DNA of 64,000 nt from Nymphaea colorata (lineage: Eukaryota > Streptophyta > Magnoliopsida > Nymphaeales > Nymphaeaceae): the NCBI RefSeq assembly GCF_008831285.2, contig NC_045146.1:15329289-15393288 (forward strand). Reading direction: 5' to 3'. The position numbers and the translations under genes are program-made. A model generated the notes under the pieces. It did no database searches. It was not told the DNA's origin and was given only the letters and a program-made list of their open reading frames with translations. Shown here one piece after another: positions 1 to 64,000 of this stretch. Positions within the stretch are counted from its first letter, which is position 1; every line of letters starts with the position of its first letter.

Positions 1-21
1 CGATTTAAAGGAGCTGCTTAA

Positions 22-562
22 GTCAGAACTTTTTTGAAAAGTCAGGATTTTTTTGAAAGGTCAGAACTAATTGTAATTGTATGTCATTAGTACTCACTTG
101 ATCAAAAATTGTATGCTATTAGTATTAACTAATTACAATTGTATGCAATAAGTATTCACTTGACCAAAAATTGGATGTCATTAGTACTCACTATACCAAA
201 AAAATGTCATTAGTACTTTTAAAGGAAAAGACAAAACCAAATGGCACTTGACCAAAAATTATATGTTATTAATACTAACCATACCAAAAAGTTCAGAACT
301 AATTGCAATTGTATGTCATTAGTATTCACTTGACCAAAAATTGTATGTCATTAATACTCACTATACCAAAAAAATGTCATTAGTACTTTTGAAGGAAAAA
401 ACAAAACCAAATGGCAATTCTTTAGGAAAAGTCAGGACTTTTGTCTTTTCCTTCAAAAGTACTAATGAGATACAATTTTTGGTCAAGTGAGTATTAATGA
501 CATATAATTGCAATTAGTTTCAACCTTTCAAAAAAGTCATGACCTTTCAAGAGAGTCATGAC
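22..562. repeat. Foldback (MITE-like) repeat with long inverted arms
   Basis: The left part (22 to about 420) carries several direct repeats built from a GTCANNACT-TTTTGAAA motif, a TTGACCAAAAATTGTATGTCATT motif and a GTACTTTTGAAGGAAAA motif. From about 430 to 562 the same motifs recur in the same order on the opposite strand, ending in GAGAGTCATGAC, which mirrors the outer left end. This is the layout of a foldback or MITE-type element. I found no convincing target-site duplication and no coding capacity, so the superfamily is unknown. Confidence 0.7.
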
Positions 563-1299
563 CTAGATACAATCTGACTACACATGAGAGTTTGGCCTTG
601 AGCTTGTCAAACCTGGGTTTAGCTTGAAATGTTGCAACAGACTCTACAATTGAAAATGGGTTTGATTAGAGGAGATCTAAATCAGATTAGACTCTGTAAA
701 GCCTTTATTATATATAGCATCTATCTACTTACATGAGGGCATTTGAGAAAGGAAAAAAAAAACATTGTGTTATTGAAACACATATTCTATGAATATCGTA
801 ATTTTGTTTTAGAAAACACGCTTATATTATGGATGTTGTACCTAAATTCAGCACACAAATGCTAAACATAATGACACAACGTTCCCAAATTAAAACAAAA
901 ACGGTACTCTTAAAACATGTGTTTCAAGAACATGTATTTCAACCATGAATGCCCTCTTAGACAAGCTAAATTGATATCAATTATTGCGAAATACAGTGTT
1001 TTTCTATACGTACTTTGACCACATTAATAATCTTAATGAATTTTTACTGACACACATCGGCCTGTATTAATCTATATAGACATTTTAAATCAATTTGAAA
1101 TTCACAAAGAATATAAATCCTTATCCTAATTTGACCCAAATATCTGCCAGTACGATTCGGTATTACCAAATATTTGTTCTAAATGGATACTAGAACGCGA
1201 TTGCATGGTTAATTATCTGAATGAGTTTCCAAGAAAAGCTTGAACTGGTCTATACAAAAGAGGGAGAGAGAGATAACATTAACATAAGTTCAACAAAAA
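563..1299. other. Gene-free stretch
   Basis: AT-rich sequence with no ORF, splice-site pair or repeat that I can support. Confidence 0.5.
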
Positions 1300-1860
1300 A
1301 TTGAATTTGAAAAAAGATTACATCTACAAATCAGCTCTTAATTCTTGTATGAGGTTGAAGGTACTAGTATTTCCCCATAGGTTACTTAATTCTTGTATGA
1401 GGTTGAAGGTACTAGTATTTCCCCATAGGTTACTGGAAATTAACCAGATATCATACAAAATGGAGGAAGTCATGCGTTCAACTGAGACCGCCTCATTTCT
1501 ATAAATAATATCATTTCTAGAGTTTCAAATGACCCACCAAAACGTAAACAACCAAATTCTGCAAATGATGTGCCATTTCTTTTTGTTTCTCACTCTAACT
1601 TGTCCATGAATCAGGTCCGAAATTGTAGATATGTTTGTGACTTCGATGGGAGACATAAACCAGGTAAGCACATAAAGATCTTGAAACACTCGACACCACA
1701 CTAGATGAGTGGTAATTTCATCGGCATAGCAACATAGAGGGCATCTACTCGCAAAATGAAAACCAAATCTTTTAAGGTTATTTTGAGTATGTACGCGATC
1801 CGATCCAATCGAGAGAGAAAGAAGAAAAGCCATAATTCCAGTGGCGAAATGCACTCCTAT
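1300..1860 (-). pseudogene. LINE reverse-transcriptase zinc-binding (zf-RVT) remnant
   Basis: Read on the minus strand, 1854 to 1525 gives a 109-codon frame with the hallmarks of the zf-RVT domain found at the C-terminus of plant LINE ORF2. These are a DRVHTQNNLKRFG-type lead-in, then CPLCC, then TTHLVWC, then an aromatic KKWHIICRIWLFTFWWVI tail. It ends at a stop. A shifted frame continues the typical tail (RNDIIYRNEAV) towards 1340, so the copy is frameshifted. No RT or endonuclease domain lies upstream, so this is a dead 5'-truncated scrap. The domain call rests on the cysteine/histidine spacing and is inferred by eye. Confidence 0.7.
1337..1432. repeat. 48-bp tandem duplication
   Basis: The 48-bp unit beginning CTTAATTCTTGTATGAGG occurs twice head to tail (1337-1384 and 1385-1432) with no mismatch that I can see. 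It lies inside the LINE remnant. The unit is 16 codons long, so it lengthens the shifted frame without moving it. Identity between the copies points to a recent slip. Confidence 0.85.
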
Positions 1861-2121
1861 CTCTCTCTAGCCACGGTTTCGCTTTAGTCAAGCAACAGGA
1901 AGCGGTTCATAGAATCTTTTCTACCATTGTGAACAATCCGGGATACGGGAATTGTGCTTTCATAATATTTCAAATAATAGTTAACAATAAGCTAAATATA
2001 CGAGTGATGGTAGCTAGTACATTAATTTGCTAAAGAAATCCATAAAAAAATCTGATGAGGATGACCTAATAATGTCGTCTTCACCAGTCACCATATATAT
2101 ACCCTTGCCCCCCGTTTCCAT

Positions 2122-3933
2122 TCATATGCTCTCTATGAAATCCAGCATAACCTTCTGTGCTTTCTCATCTGCAATTTTTTTTTTTTTTACAGCAGATCAT
2201 TAGAGAAAGAAGTTGAAGAGGAAGAAAGAAAAGAAAAGAAAAGGCAGGGCAGGTGCTCACCGAGTCTAGGGACAGTGTGTCCCACGGGGTGACGAATGAT
2301 CTTCGGGTTCTCATAGCATTCCAGCAACACCTCTCCGTGTGGCCTCAGGAAGTCCGTCTCCCCTGATCAATCAAACATCATCCCCCACAAAACAAAATTC
2401 TTAAAAACATCACCATCAAAAGGTAAGAACACTTTTTCCACCATTTTTAAGCTCAAAAATTCTCATGATTCCCCCTTATAAAGAATTCCGCGTCTGGTAT
2501 TTGAATAGAATAATTAATATATAAATATACACAAATTATTTTACCAAAACCACGTGTATCAGCAGTATAAATAATAGGTCCGGCGAAAGAGAAACGTTTG
2601 GCCCATGTTGTGGAACGAGTGGCCGACTGCGGTCTAAAAAGGCAGCTTCCTCAAACACGCAAAGCCTTCACGTTTTCGTCCACCAACCAAAAGTGGCTGT
2701 CCCAACCCAAAAAGCGCGGTCACCACTCAACGGAAGGCTCTCTCCTCTCTCATATGAGATCTTTCTTTGTATATAATTACATTCCCTTTTTTTACTTTTT
2801 TTTTTTTTTTTTCAAGAGGAGAATCGAGGATCATGAATGAAGTTCTTTGTGTGTACCAAGAAAATGGATGGAAGGGCGGTCAATCTTTGTGGAGTAGGCG
2901 AGTTCCGCCACATCTGCCTTGGCAAACTTCGCCCCTGAGATGATCACCACGAACTGTATCTTGGGCACCTTCTTCAGGCAATACCCCTGCTCATCATCAT
3001 CAAACCCATAAATCATCACCTCTCGCCATTTTGATGCCATCATTAAAGAGAAAAAACAAGAAAACATATATATCGGATTCCAATTGACAGTGGTAATTTT
3101 CTGATGAACGTGTTGTTCCCCACATTCATAGATTCAACATGATATTTCCAATCAACAAAGGGAAGATAACGAAAAAGGTGGGTGCATAAAGTTTGGGCAT
3201 CGTCTTACCTTTGCTTGCAGGCCTGGCAGAGCAGCTGAGAGGATTGCACCCTGTTTGGTTGTAACAAGATCAAAAGACGAAACAAGAAAAATCATCAAAA
3301 TGGGATGGGAAAAGACATCTACCATCCCTTCATGGATTAGGAAAGAAAAGGGGAATTACCGAAGCATACGAAAGCAAAGACAATCGTAAAGATTCCTGAG
3401 GATTAGGAGCAGAACAGCAGAAGAAATGAAGGGAGGCAGGTGAAGAAGATACCTGAGAGAAACCCATGAACCCGTCAAAGGGCCCGTTCTCGACCATGAA
3501 GTCCTCTATGTAGGCAAGGCACTCGTCGAAATTCCTATACTCCGTAAATTTCTATCGAACCAAAAATAAAGAAAAGAGGAAAAAGTATGGAAGAACAAAA
3601 GTTAGTACTTCTCCATTGAAGAGGGAACAGGGGATGATGGATCCAACAGCACGATGTGCGACAAAGAGAAGAGAGAATACCGACCTCGTTGAATTGGAAC
3701 CATTCGTAGTAGGGAGGGGGGAAGATGTGCTCGACGTCGGATTTGCCTTCGGCAGGGAAGGGCGCGTCGAGGAAGACGAGATCGAACTTGTCCACGAGGC
3801 TATCGGGCCACTTATGGATCTGCTTATTCATGATGGCACCACTGGTTCGGAATCCATGGAGGCACAACACCCTCGGTTTCTTCTTCCCCTTTTTCTCCAC
3901 CACCACCTGCTCCTCCTGCCTCCCCACGTCCAT
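2122..3933 (-). CDS. FSH1-type serine hydrolase (alpha/beta hydrolase esterase), six exons
   Basis: Exons on the minus strand: 3933-3685, 3551-3453, 3250-3209, 2986-2857, 2362-2261 and 2168-2122. All junctions are GT-AG and the phases agree, giving about 222 aa, close to the usual size of the family. The N-terminal strand reads RVLCLHGFRTSG. The nucleophile elbow GFSQGA straddles the exon 2/3 junction and places the catalytic serine at about residue 115. The fifth exon gives ETDFLRPHGE (likely acid near D177) and HPVGHTVPRL (catalytic His near 202). Homologues are alpha/beta-fold carboxyl-ester hydrolases related to yeast FSH1 and human OVCA2; many plant copies are mislabelled dihydrofolate reductase-like. 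No signal peptide is visible, so it is probably cytosolic. The natural substrate is unknown. The start at 3933 is the first ATG before the conserved core. Confidence 0.9.
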
Positions 3934-4107
3934 CTCTCTCAGAAATGAACGCAGAGACTACACAACACCCGCGCCTGCTTTCTGGCGGGTGCCTTGCTCT
4001 GGCTGAGACCCTTCCTTCTCTTCTCGCTGCTAGCCAATCCCCTTCTTTTCCGCCCCGACTCTTTCTGAGGATTTGCATGTGTATAGACCACATCCTTCCT
4101 TCGTCGC

Positions 4108-4114
4108 TATATAA
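4108..4114 (-). promoter_or_regulatory. TATA box of the serine hydrolase gene
   Basis: TTATATA on the minus strand lies about 175 bp upstream of the start codon at 3933. That leaves room for a roughly 150-nt 5' leader. Position and sequence only. Confidence 0.5.
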
Positions 4115-4199
4115 GCGGACTCCGGGGGTCAGCACCCGCGTCTTCGTCCCTTTTTCCCTTCTGTACCCTCATCTGCGTGTCTAAACTTTCCCTCTTTCC

Positions 4200-4690
4200 A
4201 TGTTACATAATGTTGTGATCACATAAATGCTTTATAAATTTATACTGTGCACAGGACTTATATTTATTTATTCATTAGTTCAAATGTTTATATAATATTA
4301 TTTTTTCATGAGCGCGCATCATGAAAAGCCGAGTTTCTTCAGTAGATCAACTTCTCATGTTCCCCAGTAAATAAACAACGGCCACAGGTGGACAGCAAGA
4401 GGGACAAAAATTGGACCGTTAATGAATTAAAAATATATCTTCTGAAGTCTCTTCTCAAGACCATCTGGAAAGAGGGTGGTAGGCGCTTTCAAAATTGATT
4501 CAAGCATAGGGTCAATTACTTGGTATAGAAAAGGACCCTCGATAGCAAACGGTATCAGACAAGATTTCTTTAAAATTTATAAATGCAGAACCATTTTTGG
4601 GGTCAACACGTCTCCTTGTCAACCGTCGTCTCCTCAACAACATCGATAAAGTTATGTATATAGTTGGGTTTTTTTTTTTTTTTTTCGGTG
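4200..4690. other. Gene-free upstream spacer
   Basis: AT-rich sequence ending in a T run near 4671-4685. No gene is seen. Confidence 0.5.
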
Positions 4691-4892
4691 GCAGCTATAC
4701 TTTAACCATTCATTCCTTTCATAGCACAAAAGATTGATGCCATAAGAATTTGAAAGTAGCCGCTATATTTTAACCATTCATTCATTTCATAGCACAAAAA
4801 ATTGATGCTATAAGAATTTGAAAGTGGCCGCTATATTTTAACCATTCATTTCTTTCATAACACAAAAGATTGATGCCATAAGAATTTGAAAG
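4691..4892. repeat. Three-copy 68-bp tandem repeat
   Basis: Units start at 4691, 4759 and 4827 with GC(A/C)GCTATA(C/T)TTTAACCA and end with AAGAATTTGAAAG. The spacing is exactly 68 bp both times, with only scattered substitutions between units. Confidence 0.9.
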
Positions 4893-5039
4893 GAAGACTT
4901 CAACCCAATCCATGGAGCCAACGTACTCGAGAATAAAATTCTTTTTACTTCCTTACCAATTCAGAAAGGTTCCAATGTGAATTTTCAAGTGATGCTTGTG
5001 TCGGTTCTTTGGCTTATTTGGGAAACAGAGAATATTAGG

Positions 5040-5150
5040 TAGGAGCATGCTGTCCAACATTTCTGCAAGCCGTGATTAGGTTCGAACACATGATCAACCA
5101 CCTGCTAGCTAACCAGAGCCCTTGTCAGTTGTGCTAACTCACAAGTGGAA
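5040..5150 (-). mobile_element. SINE-like element, copy 1
   Basis: On the minus strand there is a tRNA-like A-box region (GAGTTAGCACAACTGAC at about 5143-5127). A B-box (GTTCGAACC, 5087-5079) follows at normal spacing. This is the internal pol III promoter layout of tRNA-derived SINEs. A second copy lies near 6700-6790. No target duplication was identified. Confidence 0.45.
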
Positions 5151-5459
5151 TTGTAGAGATATTAGATTAAACATCTTTATTTCTTTTTATATTTGTATAT
5201 GAACGTAAATTATGTATGTATATGTATTATGATCGGCTGGTCCCAAGGTTGTAAGTCGCACGTGATGACGCCATGAAAGGTTGTCTTAATTTCAATATGT
5301 TAATGATTCTACACATGCAATCTGTTATTCAAGAAATATTCACATCCAAACGTTGAATACAACAAGCCTCCCGGTTTACCTATAATTTATTTTTTAAAAA
5401 AATCATATTTTGCAATTTCCTAATAAAAGGCACAATTTTGATTAAAAAATCTTTTAGAA

Positions 5460-6063
5460 AAAGGAACTCGAACTCGGCTTGAGCTCGACTCGAGTTTGAT
5501 TTCATTAGCTCGAGCTCGACTTAGCTTGAGTTCTTAAAACTCGAACTGATTCAACTCGAGCCGAAGATTGGCTTGAGCCAAGAGCGGAGCGAGAATTTTT
5601 TTCATGGGCGGGTCAAACGGTCCAACAAACTTATCCGAGTAGGGCTAAACTAAACCCGAATCCAAAAAATACATTAAGCAACTAAATTTTTTTAATGTAT
5701 TTTTTTTTTCAATTAGCTGCGGTGGGACCATGGCCTAAGTGGCCCCCCCTCTCTCGCCTCTTGGTTCAGCCGAGCTAAGCATTTCATTAAAAAATGATTT
5801 TTTAAAGAAAAGGGCAGTATATAGACTTGAACATAAAGCCTCTCACATACCAGTCACGTGCAATTTACTTTTTTTGATAATTTTATAAGATGTATTTTAT
5901 ATATTTTCTTTCTCAAGCTTAACTAAGTTTAACCGAGTTGAGCCCACTTAACTCTAGCTTGGCTCGTTTAGGTTGTTGAGTTCATTTCTTAACTCGAACT
6001 CGACTCATTTATTGAGTGAGTTTGAGTCGAGTTCGAGTTAGCTCGACTCGTTGAACGGCCCTA
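5460..6063. mobile_element. hAT-type MITE, 5'-truncated copy with nested insertion
   Basis: This sequence is rich in CTCGAGCTCGAACTCG motifs and matches the complete copy at 15871-16394 segment by segment. It shares the GAAGATTGGCTTGAGC segment, CATTTCATTAAAAAA, CTTTCTCAAGCTTAAC and the 3' end TTGAACGGCCCTA. The 5' terminal inverted repeat is missing. Relative to the other copy it carries an insertion at 5578-5764. It has no coding capacity. Confidence 0.75.
5578..5764. mobile_element. Nested small inverted-repeat element
   Basis: This block is absent from the sister element at 15871-16394. It begins CCAAGAGCGGAGCGAG and ends with sequence whose reverse complement is CCAAGAGGCGAGAGAGG, an imperfect inverted repeat. 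The GCGGAGCGAGAATTTTTT start resembles a widespread class of plant MITEs that begin GGGGCGGAGCCAG. About 187 bp, non-coding. Confidence 0.6.
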
Positions 6064-6128
6064 CCCTTCATAATGGTAAAATGTGATATGGGAAAAAATA
6101 AACTGCCATATGAAATAGCAAAAATAGC

Positions 6129-6456
6129 TTTAAAGAGTTGCATAGCATGATTGGTTGAGCTAGATGCATGTGAAAAGGTAGATTTCTAATTTCATTGTTT
6201 GTGTCTGCCATAGTATAGCAATACTTAAGTTGAGAGGTGACCGCTACCATCATTGACCCCGATGCAACTCACTATCATCATCATTAACGCCGATTTAAAG
6301 AGTTGCATAACATGATTGGTTGAGCTAGATGTATGTGAAAAGGTAGATTTCTAATTTCATTATTTGTGTCTTAAATAGTATGGCAATACTTAAGTTGAGA
6401 GGTAACCGCTACCATCATTGACACCGATGCAACTCACTATCATCATTAACGCCGAT
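6129..6456. repeat. 165-bp tandem duplication
   Basis: Two units start with TTTAAAGAGTTGCATA(G/A)CATG at 6129 and 6294 and both end near ATCATTAACGCCGAT. About ten substitutions and one CAT length change separate them. No function is apparent. Confidence 0.85.
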
Positions 6457-6699
6457 GCAGTCTACGACTCCAAAGGTATGAGGGGAGGGGGAAAGGGCGT
6501 TTTAAGGCCCCTTTTATTGCGTGATGAGTTATTAACCTCCTGTTCACTCAAAAAAAAATACGAACAAGATAAGCTAAACCATCGAAATTTCCCTAAGAAT
6601 TGTCACAAGGACAAAATTGTTCCCAAAAACCATCAAACCTTATGCGGAAAAAGCAGTCCAAAGGCCATTAATTACATATGATAATTCACCGAACTGTAT

Positions 6700-6790
6700 A
6701 TACGAAGCGAGGGTTAGGTTTGAGCACATGATCAGCCACCTGTTAGCTGGAGACCTTGGTAGTTGTGCTAACTCATTACTTGAATTGTGG
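6700..6790 (-). mobile_element. SINE-like element, copy 2
   Basis: Minus-strand A-box region (GAGTTAGCACAACTACC) and a degenerate B-box (GCTCAAACC). It is clearly related to 5040-5150. Flanking sequence to the right of both copies is also shared (GATCGGCTGG...GTAAGTCGCACG near 5233 and 7060; CATATTTTGCAATTTCC near 5404 and 7504). A larger repeat or segmental duplication may therefore include the SINE-like part. Confidence 0.4.
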
Positions 6791-7040
6791 AAATATTATA
6801 TTAAACATCATTAGTCCTTTTTATATTTGTATATGCATGCACACACGCAAATACTTTTCAAATGATATTGTGAAATATTATATTAAACATCTTTAGTTCT
6901 TTTATGTTTGTATATGTAGGAACAAACACAAATACTTTTCAAATGACTATGTATGTATATATTGTGAAATATTATATTAAACATCTTTAGTTCTTTTATA
7001 TTTGTATATGCATGCAAACACACAAATACTTTTCAAATGG
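6784..7040. repeat. Three-copy 83-94 bp tandem repeat
   Basis: Units starting ATTGTG(G)AAATATTATATTAAAC occur at 6784, 6867 and 6961, each ending near AATACTTTTCAAATG. The corresponding place in the copy near 5160 has a single unit, so the expansion happened in this copy only. Confidence 0.75.
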
Positions 7041-7489
7041 CAAATTATGTATACATCGTGATCGGCTGGGGTCCCAAGTTTGTAAGTCGCACGAGATGAC
7101 GTTACGAAGGTTGTCTTAATTTGAATAAACGCATGAGATTTTCTTCACGACTGTTCTTATGTCGTTCGCCTTCGCCATTGATGAGCCCTTTGAATGGTAA
7201 TCCATCTTGGCTCCAAAGAACTCATGAGCGATGAGTTGAGGAATTAGTTTAATGAGTAGTCATTAGGTTAAGGGGGAGAACAAAGCAATGGCATCATCGT
7301 GGCAGGAGGCGGCAAAATTGTGGACGACGTTAAGCCAAGAAGATCTCTTTATCTTCTCTCGTGATGCTCATTGCGTGCCAACATCCTTGCTTATATGGAC
7401 CTTAATAATCAATACCCATATCATCTATCATTCAATCAATGAAGATTCACAACCAAACGTTGCATACAAGCCTACCTTTCCACTATAAT

Positions 7490-8446
7490 TTTTTTTAAAA
7501 AGTCATATTTTGCAATTTCCACGTAAAAGTCACAATTTGGTTAGCAAAAAACTGCGAAATAACTACTTGAAATGCGTTTCTGTTTAACTCGAGAAATGAA
7601 AAATATTACTAAAGTGATAGACGTAATAATTTGGTGAGTGAGAGTAATGTGGATATTTTGATCAACGTCGGTTTCTTACTACTAATTTTTGAAAGGACGT
7701 ATCGGCACACAAAACTTCCATGTCATTTATTTACTTGCTATATATAGATATCTATCCGTATATTGATATGCGAACTTCAAAATTGCTCGCCTTTACTTAA
7801 ATGAAAAATTTATAAATAAATGATAGAAGAATAATGCTAACTTTGAAGGAGGACCGTATCCACTAAGTCTCCTTCTAGCTATCTTAAGCTATTGTCATAA
7901 CAAATTTATTCGAAATGTGAAATTAAATATTAACTAGTTTCTTATCAAACACACTCCTATTCATTTTATTCTCTTAGCTATCTGTTGCCTAATGGGTCAA
8001 TCTCTGTGAAAACAACAACAGTAACAACCTGATTTGATATCCCAACTAAACTAAACCTGATTATTTCAGTCTCAACCAGTCTAGGTCCCATGTGTGTGTG
8101 TGTGCAACACAGTGTTTCAAGCCGGTTGAAGATAATGGCATAATGTCAAGTAAGTCTTTCATATATATGGGGAAGAAAAGGAAGAAGACAAGGCATGCTT
8201 TGTTGGAATAATATATCTGCCCACTGTCTTAATCCTCCTGAAAAATAAAATGAGGAAAAAAATAAAGAAATAAAGTAAAGAAAAAGAAAAGATCCCAGGA
8301 CTACAGCATCAATAAGTCAAATTTTCTAACTTGGCCACAGCAAGGTTCTACTCCATACAGCTCACACAAATTCGATTTGGCCTTTTCCCACATGATCACA
8401 GCTACAAATAAGGCCTCCAGGAGGAGGAAGAACACCATTAATTTCA
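7490..8446. other. Gene-free stretch
   Basis: AT-rich with a short GT run near 8093-8104. Presumably it is upstream sequence for the exon at 8447. No TATA box could be placed confidently. Confidence 0.4.
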
Positions 8447-8533
8447 ATGTCGCCCATGGAAGAAACCAGGCTGCTCCTCTTCTTCCTGGTCTCTGCTTCT
8501 GTCCTCCATGGGGCTTCAAGTAAAGCGCCAAAG
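8447..8533 (+). CDS. First exon of a possible small secreted protein (signal peptide only)
   Basis: From ATG 8447 (or the in-frame ATG at 8456) this reads 29 codons: a short charged start (MSPMEETR), a hydrophobic core (LLLFFLVSASVLHG) and a cleavage-like ASSKAPK. It then meets a strong donor, AAG|GTACGTAT. This is a good N-terminal secretion signal followed by an intron. I could not find the downstream exon. One AG at 10267 would add only DPKTL before a stop, and a hAT MITE and the 143-bp array lie downstream. Many plant peptide hormones and cysteine-rich peptides begin like this, but no family can be assigned. Confidence 0.35.
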
Positions 8534-8846
8534 GTACGTATACTTGATATGATACTCCATGATTACCATAATACTAGAACTATGAATTTAGAAACCTGTA
8601 GATAATATTATTTTAACATGTACATAACTATTTACAAAGAACAAACAAATAGATACTAAAATAATATTGTTTTAACATATACATAACTATTTACAAAGAA
8701 CAAAAAAAATAGGTTAAATAAATAGTCAAAACAAATGGTTCAGGAAAAGTTACTAGGGCGAAATCACCAATTTCTGGACCCACTCGTAGAAACCCCTTGA
8801 ACCTGTGCGATTGAGTCATTTTCCCCACTTTACAAGCGAAAATCAG

Positions 8847-9185
8847 TAAGGCTGGACATCGGGCAAGACCAGCCCAACGCCCCAGACCTGGGACCGAACC
8901 CCGCCTGACACCTAAAACCCGAGCCCAATGTCTATATAAAATATATATTAATATAAAATATTTTATAAATATAATTAATCATAATAAAATATTATAATTA
9001 TATATAAAAATCAACAAAAATATATAATAAAAAATCTTATTGGGCCGAACCGGGCTTAGTGGAGCCCACCCTAGCCGATCCCATAGCTTATCAGGCCAGG
9101 CAGGTGCCTTTTTCTCGAACCAGAGCTGGGCTTGAGTTGGGCCGAGTATCAGATTCCCATCGGGTACTCAACCCGCCCAACCTTA
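8847..9185. mobile_element. hAT-type MITE with near-perfect 8-bp target duplication
   Basis: The 339-bp element has terminal inverted repeats TAAGGCTGGACATCGGG and TAAGGTTGGGCGGGT (right end as reverse complement). Flanks are AAAATCAG (8839-8846) and AAAATCAA (9186-9193), a 7/8 match, as expected for a hAT target duplication. The centre (8940-9030) is almost pure A/T. It has no ORF of its own. Confidence 0.8.
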
Positions 9186-9193
9186 AAAATCAA

Positions 9194-10394
9194 GTGCAAA
9201 TGTTGATCGGCTTGAAATTAGATGTACATTTTATAACCGAGCCCAATGCAAGTCCAGTGTCTGATTGGGATCGACTCAGCAGGGATTGTCCGACAAAATT
9301 TGATACGAAAATTTCTGATCTTATGGTACCAGATCAGAATTCCATTTTCAAAAATGGTATCCAATTTCGAATTTGAATAAGAATCCAGCGAAGCATGGTC
9401 AGAAAATATGGATCTGATCTGAGTCGGAACTTTTAATTTGGACCCCCGTTTGATACAAACATTTTCTTTCGTGTCATTGTTTTTCTTTTCTCCTTCAAAC
9501 AAATATCATGCATGCATCCAAGAAAAGAAAGCTGATAAATAATATTTGGGACGCCAATTGCAAATGTTCATCCCACTTTCGTTTTAATTTGCATTCTCAT
9601 AAAAAAAAAAAACAGGACCCATTCAAAGGCCGGACTAAGACAAATTTACAGGATTCATAGTTTTACTTAACCCAATATCTCCCTCTTGCATCTATATTCA
9701 CATGCACCAACGCGTCAAATGTATATCAAAAGCAGCAAGTTGGTGTTCATGCTCACTGATCCACCTTCTTGTAGGATGACACCCTTCTTCAATCTCAATC
9801 TTCTTGGTTTTACACGAACTTTTTAGAATATGATGCAAACTTTTGTTTCTATAAATGCATGAAATAAATGGGCCATTGATGTTCTTCTTTTGTTTGCTTT
9901 AATGCCATGTAGTTATGACATGATGAATTGAGGTGGTCGTAAGGAGTTTTTTGTTTTTTAATGTCTTTTAATGTCATGCATCTAATGGCCATTAGTATGG
10001 AGGTTATAAATATATGCTTTGGTATTTGTGTCAAAGTGTACCAAGGAATGGTCTTGGGTTGTGCATAACATAATAATGTGGTGTGTTTTCCTTCTCTAAT
10101 GAAAAGTTTTTTTTTTGTTGAAGTTAATATTATGCCCATCAACCCATTTTTTACTGTTACATGCTTGTGAGAGAAAACCAGTAGGCATGAAGTGCTCTCC
10201 TCTCTTTGTTTTCCAACTTCATAGGTAATGTTGGATTCTTAATCAGGATGTGCCCATGGCATTGCAGGACCCAAAAACACTATAATGAGCTTCCACATCT
10301 CTTTTGAGGGGTAATCTCTGGGATTAAGGAGATGAACAAGGAAGAAAAATACAGAAGCAAGGAGAGAAGAAAAGGTGCAGCTATCAGTCGAGGG
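9194..10394. other. Gene-free stretch before the 143-bp array
   Basis: The first part (to about 9450) contains GC-rich GGCTTGA/GAGCCCAATG motifs like the neighbouring MITE and may be an older related copy. The rest is AT-rich. The only splice-like signal I noted is GCATTGCAG at about 10260-10268. Confidence 0.4.
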
Positions 10395-12968
10395 GAATAT
10401 GACCTGATTCATTAGGAAGCTTTCTCATTCAGAGAGGAAGACAGAACTCCCGGAGGTTGGCCTTCTAAACTCAAGTCTAGTACAGAAACTTCAGAGTTCA
10501 CATGCAAGAGAGAGTTGTTTCTCCCCTTACTTGAAGGGAATATGACCTGATTCAATAGAAAGCTTTCTCATTCAGAGAGGAAGACAGAACTCCCGGAGGT
10601 TGGCCTTCTAAACTCAAGTCTAGTACAGAAACTTCAGAGTTCACATGCAAGAGAGAGTTGTTTCTCCCCTTACTTGAAGGGAATATGACCTGATTCAGTA
10701 GAAAGCTTTCTCATTCAGAGAGGAAGACAGAACTCCCGGAGGTTGGCCTTCTAAACTCAAGTCTAGTACAGAAACTTCAGAGTTCACATGCAAGAGAGAG
10801 TTGTTTCTCCCCTTACTTGAAGGGAATATGACCTGATTCAGTCGGAAGCTTTCTCATTCAGAGAGGAAGACAGAACTTCCGGAGGTTGGCCTTCTAAACT
10901 CAAGTCTAGTACAGAAACTTCAGAGTTCACATGCAAGAGAGAGTTGTTTCTCCCCTTACTTGAAGGGAATATGACCTGATTCAGTCGGAAGCTTTCTCAT
11001 TCAGAGAGGAAGACAGAACTCCCGGAGGTTGGCCTTCTAAACTCAAGTCTAGTACAGAAACTTCAGAGTTCACATGCAAGACAGAGTTGTTTCTCCCCTT
11101 ACTTGAAGGGAATATGACCTGATTCAGTAGGAAGCTTTCTCATTCAGAGAGGAAGAGAGAACTCCCGAAGGTTGGCCTTCTAAACTCAAGTCTAGTACAG
11201 AAACTTCAGAGTTCACATGCAAGAGAGAGTTGTTTCTCCCCTTACTTGAAGGGAATATGACCTGATTCAGTAGGAAGCTTTCTCATTCAGAGAGGAAGAG
11301 AGAACTCCCGGAGGTTGGCCTTCTAAACTCAAGTCTAGTACAGAAACTTCAGAGTTCACATGCAAGAGAGAGTTGTTTCTCCCCTTACTTGAAGGGAATA
11401 TGACCTGATTCAGTCGGAAGCTTTCTCATTCAGAGAGGAAGACAGAACTTCCGAAGGTTGGCCTTCTAAACTCAAGTCTAGTACAGAAACTTCAGAGTTC
11501 ACATGCAAGAGAGAGTTGTTTCTCCCCTTACTTGAAGGGAATATGACCTGATTCATTAGGAAGCTTTCTCATTCAGAGAGGAAGACAGAACTCCCGGAGG
11601 TTGGCCTTCTAAACTCAAGTCTAGTACAGAAACTTCAGAGTTCACATGCAAGAGAGAGTTGTTTCTCCCCTTACTTGAAGGGAATATGACCTGATTCAGT
11701 AGAAAGCTTTCTCATTCAGAGAGGAAGACAGAACTCTCGGAGGTTAGCCTTCTAAACTCAAGTCTAGTACAGAAACTTCAGAGTTCACATGCAAGAGAGA
11801 ATTGTTTCTCCCCTTACTTGAAGGGAATATGACCTGATTCAATAAGAAGCTTTCTCATTCAGAGAGGAAGACAGAACTCCCAGAGGTTGGCCTTCTAAAA
11901 TCAAGTCTAGTACAGAAACTTCAGAGTGCACATGCAAGAGAGAGTTGTTTCTCCCCTTACTTGAAGGGAATATGACCTGATTCAGTCGGAAGCTTTCTCA
12001 TTCAGAGAGGAAGACAGAACTCCCGGAGGTTGGCCTTCTAAACTCAAGTCTAGTACAGAAACTTCAGAGTTCACATGCAAGAGAGAGTTGTTTCTCCCCT
12101 TACTTGAAGGGAATATGACCTGATTCAGTCGGAAGCTTTCTCATTCAGAGAGGAAGACAGAACTCTCGGAGGTTAGCCTTCTAAACTCAAGTCTAGTACA
12201 GAAACTTCAGAGTTCACATGCAAGAGAGAATTGTTTCTCCCCTTACTTGAAGGGAATATGACCTGATTCAATAAGAAGCTTTCTCATTCAGAGAGGAAGA
12301 CAGAACTCCCAGAGGTTGGCCTTCTAAAATCAAGTCTAGTACAGAAACTTCAGAGTGCACATGCAAGAGAGAGTTGTTTCTCCCCTTACTTGAAGGGAAT
12401 ATGACCTGATTCAGTCGGAAGCTTTCTCATTCAGAGAGGAAGACAGAACTCCCGGAGGTTGGCCTTCTAAACTCAAGTCTAGTACAGAAACTTCAGAGTT
12501 CACATGCAAGAGAGAGTTGTTTCTCCCCTTACTTGAAGGGAATATGACCTGATTCAGTCGGAAGCTTTCTCATTCAGAGAGGAAGACAGAACTCCCGAAG
12601 GTTGGCCTTCTAAACTCAAGTCTAGTACAGAAACTTCAGAGTTCACATGCAAGAGAGAGTTGTTTCTCCCCTTACTTGAAGGGAATATGACCTGATTCAG
12701 TAGGAAGCTTTCTCATTCAGAGAGGAAGACAGAACTCCCGGAGGTTGGCCTTCTAAACTCAAGTCTAGTACAGAAACTTCAGAGTGCACATGCAAGAGAG
12801 AATTGTTTCTCCCCTTGCTTGGAGGGAATATGACCTGATTCATTAGGAAGCTTTCTCATTCAGAAAGGAAGACAGAACTCCCAGAGATTGGCGTCCTAAA
12901 CTCAAGTCTAGTACAGAAACTTAAGAGTGCACATGCAAGAGAGAGTTGTTTCTCCCCTTACTTGAAGG
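10395..12968. repeat. 143-bp satellite-like array, 18 tandem copies
   Basis: GAATATGACCTGATTCA recurs at 10395, 10538, 10681 and so on every 143 bp up to 12826, giving 18 full units (2,574 bp) with no indels that I could find. Units differ by few substitutions (CAGTCGGAAG / CAGTAGGAAG / CAATAAGAAG; CTCCCGGAGG / CTCTCGGAGG / CTCCCAGAGG). The last unit is the most divergent, as expected when unequal crossing-over homogenises the interior. Units 10-12 (11682-12110) and 13-15 (12111-12539) share the same series of variants, so a 429-bp three-unit block was itself duplicated. Because 143 is not a multiple of three, no frame runs through the array. Confidence 0.97.
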
Positions 12969-13764
12969 TTTGCCACCAAATTCATCATATAATTAATGAA
13001 GATCAGACTACCAAAAACTATGTTCAGTTGGCTAGAAACCATCATCCACTTAAACGGGCTGGAAATTGAAAGTCTGGACCTCTTCCCCATTGACATTTAC
13101 ATGATACGGAAGCTTTTTACTTGGCCTCAGGCTGTTAATAAAAAAAAAGAGGAAATTTCAACTACGGGCTTCGTATTCTCATTTTCCTCATAAGATCCTT
13201 TCCATGTCCACTGCTAAGGCGATGCCTCAAGTTGAATCATATCAGTTTGAATCACCTGAAATTTTTTTTTTTTTTTTTTTTTCAACATTGACCTTTGGTT
13301 TTACTTTAAAAGTGTTATTCAGATTTTCACACACACACAAAAAAAGAAAAAAAAAACATTATTTTTACTCCCTTCATGATAACTGATATTTTTAGGTAAT
13401 GTTAAAATATAATGGCAAAGATCGTGAAGGAGGCTACGTGTTATGGCTTAAGAAGCCCAGGGGCCCACTTAACACAGATGTAGGCCTCAAAAAATCGGAG
13501 TTATCAGTAAAAAAAGTGGGGCCTGTATGAGAAAATATCAGAAATGTGAGGCCTATATTTTGGTAGAAGTTTAAATCATGGTTCTTTAAATTTTTTTTTT
13601 CATAAATCATAATTCATAAATACAAAACCTGAGTTTGCATTTATTACCGAAAAGTGTTGCGTTAGTAGAAAAATCCCACACAATAATAATGGAGATATAT
13701 GTAGGCGCACTGTGCTTTGGTATGTGCTTCTCCAATACCAGTCCAATTATCCAATTTCTAGCAT
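12969..13764. other. Gene-free stretch
   Basis: Contains a T tract at about 13262-13282 and an A-rich tract near 13340. No gene or well-bounded repeat was recognised. Confidence 0.4.
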
Positions 13765-14619
13765 CAGTATGGATGTTCAACGAGCCAAGGCAACGTGGGC
13801 TCGACTCGAATTTACACTCAGCTAGAGTTGGACTCATTTGATAAATGAATGCATCAAGTTCAAGTTTAAAAATGAATTCGTTTAAGAAAATGAGCCGAGC
13901 TATCCAGGCTCGGCTCGATTAAGCTCGATTGATCTCGTGGAGAATTAATGTATAATAGGTGTTTCGGTATAGTAAAACAAAAAATACAGCTGGGCTGGGG
14001 CTGCTAGTAAGGAAGAGATTCATAGTTTGGACCTGGTTGTTTCCGCCATCTTCAAAGGTTCGTTTTTTTTTTTAAACAAATCAGCTAGAGCTAGGGATGT
14101 CAATATATCCGATTTAAATCAGATGTCCAACTGAACCGAACCGATCCGAAAAAATCGGGTATAGAAAAAAGTTTCGTGTCTGATTAAGAAATCGGATCGG
14201 ATTCAGATTTAATAAATAGCATCCGATTAGATTCGGATTCGGATATACATAAATATCCGATCGGATTCGGATCAGATTCATTTTTAGACGAATATTATGT
14301 ATCTAATGCTATTAAATTTTGAAAATTGGTAAAATCCGGTTCAAAATTTGGATTTGGATTGTAAAATTGGATTTCAGATTCGGATATGACTTTTCTTTAG
14401 TCAGATTTGAATCTGAGTTCGAATTCGAATATGTGAATATCCGAAAAAACAGATATGATTAAGGATATATCTGATCTGAATCTGATCCGTTGACATCCCT
14501 AGCTAGAGCCAGCCAATCTGAATTCGAGCCATTCTAGGCTCAAGAGACCAAGCTCGAGTTGAGCTTTATCCACTTCAGCAGAGTTTGAGTCAGCGCAACT
14601 CGGCTTATGTTCATCCCTG
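13765..14619. mobile_element. hAT-type element interrupted by another MITE
   Basis: The outer ends read CAGTATGGATGTTCA on the left and CATCCCTG on the right. The right-end reverse complement, CAGGGATGAACATAAG, is an imperfect inverted repeat of the left. The element is flanked by CTAGCAT at 13758-13764 and 14620-14626. The body has the GGCTCGACTCGAATT / AGCTCGAGTTGAGC motifs of the 15871 family. A second element at 14092-14501 splits it. No transposase frame is present. Confidence 0.65.
14092..14501. mobile_element. Nested hAT MITE with perfect 8-bp target duplication
   Basis: This 410-bp element begins TAGGGATGTCAA and ends TTGACATCCCTA, a 12-bp perfect inverted repeat. It is flanked on both sides by GCTAGAGC (14084-14091 and 14502-14509). 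An 8-bp target duplication with TAGGG termini is characteristic of the hAT superfamily. The interior is built of GGATTCGGAT / CCGATCCGAA repeats. It is non-autonomous and younger than the element it interrupts. Confidence 0.92.
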
Positions 14620-14626
14620 CTAGCAT

Positions 14627-15870
14627 GCCCCAAGGAGTTTGACGCACATACTTTAACCAATGGCTGATAAATGGCCGATTGTTGGTTCAAATCACATGAG
14701 CTTCAGCTCCTTGCGCAGCTGACACAGCCTAGGTGGCACGGCTCGCCATCCAACATCCTCAAAAGTGGACGACCAATATGAACTCTACATAAAGTGCATG
14801 CATGGTCTAGAATATTAGCTTCTGTTTCTCTTGAAACCCAGCAATGGCATTGGAGGGTCAATAGAGGAAGCAAAGTATGGGCCTTTTCAGCTCTGTTGTA
14901 CAAGTCAAAGCCACAGGTTTACAAGTTTGGAGTTCAGAACATGCAAATATTGTTGTTTTTTTTTTTTCATTACCAAGGATCTTATATCTGAGGTGACCCG
15001 ACCAGATCACAAAATTCTTGGATCTTAAAGATTTTAGTTTCTTGATTTCTGATAAGGATCTGAAATCCTTTGTCTGAATTACGGGGATTGATCATGAGTT
15101 TGTAAACTTCGCCTCTTGAAATTCATGGAGTTCAAGTCAGAACCCTCACTTTCCCTTGGGATCCAAGGATTTGAGCCATGACATAAACATTAAATCCATG
15201 CTACGATAATTTGTGGTCCTAGTTGGAGCTCAGGTTCAAATTTCGAAGACAGTACTGATCAGATCCGACCCTCTGAAGCCGACCTAGATCAACTTCTGCT
15301 TGTGAACATCAAGGCAGTTCATTTTTCATGTGCATCACTACTTCAGCAACGGAAAGATATTGGATAACTTCTTATGTATGTTATATATTAGAGTCCTTCC
15401 TCGGCTTCTCCCTTCCCCCCCTCTCTAAACTTCATGAGTTCTTGTTTGCTTCCCAACATGAAAGGATTTCTTTTGACTCAGGGCTTCCAAACACATCCAT
15501 GGAATAGTGATCTCTTGGACCATAGAAACTTGTTGTTTCCGTTGCCTACTTGGCACTTGCTCTTGCTTGCAGTATCAATACGCAGAGCTTAGGAAGTAGC
15601 TATAGCTCAACAGGCTCAAATATCTTTTAGACCTCTGTATCAGGCCCTGTTTCCCTATGACCGTTTTTTGATTACCTTGGATTGAAAATTCAAGGTGATC
15701 TGAGTCCCTTGAACTCTGTTCCCTATTCCTATTGGGTTGTTTCGCAATAGTAACATGTTGTTGTTGTTTCATAAATCTATCTAAAAAATTTGAGACAATT
15801 CATAAAATGTCATCACAAAGTATTCCAGGAATCTGCCATAATTTTTGGGGTAGATTCATAGAATAGTAAC
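14627..15870. other. Gene-free stretch
   Basis: Only short frames in conflicting directions. No splice-supported exon or recognised repeat. Confidence 0.45.
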
Positions 15871-16394
15871 TAGGGCTGTTCATGAGCTAGTTTGAGCCAA
15901 CTTGAGTGAGTTTGAACCGAGTTGAGCCAGCTCGAACTTGGCTCATTTCTCTTGAAAGGAACTCGAACTCAGCTCAAGCTCGACTCCAGTTCAATTTCTT
16001 TAGCTCGAGCTCGACTCGGCTTGAGTTCTTAAAACTCGAACTCGAACTCTACTTGATTAATCTCAAGCCGAAGATTGGCTTGAGCAGAGCCAAACATTTC
16101 ATTAAAAAAATTATTTTTTAAAGGAAGAGGCAGCATATAGACTTGAACATGAAACCATCCACATATGTGTATACTCATTTGAGCAATCTACTTTTTTTGA
16201 TAAATCTATGAAACACATTTTATATTTCTTTCTCAAGCTTAACCGAGTTTAACCTAGAGCTCGACTCGTTTAGGTTATCAAATTCATTTCTTAACTCGAA
16301 CTCGACTAGTTTAATAAATGAGTCGAGTTCTAGTCAAGTTTATCGAGCAAGTTTGAGTCGAGCTCAAGTTAGATCGACTTGTTGAACAGCCCTA
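15871..16394. mobile_element. hAT-type MITE, complete copy (TAGGGCTGTTCA family)
   Basis: The 524-bp element has terminal inverted repeats TAGGGCTGTTCA and TGAACAGCCCTA. Flanking octamers are ATAGTAAC (15863-15870) and ACAGCGAC (16395-16402). They match at 5 of 8 positions with all differences transitions, as for an old 8-bp target duplication. The interior has CTCGAGCTCGAACTCG-type subrepeats at both ends. It matches the truncated copy at 5460-6063 and serves as the reference for this family. Confidence 0.8.
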
Positions 16395-16402
16395 ACAGCG
16401 AC

Positions 16403-19080
16403 AGTCAATTGCTATAGCCAAACACCCTTTATGCGATCTCAGAGGTATGTTCTTTCAATATAAAAAAAAATTGAAAACCATTATGATCTCAAATCCACTA
16501 GGGTATGTGGCTGATCTCAGATCAGCTTTGGATCAATGATTTTCTTTTCTCCAGTAACCCGTTCCTATTTGACAGCAAGAGTTCAATCCACCGGACAAGG
16601 TGATCGATTGAGGAACTTTAAGTTGAAAGAGGCGAAACCAGCTTGAACTCCAAGGGATAATTGGACGAGGTCTGCCTAACGCCGCCTTTCTAATCTGAAA
16701 AAGTTCCTATCAAGTTCAGTGTTCATTGATCTTATCAACTGAAAATTTTCCACCATTATGATCGTGGGAAACACCTACTAAACCTCAAGGTTCAAGGCAA
16801 ATTATTGTATTTCACATCTTTACACATATGAACTAAAGGACGAACTATCTGACATATATAATTGATGTTATCAAGTTAAGTTTCTCATCATTATGATCAA
16901 TAATGAAGGCGCCTACCAAACCTCGAGACTGAAGGCACATTAATATTATAAAATGACGAGTTACGTATTGTGTTTATATGATTTGACATTATCGATGTTA
17001 TCAAGCTAGGTTGATTATGCTCAGTGAGGGTTTCTCCTAGACCTTAAGGCTCAAGGCAAATAATTTCATTCTTCACCTAATACAAGAAACTTTACATCAA
17101 AGGTAACCTTTTTAGCATATTAATTATGCTTGAGACAATATTTATCAACCTCACTTCATTAGTATATACTTATATGGGCCCATCAATGACACTAGATTCA
17201 AATATGCATCACTAGCTAGTAGCAAAGCTCTCTCTCTCTCTCTCCCTCTATGTGTGTGCGTGTGTGTTTTTACTACATTATACGAAGACACCCTTCATCT
17301 TGCTATGCAGGAAGATGCCTGCCTTAATGAGAAAGTATTGTTCCAATAGAATATGCTTGAGAGAGTTATATGTTGAACCCAAGGATATGCATGGTTTGGC
17401 ATGATTATATATGAGCTGACGGGCAGGAAGTCATTAACGCAGACCACAAACAAAATCAAACCAAATATTTCTTGACAGGACCAAATTATTTCTTCAAGTT
17501 AAAGAGGGTGGGTTGATAACAGGAATGGTACGTTTTTTTGGAATGCAGTATTCCATACATGAACATGAATTATGGGCACATTCATGAAACATGGCATTCA
17601 TATAGACACATTCGACTTCACACCATGTCCACATCCGACTTTTAAACTGACAACCTGCATCTGATTGAAATTCTGCTTTTAAATTCACAACTTGATCCAA
17701 ACTGTATCATCATATGTTAAAGAACCGACTTTCAAAAAATATTGATGCTAAATATAGGAAAAGTTAACAGGCCATATTGATGCTTAATATCTAATCGGAT
17801 GTTTATTCAATATGGAATCCAAATGTGAATTTGATCTGATCCCAATTTCATTGGATGGCAACTATTTTTCTACATCCAACTTATTAAACTGTAGAACTTT
17901 CAAGTTTTTTTAAATTCTGATTGTTTAGCATTCCAACTATAGTTATAGCACTTGGGTTTTTGGAAAACGATACATATATATATATATATATATGCTGGCA
18001 TGAGCCCCTGTGGCATCTCTGTAGTGATGAAATCAAAGAAAGCAAACCAGTCATCTGTATTGTTCTCAGGGAACGAACTTTCCTGTGAAAAAGGTGCACC
18101 CGTGAAGGTTAGGTAATTGACTCGTCGGCAGATCGAAATGAACTACATACCACACCAATTGAGAGGGGACATGCAGGTTGCAGACATTTGGCCCTACATC
18201 TCAGCCTGTTACTCTCCAGTACTTAACCCTGCTGTTCGTTTCACCATGTACAAAAGTCTGGCCCCCCAAAACTTTCATACTAAAGCCGGTCGAGACAGCT
18301 AGCTCTCTCCCCCATTTCTCTTCTTCACTTTTCTCTGAAACATGGGATCCGGTGTTGGCGGATCTTAAACCATTCACTTTTCGCCGTTCAGGGCATGATT
18401 TCCACTTTTCGACCGGAATTTTATGAGCCTCGGAAGCTACATTAATACTTGAACGGAGTTTTCAAGATAGCAAGATTTCAGCCTCTTTTTTCTAGAAGGA
18501 AGAGAAGAAAAAGTAGTCGCAGCCTGCAGCTGCCCGTTTCTTCTTTAATCTGGCAACGCCGAGAAAACCCAAATCCCGGCAACAATTGAGATCGCAGATC
18601 ATCGATTTCAAGGAAGAAGTGAAACCATGAGAGCTGAATCTCGACTACCAACATGATGGTCGGGATCACCACGCCTCACAATCTGCCGGCCAGTGCCGGA
18701 GAGTTATTGAGTGTTGGTTTTTGTATTGTCTTCAAAACTTCACCAGATCGGATTTCGGTCGATACGCCGCCTTGTAATTTGCTTAGAAATGGAATTTTTT
18801 AATGGTTTATGTTATTTTATTTAAACACGGATAGATATCGAGATGAACCAATCAATTCAAAACTGATATTCAGCCCCAATCGGATGACATTTAAAGGAGG
18901 TCAGGCATTTATTTCTGCATCGTTGTTGAGACGATGCAATGGCTAAACAAATACGGCCCCCGCCGGACAGGCACCGATTTAATGGCACTAATGCCAACGA
19001 CCTGGCAGCTGTCCACAATTGAAACCCCATCGATCGTTAATTCAACTCTTCGGAGTCGTGCTGTAAAAGTCTATTTGTAA
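16403..19080. other. Gene-free stretch with microsatellites
   Basis: Contains a (CT)n/(GT)n microsatellite at about 17228-17268 and a (TA)n run at about 17971-17992. No exon with coherent splice sites, domain or codon pattern was found. Some GGATGTTTATTC...GATCTGATCC motifs near 17800 suggest decayed MITE sequence. Confidence 0.45.
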
Positions 19081-19090
19081 ATCAAACCTG

Positions 19091-19476
19091 TGGGGCTGCC
19101 GAACCGGTGCCTACATGCACACATGCCGAGTTGAGCTCGACCTTGGTAAACTGGAACATCTCAAAAAACTCTAGCTCTACTAGACAAAATCAATCTCGAA
19201 CTCGACTTGTTTAGACGGTAAATCGTCTAAGCATTAACTCGTGTAACTTGTAAAAAAGATTTTTTATCCTAAAAGTTAAAACCGGTGAATTGGTTTTAGT
19301 AGTATTATATAGAGTGCTGGTTCGCGAATCGAGTCGAGTTCTTGAAATTCAAACTCGACTCATTTATCATTTCGAGTATTTTTGTAAGCTCGAACTCGAC
19401 CTATTTTTGTAAGCTCGAACTCAACCGGCAGGAGCCTGAATTGGCTCAACTCATTCTGCAGCTCTACCCACATTTC
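19091..19476. mobile_element. Degenerate copy of the TAGGGCTGTTCA hAT-type family
   Basis: Left end TGGGGCTGCCGAAC and right end (reverse complement) TAGAGCTGCAGAAT are decayed versions of the family terminus. The body holds several CTCGAACTCGAC segments. No target duplication is readable. Confidence 0.45.
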
Positions 19477-19479
19477 ACA

Positions 19480-22400
19480 TATGTAGCGCTGCACGGCACT
19501 GGGCAGCAAGTCAAACGAACGATGATTAAAGAATCAGCCGCCGTGCCGTGGATTTTCCTGGAAAAGGCGGGTAGTATCTTCTTCATTTTCCAAATTAACA
19601 TAATTTGAAGTGATATGACAAGAGGTAACCTTGACGAAGTATGCCAAACATGTGTTTCTTATGGATCGAGATGTATGTTGCCCCAAGAAATGAACCAAAA
19701 GATAATCATGAAGATCAGAACCAGAATCGACAAGAAAAGTTGTCGACCTTAGATGCCAAAGTGTCGTCGGTGGCAACCCATGTCAAACACGTTGCTCAAA
19801 TTGAGCCCACTAGTTCCTATTCCTTGCTGCCACTCGTGAGCGCACACCAAACAACAGTATATAAAAATATATTTGAAAATCATTTCTAGTATGTTTGAAT
19901 GCCTTGGATAAGATGTCATGTGGGGCCGGTTGATGTGGCATGGGCCTCAAGCAACAGCACTATGAGATAATCCAAATGTCAATGTCATTGGATAGGAACA
20001 CAAAAAACTTCAAACCCATAAAACAGTGTTTGATGAGAAGAGTCGCTTTTATTTCAGGTAAAAGATATTTTGGAAGGACAGTGATTCATTAAACACTGAA
20101 AGATTCACAGGGTGAAATTCACCGTCCCGCTGTTGATGTAAAAAATGAAAAAGACTCCAAAGGTGTCCCCTACATTTTCTTTTCTTTCCTGCATTCTGCA
20201 TGCACTGATGAACTCTGGATTGATCATCTGGAGAAATTTTTGCGATGATGTACACATCCTTGCCAAAATGGTTCATGAGAGATTTTAGATCTCTTAAGAA
20301 GACATTCGGCGGACAAACATATTTGCTAGCTTGTATCTCAGATCCAAAGGAAAGATCAGAATCTTCCGGTGTGTCTGATTGCTTTGGATATCAGATTGAT
20401 CAGGTGAAATGAAAGCCTAAGGAACTCAGATTTTGGGATTGCCCAATACAAGCATTCAGCTAAAGACTGGTCTTTATTAGGATTTTGAAGATCTCAGAAC
20501 TTGATCTTCCATTATTATTGAAGAAAAAAAGATGATCAGCTCTTCGTTCCAACCCTACAGAGGCCATCTGTTTCAGGTCCACTGAATTTGAGAACTGAGC
20601 CAAGGACGCCAAACCGTAGCCAAAAATAATGGTACTTGATCTTCTTTCTTCCTTTTTCATCCCCTTGGCTCGCATGCTGAGGGATGACAGCTACGCATTT
20701 CCTCAGCTTGATTCTTGATGATTGAGTCGCTCTTATATTCAGGAAAGGCATTTTTCGAAAAGTTAAAATTTTCACTCCATATCTTTAGGATTCTCACTAA
20801 ATATGAATCATTTATTAAACTCGATTGATGATTTATAATGTGCACCAGGTAGAGTTATTTATATGCTAAAGCAAAATTTTCATGTCAATCTACTTATCAA
20901 AAAAATGGCAATAGAGAATATGAAGCGACCTGTGCAGAAGAATAAGTGCTAATTGCTAGCATGCTACCACCACCAGAAAAGGGGTAAAAGATAAAGTAAC
21001 ATGTTTCTTCCAAGACTGCAATAGTCCACAGTAAAGTATATTCCTTCACGTGAAATCTGGTATGCAATGTTCAAATATCGCAAAGTGGTACAAGGGACCA
21101 ACCAGAAACAGTAGCTTCAGACATAATACTCTTGGTACCCCAAGTGGGCATCCGTGTACTTGATGTTTAGGCGCTTGCATTATTGGGCAACTTGGTTTTA
21201 GAAAAGACTACACAAATAATAAACAAATCAAGAATGCTGATCTCAACTCCAACTTCGTGTACGCTTCTCTATACCACTGGAAAAGAATGAGGTGCGCTTT
21301 ACAGTGAAGACCTTTATGAAATCAACAATTGTGTGTTAGGCCTTCAAGTTATCAGTGCCGCAGTCGTTTAAATTCCAAACATGACTTTCCCGGTTCCTGT
21401 TTGAGTATGCGTTTTCTGATAAAAGTGTTTGAGGAGCGGCCTGCACTTTCACATGAACGCGCCCTACCCAAGTCGAGCTCCATGAACTCTCCTGCTGAAT
21501 CCATGACAATGGCGATGGACGATGCATTGATTAACATTACTGGGGCTGGGGCAACAACACAGATCATGTAGAACAAGCCTCCATTTGACTGGTTTCCTTG
21601 TAGAGAGGATCATTTAGACATTCTCTGGTCATCGGGGTGCTTCTCTGAAACAAACCAACAACCATTACAAAATAACTCAAGATGGTCTTTGTACATCTGT
21701 CTTCCAACACCAGCTAGTGGTCTGCCCCTAGCCAATATGAACAAAAGAGCTCCTCCAACATCATTATCAATTTCCCACACCAATAACCTATATACACACA
21801 CATATATATATATATACACACACGCATGCACATAGCTGTTTCCCAGATGACTACAGAAGCTTACGTCAGCAACAAATATCTCTGACGCTTACTGAATCCT
21901 TTTTACATTCAGTATGTTGCACAGGAAACACATCAGTTTTTATCTCCTAAACCAAGGAGAACCTGATTTTATTCATTAGAAAATCAATGAAACCCCAGCT
22001 AGCTATGGTGCAGACTTGTACTGATTTCTATGCCCACTGTCCCCTCCACAGTGTGCTCAGATCCAACCCAGCTGTAAAGGATGTACGCCCTGATGTAGTT
22101 ATATCCGACATTTTTCTCTCCAAACCAACGTAGTTAGGTTCTTGAATTTCTTGGTACCCCCATCATACTTGATTTTTTTATCAAAGTCTAGATGGGGTTG
22201 AGTTCATGTATGCTTTTTATCTTATGTACTGATTAAGATGAACTCATAAATGAGATTTATGCATCATATCTTTTCCAAAGTATGGATGCTTGGCTGAAAA
22301 CCAGCACATTTCTTGCAGCCAGCTGTGCTGAAAGCCTGTGGCTGAAGACGGTGATCTACCTAATAGCTTCATTACAAGCTGATAGATGGTTCATTTCTAA

Positions 22401-22740
22401 CTTCTGATACAATGTCCTGGTTTGGTGCTTTCAAGCAATAATTGCAGCCACCTATTGTCATCATTTCTTTGCAGTAGGTGAAATAGACAGACCACAATAC
22501 TAGCATCCCAAATTTGAGGTCAAAACAAGTTCAAAAAGTATCCAATTTAAAAAACATTTGTTTATTACCAACAACAGGGGAAAAGAAATTTGACAATGAC
22601 CATAGTAGATAAGAAGTTCTAAAAATAAAGGTTGGATAAGTGAGCAAGAGTATGGTCCCCATGACAGCCACTGCTTAGCTGGCTCCTCACAGCTTCTCAG
22701 ATGCTTCTTCTTGGCAGACGTGGGACACTCTCTCAGTGCT
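19480..22740. other. Gene-free stretch upstream of the XTH genes
   Basis: Several 60-80-codon frames occur on both strands but none has a domain, splice support or consistent direction. A (TA)/(CA) microsatellite lies at about 21793-21824. A minus-strand frame at 21352-21567 starts with a hydrophobic stretch (FYMICVVAPAPVMLIN) and could be noticed as a small-peptide candidate, but nothing else supports it. Confidence 0.4.
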
Positions 22741-22752
22741 GTCTTGGGTAGC

Positions 22753-22760
22753 TATAAATA
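22753..22760 (+). promoter_or_regulatory. TATA box of the first XTH gene
   Basis: TATAAATA lies 176 bp upstream of the exon 1 ATG. The same GCTATAAATA core is found upstream of the second XTH gene, so it was probably inherited from the ancestral promoter. Confidence 0.65.
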
Positions 22761-22935
22761 GCTTGCTCAGTGTATCTACTCTCCTCACACTAAAATCAAA
22801 GACACACTTCAATTTCATATAGTATCGCCGCTGCCACTGCCACTTGAAGTTTTCTGCTACTCTCTCTGCTTCCATACTTATTCCCCTCATTTCAAGCTTA
22901 ACTCAACTGCGCTCTTGCTAAAACCTTTCCCCAAA

Positions 22936-24105
22936 ATGTCTTCCTTCCATAGTGCTACAGCTCTGCTGCTGGTTCTGCTGCTTGGATGCTTCGTTGCTTC
23001 CATGGCAGATTTCTCATCCACTGTCGACATCACATGGGGAGACCACCGTGGCGCGATTAGCAGGAATGGTCAGCAGCTTAGCCTCTCTCTGGACAAGATA
23101 TCAGGTTCAGGTTTCCAATCCAAGCAGGAATTTCTATTTGGCAAGTTTGACATGAAAATTAAACTGGTCCCAGGCAACTCAGCAGGCACGGTTACTGCAT
23201 ACTATGTAAGTTTCCGAAATTCTTTTCCTCTGTAGAAGGGATGCCTTTTAATACGGAAAACTTCTTACAGATAATGAAGTCCTATCAAATTGCTCATGCT
23301 TCGTTTATTTTTGTAACAGCTGTCTTCCCAAGGGCCCTTCCATGATGAGATAGACATGGAGTTCCTAGGTAACCTCAGTGGCCAGCCCTACACTCTGCAC
23401 ACAAACGTCTACACACAGGGGAAGGGAAACAGAGAGCAGCAATTCCACCTCTGGTTCGACCCAACTGCTGACTTCCACACCTACACCATTCTCTGGAATC
23501 CCCAGCAGATAATGTAAGTCGAAGACGCACCACAGATCTTTAATCCACTGATCCTCAAGCTTGTCCCTTCTCTTTACAAGAAGCAATCCTAAGCAAGTGG
23601 CTTTTTTAGGTTGCTCAAATGCACTTACAAGTTAGAACTGTCTGTTGGATTAAGGCTCCATTAATCTTAATAACAGTGACAGTAACAATAAACTAATAAA
23701 GAACACGTTTTTGAAATGATTTGCAGGTTTTATGTGGATGGAGGGCTCATCAGAGTGTTTAGGAATCATCAATCAGCAGGAATAGGCTACCCAAGCAAGC
23801 AAGCGATGAGGTTGTACTCCAGCCTGTGGGATGCAGAGGACTGGGCTACACAGGGCGGCCGCGTCAAGACCGACTGGACAAAGGCACCTTTCACCGCAAC
23901 CTTCAGCAACATCGGCATCAGCGGATGCGCAAAAACAGGTTTGAGCTCCTCATGCGATGCTTCCTCTTCTGCTTGGATGAACCAAGCTGCGGTGACCTCG
24001 GACCTGCAGAAGATGAACTGGGTACAGAAGAACTACATGATCTATAACTACTGCAGAGATGTGCAGAGGTTCCCACAGGGTCTCCCACCCGAGTGCTCAC
24101 TCTAA
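22936..24105 (+). CDS. Xyloglucan endotransglucosylase/hydrolase (XTH), copy 1
   Basis: Exons 22936-23205, 23320-23513 and 23727-24105 have GT-AG borders and coherent phases and give 280 aa, normal for the family. Residues 1-24 are a signal peptide (hydrophobic core [15 protein letters not shown]). The GH16 active site reads [10 protein letters not shown], with nucleophile E100 and acid/base E104. The usual N-glycosylation sequon N108-L-S follows at once. The C-terminal XET_C domain includes [13 protein letters not shown] and ends [13 protein letters not shown] enzymes cut and religate xyloglucan chains in the cell wall. Catalytic residues and C-terminal cysteines look intact, so the product should be active. 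The first in-frame ATG is at 22936; the frame upstream is open only from a TTG. An AATAAA lies at 24162-24167. Confidence 0.95.
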
Positions 24106-25115
24106 GCAGCCTGCCCACTTCATACAAAAGTAGTTCTTGAAATTCTTTCATCAAATCTTGCAATAAAAGGGTGTTTTATTGCCAGAACTTTTTGTTTCTT
24201 TCCTTTCGGTCTCGCAAACTCTGTTTCAGCTCCTGTGAACGGGCCAGTGGACATGAGCTAGTGTGATAGTGGATCCTTTCTACATCACTTGTACTTTTAC
24301 AGTTTACACAAATATTTGTAATTATGTGTTTTCGTGAACAAGTTTGAATAGCACGAAGCTTGTGGTAGAAACTATGCGTCGCACTTAGCGTTGAGTGGCA
24401 TCAAAACGCAGAACGTGAACGGATTGTATTCGGGCCTCAGTATATTCCTCGCAGAATGTCGCCAAACAAGATACTGCATCGTGGATTGAAGCGAACGTAT
24501 AAGAAAAAGAAAAGGAAGTCACCGGATCCGTGTGGCTTATTAGATTGAACTTGAGGCCTTCCTGAGGTGATCAAAAGTTTCAATACTGGGGTTGTATCTA
24601 ATGGTGGGAACTGATAAGCTCTGCCTGCCTACAACTTACTCAAAAGAGATAGATTGAGAAAAAGGGAGAGACTATAGGGGCAACCAACGTATCATGGTGG
24701 TTTAAGCAACAATTATTGTAATTCAAGTCTGCATATAATTATTGGCTGAAGGTCAATAGCCCTAGTGGTGGTTTACCTTGGATCTAGGTAAGGGAGCTGA
24801 ACTATATATGACTCGTGCTGAGAGAGACTTCAAATGCACGCTTTTAAAAGTCTTTAAGATCCATGTTTTCCAAATATCCGCATAAAAGGCAGCCTTGGAG
24901 AAGGGTATGACTACAAGAGCAAAAGGAGCTGCAAAGAATAGTCATACTATATCTTTGACAAAAAAAGGAAAAAGAAAAAAAATGAAACTGCTTTTAAAAA
25001 AATTGAAATTGGCTAGGTTCAAGCCTCATTTAGGCCTGTTGGGCTGAGCAAGCCGAGTGCCAGGTGCAAAACTCGCCATGACCCAGTTCCCAACAAGCTC
25101 AAACTGTCTCGAGGG

Positions 25116-25214
25116 GCATAATATAACTGGTTAGACTGTTAGCTAGTGAGAACCCTGTCATGAAAGGTGCATAATGTAACTGGTTAGACTGGTAGCCGGT
25201 GAGAACCCTATCAT
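25116..25214. repeat. 53-bp tandem duplication
   Basis: GCATAAT(A/G)TAACTGGTTAGACT recurs at 25116 and 25169, each unit ending GTGAGAACCCT(G/A)TCAT. The ATAACTGGTTAGAC part looks a little like a tRNA A-box, so a decayed SINE is possible, but there is no B-box. Confidence 0.7.
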
Positions 25215-27985
25215 CAGTTTGATTTCTGTGGCTTCTTATGCTCTTGAATCACTATTCTCACTCTAAATCCTGATGCAAATTTAGAAGGCCCCTGAGGAAG
25301 GGAGGATTCTGGGTTCCTCGTTCCCTATGGAAACAAAACTCAAGCCACAGCTTGCAAGGGTAGATCTTGGGAGCTCCAGCTGCTTCACTCGGCTGGCATG
25401 CAGCAGTGGGGCACGAACAGAGTGTGGACCATGTCTCGATAAGGCCGGAAAATGTATGTGGCCCTGCCATTTACTACGTTGCAAATTTTTCTCCAAGTGG
25501 ACTCCCCTGGTGTCACCTTCATTCACAAACGGCGATGCCTGATTGAAATAACTTTTAACCTCATTCTTTTTAAAAATTTTATCTTATTTATATGACCAAT
25601 CCACATTAAACATGTGAATCGGCTGAAGCAGTATGTGCGTTGCGTGTGTGCGCGTGTGTGTGTTTACTTGGAAACTTATACATACGTGTTCTACCCTCAA
25701 AAATCATGTTCTTAAATATTTTGGTTGTCTTTGAATATAGGTAATTTCATAAATGGATGCAACATAACGTTTAGAGTATCATAAACTTTTTATGGATGTC
25801 TAGGATTTTATGAGTCACAGTAAGTGGAAACTATTGATTGTAAAGCTCTTGTAAAGGACATCTGTGCATCGTAAGGGCATGATACTTGTGATAATCTTGG
25901 ATATCCAAAACTTCATCCAATCAATTGGATTAATGCAAAACACCAAAGAATGTTGAAAAACTGCATGGCAACCTGGACATCATGAGACGCAGTGGGAGGC
26001 GAGGATCCAGGCACCCCTGTCCGTGTCCTTCTATACTCTTTTCCAATAAATCTTGAACTACAGCGGAGTTCCAGGTCGTACCCATGTCCATGTGACCTAG
26101 ATCTGTTCCAATTAAAGTTAACAAAAAAACTCCAACAGGTAAGAACCATGAAACATACAGGAAAAAAGATGGTAAATGAATTCTCCCCAATTATGGGAAT
26201 CCTAGACAAGTTGGGTTCCATTTTTCAAATCTCTAAGCGAATGGACAGACCCTTTTCCCACTCGCTGCCACATTCAGCCATCCCATAAACAGATTTTCAG
26301 GTCAGCTTATTTAATATCCAAGCGATACCCACAACCGTTTGTTCAGCTTGAATTGAAGGCAATTCCTTTCATTTCAAATATGGTCTCCACGAGCAGCTCC
26401 AATGGTGGACTTTTGTACAATCAAGGCATGAATTTCCTGCAAGTTGGTAAAGAGCATTCATTCATTCCCATCATATCTTTCTTCTTTATCAATGAATACT
26501 ATCTATTCCAGGCAAAGAAAGCCACTTTTAAGGGTAATTACAGATGACAGCTCAAAGTGTTGAACACGGATTTAACATGGTTGTCCTCATAAATCCTCTT
26601 TGACAGATTCAAGTGTGCCAAACATCAACTCCTCGATTCAGAGACCATAAAATTGATCTTTTCAAACTCGAATAAATGACCATATCATAGTGCAGTAACT
26701 GTTCCGTCGGTCAAGCGTAGTAGCATGTTTTCTGCATTACCATCACCAACCTAAAGATGTCAGCAGATCAACAAACCAAAAACAGTAGATTACAGCTAAG
26801 GAGATATAATATTAATATCAATGATTGAATGTATGAAGTAGAAGTAGGACTAAGGGCGTCGGTGGTTGGCATTAGAAGACCAAGCTTTGTTGGGGAAAGA
26901 GATAATTAATGGGTATGAACTTGAGGTTCAGCTGCTGCAAGGTTGGCCCATCCCCATCTTTCTACCCATTAAAGTTTGATGACCTCATATTGAGACTACA
27001 TGATCACTGTGGGGCCAAATATGTGCCTCCTCATTGGGCAGTGACATATTCAGATTTGACTTGCAAGTTGTAACTAAACAGCGTGCAAGCGATAAGGGTG
27101 ATTACATCTGAGTGAGAAATCGTCTTTGGGAGGTCAGAAATTTTTGTGCACAGTTCTTTTTTAGCTGTCATATACATGTGTTTACCATGGCAAGTGTACC
27201 TCAAAATTATTGGAATCATGAGAAATGGGGAGTGAAAATAATTGGGTTCGATGGTGTTACCAGAAGAACTCCCCCCGCGAGGATCTTCTCCCCATGTTCC
27301 GCCCTGCTTGTGATACTTATTAGATCTTCGAGGTCCTGCTCTCCTTCTCGAGGAGAATAAAAGTATAGAACTCTGAATGTGATCACAATATTTCTTTATA
27401 AATTATATTCTAAGCACCAAAAGACTCTGTTCTATGCTTCTTCAGCGAAAAGTAGCTACTGTTTTGTACAAGACGCGTTCTTCCCCTGTTGAAATGTGTG
27501 ACGTTATGCGTGTGCATCCAATGGGAGAAGGTAAACTTTCTTTAATAGACTCTGCACCTAGCACACAAACAAATCAGCCTACCAATGAATAATTTAATCA
27601 AGAGAACTTGTTTTCCTTCATAGAAAAACAAGATATCAATTATTTGATTGACCAAATTATTGAATAAGAAGTCGGAGGAGGGCACAGAGCCACGACCAAT
27701 CTGTTTCCTCGATTTTTCCTTTCTGCCTTTTTCTGTCAGAAATGAGGAACAGATGGGTTTTCTGTTCCTCTCTCTTCAAAGGCAGAAAAGACTTGTGAGT
27801 TATGAACAAGCAATTGCTTGGTTTAACCTATAAATGGAGGAAGATTCCCGTGGGCTTCTGCAAACTCGTTTTTTCATAAACCATTTGCACACATAGTGAA
27901 AACTTGGACCTCTGACTTCCAATCTTGGGAGCCATTCTCGTCTTTCCTTTGAAATCCAGACACAGTTATCCAAAATTAAAATTGC

Positions 27986-28100
27986 TTTGGATGACACTTT
28001 CAAAAAACTTGGGTGTAGTGACATCTGATTCTGAAAATTATGAAAATAAATTTTTGCCAAAACTGGTTTTGACAAAACCCAGCTTTGATGTCATCCAAAC
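27986..28100. repeat. Small foldback element
   Basis: TTTGGATGACAC at 27986 is mirrored by GATGTCATCCAAA at 28088-28099. Between them are GCCAAAACTGGTTTTG and similar short palindromes. It resembles a very small MITE; no target duplication was found. Confidence 0.4.
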
Positions 28101-29262
28101 GGTCTTCAAATGAGATTTCAGAGGCAAAACCAGGTTTTGAAATGCCCCTCATAATCATAGATTGGGATGGTGTTCGTCGTATACTATAAAAAAATAAAAA
28201 GAATGTCTCCAAACTTGATTTAAATTAAAAAAGTATAATCTCGTCCTACACACTTAAAAAATTTTGTCCCTTCATGTCTTCTACTATCATCGACTACCCT
28301 TTCGTGTTTCCCATATTTGTCTCATTATGTTTATATGTGCAACCATTGGACTTATAAAATAACCTGATATCATACATTTTTGTGGGTAATATTGCGGTTA
28401 TGAACAGCAGGAGACTTTGGGGTACAATTGGATAGCTGGAAGGTGAGGTCAGAGTCAGACTATATTGTTCTTCTGGTCCATACTTTAAAAGGCCCCCACT
28501 GTTTCCCATGATTTAAAAAATAAAAACAAAAAAGCAGTTCATGTTTAGTTCACCTACTTGCCTAGGTATTACCACGGGTTGTTGCCTGATAAAAAAAGTT
28601 ACTGAAAAGTAATAAAATGTTTTACCTTTCCAAATTCACTCTGAACTTTCGAAAGTTCATTGTTCATCTCTAGGGAAAATTCACTTTTAACCATGATTAG
28701 TACTTGCGTTAGTCATTACAGAGCCATTTTTGTCTCATTAAAAAAAAAGTACTCGCATAATAAAAATATACCTAATTCCGTTCCATTTTATATATGCTAT
28801 CCCACTAAAAAGAAATAGTTTTAATGATAAATCAACTTAACCTAAAGAACTATAGCTTAGAACTCTTTAGTAAATTCAAGACAGGATCAATGAAAGATGG
28901 ATTTTACATTTCCTCATTAGAAAGAACTATATATATAATGCAGCAAGTCATATCTGCATGAGGCGGGCTCATACCCTTGCAGCCTTCGATTTTGAATGTC
29001 AAAGAAATGTTCATATAATTCCAATGTAGACGTCCAATTTAACAAAGCACAAATATTCAAACCAAAATGCCGATGAAAGATGAGGACAAATTAAGTCACA
29101 GAAAATGCAAAAGTAAGCCAATAATTGTATGCACATTTTCTTTTCTGGTTTCTATGATAAAGGCGAGTGAGTGGGTCCTATTACAGCCCATGCCCAGCTG
29201 CCTTTCCCACGTCTGTAGACTTGCTTTTAGGTTTCTTCTTAGATCTTAGTGCAATTGGTGGC

Positions 29263-29270
29263 TATAAATA
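29263..29270 (+). promoter_or_regulatory. TATA box of the second XTH gene
   Basis: TATAAATA lies 164 bp upstream of the ATG, at nearly the same distance and in the same GCTATAAATA context as in the first XTH gene. Confidence 0.65.
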
Positions 29271-29433
29271 CACTGGCTTCGGTGAGGTGTTGAACTACTC
29301 CTCTCTCGCACACAATTTCTTCTTCTACACCAACTTCACTCCTGCAAATACATAAACGCTGTTGATCTTATAATACTTCTAGCAATTAATCAGAAGCTTC
29401 AGCCTGAGTTGAGTCTACTTCTTTCACCCCAGC

Positions 29434-30865
29434 ATGTATTCCCCTGCAATTCTGTTTCTGCTCTCGAGCGCGTTCATCAGCGCATCCATGGCAAACTTCG
29501 GGACCGACGTCGATGTCACCTGGGGAGGTCAGAGGGCCGTGGTCACCAACAACGGCCAGCAGCTTAGCCTCTCCCTCGATCGGTCATCCGGCGCCGGTTT
29601 CCAATCCAAGCAGGAGTTTCTCTTTGGGAAGTTCGACATGAAAATCAAGCTCGTTCATGGCAACTCAGCTGGCACTGTCACTGCCTACTACGTAAGTATA
29701 CCTTGCAGTGCTAATGGTGTTTGATCGACATGAGAGAAGGATGGAAATGTCAATGCATGGCAATGAATTTTATGTTGGAAAAACTCATAGTGATCAGTCT
29801 ACATAGTTGACACATGATATACATGTAATATGTGAACATCCTTTCTGAATATATGCGAGTAGGCAAACGCTGATGGCTTTTTCCTTCTTCTAATCTTGGA
29901 GCAGCTGTCTTCCCAAGGAGCTCTGCACGACGAGATAGACATGGAGTTCCTGGGCAACCTTAGTGGCCAGCCCTACACTCTGCACACCAACGTCTACACA
30001 CAAGGGAAGGGAAACAAAGAGCAGCAATTTCACCTCTGGTTCGACCCAACTGCTGATTTCCACACCTACACCATCCTCTGGAATCCCCAACAGATAATGT
30101 AAGTCATGCATGAATACATATCTTAACATGCTCAATTAAATGTCACGTTTTCAACTCTTTTGCATACCAATTCATGCATGCATGTCTAACACTCCATTTT
30201 CAAAAAGATTTAGTTTCTTAATAAAGTTTGTGATAGATCTTCAAAAACTTAAGAAAGTTACTAAGTAATTGGTTGTCCTATTTCTGAGTCTTTTTGAATC
30301 AAAATCAAAGCCGTCTGAGATCCATCAAACAAAAAGCTCAAGCCTGGTGTGAAAGTTGGTTAGGTCATTATAATATGTGGAGGATATTTGTTACTCGGGG
30401 GTACATACTCATATACATACACACATACATGCATAGAGATATTTTGTTGCATGGTGATTCACATATTGTATGATGAAATGAAGGTGGTACGTGGACGGGA
30501 CTCCCATTAGAGTGTACAGGAATCATGAATCATCAGGAGTAGCTTATCCAAGCAAGCAGGCAATGAGGATGTATTCAAGCCTGTGGGATGCAGAGGACTG
30601 GGCCACCCAGGGAGGCCGCGTCAAGACCGACTGGACCCAGGCTCCTTTCACAGCTAGCTTCAGCAATGTTGACATCAATGGCTGTGTGTGGTCCGGCTCC
30701 GGTTCATCGTGCGGACCGTCTTCGTCTTCATGGATGAACCAGGTTCTAGTGGCCTCGGACCAACAAAAGCTGGCCTGGGTGCAAAAGAACTACATGACCT
30801 ACAACTACTGCAGTGATGCACAGAGGTTTCCACAAGGCCTCCCACCAGAGTGTTCCTTGGCTTGA
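29434..30865 (+). CDS. Xyloglucan endotransglucosylase/hydrolase (XTH), copy 2
   Basis: Exons 29434-29691, 29905-30098 and 30484-30865 give 277 aa. Exon 2 is again 194 bp and both introns sit at the same codons as in copy 1, so the genes are tandem duplicates. A signal peptide ([15 protein letters not shown]) precedes the mature start [12 protein letters not shown]. The active site [10 protein letters not shown] puts the nucleophile at E96 and the acid/base at E100, followed by N104-L-S. The C-terminus ends [13 protein letters not shown] with the conserved cysteines. Intron 2 (385 bp) has a poor pyrimidine tract before its AAATGAAG acceptor, but phase and homology require this site. Role: xyloglucan remodelling in the wall. 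Confidence 0.94.
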
Positions 30866-31309
30866 CCATACGTAGATTTTGTTGGCCCGGCCGGACTTCT
30901 ATTCATTAGTTGCCACATTAATCTTGTTCAAGAACTATATAAGAAATAATGAGTGTCAGGTATGAAGATTATTAGATTAATTAAAGCCTTGGTTCTTCGA
31001 ACATATTGTATGTTATGTACATGATTAATCAAAGGAAGCTGAATGGCATGATTAATCTGTTTTGCGTTTATGCCACATTCTATTGCGATAATAATTAATG
31101 TTCGCCGGAAAAGAATTTCAACTACCAGCCTTATAAAACTTTTGGGATTCATTTTTTCAAAGTTTTAATTTGTTTGAAAATCGAAATAAAGGCCTTTCTA
31201 GAATAAGAAATTGAAGTTTATTTATGGTTCAAGAAGATTTTCGTTTTTCTTTTTTTTTTTGTGTTCATTTAAAGGAATACATTTTTAACATGGGGAACGA
31301 CTTGGTTTG

Positions 31310-31600
31310 AACGGTTCAATTCACATCAAGTTTGAGCTCGACCCTAAATTTAATATAAAATAATATATAATTATAATTAATTATAATAATATATAATTAT
31401 ATATTTAAATGATAAAATAATATTAAATATGAGTTACCGAATTTAATCAGGCTTATTTAAAGCGTCGGGCACTCAGTCGGCTACTTTGTCCGATGCCAAG
31501 CTTTTCAAACTCGCTTAGATGAGTGTCTTTCCTAACTCGAACTCCGCTCATTCATTCAACAAGGCTAGCACGAGCTAGCATATTGTCCACCTTCTGGTGC
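31310..31600. repeat. Decayed AT-rich MITE-like block
   Basis: An A/T-only core (about 31346-31430) is flanked by GTTTGAGCTCGACCC and AACTCGAACTCCGCTC. This is the same architecture as the hAT-type elements at 8847 and 15871. Termini are not readable. Confidence 0.45.
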
Positions 31601-31867
31601 CTCTTCGCGCGCTACCGCGGCATATTCAAGCAGCCGACCGGCTGAGAACGCCGAACTTGCGGTTTTCCGGTGACGGCTCTGCGTTGACGTTTTCATCGCG
31701 TGGCAAACTTAGGGTTTGGTTTCTCATTTCGCTTATAAGCAATCTGCTCCTTGAATTCTTTCTTGCAATTCTTTGCCTTTTCGTTCTTTCTTCCAGATAC
31801 GACTTTGGTTTGCTCGATCGTTTCTGTTTAACGACCGATTCTCTAACCAAAGTGCAAAAATGTCGAT

Positions 31868-32092
31868 ATGGTATCCAGAAAGGCGTTAACGTCATCGAAT
31901 TACAAAAAGAAGCGAAGTCTGGTCGCTTCGCCTCCGCGAACGGGTATAGAGATTAAAGCTTCTAACTTACGATTGTCTCGCCTCGAACGCAGTTGTGCAT
32001 TGGAGACACAGCGTGAGTTGTTAATCCCCTGTCCTAGTACTAAACCTTTCCAAGACCAAGGAAGACTCGGGCAACAGAATGACATGGTTTAG
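31868..32092 (+). CDS. Possible small or first-exon coding frame, unrecognised
   Basis: ATG 31868 opens 74 codons of basic sequence (starts MVSRKALTSSNYKKKRS). It follows a leader-like T/C-rich stretch (AAACTTAGGGTTTGGTTTC and TTCTTTCTTGCAATTC). A possible donor, CAGC|GTGAGT, lies at about 32010. A short upstream frame (MSIWYPERR) starts 9 nt earlier, which argues against efficient use of this ATG. No domain is recognised. Confidence 0.2.
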   Translation: MVSRKALTSSNYKKKRSLVASPPRTGIEIKASNLRLSRLERSCALETQRELLIPCPSTKPFQDQGRLGQQNDMV

Positions 32093-34289
32093 ACTTGATT
32101 TAAAGTCTTCAACTTGACGCCATATTCCCCTCCTAGCACTTGCTCAACATGTTGGAGTTGGGATAATTATACTAGGCAATGCAATCGTTTGACTGAATTG
32201 GTCTTTCTTTTTATGTACTTTTTGATTGGAAGGTAACATGGATGAATTTCAGTTAAGTTGTTGAAAAGTAGTTTCTGGCGCCTAATGCTGAAGGTTAAGA
32301 ACGAGGCTCGAATGATTGTTATCGTGGTGAAACACGAAGTAGTTATCGTGAAGTCTTCGTTTTTTCGAACTGTGAGAGTGCCTGGACCACCAAGCGTTAC
32401 CAGGAAAATACTACGGAGAAAGCTCAGGCAATGAAGTGGCAAGGTTGGGTTTTAATCTAGGGTATTCAACTTCACACCCTTACGTTCTCCTCTTACGTTC
32501 TGTTCACCAGCTTCATGGAAGACTTCGTAGTGGGAATTTGGACCAATGACTACTAAGAAATTCAGATATTATACATTCATGCAGCCCTGTGCAAAGAAGT
32601 AACATCTGGAGACACTTTTGATGTTCAATCTCCCATTGAGAATGTAAATCTCCTTAGGTAGCTTGATTGTTTCCAATATCATATAGCATCCAATGGCATT
32701 TCAAATTGTTGCACATTGGAACTCCTGATGCAATTTACTGATCTGATTCAGCTAGTGTTTCCAAATTTTGAATTCAAGCTGGTCTATCTGTTTTGTTCTG
32801 CAAAATGTTGTTTTCATTCTGTTCAACCCCTTACGAAACATAGGATTCACTTGATCCTGTGTAAACAAGAAAAGTAACATCTGGAGGCCTCTTTGACAAT
32901 CAATCTTCCCATCGAAAACAAAATTCTTCTTAGGTAGTTTGCATTGTGATGTAGCATCCACAACATTCCACATTGCTGCAAACTGACTCCTAATGCAATC
33001 TACTGATCAGATTCATCCAAATGTTTCCAAAAATTTGAAGAATGGTTACAAGCTCTTCTATTTGTTTTCACTTTTCAACCCTTATGGAACTTTCACGCAT
33101 GTCAGATATTACAGTTGAAGAGTTAGTTCTTGCAAATCAAACTTATAAACTGTGCATGCACATTGAAAATTTTGAAAAAGTGTGACAGGAAAAAAAAAAC
33201 AAAAACAAAAATTTCAGTCACCATATACAGACCAGAAAATGCCATCCGCAACATAACTCAAGGCACTTCATCCTTGATTCACAGTTAATTTTAAACAGTT
33301 TTACATTTAAAATTTTTATTCATCCTATGTTCCCAAGAATAACCAATCTGAAGAAAAAGAAACAAAGCTTGTGACAAGAAACTTGCAAAGAAATGGCGTT
33401 GGATGATTCTTTCAAGTCTTTGACTATGGTGCAATATGCATCAGATCAGTAGTCATTTTGCTGCCTCAACATGCATTGTTGTTGTTGTTTCTAATTTTTA
33501 TCAACAGTGTTCATACAACCATCTGTTTGATATGTTCATGATGGAAAACTATAAAGATTTACCATGGGTAATGAGATCTGGTCAAAAATGTCATCTGCAA
33601 AATAATATATATAATTTTCGATATGATTAGCTTTGGTAGTTTTCGTCGTTCATATGGATCTGTTCGTGGAATTGATTACAGTTGTAAAATGTGTTTTTTC
33701 TTTTTACATTTTTTGCTTGTAGAATGCTGTCAGAACAATGACCTTATGATGTCATTCTGGTATTTGTTACCGTGTTAAAAGGGCATATTCTGCTTCACTT
33801 AATTTTATGTTGCTAAATTAATGGTTTCAAATTTGTCAAGTTTAGGTTGTAGGTTTTCTTGACTTGTTTATTTTATGATTTGAGCAACCATGCGTTCTCA
33901 TGTGAGCAATGGCCTTCTTGTTTGTTGATCTATCAGTTTGATTAAGCCCCTTTACTGCATACTTGTGTGTCTATGTGCTAAGGACAATGTAGCTGTCTTT
34001 ATATGTTCACTAGGCATCATTTAAACATTTTTTGTGTTCTTAGTTATTTTTGCATCTTTGGCCTACTTGCAGTCATAGTGGGGTGCACCCTCCAGTAATG
34101 GCCTTTCATCTTGCGTCTATGAACTAAAGGTTTTAGGAGGGAAAAGAGATAGATGGTCAATTTTCCAGGAGACATATTACTTGAATGAATCTCTAGTTTA
34201 TGGATTTACATTATCCAAAGTATTCTTGAATTTCTTCTCAAACCCTGAGCTTGGATTGAATTGGTATTATTGGAACCTTAAACATGCAG

Positions 34290-34773
34290 CACGATGAAGC
34301 ATGATATTGCTGCTTTTGACTATTTGAAAAGGTTAGATTTCCTTTGTCTAATTCATATGTTGTTTACCTGGGTTTTAATCCCATTCCCAGCCTCGAACGT
34401 GGTTTGATTCATTAGGATGCGTCTACTCTTTTTGTCCAGCATTTCATGGCATGGTCATATTTTCTTCACAGAAGCACTCTCATCAAAATGGCAATCATTT
34501 GTTCCTTCATTATGGGGAACGAAAGAGTTCCTCCATTGATGCCTTGCAGTGAAATAATGACATCATTATTGAAGATATTTCAATCTAGGTACTTTTGAAT
34601 GCCAGCTTATCTTTACTGTTGCTGCTACTTTGGTGTGCTGGATGAAATCTTCCCATGTTACATGTTTCACAGTTTGCAGGAAATATCCTGTTCCAAAAAA
34701 TGATTTACCTTTTACAGCAGGAGTAAAGGACTCTCCTGGCAATCTACATATCATATATTCGACTGGTACAATC
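34290..34773 (+). CDS. Possible pair of phase-compatible plus-strand exons, unrecognised
   Basis: ACATGCAG|C starts a 42-bp exon (34290-34331, frame TMKHDIAAFDYLK) that ends AAAAG|GTTAGA. Its phase fits a second piece after CAGTTTGCAG|G at about 34680. That piece reads KYPVPKNDLPFTAGVK and continues to a stop at 34773. A minus-strand frame (34566-34754) covers the second piece and could be the coding one instead. Upstream partners are not established and no family is recognised. Confidence 0.22.
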
Positions 34774-35336
34774 TAACCACACTGCCACTCTATTTCAAAA
34801 GCAACCTTGTCACATGAGCCATACTCGTCATACCACCTATAGTTTTCCTCCCACAAGTAAGGTACAATGAGATTGGCTATCTTGAAGATATTCTTGCTAT
34901 ATATGACAAAATTTGTGCCATAAGCTACTGTTGCAGTATGCCTAAGCCCCAGCTTTCCAGATGCTTATTTCTCTCCTGAGTCGTATGTGATCTATGTAAG
35001 CAGCAATCCTCAACAGTTTCTCCTAAATATTTTACTTTGTCCAGATATTATAGCCCTAAGCCCTCAGTTCCCTTATTTTGTCCAGCAGCATATTTTGAAA
35101 TCTCAAAGAGTACCTGAAGTTTGGATTATGTTCTTCTTGATTTATTGCCTAGAGTTATGTATCTTCTGAAATTGAATGTTAGGAAAATTATACTGGAATT
35201 CAATGATTTCACATACTGCATTGTTGTGGAAACAGCATATTCCACATTATTTCCCTATACATCACAGTTGAAAAAGCCTCTTATAGTACCTCAAGATTAG
35301 ATCATTTTTTTTCGTACTTATTTGTGGAGCTCTAAA

Positions 35337-35645
35337 TGTTAGGAATGAGGCCTTCTATCTATCTCACTCACGACACTAAGAAAAAAAACAGAGGACGAGG
35401 AGGAAGTAGAAGACACAAGGATTTTTACATAATTAGGAAACAGAGTTCTCCTATGTCCACAGCCGCACAGGGTTTTTCACTATCCCAGAAGGATTGAAGA
35501 ATACAAGGAAAAAATACCGCCCCCTCTTAAACATGGGGATTAGAGGAAACCCGTAAAAGGAAAAATTACATGAATGCCGTTACAAAAAAAATTCTCAGAA
35601 ATTAGGGAAGCCTATTAAGTATAGATTAGGCTCCAGACTCCAACA
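35337..35645. mobile_element. Solo LTR, copy 1
   Basis: Starts TGTTAGGAATGAGGCC and ends CTCCAACA, the TG...CA form of an LTR. The flanking pentamers are CTAAA and CTACA, a 4/5 match. The interior matches 40502-40798 (AGGCCTTCT, GGTTTTTCACT, CTCTTAAACATGGGGATTAG, AAAATTACATGAATG). There is no internal retrotransposon sequence beside it. Confidence 0.75.
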
Positions 35646-36314
35646 CTACATTATGACCACTATGAGGATTGTGAATGTAGAAAGCAGAGGATACATTTTT
35701 GAGGGTTTAGAAGACTATATTTTACAAGTAATACAACCATATTTGGGACATATGTGAAGATTATGTTATCTGGAAAGGTCTTCTCATTTTTCTTCTGCAA
35801 TTGAGTTTTCTGCGTCCTTGACCTGCTTCATAAAAGCAATCAGGATAATCACACTGAAGATGTATTCTAGATCCAGATTTACATTATGTTCTAAACTTCA
35901 GTGCTGAGGATGTGAGAAATAGGTTTTCGCTTTTTGTGACTTTATAGGTGCTTTAACCTTTATAGTTGGCTCAAGCTCCTCTTTCCTTCTGTTCTTGTCT
36001 TCTCTTTGATGTGGAAAGTTCGTTTTAATTTTCCTTCAGTGCGCTTCATATGTGTGGTATGGTGACACAGAGGACACATATAAAGGTGATTCTGCAGAAA
36101 CACTAATCTACTCATTTCTTCATTTTGTATGTTATATACAATTGGTAAAACATTATTGAATAGATAGCGAAACTAGGAAGGATCTACTCATCTCTTTTCT
36201 GTTGACAGATGGGGATCAGCACTTCCGCTCCAGACCTGGTGTGTCTCCTGATAGGAAGACCTAGTAAGAAGACAAATGACCAATTCTCTCTTTGTCTCTC
36301 TCTCTCTCTCTCTC

Positions 36315-36938
36315 TCAAATTCCTTGGTTACTGAAAAGTCTGATATTCTTGGTCAAAACAACATCCTCTGGATCCACTTCCAAACGGCAAATTGGGCAAG
36401 TAAAGTGCAACGCTAGCCATTTCCTGATGCATTCTCTGTGGAAAATGTGACCACAATCAGGTAGAAGCCTTAACAATTCCATGTCCCTTAATGAACTCAA
36501 GCACACTGCACACTCTGTGCTGCCTTCACCAAACACAGGAACAAACTCAACTATCCTTGCTGTTTTGGACTTTACATTCGCTTTGGAAGACTGGGGCATT
36601 GACTGATCTGCAAACATCTGCATGGTGCTGCCGTTGCAAAGCCTCGTGTAGAGGCAAACGAGAAAACCAAATGAAAGTATAATTGCTAGGATACCAATTC
36701 CAAGTGCTATGACTGGACGAATTGGTATAAAATCTGACTGCTGCACTGCAGATAATAGGCTTTGGTCACTGGAGTTGCTGCTGTGCTCCGAGCTACTCAG
36801 CACTGGGGCTGAGATTGGTGAAGGATAGAGCATCATGTGCTTAGAGTTCACGAGGTCCATGACGGTAAGGTTCTTTTTCACCTTGAGCTGTGGCACTAGT
36901 TGGTATATGACATTGAATCTACATTTTCTCCCGTACAT
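36315..36938 (-). CDS. ATL-like RING-H2 finger protein with one membrane segment
   Basis: Single exon, 207 codons from ATG 36938. A later in-frame ATG at 36860 (MDLVNSKHMM) gives about 181 aa and a more typical short N-terminus, so the start is uncertain. A serine-rich stretch is followed by one transmembrane segment (IRPVIALGIGILAIILSF). The RING-H2 then reads CAVC-x15-CGHIFHREC-x10-CPIC, with the ATL-type proline before the third cysteine and a W in RKWL. The GLD motif usual in ATLs after the membrane segment is not evident. Members are membrane-bound E3 ubiquitin ligases; E3 activity here is inferred from the intact metal ligands. Confidence 0.88.
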   Translation of the reverse strand: MYGRKCRFNVIYQLVPQLKVKKNLTVMDLVNSKHMMLYPSPISAPVLSSSEHSSNSSDQSLLSAVQQSDFIPIRPVIALGIGILAIILSFGFLVCLYTRLCNGSTMQMFADQSMPQSSKANVKSKTARIVEFVPVFGEGSTECAVCLSSLRDMELLRLLPDCGHIFHRECIRKWLALHFTCPICRLEVDPEDVVLTKNIRLFSNQGI

Positions 36939-36953
36939 TTTTTTTGTTTTTCA

Positions 36954-37291
36954 CTATGATGAGCGTCCTTGAAAAGTTTGGGGATGTATCACCTTTTTCA
37001 GTCCACCTTGCGCTTTCTTCTTTGGCTGCTTTATTCTGCTGAGCAGATTGATCGTGACCTTGAAAGGGTCAAAGATTTTTATCTTGCTATTTAGACTGAA
37101 CTTGTCAGCCCAACGTGCGATATTTTCTTCACGTTGATGACTATTTGAGACACAATTGCTTTGGCAAGTGTACGGCGTGTCCCTTGATCTTTTTCCCTTT
37201 GAAGCACTTTTTACTTTCTTTTGTGGAGCTAACTTTGCGTGGCTGCTTCCTATTCGTGCTTGATTTGTGGTAGTCCTGTGGCGTAACTTGT
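36954..37291 (-). CDS. Open frame directly upstream of the RING gene (terminal exon or relic)
   Basis: From a possible acceptor (ATTATCAG|AC) at 37291 a minus-strand frame stays open for 112 codons to the stop at 36956-36954. The product is very basic (KKVKSASKGKRSRD, RIKQPKKKAQGGLKK) and includes REENIARWADKFSLNSK. The same frame extends further upstream to about 37528 with just two stops (37301-37299 and 37433-37431). It has no ATG of its own. It ends only 15 nt before the RING ATG at 36938, so it cannot easily be a separate gene. It could be 5' coding sequence of the RING locus, a relic, or chance. Confidence 0.3.
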
Positions 37292-37529
37292 CTGATAATC
37301 AAACTAAACCTTCCCAGATTGATGCTAATGAAATACCAGCTCTAGAATTTTTTTGGTGTTTAAGCCCTGGTGTTTGGGAAAGCTTATTATTTGTCCACAA
37401 TTTTTGAAATTTTTCTCTTATTGTAAGTCGTTAATCTAGCCAAAAATCCTCACTTTTATCGGGCATCTCTTCATCGAGAAAATATGGGACCATACATTTT
37501 TGGAAGAACTTCCTGTTTGTGCTTTTTCC

Positions 37530-40500
37530 AATGCATCAACATAGAGCAGATATAGCAACCTGCCAAATTACATTCTTACAAGGATCTGACATCTTGGCAG
37601 CAGTTTGTTTCATCAGAACACGTTATGCAAGTTGTGGCGCCTACCAAAATAATGCATCATTATTGCCAGCTCAAGACAGTGGCCACCGTAATCAAAATGT
37701 GTGCTGGAGATATAGTATCATTATAAGAATATGATTAGGCAGACGATATGCTCTGCTCGAATGGGTCTCAGAAAAGGATGTTGCAGTGCAGAATGCACTC
37801 GAAGTTTCAGTCTGAAGAAATGACGGAGTGAAAATGGTGGCTTTGCATGAATATAATTAGGTTGGTGGATGGTGATGAGCTCATCCACTCGCGAACGGCC
37901 TTATGCAGAGCATTTACTTAGTGGCGGATAAGGTTAAGTGAAAGTGGAAAATTTTCGTTCAGGATCCATCTGTTCGGTGGTTTTCATCATTTAATTCGTG
38001 CTGCAAGTGGAGCAGATTGCCCTGTCCTTGGCTGAGCCCACCTCACTCCCTATCGAACATGGAGGGCCTAACCAGGTAACACTCCACTTTTTTTGAAGTT
38101 GAAGCTGAACCTCTCGAATGATCAAGACCGTGTCTTTTTCTGGGCAGAGCTTGAAGTTCCAGCTCTAAGTTCCTATGAAAGTGCTTTTGCATTTTTCTGA
38201 TCTCAAATCTGGGAGCTTCAAATAGAGCCCGAATCTGTAAGCCGAGTTGCAATAAAGTTCGAATAAGTGTGTTTGTTTGATTTTGACATAATTGGATTCA
38301 GTTTCAGAAAATCATGTTGAGAGTTGGCATCCGAACATGAAGCTGTATACGCTAGATCCAGATTTGTAGGATTTGGCAAATGCGTAGTACAGCCTTACCC
38401 ATAACAACTGTCCACGTCCACACTGTGAAAAGTCATCATCGACTCTTAAGAACTCTCTAGAAAGCTCAAGTCTAAGCATATCGACTTAGAGAGCCGGAGT
38501 CTCTTGTTTTGCTAAACCGTGTGCTATATAAAAAATAGAAAATATTTTACCAAGTTGTAGAATGTTGTGGAAGTCTCCACCACTGACATTTTCACTCCTA
38601 TAAATAGCGCATGGGTTCTCAGTGTACAATTTCTTATGTGTGGTGTCAAGTGAAGCGTGGGTGCGTCAAGTGGAAGGAGTTGTTCCCTTTGGGTCATGCG
38701 TGAACTGCTGGTGGCCATGCTTACTACGTGAGCTTTGTTTTTTATCCTTGGTGCTCCTCTTTGTTATGTTGTAAAGCATTTTGTTTTATAGATATTAAGT
38801 TGTTAGTTGTTGAAGTGCTTGTGTTTTTATGGGTTCAATTTGTGAGCTTATTTCAGTCCAGTTATTAAATTTTGATTAAAGTGACGTCCTGTTAGTTTGT
38901 TAACAAAAATTATTGGGGATACCGAGACTGTCTTGGATTCTCTCCATATTCATTATTCGGATTTGGATCTTGAGGAATTAAATTCAAGTATATCCTCCCA
39001 ATTTTCTACACACACGGCCTTAGTGGAGCAGACACACTGTCCACCTCATTTTAATACAATGGTAGTACAACTTTCTGGTGTCAGCGACCCCATCTGGAGG
39101 TTACAGCAAGGAAGAACGCGTCAGTTTAGGAGCCAGTTTTGGCCTCCAAAATGGCTTCATGCTCTTGGATTACCTGATTTGGGTTGTTTCCTAACAGTCA
39201 CTTAAAGGGTAGGGCTGAAATCTGTGTACATGCGATTTTTTGAAGACCTCCATCAGTCATCTTTTCCTTGGAAGGTCTTCATCTAAGTAAGCCTACCGCT
39301 GTCATTTATTTCAGCATAACTTGCTCTATAACTTGAGTTTAAGTCGTTAAGTTCAGAAGTGGCGTTGATAGTTGACAGAATATAATGGTATGCATCGCGA
39401 AGTTCAAAGATTTGAGGACCTTTTACTTCTTTATGAGCGCGGACAAAAGTTTGGTCCCTAGGTACAATTATTCTTCAGACAAATGAGGAGGCTTATATAC
39501 CGGCAGTGGACAGAATCAATGTAGATGTTATTTACCAGAAAAAGAAATAAAGTGGGAGTTGAGATCCATAAATGATGAACTGACCTACATATCCAATTTT
39601 CAACACTTAATCTTCAAGCAACCTATTACACAGAACGTTGGCCGCAGAATGCAAGTAGCTTCTCTTTCAAGGATACCACAAACATGCCTTTCTCTGCTCA
39701 TCAATCAGATACATATCAATGAGAGCCAAACATATGGTATGGTCCCTCGTAATAAATTAAAGAGTGAAGGCTTCACCAGTCTTGAATAATCACCATCCAG
39801 GCTATCAAACAGCGCCCCTTTATGAGAAGGACTGGGTATCCATAAGCAATGTATATGCCAACCTTTCAAGTTAAAAGATTTTGAGATCATATATTTGTTT
39901 GCGATCCAGTTAAAGAATAAGGGCTGGAATTCAAACAATGTTTAGCTATGAAGGGGGCCTTCAAGTTGTTCAAAGATATCGAAAAGTCATCACCTTGGGT
40001 ATAACATGAATTTGCTGTGTCAGCTTATGGCTTCTAACAAATGGGTTATCCTTCATCGTTGGGTCTGAAGTCTGTAAAATCTTCTAAATCCACTGTTCCA
40101 TGGTTTGATTGTAGGAAAGTGATCCACAGAACAATTGCTCCTTATAAAGGACGGCCATGGTAAGATACTGGACTGGGAATTCTCAGGTACTCCCAGATCA
40201 ATATGTAGTTTTATGTTTGCAGTATTTTTTCTGCAAACTGCAAACACACGTAGATTACGTTATGTATTCGTTGCACGCACCTGTATTAGTTGTGCTTCTT
40301 GTGGAAAACTAGCATTGAGGATCTGTGGTAAGACCGGTGATAGTAATACAGCCTAATCAATTTTTCAAGCCTGGTGCTCGAGAAAATTGGAGTGGACGAA
40401 ATGTCAGATCATCCACTAGAAACGTTCACTGAACAGGAGGAAGTGAGTTGTACATGTTAGAAGAGAATGAATTAGTGAAAGAGCGGCTTGAATGTCTTAA
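37530..40500. other. Gene-free stretch
   Basis: A CCTATAAATAGCGC TATA-like motif lies at about 38596. A 102-codon frame at 38897-39205 has no ATG start and no recognisable domain. Nothing here is convincing as a gene. Confidence 0.4.
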
Positions 40501-40501
40501 G

Positions 40502-40798
40502 TATTAGGAACAAGGCCTTCTCTCACCCTCTCTCTCTTAAGAAGAAACCGAAGAAGAGAAGAAAGGAAAAAACACACAGAATTTACGTAGTTCACTGTCT
40601 AGGGCTCCACAGAGTTGCACAGAGTTTTTCACTGTCACATAAGAATCAAAGAATACAAGTAACTGCCCTCTTCTTAAACATGGGGATTAGGTAAACCTGC
40701 AAAACACAAAATTACATGAATGTTCATAAAAAAAAGCCCGCGGAAATTAGTGAAGGCTATTAAATAGAGATAATGTTCCAATGTTCCACACTCCAACA
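40502..40798. mobile_element. Solo LTR, copy 2, with perfect 5-bp target duplication
   Basis: Begins TATTAGGAACAAGGCC (TG decayed to TA) and ends CTCCAACA. It is flanked by TTAAG on both sides (40497-40501 and 40799-40803). A 5-bp duplication is standard for LTR retrotransposon insertion. The body matches the solo LTR at 35337-35645. The internal region was presumably lost by LTR-LTR recombination. Confidence 0.88.
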
Positions 40799-40803
40799 TT
40801 AAG

Positions 40804-42530
40804 CTCTTGAGTGACCTACTGTGTGTATTTTGCTGTTTCAATGAGACCCTTTTTGATCTCAGATAGAATGCAGCCAACAGTGGTTAGCTGTCTTTTGGCG
40901 CTATCTGCATTCGGAGCTCCAGGTTTAGTAGTTTGTCTAGGTTTTCTGGTTCCCAATTTGCAGGACTGCTCTTTCTTAGTGGCAACTCCTTGTGATCACT
41001 TTTTTGGCTCATGAATGACATCTATGAGTAATGATCATATGTTTTTCTTTTACGCTGATTGGTTTTTCATTGACAGTTTACATCTCGATCTGAAGGTTTG
41101 TACCACGTACAAATCCTGACACCCAAAACAACTACTTCATGACTTAATCCAAACACACCAAGACGGTTATTTACTTTACTGTTTGTTTGCTATGTATCAT
41201 GCTTTAGTTCGAATTAATTGTAAAAAATGCTTGTTTTCTAATCATCAAGATTAATGCATTATGTGATCTGTTGATTCTTTTGGCTTACTTGACAAGCACA
41301 AGTGTGAAAATGGAAACATCTACAAATTGAGTGTAAGATCACATTTATAAGGTTACATTAAGTAAAAAAAACATGCATCACCATATAAAAAGTTGGAGTG
41401 ATATTAAAGTGCCTGAGGTGTGTATGTGCTTGTTTGTATAGGATCATTTTGGATTGCAAAATTTGCGAAGAAAGCTTATGATTACACGTACCATCCTGTT
41501 TAAACGATTCAGATCTCAAATCTCAGGAGCAGGACCTAGGATCTTAGGTACATGCACTTTGAGTCTGAAAAGAACGAATAATTGCATAGTTTCAGTTGAG
41601 GTCCTTATGGCACCACAAATATGTGGATTGCATAGACTGGGGCTTTGGTATGGGCCATGCACTAAATCCAAATCCAAACTCTAGATTTTGGGGACCATGT
41701 TTCTTCGTCCAAGTTGAGATGGAATCGTTCAGGCAGTTATTCAACATCCCAGTTAAAGATCCTTCTCGAAATTCGTTCATCTACATCAGAGGGACCTGAA
41801 TTGATTGGATGCTTTTTGGTAGATCGACTAAGTTTATAAGAATGCGCTTCAAGGAAGAAAAAGTTTAAGTATCTCGAAATGTTGAGGAAACATAAAGACA
41901 TGCTTGTGAATACTTTGTTTACCTGTACATGCATGCAACCCAGTGAACAAGAGAAAGCTGAAAAAAATATCATGGGTTGCAAGTTCAAAAGGGTTTTGCT
42001 ACATAAAGATAGAGCTGACGGATGTAAAAGAGAGCTTCTTTCTCCATGAAGAGTGATTGAAGAAGAAATTATTTCCTCATTTATCAGAATATATGATCTA
42101 TCTGTGAAAAGTCGGGCCACACAAGCTAATTAATTTGAATCTGAGAATATTGGTCGTGGTTACTTTGTGCTGCTGATAAAAACGAAGTGATACATTGAAA
42201 ATGCGTAAACGACACAGGAAAGAACAAAAATTTATTTATGTCAGAACTTTACCAAGCTGAAAGAGCGTGAGGTTGATTGTTCATCTTCTCTGATGCAAGG
42301 AACCTGTACACACAAGAAGGAAGAAGACATATGAAGGACTGTTTTTTCTTTTGTTTCTTTGACGACAGGTTGAGGCCATAAGGCCGGCCCTGCCGAAGTT
42401 ATCTCAAGCGAGATAAGATGCACCAGAGCTATCGAACTTTCGTTCAACTTAAATGCGATCAGTTGAGTTTCAGATGGCCTCTATGATTACTTACTCTTCC
42501 CTTTTCTGGTTTGGGCCCCAGGGAAACTGC
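40804..42530. other. Gene-free stretch
   Basis: Overlapping short frames on both strands, with no domain or splice support. Confidence 0.4.
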
Positions 42531-42539
42531 AATGTAGGT

Positions 42540-42692
42540 GAAAGACTTTGGTTGGTGGCCCTAAAGATACCAACACTAGTACCCCACTTTTAGACCCTAT
42601 CCTTGCTTAGGCATATGCAAAGGAGTTGACAACCACAGGAATTGAACCTGCAACTAGACTTACCAGCCGTCCAACCACCTATTGAGCTCATT
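42540..42692 (-). mobile_element. tRNA-derived SINE-like element
   Basis: On the minus strand an A-box-like TGAGCTCAATAGG (42690-42678) is followed at normal spacing by a B-box, GGTTCAATTCC (42648-42638). This is the internal pol III promoter of a tRNA-derived SINE. The 3' end and target duplication are not defined. Confidence 0.5.
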
Positions 42693-43769
42693 AATACATA
42701 ACTATCTCCTTTAAATTAGCCTGAAAAATCAGGCTGGCTAAGCCATGAAGATGATTTACGATCAATTCTATCTTTCGAAATTGGAGAGAGAGGTATCTTA
42801 TCCATCCCATGGTGGGGAACCAGCTCTATTAACCAAATCGGCGTTGTGTGCGCACACGGGTATAAGTTGTATGCTTCCTTCGATCCCTTCAATCAAGGAA
42901 ATAGCTATGAAATTATAGAATTGCGAAGTGGTTAAAAAGTTGAAAGCAATCTAAGTAGCATGTTGAGCCAAATGATGTTGCATATTGAATATTGGACCCG
43001 GCATTCGGCCTAGTCAGTTTTGTAGAAACCAAGTGTGGCCGACTCTCCGTGCAGGGTCTACGACGGACGATCAGAGATAAAACGCAAGTCTAAAGACACG
43101 CCTGAACCGATGGACCTCACTGATGCATTAATTGATTAAACTCCCCACAACATTGAAGTATTGAACCATTATTTTTTTAAATTAAAAGCTAGGTCGGTTC
43201 CACAGCGACCTAGGTTTTGGAACTGTATGTAGGTATAATAATCATAATGCTCCTCGTTAGTTAAATAAATAAATAAATATATATGTGTGTGTGTGTGTCT
43301 TTATGAGGATAAAAAATATAGTGAAAAAGAAACAAGAAGTCCAAAATTGACATCTCTTTTTAGTTTCTAAAATACATCAATTCTCTTTTTAACAAAATTG
43401 ACTGGTTTTTTTTTCAAGGTGTTTGACAAGGGAAATAGTAATATAACATCTCGTGAATCTTACTGATAAAATAGTAAAATAGTTCAGATTTATGAAACAC
43501 TAATACAAACTCAATTCCATCCAAACAAACGCCCTTATCTATACCATTAATAAGGTAGGTCCACAAACCAGTCAGATTGCATCGACACTTTATGAGACAA
43601 CCCAGCTTATCATTAAACCGAATGGAAAACAATATCTCTGCTTTTACACGAATCCAGCTTCTCGGGATGCGAAGCATTCAGAGAAGATTGGAAAAAAAAA
43701 AGAAGACTAAAAATAAAGAAAGGAAGAAAATGACTACTGTACATTTTGAAGGAACATGTTAACTAAAGC

Positions 43770-46527
43770 CTAGAAACGTTCCGACTCGGCCGAGTCGGCA
43801 CGGGAAATCCACCGTGTGAATAAAGATTTCCGGGACACTGCTGGTTTGGTTGGACCCATGGCCGGCGCTTTTCCTTGCTTGTCACGGGATTGCTTTACGA
43901 AAATTTTGATCCTTTGAAGCGAGATAGAGAGTACCTTCTCCGACATGTTTGCGAAACAGACCCTGAACCAACCCGGTTCGGAGCAATGAAACGACGAGCC
44001 GGGCGAGATGTTGATCCCAACATGGTGCAGCATCTTCATCCACAGCTGCATCTCCCCTTCAAAAGTGGGACTCTCTAAGAGGCTACTCAGGTCGACCCAG
44101 CAGAACAACCCAGCATTGCTCTTCAAGCATCCGATCCCGCACCGCTTTAGTCCCGAGACGAATTGCTTCTGCCGCAGTCTCAGTCTTGTCCTGTTCTCTG
44201 CGATATAATTCGCGGTGAACTTCTTGTCCGAGAGCATCTTGGAGAGAAGATACTGTGTCTGAGATGAGACCAATCCAAAACTCGACATCTTCGTGGCAGC
44301 AGCCAAGACATGATCATTGCAGGTGTAGATTACACCGACGCGAAAACCAGGAAGACCAAGGTCCTTTGACAGGCTATAAACAATGTGAATGCAATCCTTG
44401 GACACATTACATTCTGCTAACAGAGCTTCCTCTGTAACGCTGATGAAGCTTGGAGACGAGAACACAGTGCCCGAGTATATCTCATCACAGATCAGATGTA
44501 TCCCTTTTGCACCAACAAATGTTAGAAGCACCTTGAGGGAGCTGGAGCTCATTGTTGTTCCCAATGGATTGGAAGGATTGGTCACTAATACACCCTTCAC
44601 TTTCATCTTGCGGTTCACTGCGTCATCGTATGCCTCTCGCAGTGATGCTTCAGTTAGCTGGAACCCGTTGGAGCTATGGCAATGTATGGGAATGATTTCG
44701 GCTCCGGTACGCCATTTGAGATCTCTGTCGAATCTGGTAGATATGACCAACATAAAGATTAATTGATAAAGTGTGAAATATGAGTATTTCAGAAGAAGAT
44801 GGGCATGGTGTTTTATAATGAGGATCAATGCATCCTACAGGGAAAAGGAATTAGGGCCTACATCCGTGGGAAAATGTATTAGTTGAATTTGTTATCGTCT
44901 CTTTCTTTTTCATTTATCGTCTCGTTTCATGGTGTTTTAAATTATAAAGCCAGATTCTTTCTTCTTTTTCTGGTATCTGTTCCTTAATTTCCGTGGATCT
45001 TGGGACGGGCTTTTACATAACTCTGTTCTGTAAAAGGAAAAAACCATCTTTTTGTACTTTAATCCCTTAATAAGTAGGAATTCTCATGCAGGCATAAAGT
45101 AGGAGTGTCTCTGAAGTCTGTAAAATCCTTGTGCTTTTTCCTTTCTTGCGGTTGTCATTCAATTAACTTATTCGATTATATATGCATCTAAAAGAGGTAA
45201 TCAGACTGGTCTTTTTCTTTTTTGCAGCAGATTATTCCGATAAACAACATCAGCATACCCAAACATGGAACCGGTAAATGAAGAATGGCATTAATACAAA
45301 TTTTATATCATGCAAAACCAAAAAAAAAAAGAAAGAAAAAGGAAAACAGCACAGCTTCCACTTGTAAAGTCACATTAACTTGAGTTTTCCAAACAAGTCT
45401 GCTTCAAATCAAAGAGCGTGAAAGTAAAGAATTTTCGATTTGCAATCATCAACCTTCAAGATTCATGTGGAACTGTAATCCAGCCGACGGTCTATCTCTA
45501 CATGAAAAGGGTTTTCTTTTGTTGTATTCGATCACTGAAATCACGCATACATATCTGACTTTGTAATCTACAGCAAATATGGGGGCCGTAAACAATTATC
45601 TTATGGAGGAAAGAAATATATGGACATGTTCTTCACATACAAAACAATGGCAATGGCGAATGAACTCATATACCATGAACCAAAACGCAAGAACATATTT
45701 ATTGAGGCTGAACCATACCCAGGGTAGTATGGCGTAGGAACAAGAAAAGCTTCTCCTGGTTCAGCCAGACAAAACATTAGGGTCTCATTTGCCGAAGTAG
45801 CTCCTGCTGTAAGAACCAGCCTCTCAGCGTCAATCTTTACCCTGTTGCCTCTAATCTCACCCATAAATTCAGCTAAAGCCTGTTCAGAAAAGGAGACAAA
45901 AGTGAGTCTATCTTATCACATTAGAAGACAGGACAGCCCAAGAAAATAAATTTAGTTCTTTGCTTCTAATGTGACATATGTGGATTAAATGGCACATGAA
46001 ATAATGAACACAAACGTGACAAGCTTGGGATAAAGTACTAGGAAGGGTGCCCTCCACGCCATTCAAAACTCCACCACATCACCATAAGAGAGAGAAAGAG
46101 AGAGAGGTCTTACTTTCTTAAATGAAGGCAGACCATGATAGTCTTGGAAGAGTGCCATGTGTTTGAACAAGGATGAGCCATTATTCATGAAGGTGGCAGC
46201 TTTAGGGTTCTTAGACAGCCACGTCTCGAGGAGATCAAACGAGAGCTGGAAAACAGTATGAGGCGATCAGATAATTTTGAAATAATGATGGCATGCAGAA
46301 GAGTGAAGGAAAAAGAGGAAGAAGAGAAGCATCATCTTGAGTTTGGAGTGGTGAATTTAAGCCACATCTACCTGATTCTCTGCAAGACCCATTTGTATAA
46401 TTCCTGTTGGGTTGTTCGTTTCATCATATGGGTTTCTCTCATACTCCTTCCATCCCAAGAAGTAGGAAGAGTCCTCCCCATGGGAGTTGCATGTGATCTT
46501 CCTAGAGAGCATTCCTTGGGCAGCCAT
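43770..46527 (-). CDS. ACS: 1-Aminocyclopropane-1-carboxylate synthase (ACC synthase), four exons
   Basis: Exons 46527-46372, 46245-46114, 45879-45719 and 44733-43770 are GT-AG with matching phases and give 470 aa, normal for the family. The first exon ends at [10 protein letters not shown]. Exon 3 has [10 protein letters not shown] and ends PTPYYPG. Exon 4 holds the PLP-binding motif [14 protein letters not shown], with the Schiff-base lysine at about K273, plus NPSNPLG and CDEIYSG. The enzyme converts S-adenosylmethionine to ACC, the committed step of ethylene synthesis, in the cytosol. The tail (SRKSLFTRW...RAD) is a short serine/arginine-rich extension where ACS stability is usually controlled; type I or type II cannot be settled by eye. 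Intron 3 is 985 bp. All key residues look intact. Confidence 0.95.
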
Positions 46528-46570
46528 GGACGCAACTGATGATGACCAGAAGGACTTCTCGGAAGGAAGG

Positions 46571-46575
<5 letters not shown>

Positions 46576-46665
<90 letters not shown>
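46576..46665. repeat. (CT)45 microsatellite in the ACS 5' leader
   Basis: About 90 bp of pure CT (GA on the gene strand) lies between the ACS TATA box and its ATG at 46527, so it probably falls inside the 5' UTR. GA repeats are known binding sites of plant BPC/GAGA-binding proteins; a regulatory role here is inference only. Confidence 0.9.
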
Positions 46666-46667
<2 letters not shown>

Positions 46668-46728
46668 GATTTCTCAGAACGCAGATATCTCTCTCTTTCG
46701 ATGATGCTTATGAAATTGCGGCCTGTAC

Positions 46729-46736
46729 TATTTATA
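46729..46736 (-). promoter_or_regulatory. TATA box of the ACC synthase gene
   Basis: TATAAATA on the minus strand, about 200 bp upstream of the ATG. Transcription would start near 46700, which puts the GA tract in the leader. Confidence 0.6.
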
Positions 46737-47439
46737 GAGGAAAATTATGGAGGCATCAGTTGGTGGGTGAAGGCCATTCAAATGATGATTTATAAACCTT
46801 TGCCCCCATCCTTTTGGAAGATGTGCAAATTGCTACCGGCACTTCGTTAGCTGCCGGTGGGACCGGCCCCGGTCTCATAATCTTGCGTTCCTTTCAAAGA
46901 ACACCAATTGGCCAATTTGGGCCCGCAGCCATCTCATCCTGTTTCGTCGGGTTCGATCCTTTGTTTGGCTGACGGCACCCACTTTCTCACTCTAGAATTT
47001 TACTCCAGTTCTTCCTAACCATCAAGTCAACGTTTGGGTTCGGTTAAGAGTCATCTCTCTCATTTTGTCTCTTCCCCCACAGAAGGTCACTTGGTGAAAG
47101 GGAACCTACATCCCATGCCTGTTTATTGGCGCGACTGTAACTGCAGTTATTAGTGCCAGATATTTTATCTTTTTTTGTTGGGTGCCCTTCACCATGCACG
47201 CCAGTTTCCATGAGAAAACTGCAGGAGGTTTCCTTTATTTCCTCACATCTCTTTCCTCTAAGCTAGCTATTGAAGGCTTCGCGATGAGTCCACTACTTAA
47301 GGCTTGTCAATCGGACGGGGTGGGGTATCATCAAGTCGCCGTAGATGAGTTTAAATTTGGACGGGAGAGATCTAGAGCCAAATGCAACTGAATTCCCTAT
47401 GATGAGGTTGAGATAGTCATTGGGATCCAACATATTTCA

Positions 47440-47880
47440 AATATTATGGATGAAAACTACATTTTAATATAACACTTCAAAAGTTTAGTATTGCATTGAA
47501 GGCAGTGAGATATTTTAAGAGCTTCTACATGAGATTATTAATTAGTTAGTTGCCTTTGATTTCTACTTTGCTTTAGGGCTGAAACCAGAACTATTAATGA
47601 CCAGGTTGGGATCTACGGGATCAGGGGCTCAAGTTCAATGGGAAAGCAGGTTGGTTTATTATGTTGGTATAAGAGCTCGTTCAATACTCAGACCTGCAGT
47701 CTCATATGCATACACGTGTGTCTTAAGGAAATGAGTTGTAACTCTCTAAAAGTTTAGTTTTGTATTGAAGATTATAAGAGATCTTCAAAGACCTAAGTCC
47801 CTTGTGGGTTAGATTGTTACACCTAATCCCTCTCATCATCAGATTGACAACCAAAGGTTCTCCTTTCCTTAAAAAGACAT
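47440..47880. mobile_element. Possible LTR-retrotransposon remnant with primer-binding site
   Basis: TGGTATAAGAGC at 47665-47676 matches the plant initiator-Met-tRNA primer-binding site TGGTATCAGAGC with one mismatch. Similar segments (AAAAGTTTAGT(A/T)TTG(C/T)ATTGAAG) occur on both sides, near 47478 and 47749, and may be LTR scraps. No LTR end or gag/pol frame is readable. Confidence 0.3.
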
Positions 47881-50820
47881 GAATAAAGAAAAAAATCTTT
47901 GGCCAAAGCCTTCAAGTGGCATAGCCAATTGATTGTAATACCACAAATTCAAATTCAAAGTAAGCTTCTCCTAAACTGGTGATGAGCAATGAATGAAATC
48001 TCTCATTTACTTAGATTTCAGAGAGGAGTGTATCAATCCATTCACGGAAATCAATTTTAGTTTTGGACCATTGGGACCTCAGGGTAAGTTGTCATGAACT
48101 TGACTTGGCCAACGAATTCATTATGTGAAATACCAAACCAGCTTACCAGCTCTGGTTTTTTGCATTACTTATCCACTTGTCACTCTCAATTTTTAATGTG
48201 TTTAGAGGAAAAAACAAGAACCTAAAAGTGACGCCACAAGGGCTCTATACCATGTTCGAGGAAACTGCAAATTCATGAATAGTGCTGGGGTGATATATGC
48301 ATGGAAATACATAGGTACGGTCGCTGTCGTGGCAGTGCAAAGCTTCTCGCCCCCTGCCCTCCTGACTATTATTTCTTGCACGTCTGTGAATCTTTTTATA
48401 ATATTGTCACTTCCCTTTTGCCTTTCATAGATGCTGTTTCTATGATCGTGATGCGGTTGCTTCGCTTATGATTGTCTACACTCAAGACAAATTCTGCGTC
48501 AGTCAAAAACGATCTGCAAATTATGCACAACCTACTTCTAAAGAGATACCATGAAAATCTTTTTCATTTTATGAGTCTCATATGTTCTTTACTGTTTAAT
48601 CTCATAAAACTCCAACTCAACTAGCGTTCACAGGCTACTGATTATTAAAGTTGGATCAACCATAATTTATGACATGTGGACAAGGTTAACTCGATGGTTC
48701 GAGATTGCCCAAGTCGACATCAACGCTATAAACTGAAATTTATATGGAATTGATATCTAGACTTTCCAGCAACCAGCAAGAACCTACCACCCATCTCATT
48801 TGCACCCAATAGCATCAGCATCCCTTCTACAATTACGATCCATCTCTAATATATGAAAGAGAGAGAGAGAAAGAGCCAGGATATAACAATAGTAATGTGG
48901 AAAGTGTAAATAGTCAAAGAGTAGAAAGCTGTAGCAAGCTTCCCCAATCCCATGTCATTTATTGTAACAATTGCTGAGACGTCAAAGAGAACGCTTCTAG
49001 TTGGACGGTCCAAATTAATGTACAGTCCATCCGAGAAGACCAGACCGTCCACCAGATGTTGAACCATGGACGTTCTCCGCATTAGATGCCACCGCTTATT
49101 CTGCCTGATCTCCCCGCGGGATTCCAGGATCAGGTTGATGACGGTAGAAATTAACTCTCTCGGTGCCAAGTGCTGTTGCGTGGCTGCCGGAAGATTTCAG
49201 GATTCCGAACTAATGGAATGATGCTTGGCTTGATGCTATGCTGATTGGATCTCTTCCTTCATCACCCTCCTCCTCCTTCGGTTTTCCTGTGATAACCTCT
49301 GTCACAATGTCCCTTTGAAAATTTCAAAGGCTCATTTGCTTCCGGCTCCTTTGGTCAAAATGGATCTTATCATCTTTCGAAATATAGCTCCTATTAAGAA
49401 TCTATGCTTTTATTATTACAAAATTATTCTACCAACCTTGTTTTCTTTTGTTTTTTGGGATTTTCCAGAAAAGAAAAAGCACGCCTTGTACAGATTCGGC
49501 AATGATATTGAGGCGGATATAACTTTTTAATGTTCGTTAAAGGACATACCTACATTTTGCGCCTTTAATCAAAGCTAGCATTTTGTTAGCTGTAGCCCAA
49601 GTTTATCACTGAAGTTGCTTCAGTGAGATAACAAAAGACGAAAATTAATTATGCTCTTAATATAAAAAATATATCATTAGTTTCGATTAGTTTGTAATCG
49701 CTTCTTCAACTATGCTGAACAGTATTCTTCTTTCATATTCAACTGTATCCAAATTATTAACTTCTTATTCATATAAAATTAATTATATAATTATTTTTTT
49801 ATTAACAATCCTATTAAGTTATGCAAAAAAAACGAATGCATTTATTTTCAAATTAGGTACATTTCTCATGCTCCCTTTTAGATGGAAAAATAGTGCTTTT
49901 CAGTAACTTAACGGTTGACTGAACAAAATTAAAGTCATGGGTTTTCTAATTTAACCACGAGGAAACTTAGGTGTGCTTCAACAATATGGGAAATTTACTT
50001 GCTTTTTTAGTCATTATTGCTTATTCTTTACGTGTACTTCTAATAGTAGATATCATATTCTCCAAGCATATCCTAGAAAACAGCTATGGAATCCAATGGT
50101 TCTTCTGTGTTCAATGCAAGTATACTTAATTAATTTCGACCTGGTGATGAGCACTTTTTTTTTTTTATCTAGATTTCAAGCTCATTATATTCCATAATTA
50201 ACTTAAAGACATTCTTGAGGCATTCGCAGTGTAGATAATTAAGGTTTCCTAGAACATATGCATAATTTGAAAATGGCTTCTTCTTGTCCTAGAAACATGG
50301 TATTATTATGTTCGGTTGTTAATTATTGGATTTAAGAACAACATCTATAATCACATTATAATTTCTTGGAATAAGAACACCATAATGTTCATAGAACATG
50401 CGTTCCAAATTAAAACGCAACTTTCTTCTTGTCAAATACCCTGTATCTTTTCACACTAGGATTGAGTTTTCCAATTATGAGTAATGACTATTGTGAAGAT
50501 TAGTCAGGGTTTAGATACTAAATCGGCGTCTCTGCTTTCTTCACTTTCTGCTTTCAGACAGGTATTCACTACCCCTAGGTTCAGATTCAGATAGTTTTGC
50601 CAAGGTCAAGTACATTGTGTTTGCCCACACATAACTAGATCTTAATTTGATTTTAGTGAAGAAGATATTAAAGCCAATTAGCTATTTGACAATGCCCTTG
50701 TTTTTTATGGGGTGGCATCATATGACTAGATCTGTATACAGAAAAAGCTTTTGCGTTTTAATTTACATGCATGACTGCTCTAAGACAGAGCTAGCCATCG
50801 TGAAAGCAAGATTTCTGCAG
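47881..50820. other. Gene-free stretch
   Basis: A 107-codon minus-strand frame (48846-49169) has no recognisable domain or splice support. The rest is AT-rich, with a (GA) tract near 48857. Confidence 0.4.
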
Positions 50821-50923
50821 GTGGTGGTAGACCTGAATGAATTTGGACCACAGCAAGTGGATTTATGTCATCCTTGCATGGACAAAGCACTAAAGGACTT
50901 TTCAGATGCATCCAGACCTCGAG
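50821..50923 (+). CDS. Possible isolated exon, unrecognised
   Basis: Bounded by a good acceptor (TTTCTGCAG|G) and donor (CGAG|GTGAGA). It is open in one frame for 34 codons, including VDLCHPCMDKALKDFSDAS with a C-x2-C pair. The frame is also open upstream of the acceptor to about 50647, so the acceptor may not be real. No neighbouring exon was found; it may be a captured or decayed fragment. Confidence 0.22.
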
Positions 50924-52970
50924 GTGAGATACATGAACATAATTTTTGTGTTTAAAGCCACATATCTGTCATGTGCACTTAGCCAAATCTAATCCTTGAT
51001 TCCGATCGTATACTCTGACGTATTCAAGTACCAATATTTCAGCTTAAGCGAGACCAAACTAGCCAAAAACCATGCTAGTTGACATCAAGATTAAATGCCC
51101 TTTCTGAATTTAATGAGGCTTAAGCTTTAGATTAAGTCCTAGCTCCTTTCATGCATATAGTGCCTTTTCTGTCATTTATTATGATGACTGCCTAAAATGA
51201 ATGTAAGGCGCATAATTAGTGAATTATTGCACATATGTAAGTTCCTTTTCCTTATCAATTATCATCATCGTGACTTGTAATAATCACTATTACTTTCTCA
51301 CTACCATTTGAATGGTCAAACCAAGTAGGCGATACTAGAGCACGAAAACGCAGCCAACAAGTATTCCGAAGCCTGTAAAGACAAAATTTGCGTTTTGAGT
51401 ATAATATCGATCAATAATCGTCTGTATTTTCTTCGCATTATAGAAAGAAAGGAAAAGCCTGATCCTGAAGTTGTTGTCATGATAGTCCTCTGTTGTGGAG
51501 ATCTCATCTGTATGAACAGTAACCACGAGTTTTGATGAAACTTTCAGAGACTGCTACATGCATCTTCAAGTATCCCAAGGAGAGGGCATGCCCACAACTC
51601 CCAACATGATCCACGCTATAGAGGTTTGCTTGAGCTAGCATTCAGAATATTCAGATAGCAACTGGGATGGCAAAATATTTTCTCAGACGGGTTCGATCGT
51701 CTTACTGGGCAGGATCGGTTCACCAACGTGGCTGGACCTGGAATTTCCGTATCCTGTACATTTTGGTTCAGGACGTTGACAGAAGCATGCACGTTGCATG
51801 CTGTTGGCATCACGTCCATTCGTCATATATATCGTCGCAACATATGCTTACATTGACTGCTTTAGAAACAATATTTAATGCAAATGAAGTACGTCAAGAT
51901 AAAGGGACATTTCCATGTGCAACTAATAATCTCTTTATGTGGTTAAATAACGAAACTTTTTACTAACACAATTGAAAACACAGTGATAAGTTGAGGTATT
52001 ACTATATATTATATATATAGTCAACCCCTTTATGGAGTGATACAAGAATTTCCTTTTTGAACGATAAAGGGCACCCAAACATAATTGGGTGGTTGTTTGC
52101 CAAACGTGGATCTGCAGAAGTAAGTTTGACGAAGAAACAGAAACAAATAAATTAGATAGATTCTAACTGAAGTGCTTTTGGAGTGGGCGAAGGTTCACAG
52201 CTGATATTGCACCAAAATCTAGTAAAGTAGACGATGGAGTCAGTTCTTGCGCAAAACGGATCCAACCAAACATGGCTTTTAGTCTTCAATTGGTGACAAC
52301 GACTTCTTATACGAGTTTAATTTGGACTCGAGGAATCTAATATTCATAATGGTAATCCATTAATCAGGTGGGTATGTGTGTAGAATGTGTATGTGTCAGC
52401 GTGTGATTTGGAAGGAGAAGCCAGCTTCGATGCCACGCACATGGGCCGGACGTGATGGGTGCGACCAAGATCATCGGGTCTGTTTCACGGGAACAACTGA
52501 TCGACGCAGAAAGTGAACAGTGAATACTGGAAACTGTACAATGGAAACTGCGGGCGACAACGGTTTAGAAGCGGCTCAACCATGACCGGCTGACCGACAA
52601 TGGAATCATTGTGGGAAAAGTGACATTTGTGGAACATTTAAATCCCTACAAGTTATTTTGATAGCTTTTAATTTAATATTCCAATGTGCATAAAAGAGTA
52701 AAGTGTGTTTTGAGAAATCGTTAGTTTAAACAAATTGATGATATCAATAGCATTGATATATGCTAAAAACGATGAACTTGGAGTGGGATTGAGGGGAAGA
52801 AGGAGGGGGGGTCCGACTTTAAATATATGAATGTAAGGATCTCAAAATACCGTGGATCTCAGATTTGCTGTGAACCAAAATAAACACAACTGTAATGTTT
52901 TAAGATTGAAAAGAAAGCAGTTGTATGCAAGGTGTGTGGTCCTTTGATTTTTGTGGGTGTTATTTTCCCT
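50924..52970. other. Gene-free stretch
   Basis: No supported features. A short (TA) run lies near 52003-52018. Confidence 0.4.
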
Positions 52971-52973
52971 CCC

Positions 52974-53035
52974 CCTCTTCCTCTTCCTCTTCGTCTTCCT
53001 CTTCCTCTTCCTCTTCCTCTTCCTCTTCCTCTCTT
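52974..53035. repeat. (CTTCCT)n microsatellite
   Basis: About 60 bp of CTTCCT repeat with one CGTCTT variant. It could be a leader-type pyrimidine tract for the frame at 53159. Confidence 0.85.
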
Positions 53036-53158
53036 AGGTACTGATACAGCATAATACCATGCAAAGAGGGTTTTTAAGTCTCTTTTATGGATCGTAAGTT
53101 AACCTCTCGCTGACACAGAAGTACATGAGTGTAGTTGGAAGCGTTTTATGCCCCTTCC

Positions 53159-53638
53159 ATGATGGAAGGGCCGAACGCAGACGAGATGCACGCTGTTGGC
53201 CATTTGTTGATGGAACTGGCCGAACACAGGGTGAACCGTTTTTGGACATGGTTTGGTCAGAGTTTGCCTACCCTAACTTTCACGCTCTCCCTGCACACTC
53301 TATGTTCAATTCATTCAGCAGGTTTACCAGTCGTCCTTATCATCATGGTTGTTTCCGCCGCCGGTTATATCGGCGTACATGGTTTTTGTATCCAGTGGTT
53401 TAAAACCCAACATCTCTTTAAAAGAGAGAAGATACAAATTAAAGAGAAGAATGAAAGACGTCTGCACGGTTGCCTGATGAATCCATCGGTTTTCCTGTTC
53501 ATGCCCTCATGCAGAAATATCTCGCTATCTCCTCCCATCGCCATGTCAACCTACAGAGAAACACTAAACTGGTACTGGTCAGGAAGCTACCATCATGCAG
53601 CTAAAGGATGCCTTAAATGCGTTTCTCTACAGTCTTAG
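53159..53638 (+). CDS. Unrecognised 159-codon open frame
   Basis: ATG 53159 (or 53162) opens one of the longer unexplained frames in the window. It has a hydrophobic central segment (GLPVVLIIMVVSAAGYIGV) followed by a basic stretch (FKREKIQIKEKNERR). It could encode a small membrane protein. No family, intron or promoter is recognised, and a second frame (53595-53969, ATG start, 124 codons) overlaps its end. It may be chance. Confidence 0.2.
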   Translation: MMEGPNADEMHAVGHLLMELAEHRVNRFWTWFGQSLPTLTFTLSLHTLCSIHSAGLPVVLIIMVVSAAGYIGVHGFCIQWFKTQHLFKREKIQIKEKNERRLHGCLMNPSVFLFMPSCRNISLSPPIAMSTYRETLNWYWSGSYHHAAKGCLKCVSLQS

Positions 53639-54135
53639 GGAAATAAGTCATCGCATACCTTTCTCTCTTTTTGCCTTTTTTTTTTCCTTCCTTTTTCTTT
53701 CATTGAGAGAAGATTATTTTGTCCGTCGCTCTCATCATGCCGACGGAGATGATGATGGTGACGACGATGAGAGGTCGGAGACGATGTTGGTAGCTGGATT
53801 ACTTTTCATGTGCATTCCCCCCACCATTCCATTCCTGTGGACGGGTTTCTGCAGATGGAAACATCTGCAGGCCACGATCTTTTGCTTTGTAAGCGATTTA
53901 GTCACATCCATGCATGCACCTTCTCACTCTTGCAGGACAACCACATTTCCCTCTTTTATGAGCACATGAATTCCCCATCAATCCCAGCAGACGTTCTTGG
54001 TTTCATTGAAAGAAAGGGACTCCATGCAAGACATGTACCATTACGCCCGCATTAATTTTCTAATAGCTCTTGTTCTCTGGCTGATAAAGTGAGTGGCCGC
54101 TACATATTCCAAGTTCAATTTCTTCTGGTTCGTGG

Positions 54136-54264
54136 TTGTGGAGAGAGAGGGAGAGAGAGTTGAATGCCTAGCTACCCTTACCAAGTTCACAAACTAGGAG
54201 GATTGTGGAGAGAGAGAGAGTTGAATGCCTAGCTACCCCTACCAAGTTCACAAACTGGGAGGAG
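54136..54264. repeat. 67-bp tandem duplication
   Basis: TTGTGGAGAGAGAG...TTGAATGCCTAGCTACCC...CACAAACT(A/G)GGAGGA occurs at 54136 and 54203 with few differences, mainly in the GA run. Confidence 0.85.
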
Positions 54265-55182
54265 ACTTCACTTAGGTGCCCAAAAGAGTTGGACAGGGTC
54301 GGATATTTTCTTTCTTCATTTCGCTCGTTGATAAGACGGGAACAAACATTCTTGGCTGCATTTGGTTCGTAAATTCTATTGGTGAACCGCTTGAGATTTC
54401 TGTGATTGTCTGAAATAACGTAAATACACTTTGTATTCTCTCAAACAGATACTGTGAACTAAAGTCATGTGAGCATGAAATCTAAGAGTAACATGATCAA
54501 ACATCCGTGCAGATCTAAGTCTGAGGTGGGCACTGCTTGGAAATTAAGAAAGCGGGCACCACATGCACAACAACTCTATTGATTATTGCTATGTACACCG
54601 AAGGAGAATGTGCTCCCCCTGACTCTAAGGTAAGCCCCCTCCTCCCTAAAATGCAGCCTGCCCACATGAAACGGGCACCAGGGTACTAAAATAAATTGGG
54701 GAAATGAAACGGTTTGGGTATAAGATCCTGCCATTCACATGGCAAGGGCATGTCATCTCACCTTCGACTCTTTGACCCTTCATATAGTGCGTACGTTTGA
54801 GCTAGTTAGTAGCAGCACACGCATCCACTGCTCTGCCAGCTACATCTTAGCCTCCTTCCACACATAGCTCTTGCAGTGACGTAGATTGGGACGAACGGAT
54901 GGCTGCCTTTGTTCCCAGACCATGGCCATATACGGCGAAGGTTGAGAAAAGTTCTGGGTGTGAATGGCCCACGCTGGACGTGGTTTAGGATGGTGGATAG
55001 CAGGCTCGACCTCTCCAACCTACTTCTGGTGTTGCTCTCATGTCATGCGGCCATGTGCTAGCCATGTGCCAAGACGTATGAGATGGGCTGCTTACCACGT
55101 GGATCAACCAAACGAAAACGAGAATAAGTAGGGCTACGAGTAGCTGCACAGCCCCTTACAAGCTGCGGTCATGTCAAGCTGC

Positions 55183-55258
55183 CTGCCATGGACTTTCGCA
55201 GCTGGGGAGAGTCGCTTGATCTGCCATGGACTTTTGCAGCTGGGGAGAGTCGCTTCTG
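55183..55258. repeat. 38-bp tandem duplication
   Basis: CTGCCATGGACTTT(C/T)GCAGC...GAGTCGCTT occurs at 55183 and 55221 with one or two differences. Confidence 0.85.
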
Positions 55259-55299
55259 ATCAAGCGAAGCTGTCAAAGCATTATTTTGGTTTCTCACGG

Positions 55300-57480
55300 G
55301 AAAAATGAGGGAGATCTAGTTTGTAAGCGTGTTCCCCAGCTGCCCAGCCCGGCGTCGAATTTTGCAGGGATTCTTTTTCTTTGAGGGGCTGCATTTTTCT
55401 TGGGGAGAAGGATAGTGTAATGGACGAAGTAAACACATCGGGAGAAAAAGATATCAGAGCTCTTCACCTGTCATTACCAAAATCCCGTGAACTATTGTTT
55501 AAAACTTGTTATGTACAAGGGTGATTAATTGGTACAATTCTATGGCTGCTCCATTCACTATACTCATCAAGCTCACACCTTGCATTTGCAAGCTGGGTGA
55601 ACTGAGCTAATTCTGCCCTTAATTAGGGACAAAATGATTAAAGAAGTATTGGAGAGGAGCAACAAAACAGGGAGTTCAGAGACACAGGACTCTATTAACT
55701 ATTTGGTGAAGACTGATGTGCACTCACCATGGCCAGCGGTTGCACTCGGCCGCAGATCAACTATTCGTTTTCTCTCTCTTCTCTGCTCTTTCTTTCTTTG
55801 TTTTTTTTCGTTTGCTGTCTTCTTTTTTTCTTTTTTTGTAACTACTCATCACTCATTTTTTGTAAGTGAACTTCCATTTTATCTCTCTTTCTTTCTTTCT
55901 TTCTCTTCACAAATTAAAAAATGTGGTTAAAAAGCAATTGCCACAAAGATGCTGCAACAAAGGTTTATGGTATTCTTTGCAATGGTTAAATTGACTTTTA
56001 ACCATCCAGCAATTAGCTGGCGAATCGATATATATATATAACACTTTGTATGGTGACCGTGTCAAGAAAACCATGTTCGTTCGAATGGGTTGCATTCTGT
56101 GATCAAAGAAAGCCTGACAGTTAATTCCCGAACCTTTTCTCAATACATTCATACATTGAAAAGACCCGTCGTTCCCAGTTTTGTTCTGTCAGGTTTATCA
56201 ACATGAAGATTGCACGATGTGGTCTGTTTTGTGAGACACAACTCCATGATAAGAGTCTTAATTAACGATTCCGAACAACAAGTACATCAACTAAGCAACG
56301 CTAGAATAGTCTTTTCTTAACTATACCTAACCATGATAAAGCATTTATAATAATCAGTACTTCAACACTTTAACGAAGCGGTCGTCATCGTGTTGTATCC
56401 GTCCGTTGCTAAAATGATGCTGTTCCGGGAAGCAAGTACCTTTTGTTGCTTAATTATTTTAAAATTCTTCTCAATTAATTTTTACATAAAAATTAGGAAA
56501 ATTCTCCTCTGTATCGGTCGGCAAACTGATGCAGTGCTGCCGAAACGGGTATTTTTCGCACACCCAAATGCAAGACTTATTTATGAAACGATGCAAGCGA
56601 ATGACTATTTTGCATTATATTCCACAAAGCAAGGACTGTTGTGCAAAGTCTATACAAACTTAATTGAGTTGCAAAAAAAAATCTAGGGGAGATTTTTCTA
56701 ATAACCCATTTACCTATGTTTCCAAATTAATTAACTAAATATGCCTTTTTTTCTATATCAATTAAGCAAGAGAGTAGATATTACAGACAAGTCCAGATGA
56801 TAATTCTATCACATAATTTATCATTGATAAGTGCTACTTCTTGGTTCATTAATCGCTATCCAATCAATTATACGATGCCAAGCCCATGTAAGGTGAGTCT
56901 CATATCATCTTCCTATATATCAGGGTCGAACGCGAAAGGCCTTTTTTCTTTCCTTGTGCCTTGAGCTAGTATTTATGTCTATGCCCCACTTCAGCTGGTC
57001 AGAACCGTAACTTGAATGGTGTTAGAAGATGTCATATTGACTAGTAAACTCAAGATTTCACCAAGTCCAATTAGAACTTCTTAAAGGTGATCCCCACGTA
57101 CTTGGACTACGCAATCATGGTTACTATCAATGACGTTCACAAATAACGAAAGGCTTTTGATATTGTCACTTTATGTCATGATCAAGGTAGGTACTCTTCA
57201 TGAATCTTCTTATTCACTAACCATCTTCCAGTAACAGAACATTGATCGCATGAGATCTTAGTGTTTATTCTGGTAGGTTCTATTACCAGGAAATGCGCAC
57301 ACACATTCTCTCCCTCTCTCTTTTGGTTTTGAAGGGTTTTACAGCGGCCGAACAGGGGCAGCCAAATCCCAGATCTGTCACCTGCTTTAGAGGGTCGAAA
57401 ACAGAGCCCAAGTAAGCCGTTTATTTGTGTCAGGCATTGTTATCTTTTCCACTGAAGAAAATGATACTGAAGGATGAAAA
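55300..57480. other. Gene-free stretch
   Basis: Contains a T/C-rich tract with (TTTC)n at about 55780-55906 and a (TA)n run at about 56029-56039. No supported gene. Confidence 0.45.
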
Positions 57481-57502
57481 GGAGATAGCTTGATGGTATA
57501 TG

Positions 57503-60500
57503 TCACTCCCCTAACCTTGGATCCCCAGTTTCCCGAGGTAACTGTTCCCTAAGTTTGACTACCAAATTCACATGATCCTTTACCAGGGCTTCAGTTGATG
57601 TTTGACATATACAAACCTTTCCAGTGAAATTCTCTGCTCAATGGACCTGTCGATTCATGTTTCCCAATCTCAGCATTGAAGATGAAGCGTTCAACAATTT
57701 TGACTTGCAGCAATCAACCCCATTCAGGTTGGTCGCATGTACCTATCACCATAAAAAATGGCTCTTTCAGACTCCCATTTGAGCATCCAAAGCTCCATCA
57801 TTCTTAACAGTAGCTTTAGACTATATAATCCCCTTCTCTTTGGTTCCATCATCATACCAACATGTTTGACCTGTGCTGCCATCAAGATGAAATACCATTA
57901 TGAATGAATTTGGGACCTCCAGGCCAAGAATTGAAAGGTCATTAATGGCTTCAAGTTCCTTTTGGTACAGGGATACTACCTGAGGCCGCTGGAGGGAGAG
58001 GATTATGTGTTACATGCTTGAACATGTATTCTCGATCGAACACATAACTAGGACAACAAGACCAAATGCCTCAATAAAGGCAAAAGAAAAATTTAGTGAA
58101 AAGCCTCCTACCAACAGAAAGGAAAAATCAGTTTTTTCAGGGGGCACAACTGGCTGACGAGAGTTTCTGAGCTATTTGTTGCCTGTGTTCCGTGTGTATA
58201 CATCTACATAATATGTGCGCGTGAATTTGCATTTAAATTTTATGATATTACTCTTGATATTAAAGCTCTGAAGCTCCTTTCAAAAATGAAATTGACAGCC
58301 AACAGTAAAAAGCAAATGATATAACAGCATTGAGGCTATCCAATTTGCATAATCAAGAACAAATCTTATAAAATTTTCCTACTTCCAATAACACAAGTGA
58401 TTCAATCGGTCTCAGACTACGTTTCTTCTTTCAAAAAATAATTAAAAGTGACCTAGAATAACTAAATAACCAACCTTGGCTTAGGCCATTTTGGTATGAT
58501 GCATATTGGCCGGTATGATAATGACAAAAGTGTGCCCCCCACCAAAAATTGACCACACTGCTTCTTTTGACATGGATTTTTTTTTTTTGGTTCACTCTTG
58601 AGGTGGATGGGAATTCTCAGCCCATAGTTTCCATGAAGGAAATGTGTATGGGAAGCCACGCATGAGAAGTGGAAGCAGGCCTTGAAATATTTCAAGAATA
58701 TTATTACATTGCTTGAAGGGATTTGACATTTGAGGAAGCAACAGGAAGCGAAAACCAGAAGCAGTGAGGCTAATTCTAGAAAAGGCCATGGTTTAACAGA
58801 TTCCTAACATAAATAAACCACAAATGCATTTCTCGACAAAAGAAAAAGGGGACATGGTAAAAATTCTTGGGTTGAGCAAATAATAGTTAAAACCGTTCTT
58901 TCTGTGTGTTCAGGGTCAAAACACATAACTTCAAGTTCGACTTCGACTTCCCTTACAACAAGACAGAGCATAGACACTTATTTTAATCTACACCTAGATC
59001 AGCAACAAACCATCCCATGAATCTGTAATGCCTGGAAAGCATTTAGCTAATGCAACCCTCACGCCTTTTGCCCCCTGAACTTGATGGAAGTGCATCAGCT
59101 CTATATATTCCCTCAGGCCATTAATATGCAAAAACTGGAAACTAGCATCCGCATGTGTAACACGCACCCAATCAAGTTTGTAAGAGGAATAAACTACTTG
59201 ACGCACTGCTGCAGTCCTTGAAATATATCGTCTATTTTCCACACATTTTCTTAATCCCCTTTGGTTATTTGTTTCAGTTCATCCGCAAAGCATGAAGCTT
59301 ATAACTCCATGCTGAACTTGCCAACAAACTTGATAAAAACAGCCTCCAAAAATTACGCAAAGTTGGAAGATTTGACTTAATCCAATAGCAAGATCATTAA
59401 GCATTATAAGCCCTAGTTGAGACAAAGTTTAAAATGAACATGTATTATCAATTGGAACTGTATATACTTCATCCTTAATATCAGTAGACAGCAACCAGCT
59501 CCAGTAATATTTTTCTGCTCCAAGAACAATTGGAGACACAGAGAGAGGGAGCTTTTAGTTCAGTTTCAGGATATTCCCTTTGATTAAATGCACACTGCAG
59601 TTTAAAACTTTAAACTGGAGTCCAAGACCTTTCCAATGTATCGTCATGAAATTCAAATTGGCAGGTGCGACTGTCCTCCTGACCCTCCCTTGTCAACAGA
59701 TATGACAGAAAATAGTGAATCCAAAGGTCGCTGCTCTTGCAGCAAAGCTTTCGTCCAATGGGAAAACCCACCTTTAATACAGTCGCCACCTTCAAAATGC
59801 CTCACTGACAAAAAGGAATTCTCCGCCCACAAAGTCAGGTTAATACTGTGATGAACATAATATTTGACACCCATGAATTCTAATCCAGTAAAGTTGGAAA
59901 AATATTTGCAAGCTAGTATAATAATCTATTTTCACCAACCTTCAGTACTTCGATAAATTCTCTTCCAAGCCAAATTATAAATAATAAAAAATTAGGCAAA
60001 CTAATTTTTTTTGTTTCATGATCCTCTTTTGTGAAGGAAGAGTAAGTAAAATTGCTGGAAATGTTTCATAATGACATAATCTATACTTTTACAACAATAA
60101 AGTCAGAAAATGTTGCATACTTGTCACGTGTATCAGGAAACCAATCTCTTTTTCCCTAACTATGATACTCTGAACTTCTCTTCCACTGCAAACTATCTAT
60201 AACAAAAAATTAAGTGAACATGATCACCTATTTTGAAGGAAAAAAATTTCCTTAAGATCTTCATATTGAGAGCCTGTTATTGAAATGCACTACTGCATTC
60301 TTTAATTCCACCCACACCTCCCCAAGACTACAAGGGTCCTTGAACATGAAGGATGATCAACAATATTCATCACAAATTTTCTGCACCTTCAGGTTATCGA
60401 ATTGCCTGCTTCACCATCTGTAGCCCACAAATCTCATAAACGTTATTAGGAGATAAAACTATAACTGAAATACCAAGATTATTCCTAATTACCGTTGCAT

Positions 60501-63500
60501 GGTAATCAGAAACATTGGCATGCAGACATATCTATCCAACAGAAATAAGGTCCTACATACATGTCTCTCACATATAAAATAGTATATGTGTCCACCAATA
60601 TTTACAATATAATATCTGAAACAAAAAATAGTAATCATGGAAATACCATCCTTTCAGTTATCAATTTCCAGATATGAGAACAGAGAAGATACTATGGTTC
60701 CAATAGTAGCCACATCATATACTTTAGAGCAACACACCTGGCTACATTCAAGAGGTTTAGGAGGAAGCACAGGTGAAATATTTATGAACCACAGGTGAAT
60801 TTGCATGGCCCAAGTTTGAACTTTGAAGGTATCAGCACCTAAAATAACAAGAATTTACACAAAACAAGAAAAATGCGTCAAAATTAATTCAGTATGGAAT
60901 TGGGATTAGAAACAGAAAATGATAGAAACCATAATCAGATTGATGACAATTTCAAGCACACCAAACACTTGATTTTTTTGTTGTATTTTTAATTTTCAGC
61001 CTTCCCGGTAGTTAGCTGACAGCTTTTCAGGACAGGAAAATGTGTTGCCAGTGCCACTGCAGCAATTCATGAGGTAACATCCTACTTTCCACAAAGTAAA
61101 CAAAATGACGAGCTTAGTACTAAAGTCAAGGATATCCTATACTGGATACAACATTTCATGCACTTATCTTTAGATAGTGAGTCCAAGGAAAAAAGAAGTT
61201 TCTCCTATATATAGAATTTGAAGACTTCTGTTCCACAAAATGAAATAAAAGTAATAGGTGTCATTACACTTGAATCACCACATGTATGAAGATACACCAT
61301 CATATCTTTCTTCACTTGACCAGAAAATTTTGGATATGGAACAAAGATTTCTGGCTATGGTATCATGACTAGTTTCTTTGGCCATCAAATTCTGCATGAA
61401 CATTTCAAATTTTAATTCATTCACTCGTAAACAAACCCAATTTGCAGTATTGACACAATTTTTAATGGACTAAACTCTAAAGTTGTGAGTATAAAAAATT
61501 ATTTGAAGTTAAAGAAGTCCGTATCCTGAAGCAACCAAGAGGCAAAGACAGAGCATAGTAAAGACTAAAAAGTTATAAAAATTTTCAACAAACACACCAC
61601 ATGGAGTCAATTCTATCTTCATGAACCTGTGGATCAGCTGCAGATTCATAAAAAACAATAAACAAGTACTCTCATATGACATATCCAACTTATATGCAAG
61701 CATATGCTAGCATATTCTTCCTCAGCAGTCAATCAATGGAAGGATCTTGAATTATGCATAAATAAAGACCTCTTATATTAAGGAACCTGGACTTCCAACT
61801 ATCTGTACTAGGTTCCGACACCAGACCAAATTTATAGAAGATCAAAAACTTGAAAAATGTAATATTCAAGTAGGAAAGTAAATATTTGGAAAAAAAGATG
61901 CTGCATAACAAGATGACTCCATTCAACAGTTATAACTTTTAAATTATATTCAAGTAGGAAAGTAAATATTTGGAAAAAAAGATGCTGCATAACAAGATGA
62001 CTCCATTCAACAGTTATAACTTTTAAATTAAAAATTTAGAATCTTTCTACCAAGGCAAAAGCTTTAAGAACAAATTGGTTCCTGTTTATAATTTCTGCTT
62101 TCCAAAGTATCTGTCATCTGAGTTAATATAGGCACCTTTGCGCCAGAAGAGGATCTAGTCCACCATAATATGGTTGGATCAAAATAAGATTGCCTGTGGG
62201 CTGTAGATGAAAAGCCATGTGGATTGTCAATGTCTAGCTTAAGTCAGACGGATACTGATACAGGTATAGGGGAGCAGGTACAGACATCGCAATTTTAAAA
62301 TTTATGGGAACGGGGATATGACAAAGTATATATACATGTACACATATATAAGCGTGCAAAATTCCACAAAAAACATGCAAAATTAATAGAAAACAGGTGA
62401 GAAAAATGCAAAACAGGTAAAAAATGCATCCTAGATAACTAATATAAAAAAATAATATGCAAAAATTTAGAATTAATATGAAAAATGTAAAAACTAATAT
62501 GTTTTTTTTTTTTTCAAAAAACATGTCCAAGTGTGTCACCGTACCCATGTTGGCATGTCGACATGCAACTTTCCCGTATCCATGTCACTTAGTGTCTAGC
62601 ACTAGACCCATTCCTGTAACCAAAGACTTCAAATGCACCATTATTTGCTACTGTAAACTGCGTGCAAAGTCAAAAAGACACATTAAATCTGTATATTGAG
62701 TTGAGAGCTATGTCACAATGTACGTGGGATAAGCCCACATACCAGTACCAGCACAGTGGTATGCCGGTACTGTTTTAGTGGTACGGCATGGTACGGCTGG
62801 ACAAATCATATTTTTTTCATTTTTTTTCTTACATTTCAACCATATTTGTGTTAGTTTATTTATGTTTTATGAGATTATATGTAGAAATTATAGAAGAAAC
62901 TATTAAAAATTGTCTTAATAATGTGTTTGTATATATATATATATATATTTGGTCGTACCCCCGTACCAAGATTTTCTAAACTGCCGTACCTGTGCCCGAT
63001 TCCCCATACCCATACCTATGTGACATAGGTTGAGAGATAATCTGGATATGCAGTACAAAAAGGCCATTCCACATTCTAACTTATTGTGACTTGAAAATGA
63101 TTTCATCACTTGTTATTTGCTCTTGCAAGCTCAACAATTTCAAGAAACACTATACCTTCCTTTCTAGGAAATTGGTGCACATTTTTTTGGCAGGTGCTTG
63201 ATTGTGTGTTTTCTAATATAGAATATAAATGAGAACCGCGATTATTAATTTATTTTATTGATAATAACAGAGTCTGGAAACATCACCAGAATTTCCACAA
63301 CCGATGTTCCCAAGAGGAAGTGCATATTAGCCCCAGCGATGGAGAGTAAAAATTGAATGATCTGTGTGTACTAGAAAATGCATATTAGCGGCTGATACAT
63401 GAAGCCCCAATTTCTCTAGCTTCAGCCCATCCCACCATCATCACAACAACCGCTTTTTCACAACTATAACTGCTACTTAATCATTCTATACGATGTCAAG

Positions 63501-63841
63501 CAAATCCTTTTACCTGCGAATTGAATGATTACCTTGACATGTTTGTCTACCTTCTTTTGCATGCAAACTATTTTTCATCAGTTGCAAAACAGTTCACGCG
63601 GTTGTAGGCACATCATACCCAACCATGGGAAACTCTTTATGACAAGGGAGTGTTTGTATGCAGCACCTTACCTATACTGGACCGTGAAGTACGATGAAAT
63701 TTCCAAAATGTATCTAAAAAATTCCTGTGCGCATCTATGCTGATAATCACGAGCACAGTCACTGGTATACTAACATAGTTACCAACATTCTTAATGGCTA
63801 GATTGTCCTCGAATTTCACCCCAAGGAGATCGCTAAGGCAG
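57503..63841 (-). CDS. Unrecognised multi-exon gene; 3' end solid, 5' end uncertain
   Basis: Minus-strand exons with compatible phases: 59216-59011 (RQVVYSSYKLDWVRVTHAD, ELMHFHQVQGAKGVRVAL), 58775-58708 (LASLLLVFASCCFLK), 57988-57871 (VVSLYQKELEAINDLSILG, SFIMVFHLDGST), 57703-57647 (KIVERFIFNAEIGK) and 57588-57503 (LVKDHVNLVVKLREQL, stop at 57505-57503). Together they give about 177 C-terminal residues. Further likely exons upstream, with joins unproven, are 60838-60738 (FKVQTWAMQIHLWFINIS), 61637-61598, 62200-62136 and 63841-63783 (CLSDLLGVKFEDNLAIKNV). The start may lie outside the window. The last intron would be only 58 nt. FHLDGST-VKIVERF vaguely recalls an OB-fold strand pair, but I do not recognise the family and assign no function. 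Confidence 0.45.
61864..62030. repeat. 84-bp perfect tandem duplication
   Basis: The 84-bp unit beginning ATTCAAGTAGGAAAG occurs at 61864 and 61948. I see no mismatch until the last base, so the duplication is very recent, or is an assembly artefact. It lies in a presumed intron of the unrecognised gene. Confidence 0.92.
62239..62592. mobile_element. hAT MITE with perfect 8-bp target duplication (A)
   Basis: Flanked by TGTCTAGC on both sides (62231-62238 and 62593-62600). The ends TTAAGTCAGACGGATAC and CTAAGTGACATGGATAC (right end reverse-complemented) form an imperfect inverted repeat. The interior is A/T-rich and non-coding. The 8-bp duplication supports the hAT superfamily. Confidence 0.85.
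62708..63028. mobile_element. hAT MITE with perfect 8-bp target duplication (B)
   Basis: Flanked by GTTGAGAG at 62700-62707 and 63029-63036. Both ends begin CTATGTCACA (right end reverse-complemented). Subterminal GGTACGG / CCGTACC motifs repeat inside both ends, and the centre has a (TA)n run at 62931-62948. Non-coding. Confidence 0.88.
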
Positions 63842-64000
63842 CTGCAAGTAAATCTATTTAAACTCATATTCCCAATCAAACACTTCTCGCCACTATAGAA
63901 GAAGTATAATTGGACCGGAAACATGACCATCAAGAAAAATTTACCGTCAAAAGAAAGAAACACTGTTCACCCAAACCACCGCCTACTCCAGTTTCAGAAC
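63037..64000. other. Right edge of the window
   Basis: Apart from the possible exon at 63783-63841 I see no feature. The sequence probably continues intronic or upstream sequence of the minus-strand gene. Confidence 0.4.

Follow-up and report, generated by a model that had tools for sequence, protein, structure and literature searches.

Centromeric higher-order repeats such as those of alpha satellite consist of a multi-unit block that is repeated at near identity. Satellite-length repeats are also found in short euchromatic arrays, which the available portion of a review (PMC12692304) describes as common and as possible "seeds". For the yeast CUP1 locus, the accessible part of one study (PMC4232551) gives founding junctions with at most 3 bp of homology (types 2 to 5) or none (type 1), and names unequal crossing-over among the known ways in which CUP1 copy number changes. 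The water-lily array described here lies in a 64-kb window, by which we mean the whole stretch of DNA that was analysed. With the low-copy euchromatic seeds, as that portion of PMC12692304 presents them, it shares a non-coding sequence, a unit longer than 60 bp, a short standalone form and a position between genes; unlike them, it was found at one locus only. Its resemblance to CUP1, as covered in that part of PMC4232551, lies in the little homology at its presumed founding junction (GG here, at most 3 bp there) and in copy change apparently through homologous exchange, whereas CUP1 units bear genes and span ∼1.2 to 2 kb and the units here are non-coding and 143 bp long.

In the 64-kb window, TRF placed one array at 10393-12968, with a period of 143, 18.0 copies, 0% indels and a score of 4809 (Table 1). 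Together with the unit table, this result bore out the constant 143-bp period, the 18 units and the lack of indels claimed in the original prediction; the limits given there, 10395-12968, do locate the array, but the unit frame was off by two bases, complete units running from 10393 to 12966. Across the 18 units, the mean pairwise difference was 4.72 bases (96.7% identity), and 21 of 143 alignment columns were variable. As predicted, the terminal unit diverges most: unit 18 shows 8 differences from the consensus, against 1 to 5 in the remaining 17 units, and its mean distance is 9.41, against a median of 4.09. This divergence is one-sided, with unit 18 far from the rest and unit 1 not. With 18 non-coding, head-to-tail units of 143 bp (above the 60-bp mark), the array falls in the class of satellite-length tandem repeats. 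Stops in all six frames ruled out a coding repeat, the longest open run being 52 codons.

Table 1. Coordinates of the array, its internal features and the neighboring features in the window
Feature	Position	Strand	Basis
Tandem array, 18 head-to-tail units of 143 bp	10393-12966	.	TRF and unit table
Exact 143-bp tandem pair across units 2-4	10556-10842	.	Lag identity (lag-143 identity starts 10556-10699)
429-bp block, first copy (leftmost placement; start slides up to 11737)	11704-12132	.	Exact tandem identity
429-bp block, second copy (leftmost placement)	12133-12561	.	Exact tandem identity; lag-429 identity 11704-12165
Unit 13, chimeric junction unit (head like unit 16, tail like unit 10)	12109-12251	.	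Column comparison
Unit 18, terminal, most divergent	12824-12966	.	Consensus differences and mean distance
Short tandem duplications, period 48-165, 1.9-3.0 copies	65-379, 1337-1434, 4694-4892, 6129-6446, 6784-7061, 25112-25214, 54147-54263, 61862-62030		TRF
FSH1 hydrolase domain	3535-3957	-	Pfam
First GH16/XTH-like gene (GH16 domain in part, 22900-23200)	22762-24105	+	Pfam
Second GH16/XTH-like gene (GH16 and XET C-terminus)	29413-30865	+	Pfam
RING finger	36315-36950	-	Pfam
Aminotransferase I/II stretches	43770-44834 and 45601-45912	-	Pfam

Units 10 to 12 and 13 to 15 had been said to carry the same series of variants. This held for units 11 and 14, which are identical, for units 12 and 15, likewise identical, and for units 10 and 13 from column 25 on, but not at columns 22 and 24, where units 10 and 13 differ. 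The unit tree nevertheless paired 10 with 13 (support 0.874), 11 with 14 and 12 with 15, so the phylogenetic check proposed with the prediction was passed. Over lags of one to nine units, the longest identical stretch was 462 bp at a lag of three units (429 bp), and a stretch of at least this length arose in 3 of 5000 trials when unit order was shuffled (p 0.0006, same lags). The 429-bp block occurs exactly twice in tandem for every start from 11704 to 11737, that is, in 34 equivalent placements. Columns 1-40 of unit 13 show no differences from unit 16, and likewise none from units 4, 5, 8, 12 and 15, and its columns 41-143 show none from unit 10, with the next nearest units 3 differences away. 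Because unit 13 joins the head of unit 16 to the tail of unit 10, the exchange maps to the 34 bp at 11704-11737; because it is the junction chimera, it differs from unit 10 at columns 22 and 24, both on the same side of the junction.

Both the relation between units 10-12 and 13-15 and the head of unit 13 follow from a single exact duplication of 429 bp, with no mutation needed in addition; when it is undone on the sequence, 15 units are left, and these keep their variants. Both an in-register duplication and a chimeric junction unit, the marks of an unequal exchange product, are present. Provided that the assembly is correct, the sequence thus shows that one in-register unequal exchange, or an equivalent template switch, took the array from 15 to 18 units. 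The locus had also been called a snapshot of satellite birth by unequal exchange. Unequal exchange as the origin of the block is well supported by the exact duplication, the chimeric unit and older mosaicism (below); satellite birth is a possible but unproven outcome for the array. The name higher-order repeat was an overstatement, since the block occurs twice only and amounts to a segmental duplication inside the array: blocks are 100% identical and units 96.7%, yet there are just two block copies. Alpha satellite likewise has a near-identical multi-unit block, but here there are just the two copies, in one small array. The first reading is thereby borne out and slightly sharpened, in that unit 13 reads as a recombinant and units 10 and 13 are not equivalent. 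The two 429-bp copies show 0 differences. Plant substitution rates are about 7e-9 per site per year, which may not be the water lily's rate. On that rate, we infer that the event would date roughly to within the last half million years; later gene conversion would equally erase differences.

Other exchanges within the array appear to be older. The exact 143-bp pair across units 2-4 is possibly an older single-unit duplication. Units 1 and 9 are identical, A at column 24 is common to units 2 and 3 (and 10), G at column 50 to units 6 and 7, and T at column 57 to units 4 and 8. Since several column pairs, such as 22/58, 22/67 and 24/122, carry all four combinations, parts were probably exchanged among units on several occasions, unless the same mutations recurred.

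How such an array compares with neutral expectation was assessed with two simulations, with event sizes and rates of our own choosing. The second, matched model comprised tandem duplication, deletion and mutation; of the 3000 arrays that it produced, each with 15-21 units, 620 had similar divergence. Among these 620 neutral arrays, a block of at least 462 bp was present in 363 and a terminal unit, at either end, was the most divergent in 475. One end at 1.8 times the median distance or more, with the other at 1.0 times or less, was seen in 47 of 620, so the one-sided pattern is less usual, yet not strange. The first simulation was less well matched (60 runs at each of four mutation rates, giving arrays that averaged 14-15 units and were mostly more divergent); there, 462 bp was reached in 17, 12, 5 and 4 of 60 runs per rate, and in 9 of 18 runs in the better matched subset of the lowest mutation rate. 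Under these models, a long block and a divergent terminal unit are common under neutrality, and the array is real but ordinary. It is a neat but ordinary case of a known kind of repeat growth and changes no general view.

The original prediction of a single-locus array fits a search of the genome (407.8 Mb, 783 contigs) with a 572-bp array query, in which the sole locus found was the array itself; at least 5 matches were returned, all inside it, and these counts are lower bounds. Elsewhere in the 64-kb window, the unit had no match at E ≤ 1. At the level of titles and abstract openings, no description of this repeat was found among the papers listed. The Nymphaea minuta T2T genome paper, in the part available, mentions a tandem repeat, Cen-42, and the term 143 is absent from its main text.

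We consider it highly probable that the array is a non-coding, apparently locus-specific intergenic plant tandem repeat, grown by in-register exchange and most likely without selected function. Its founding would have been the tandem duplication of a unique 143-bp stretch. At the left border, ...GTCGAG gives way to GGGAAT..., and at the right, ...CTTGAA to GGTTTG...; the outer borders have only GG in common, which fits founding by near-homology-free duplication, as at CUP1, with proof requiring an empty site. Growth and partial homogenization would have followed through in-register homologous exchange between misaligned copies, a mode supported by the constant period and the mosaic variants; its origin may be meiotic, sister-chromatid or replication associated. 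If the assembly is right, the last readable event is the 429-bp duplication, whose exchange point falls where units 10 and 13 align and which took the array from 15 to 18 units. Copy number would be expected to vary among individuals. Counted against this explanation are the one-sided divergence, the low CpG and the lower block fractions in the first simulation.

PacBio-type drafts tend to err in repeats, and the 429-bp block could stem from misassembly, for instance if two haplotypes that differ in copy number were joined in one contig. The identity of the two copies over all 429 bp speaks for this, as does the genome paper (PMC7015852), which in the part available describes a draft from PacBio RSII data. 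Private variants persist in several other units, however, so the array has not fully collapsed. Since a 2.6-kb array is also short relative to long reads in general, we regard such an error as unlikely. Equally improbable is an origin of the array from tandem repeats inside a transposable element (a Helitron or an LTR-element UTR), even though the available portion of PMC12692304 names such elements as a frequent source of short arrays. When the 2-kb flanks were compared, the strongest of the matches listed was inverted and joined 8962-9024 with 13554-13620 (67 columns, 70% identity, E 6e-4), but it is AT-rich and away from the borders, and within 60 bp of the borders no exact direct or inverted match exceeded 6 bp. 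Transposon ends were sought in each flank alone and flank against flank and were rejected, with mainly AT-rich and poly-A/T matches and no border repeats among those listed; because Helitrons lack terminal inverted repeats, this terminal-repeat test does not exclude them. The absence of the unit elsewhere in the window and its single locus in the genome search also argue against a mobile source.

Tandem repeats at maize b1 and Arabidopsis FWA are regulatory or produce small RNAs, and the array might in this way affect the neighboring GH16/XTH gene or the hydrolase gene. Its position between recognized gene domains is compatible with such a role, as is its low CpG: o/e is 0.19 in the array but 0.71 and 0.64 in the two 5-kb flanks. 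This depletion might be a sign of methylation and of some role in chromatin; it counts as one observation rather than 18, since all units are copies. Variable columns are also weakly clustered, with four within five columns (20-24; p 0.047 in units 1-17). Against these points, deamination-type variants were found at 4 of 16 CG/CHG and 7 of 47 CHH sites (p 0.45), so methylation-driven variation was not supported, and the array had no TG/CA excess relative to the window. Nor was there a notable fold: unit 3, folded as one unit, gave z of 0.97 and −0.80 for its two strands, no better than shuffles. Finally, the nearest domains found, those of the FSH1 hydrolase and GH16, between which the array lies, are ∼6.4 kb and ∼9.9 kb off. 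We therefore regard regulatory action as very improbable. A structured RNA was likewise not supported, given this ordinary folding energy and an Rfam search with no family at the gathering threshold in the window and none at E ≤ 1 in 10250-13100. ARAGORN, run with the bacterial code, found no tRNA. Period 10 was the strongest among eight dinucleotide periods, a comparison made with no control and not used as evidence.

A bolder reading is rather unlikely: the array would be a satellite seed that is young, still growing and confined to a single water-lily lineage, having one old and one renewed end and single exchange events that can be ordered and placed to within tens of bases. Were it true, the rate and polarity at which satellites grow could be read directly from a comparison of individuals. 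If copy number does vary among individuals, the locus could provide a marker and a means to measure exchange rates. It may also serve as a teaching example, in that variants mark the units, the expansion can be undone on paper and the exchange point falls within 34 bp.

Around the array, none of 22 stop-to-stop frames of at least 80 aa in 4185-22760 scored above the Pfam cut-off, and two gave weak matches below it (E 0.057 and 0.062); shorter exons would escape such a scan. About 1.9 kb before the array, a signal-peptide-like open stretch of 28 residues (8450-8533, +) ends in a GT that resembles a donor site. It had no Pfam match, and an unrecognized transcript across the array is possible for that reason. 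Farther off, the two GH16/XTH-like genes stand in tandem, and a perfect 90-bp CT repeat (46576-46665) adjoins the aminotransferase I/II stretches, in a region (43770-46707, -) that we take to resemble ACC synthase. Local tandem duplication appears common in the window, since 10 of 11 TRF rows with a period of at least 40 have 1.9-3.0 copies. These short duplications, two of which are 100% identical, are of the same kind as the array, stopped at two or three copies.
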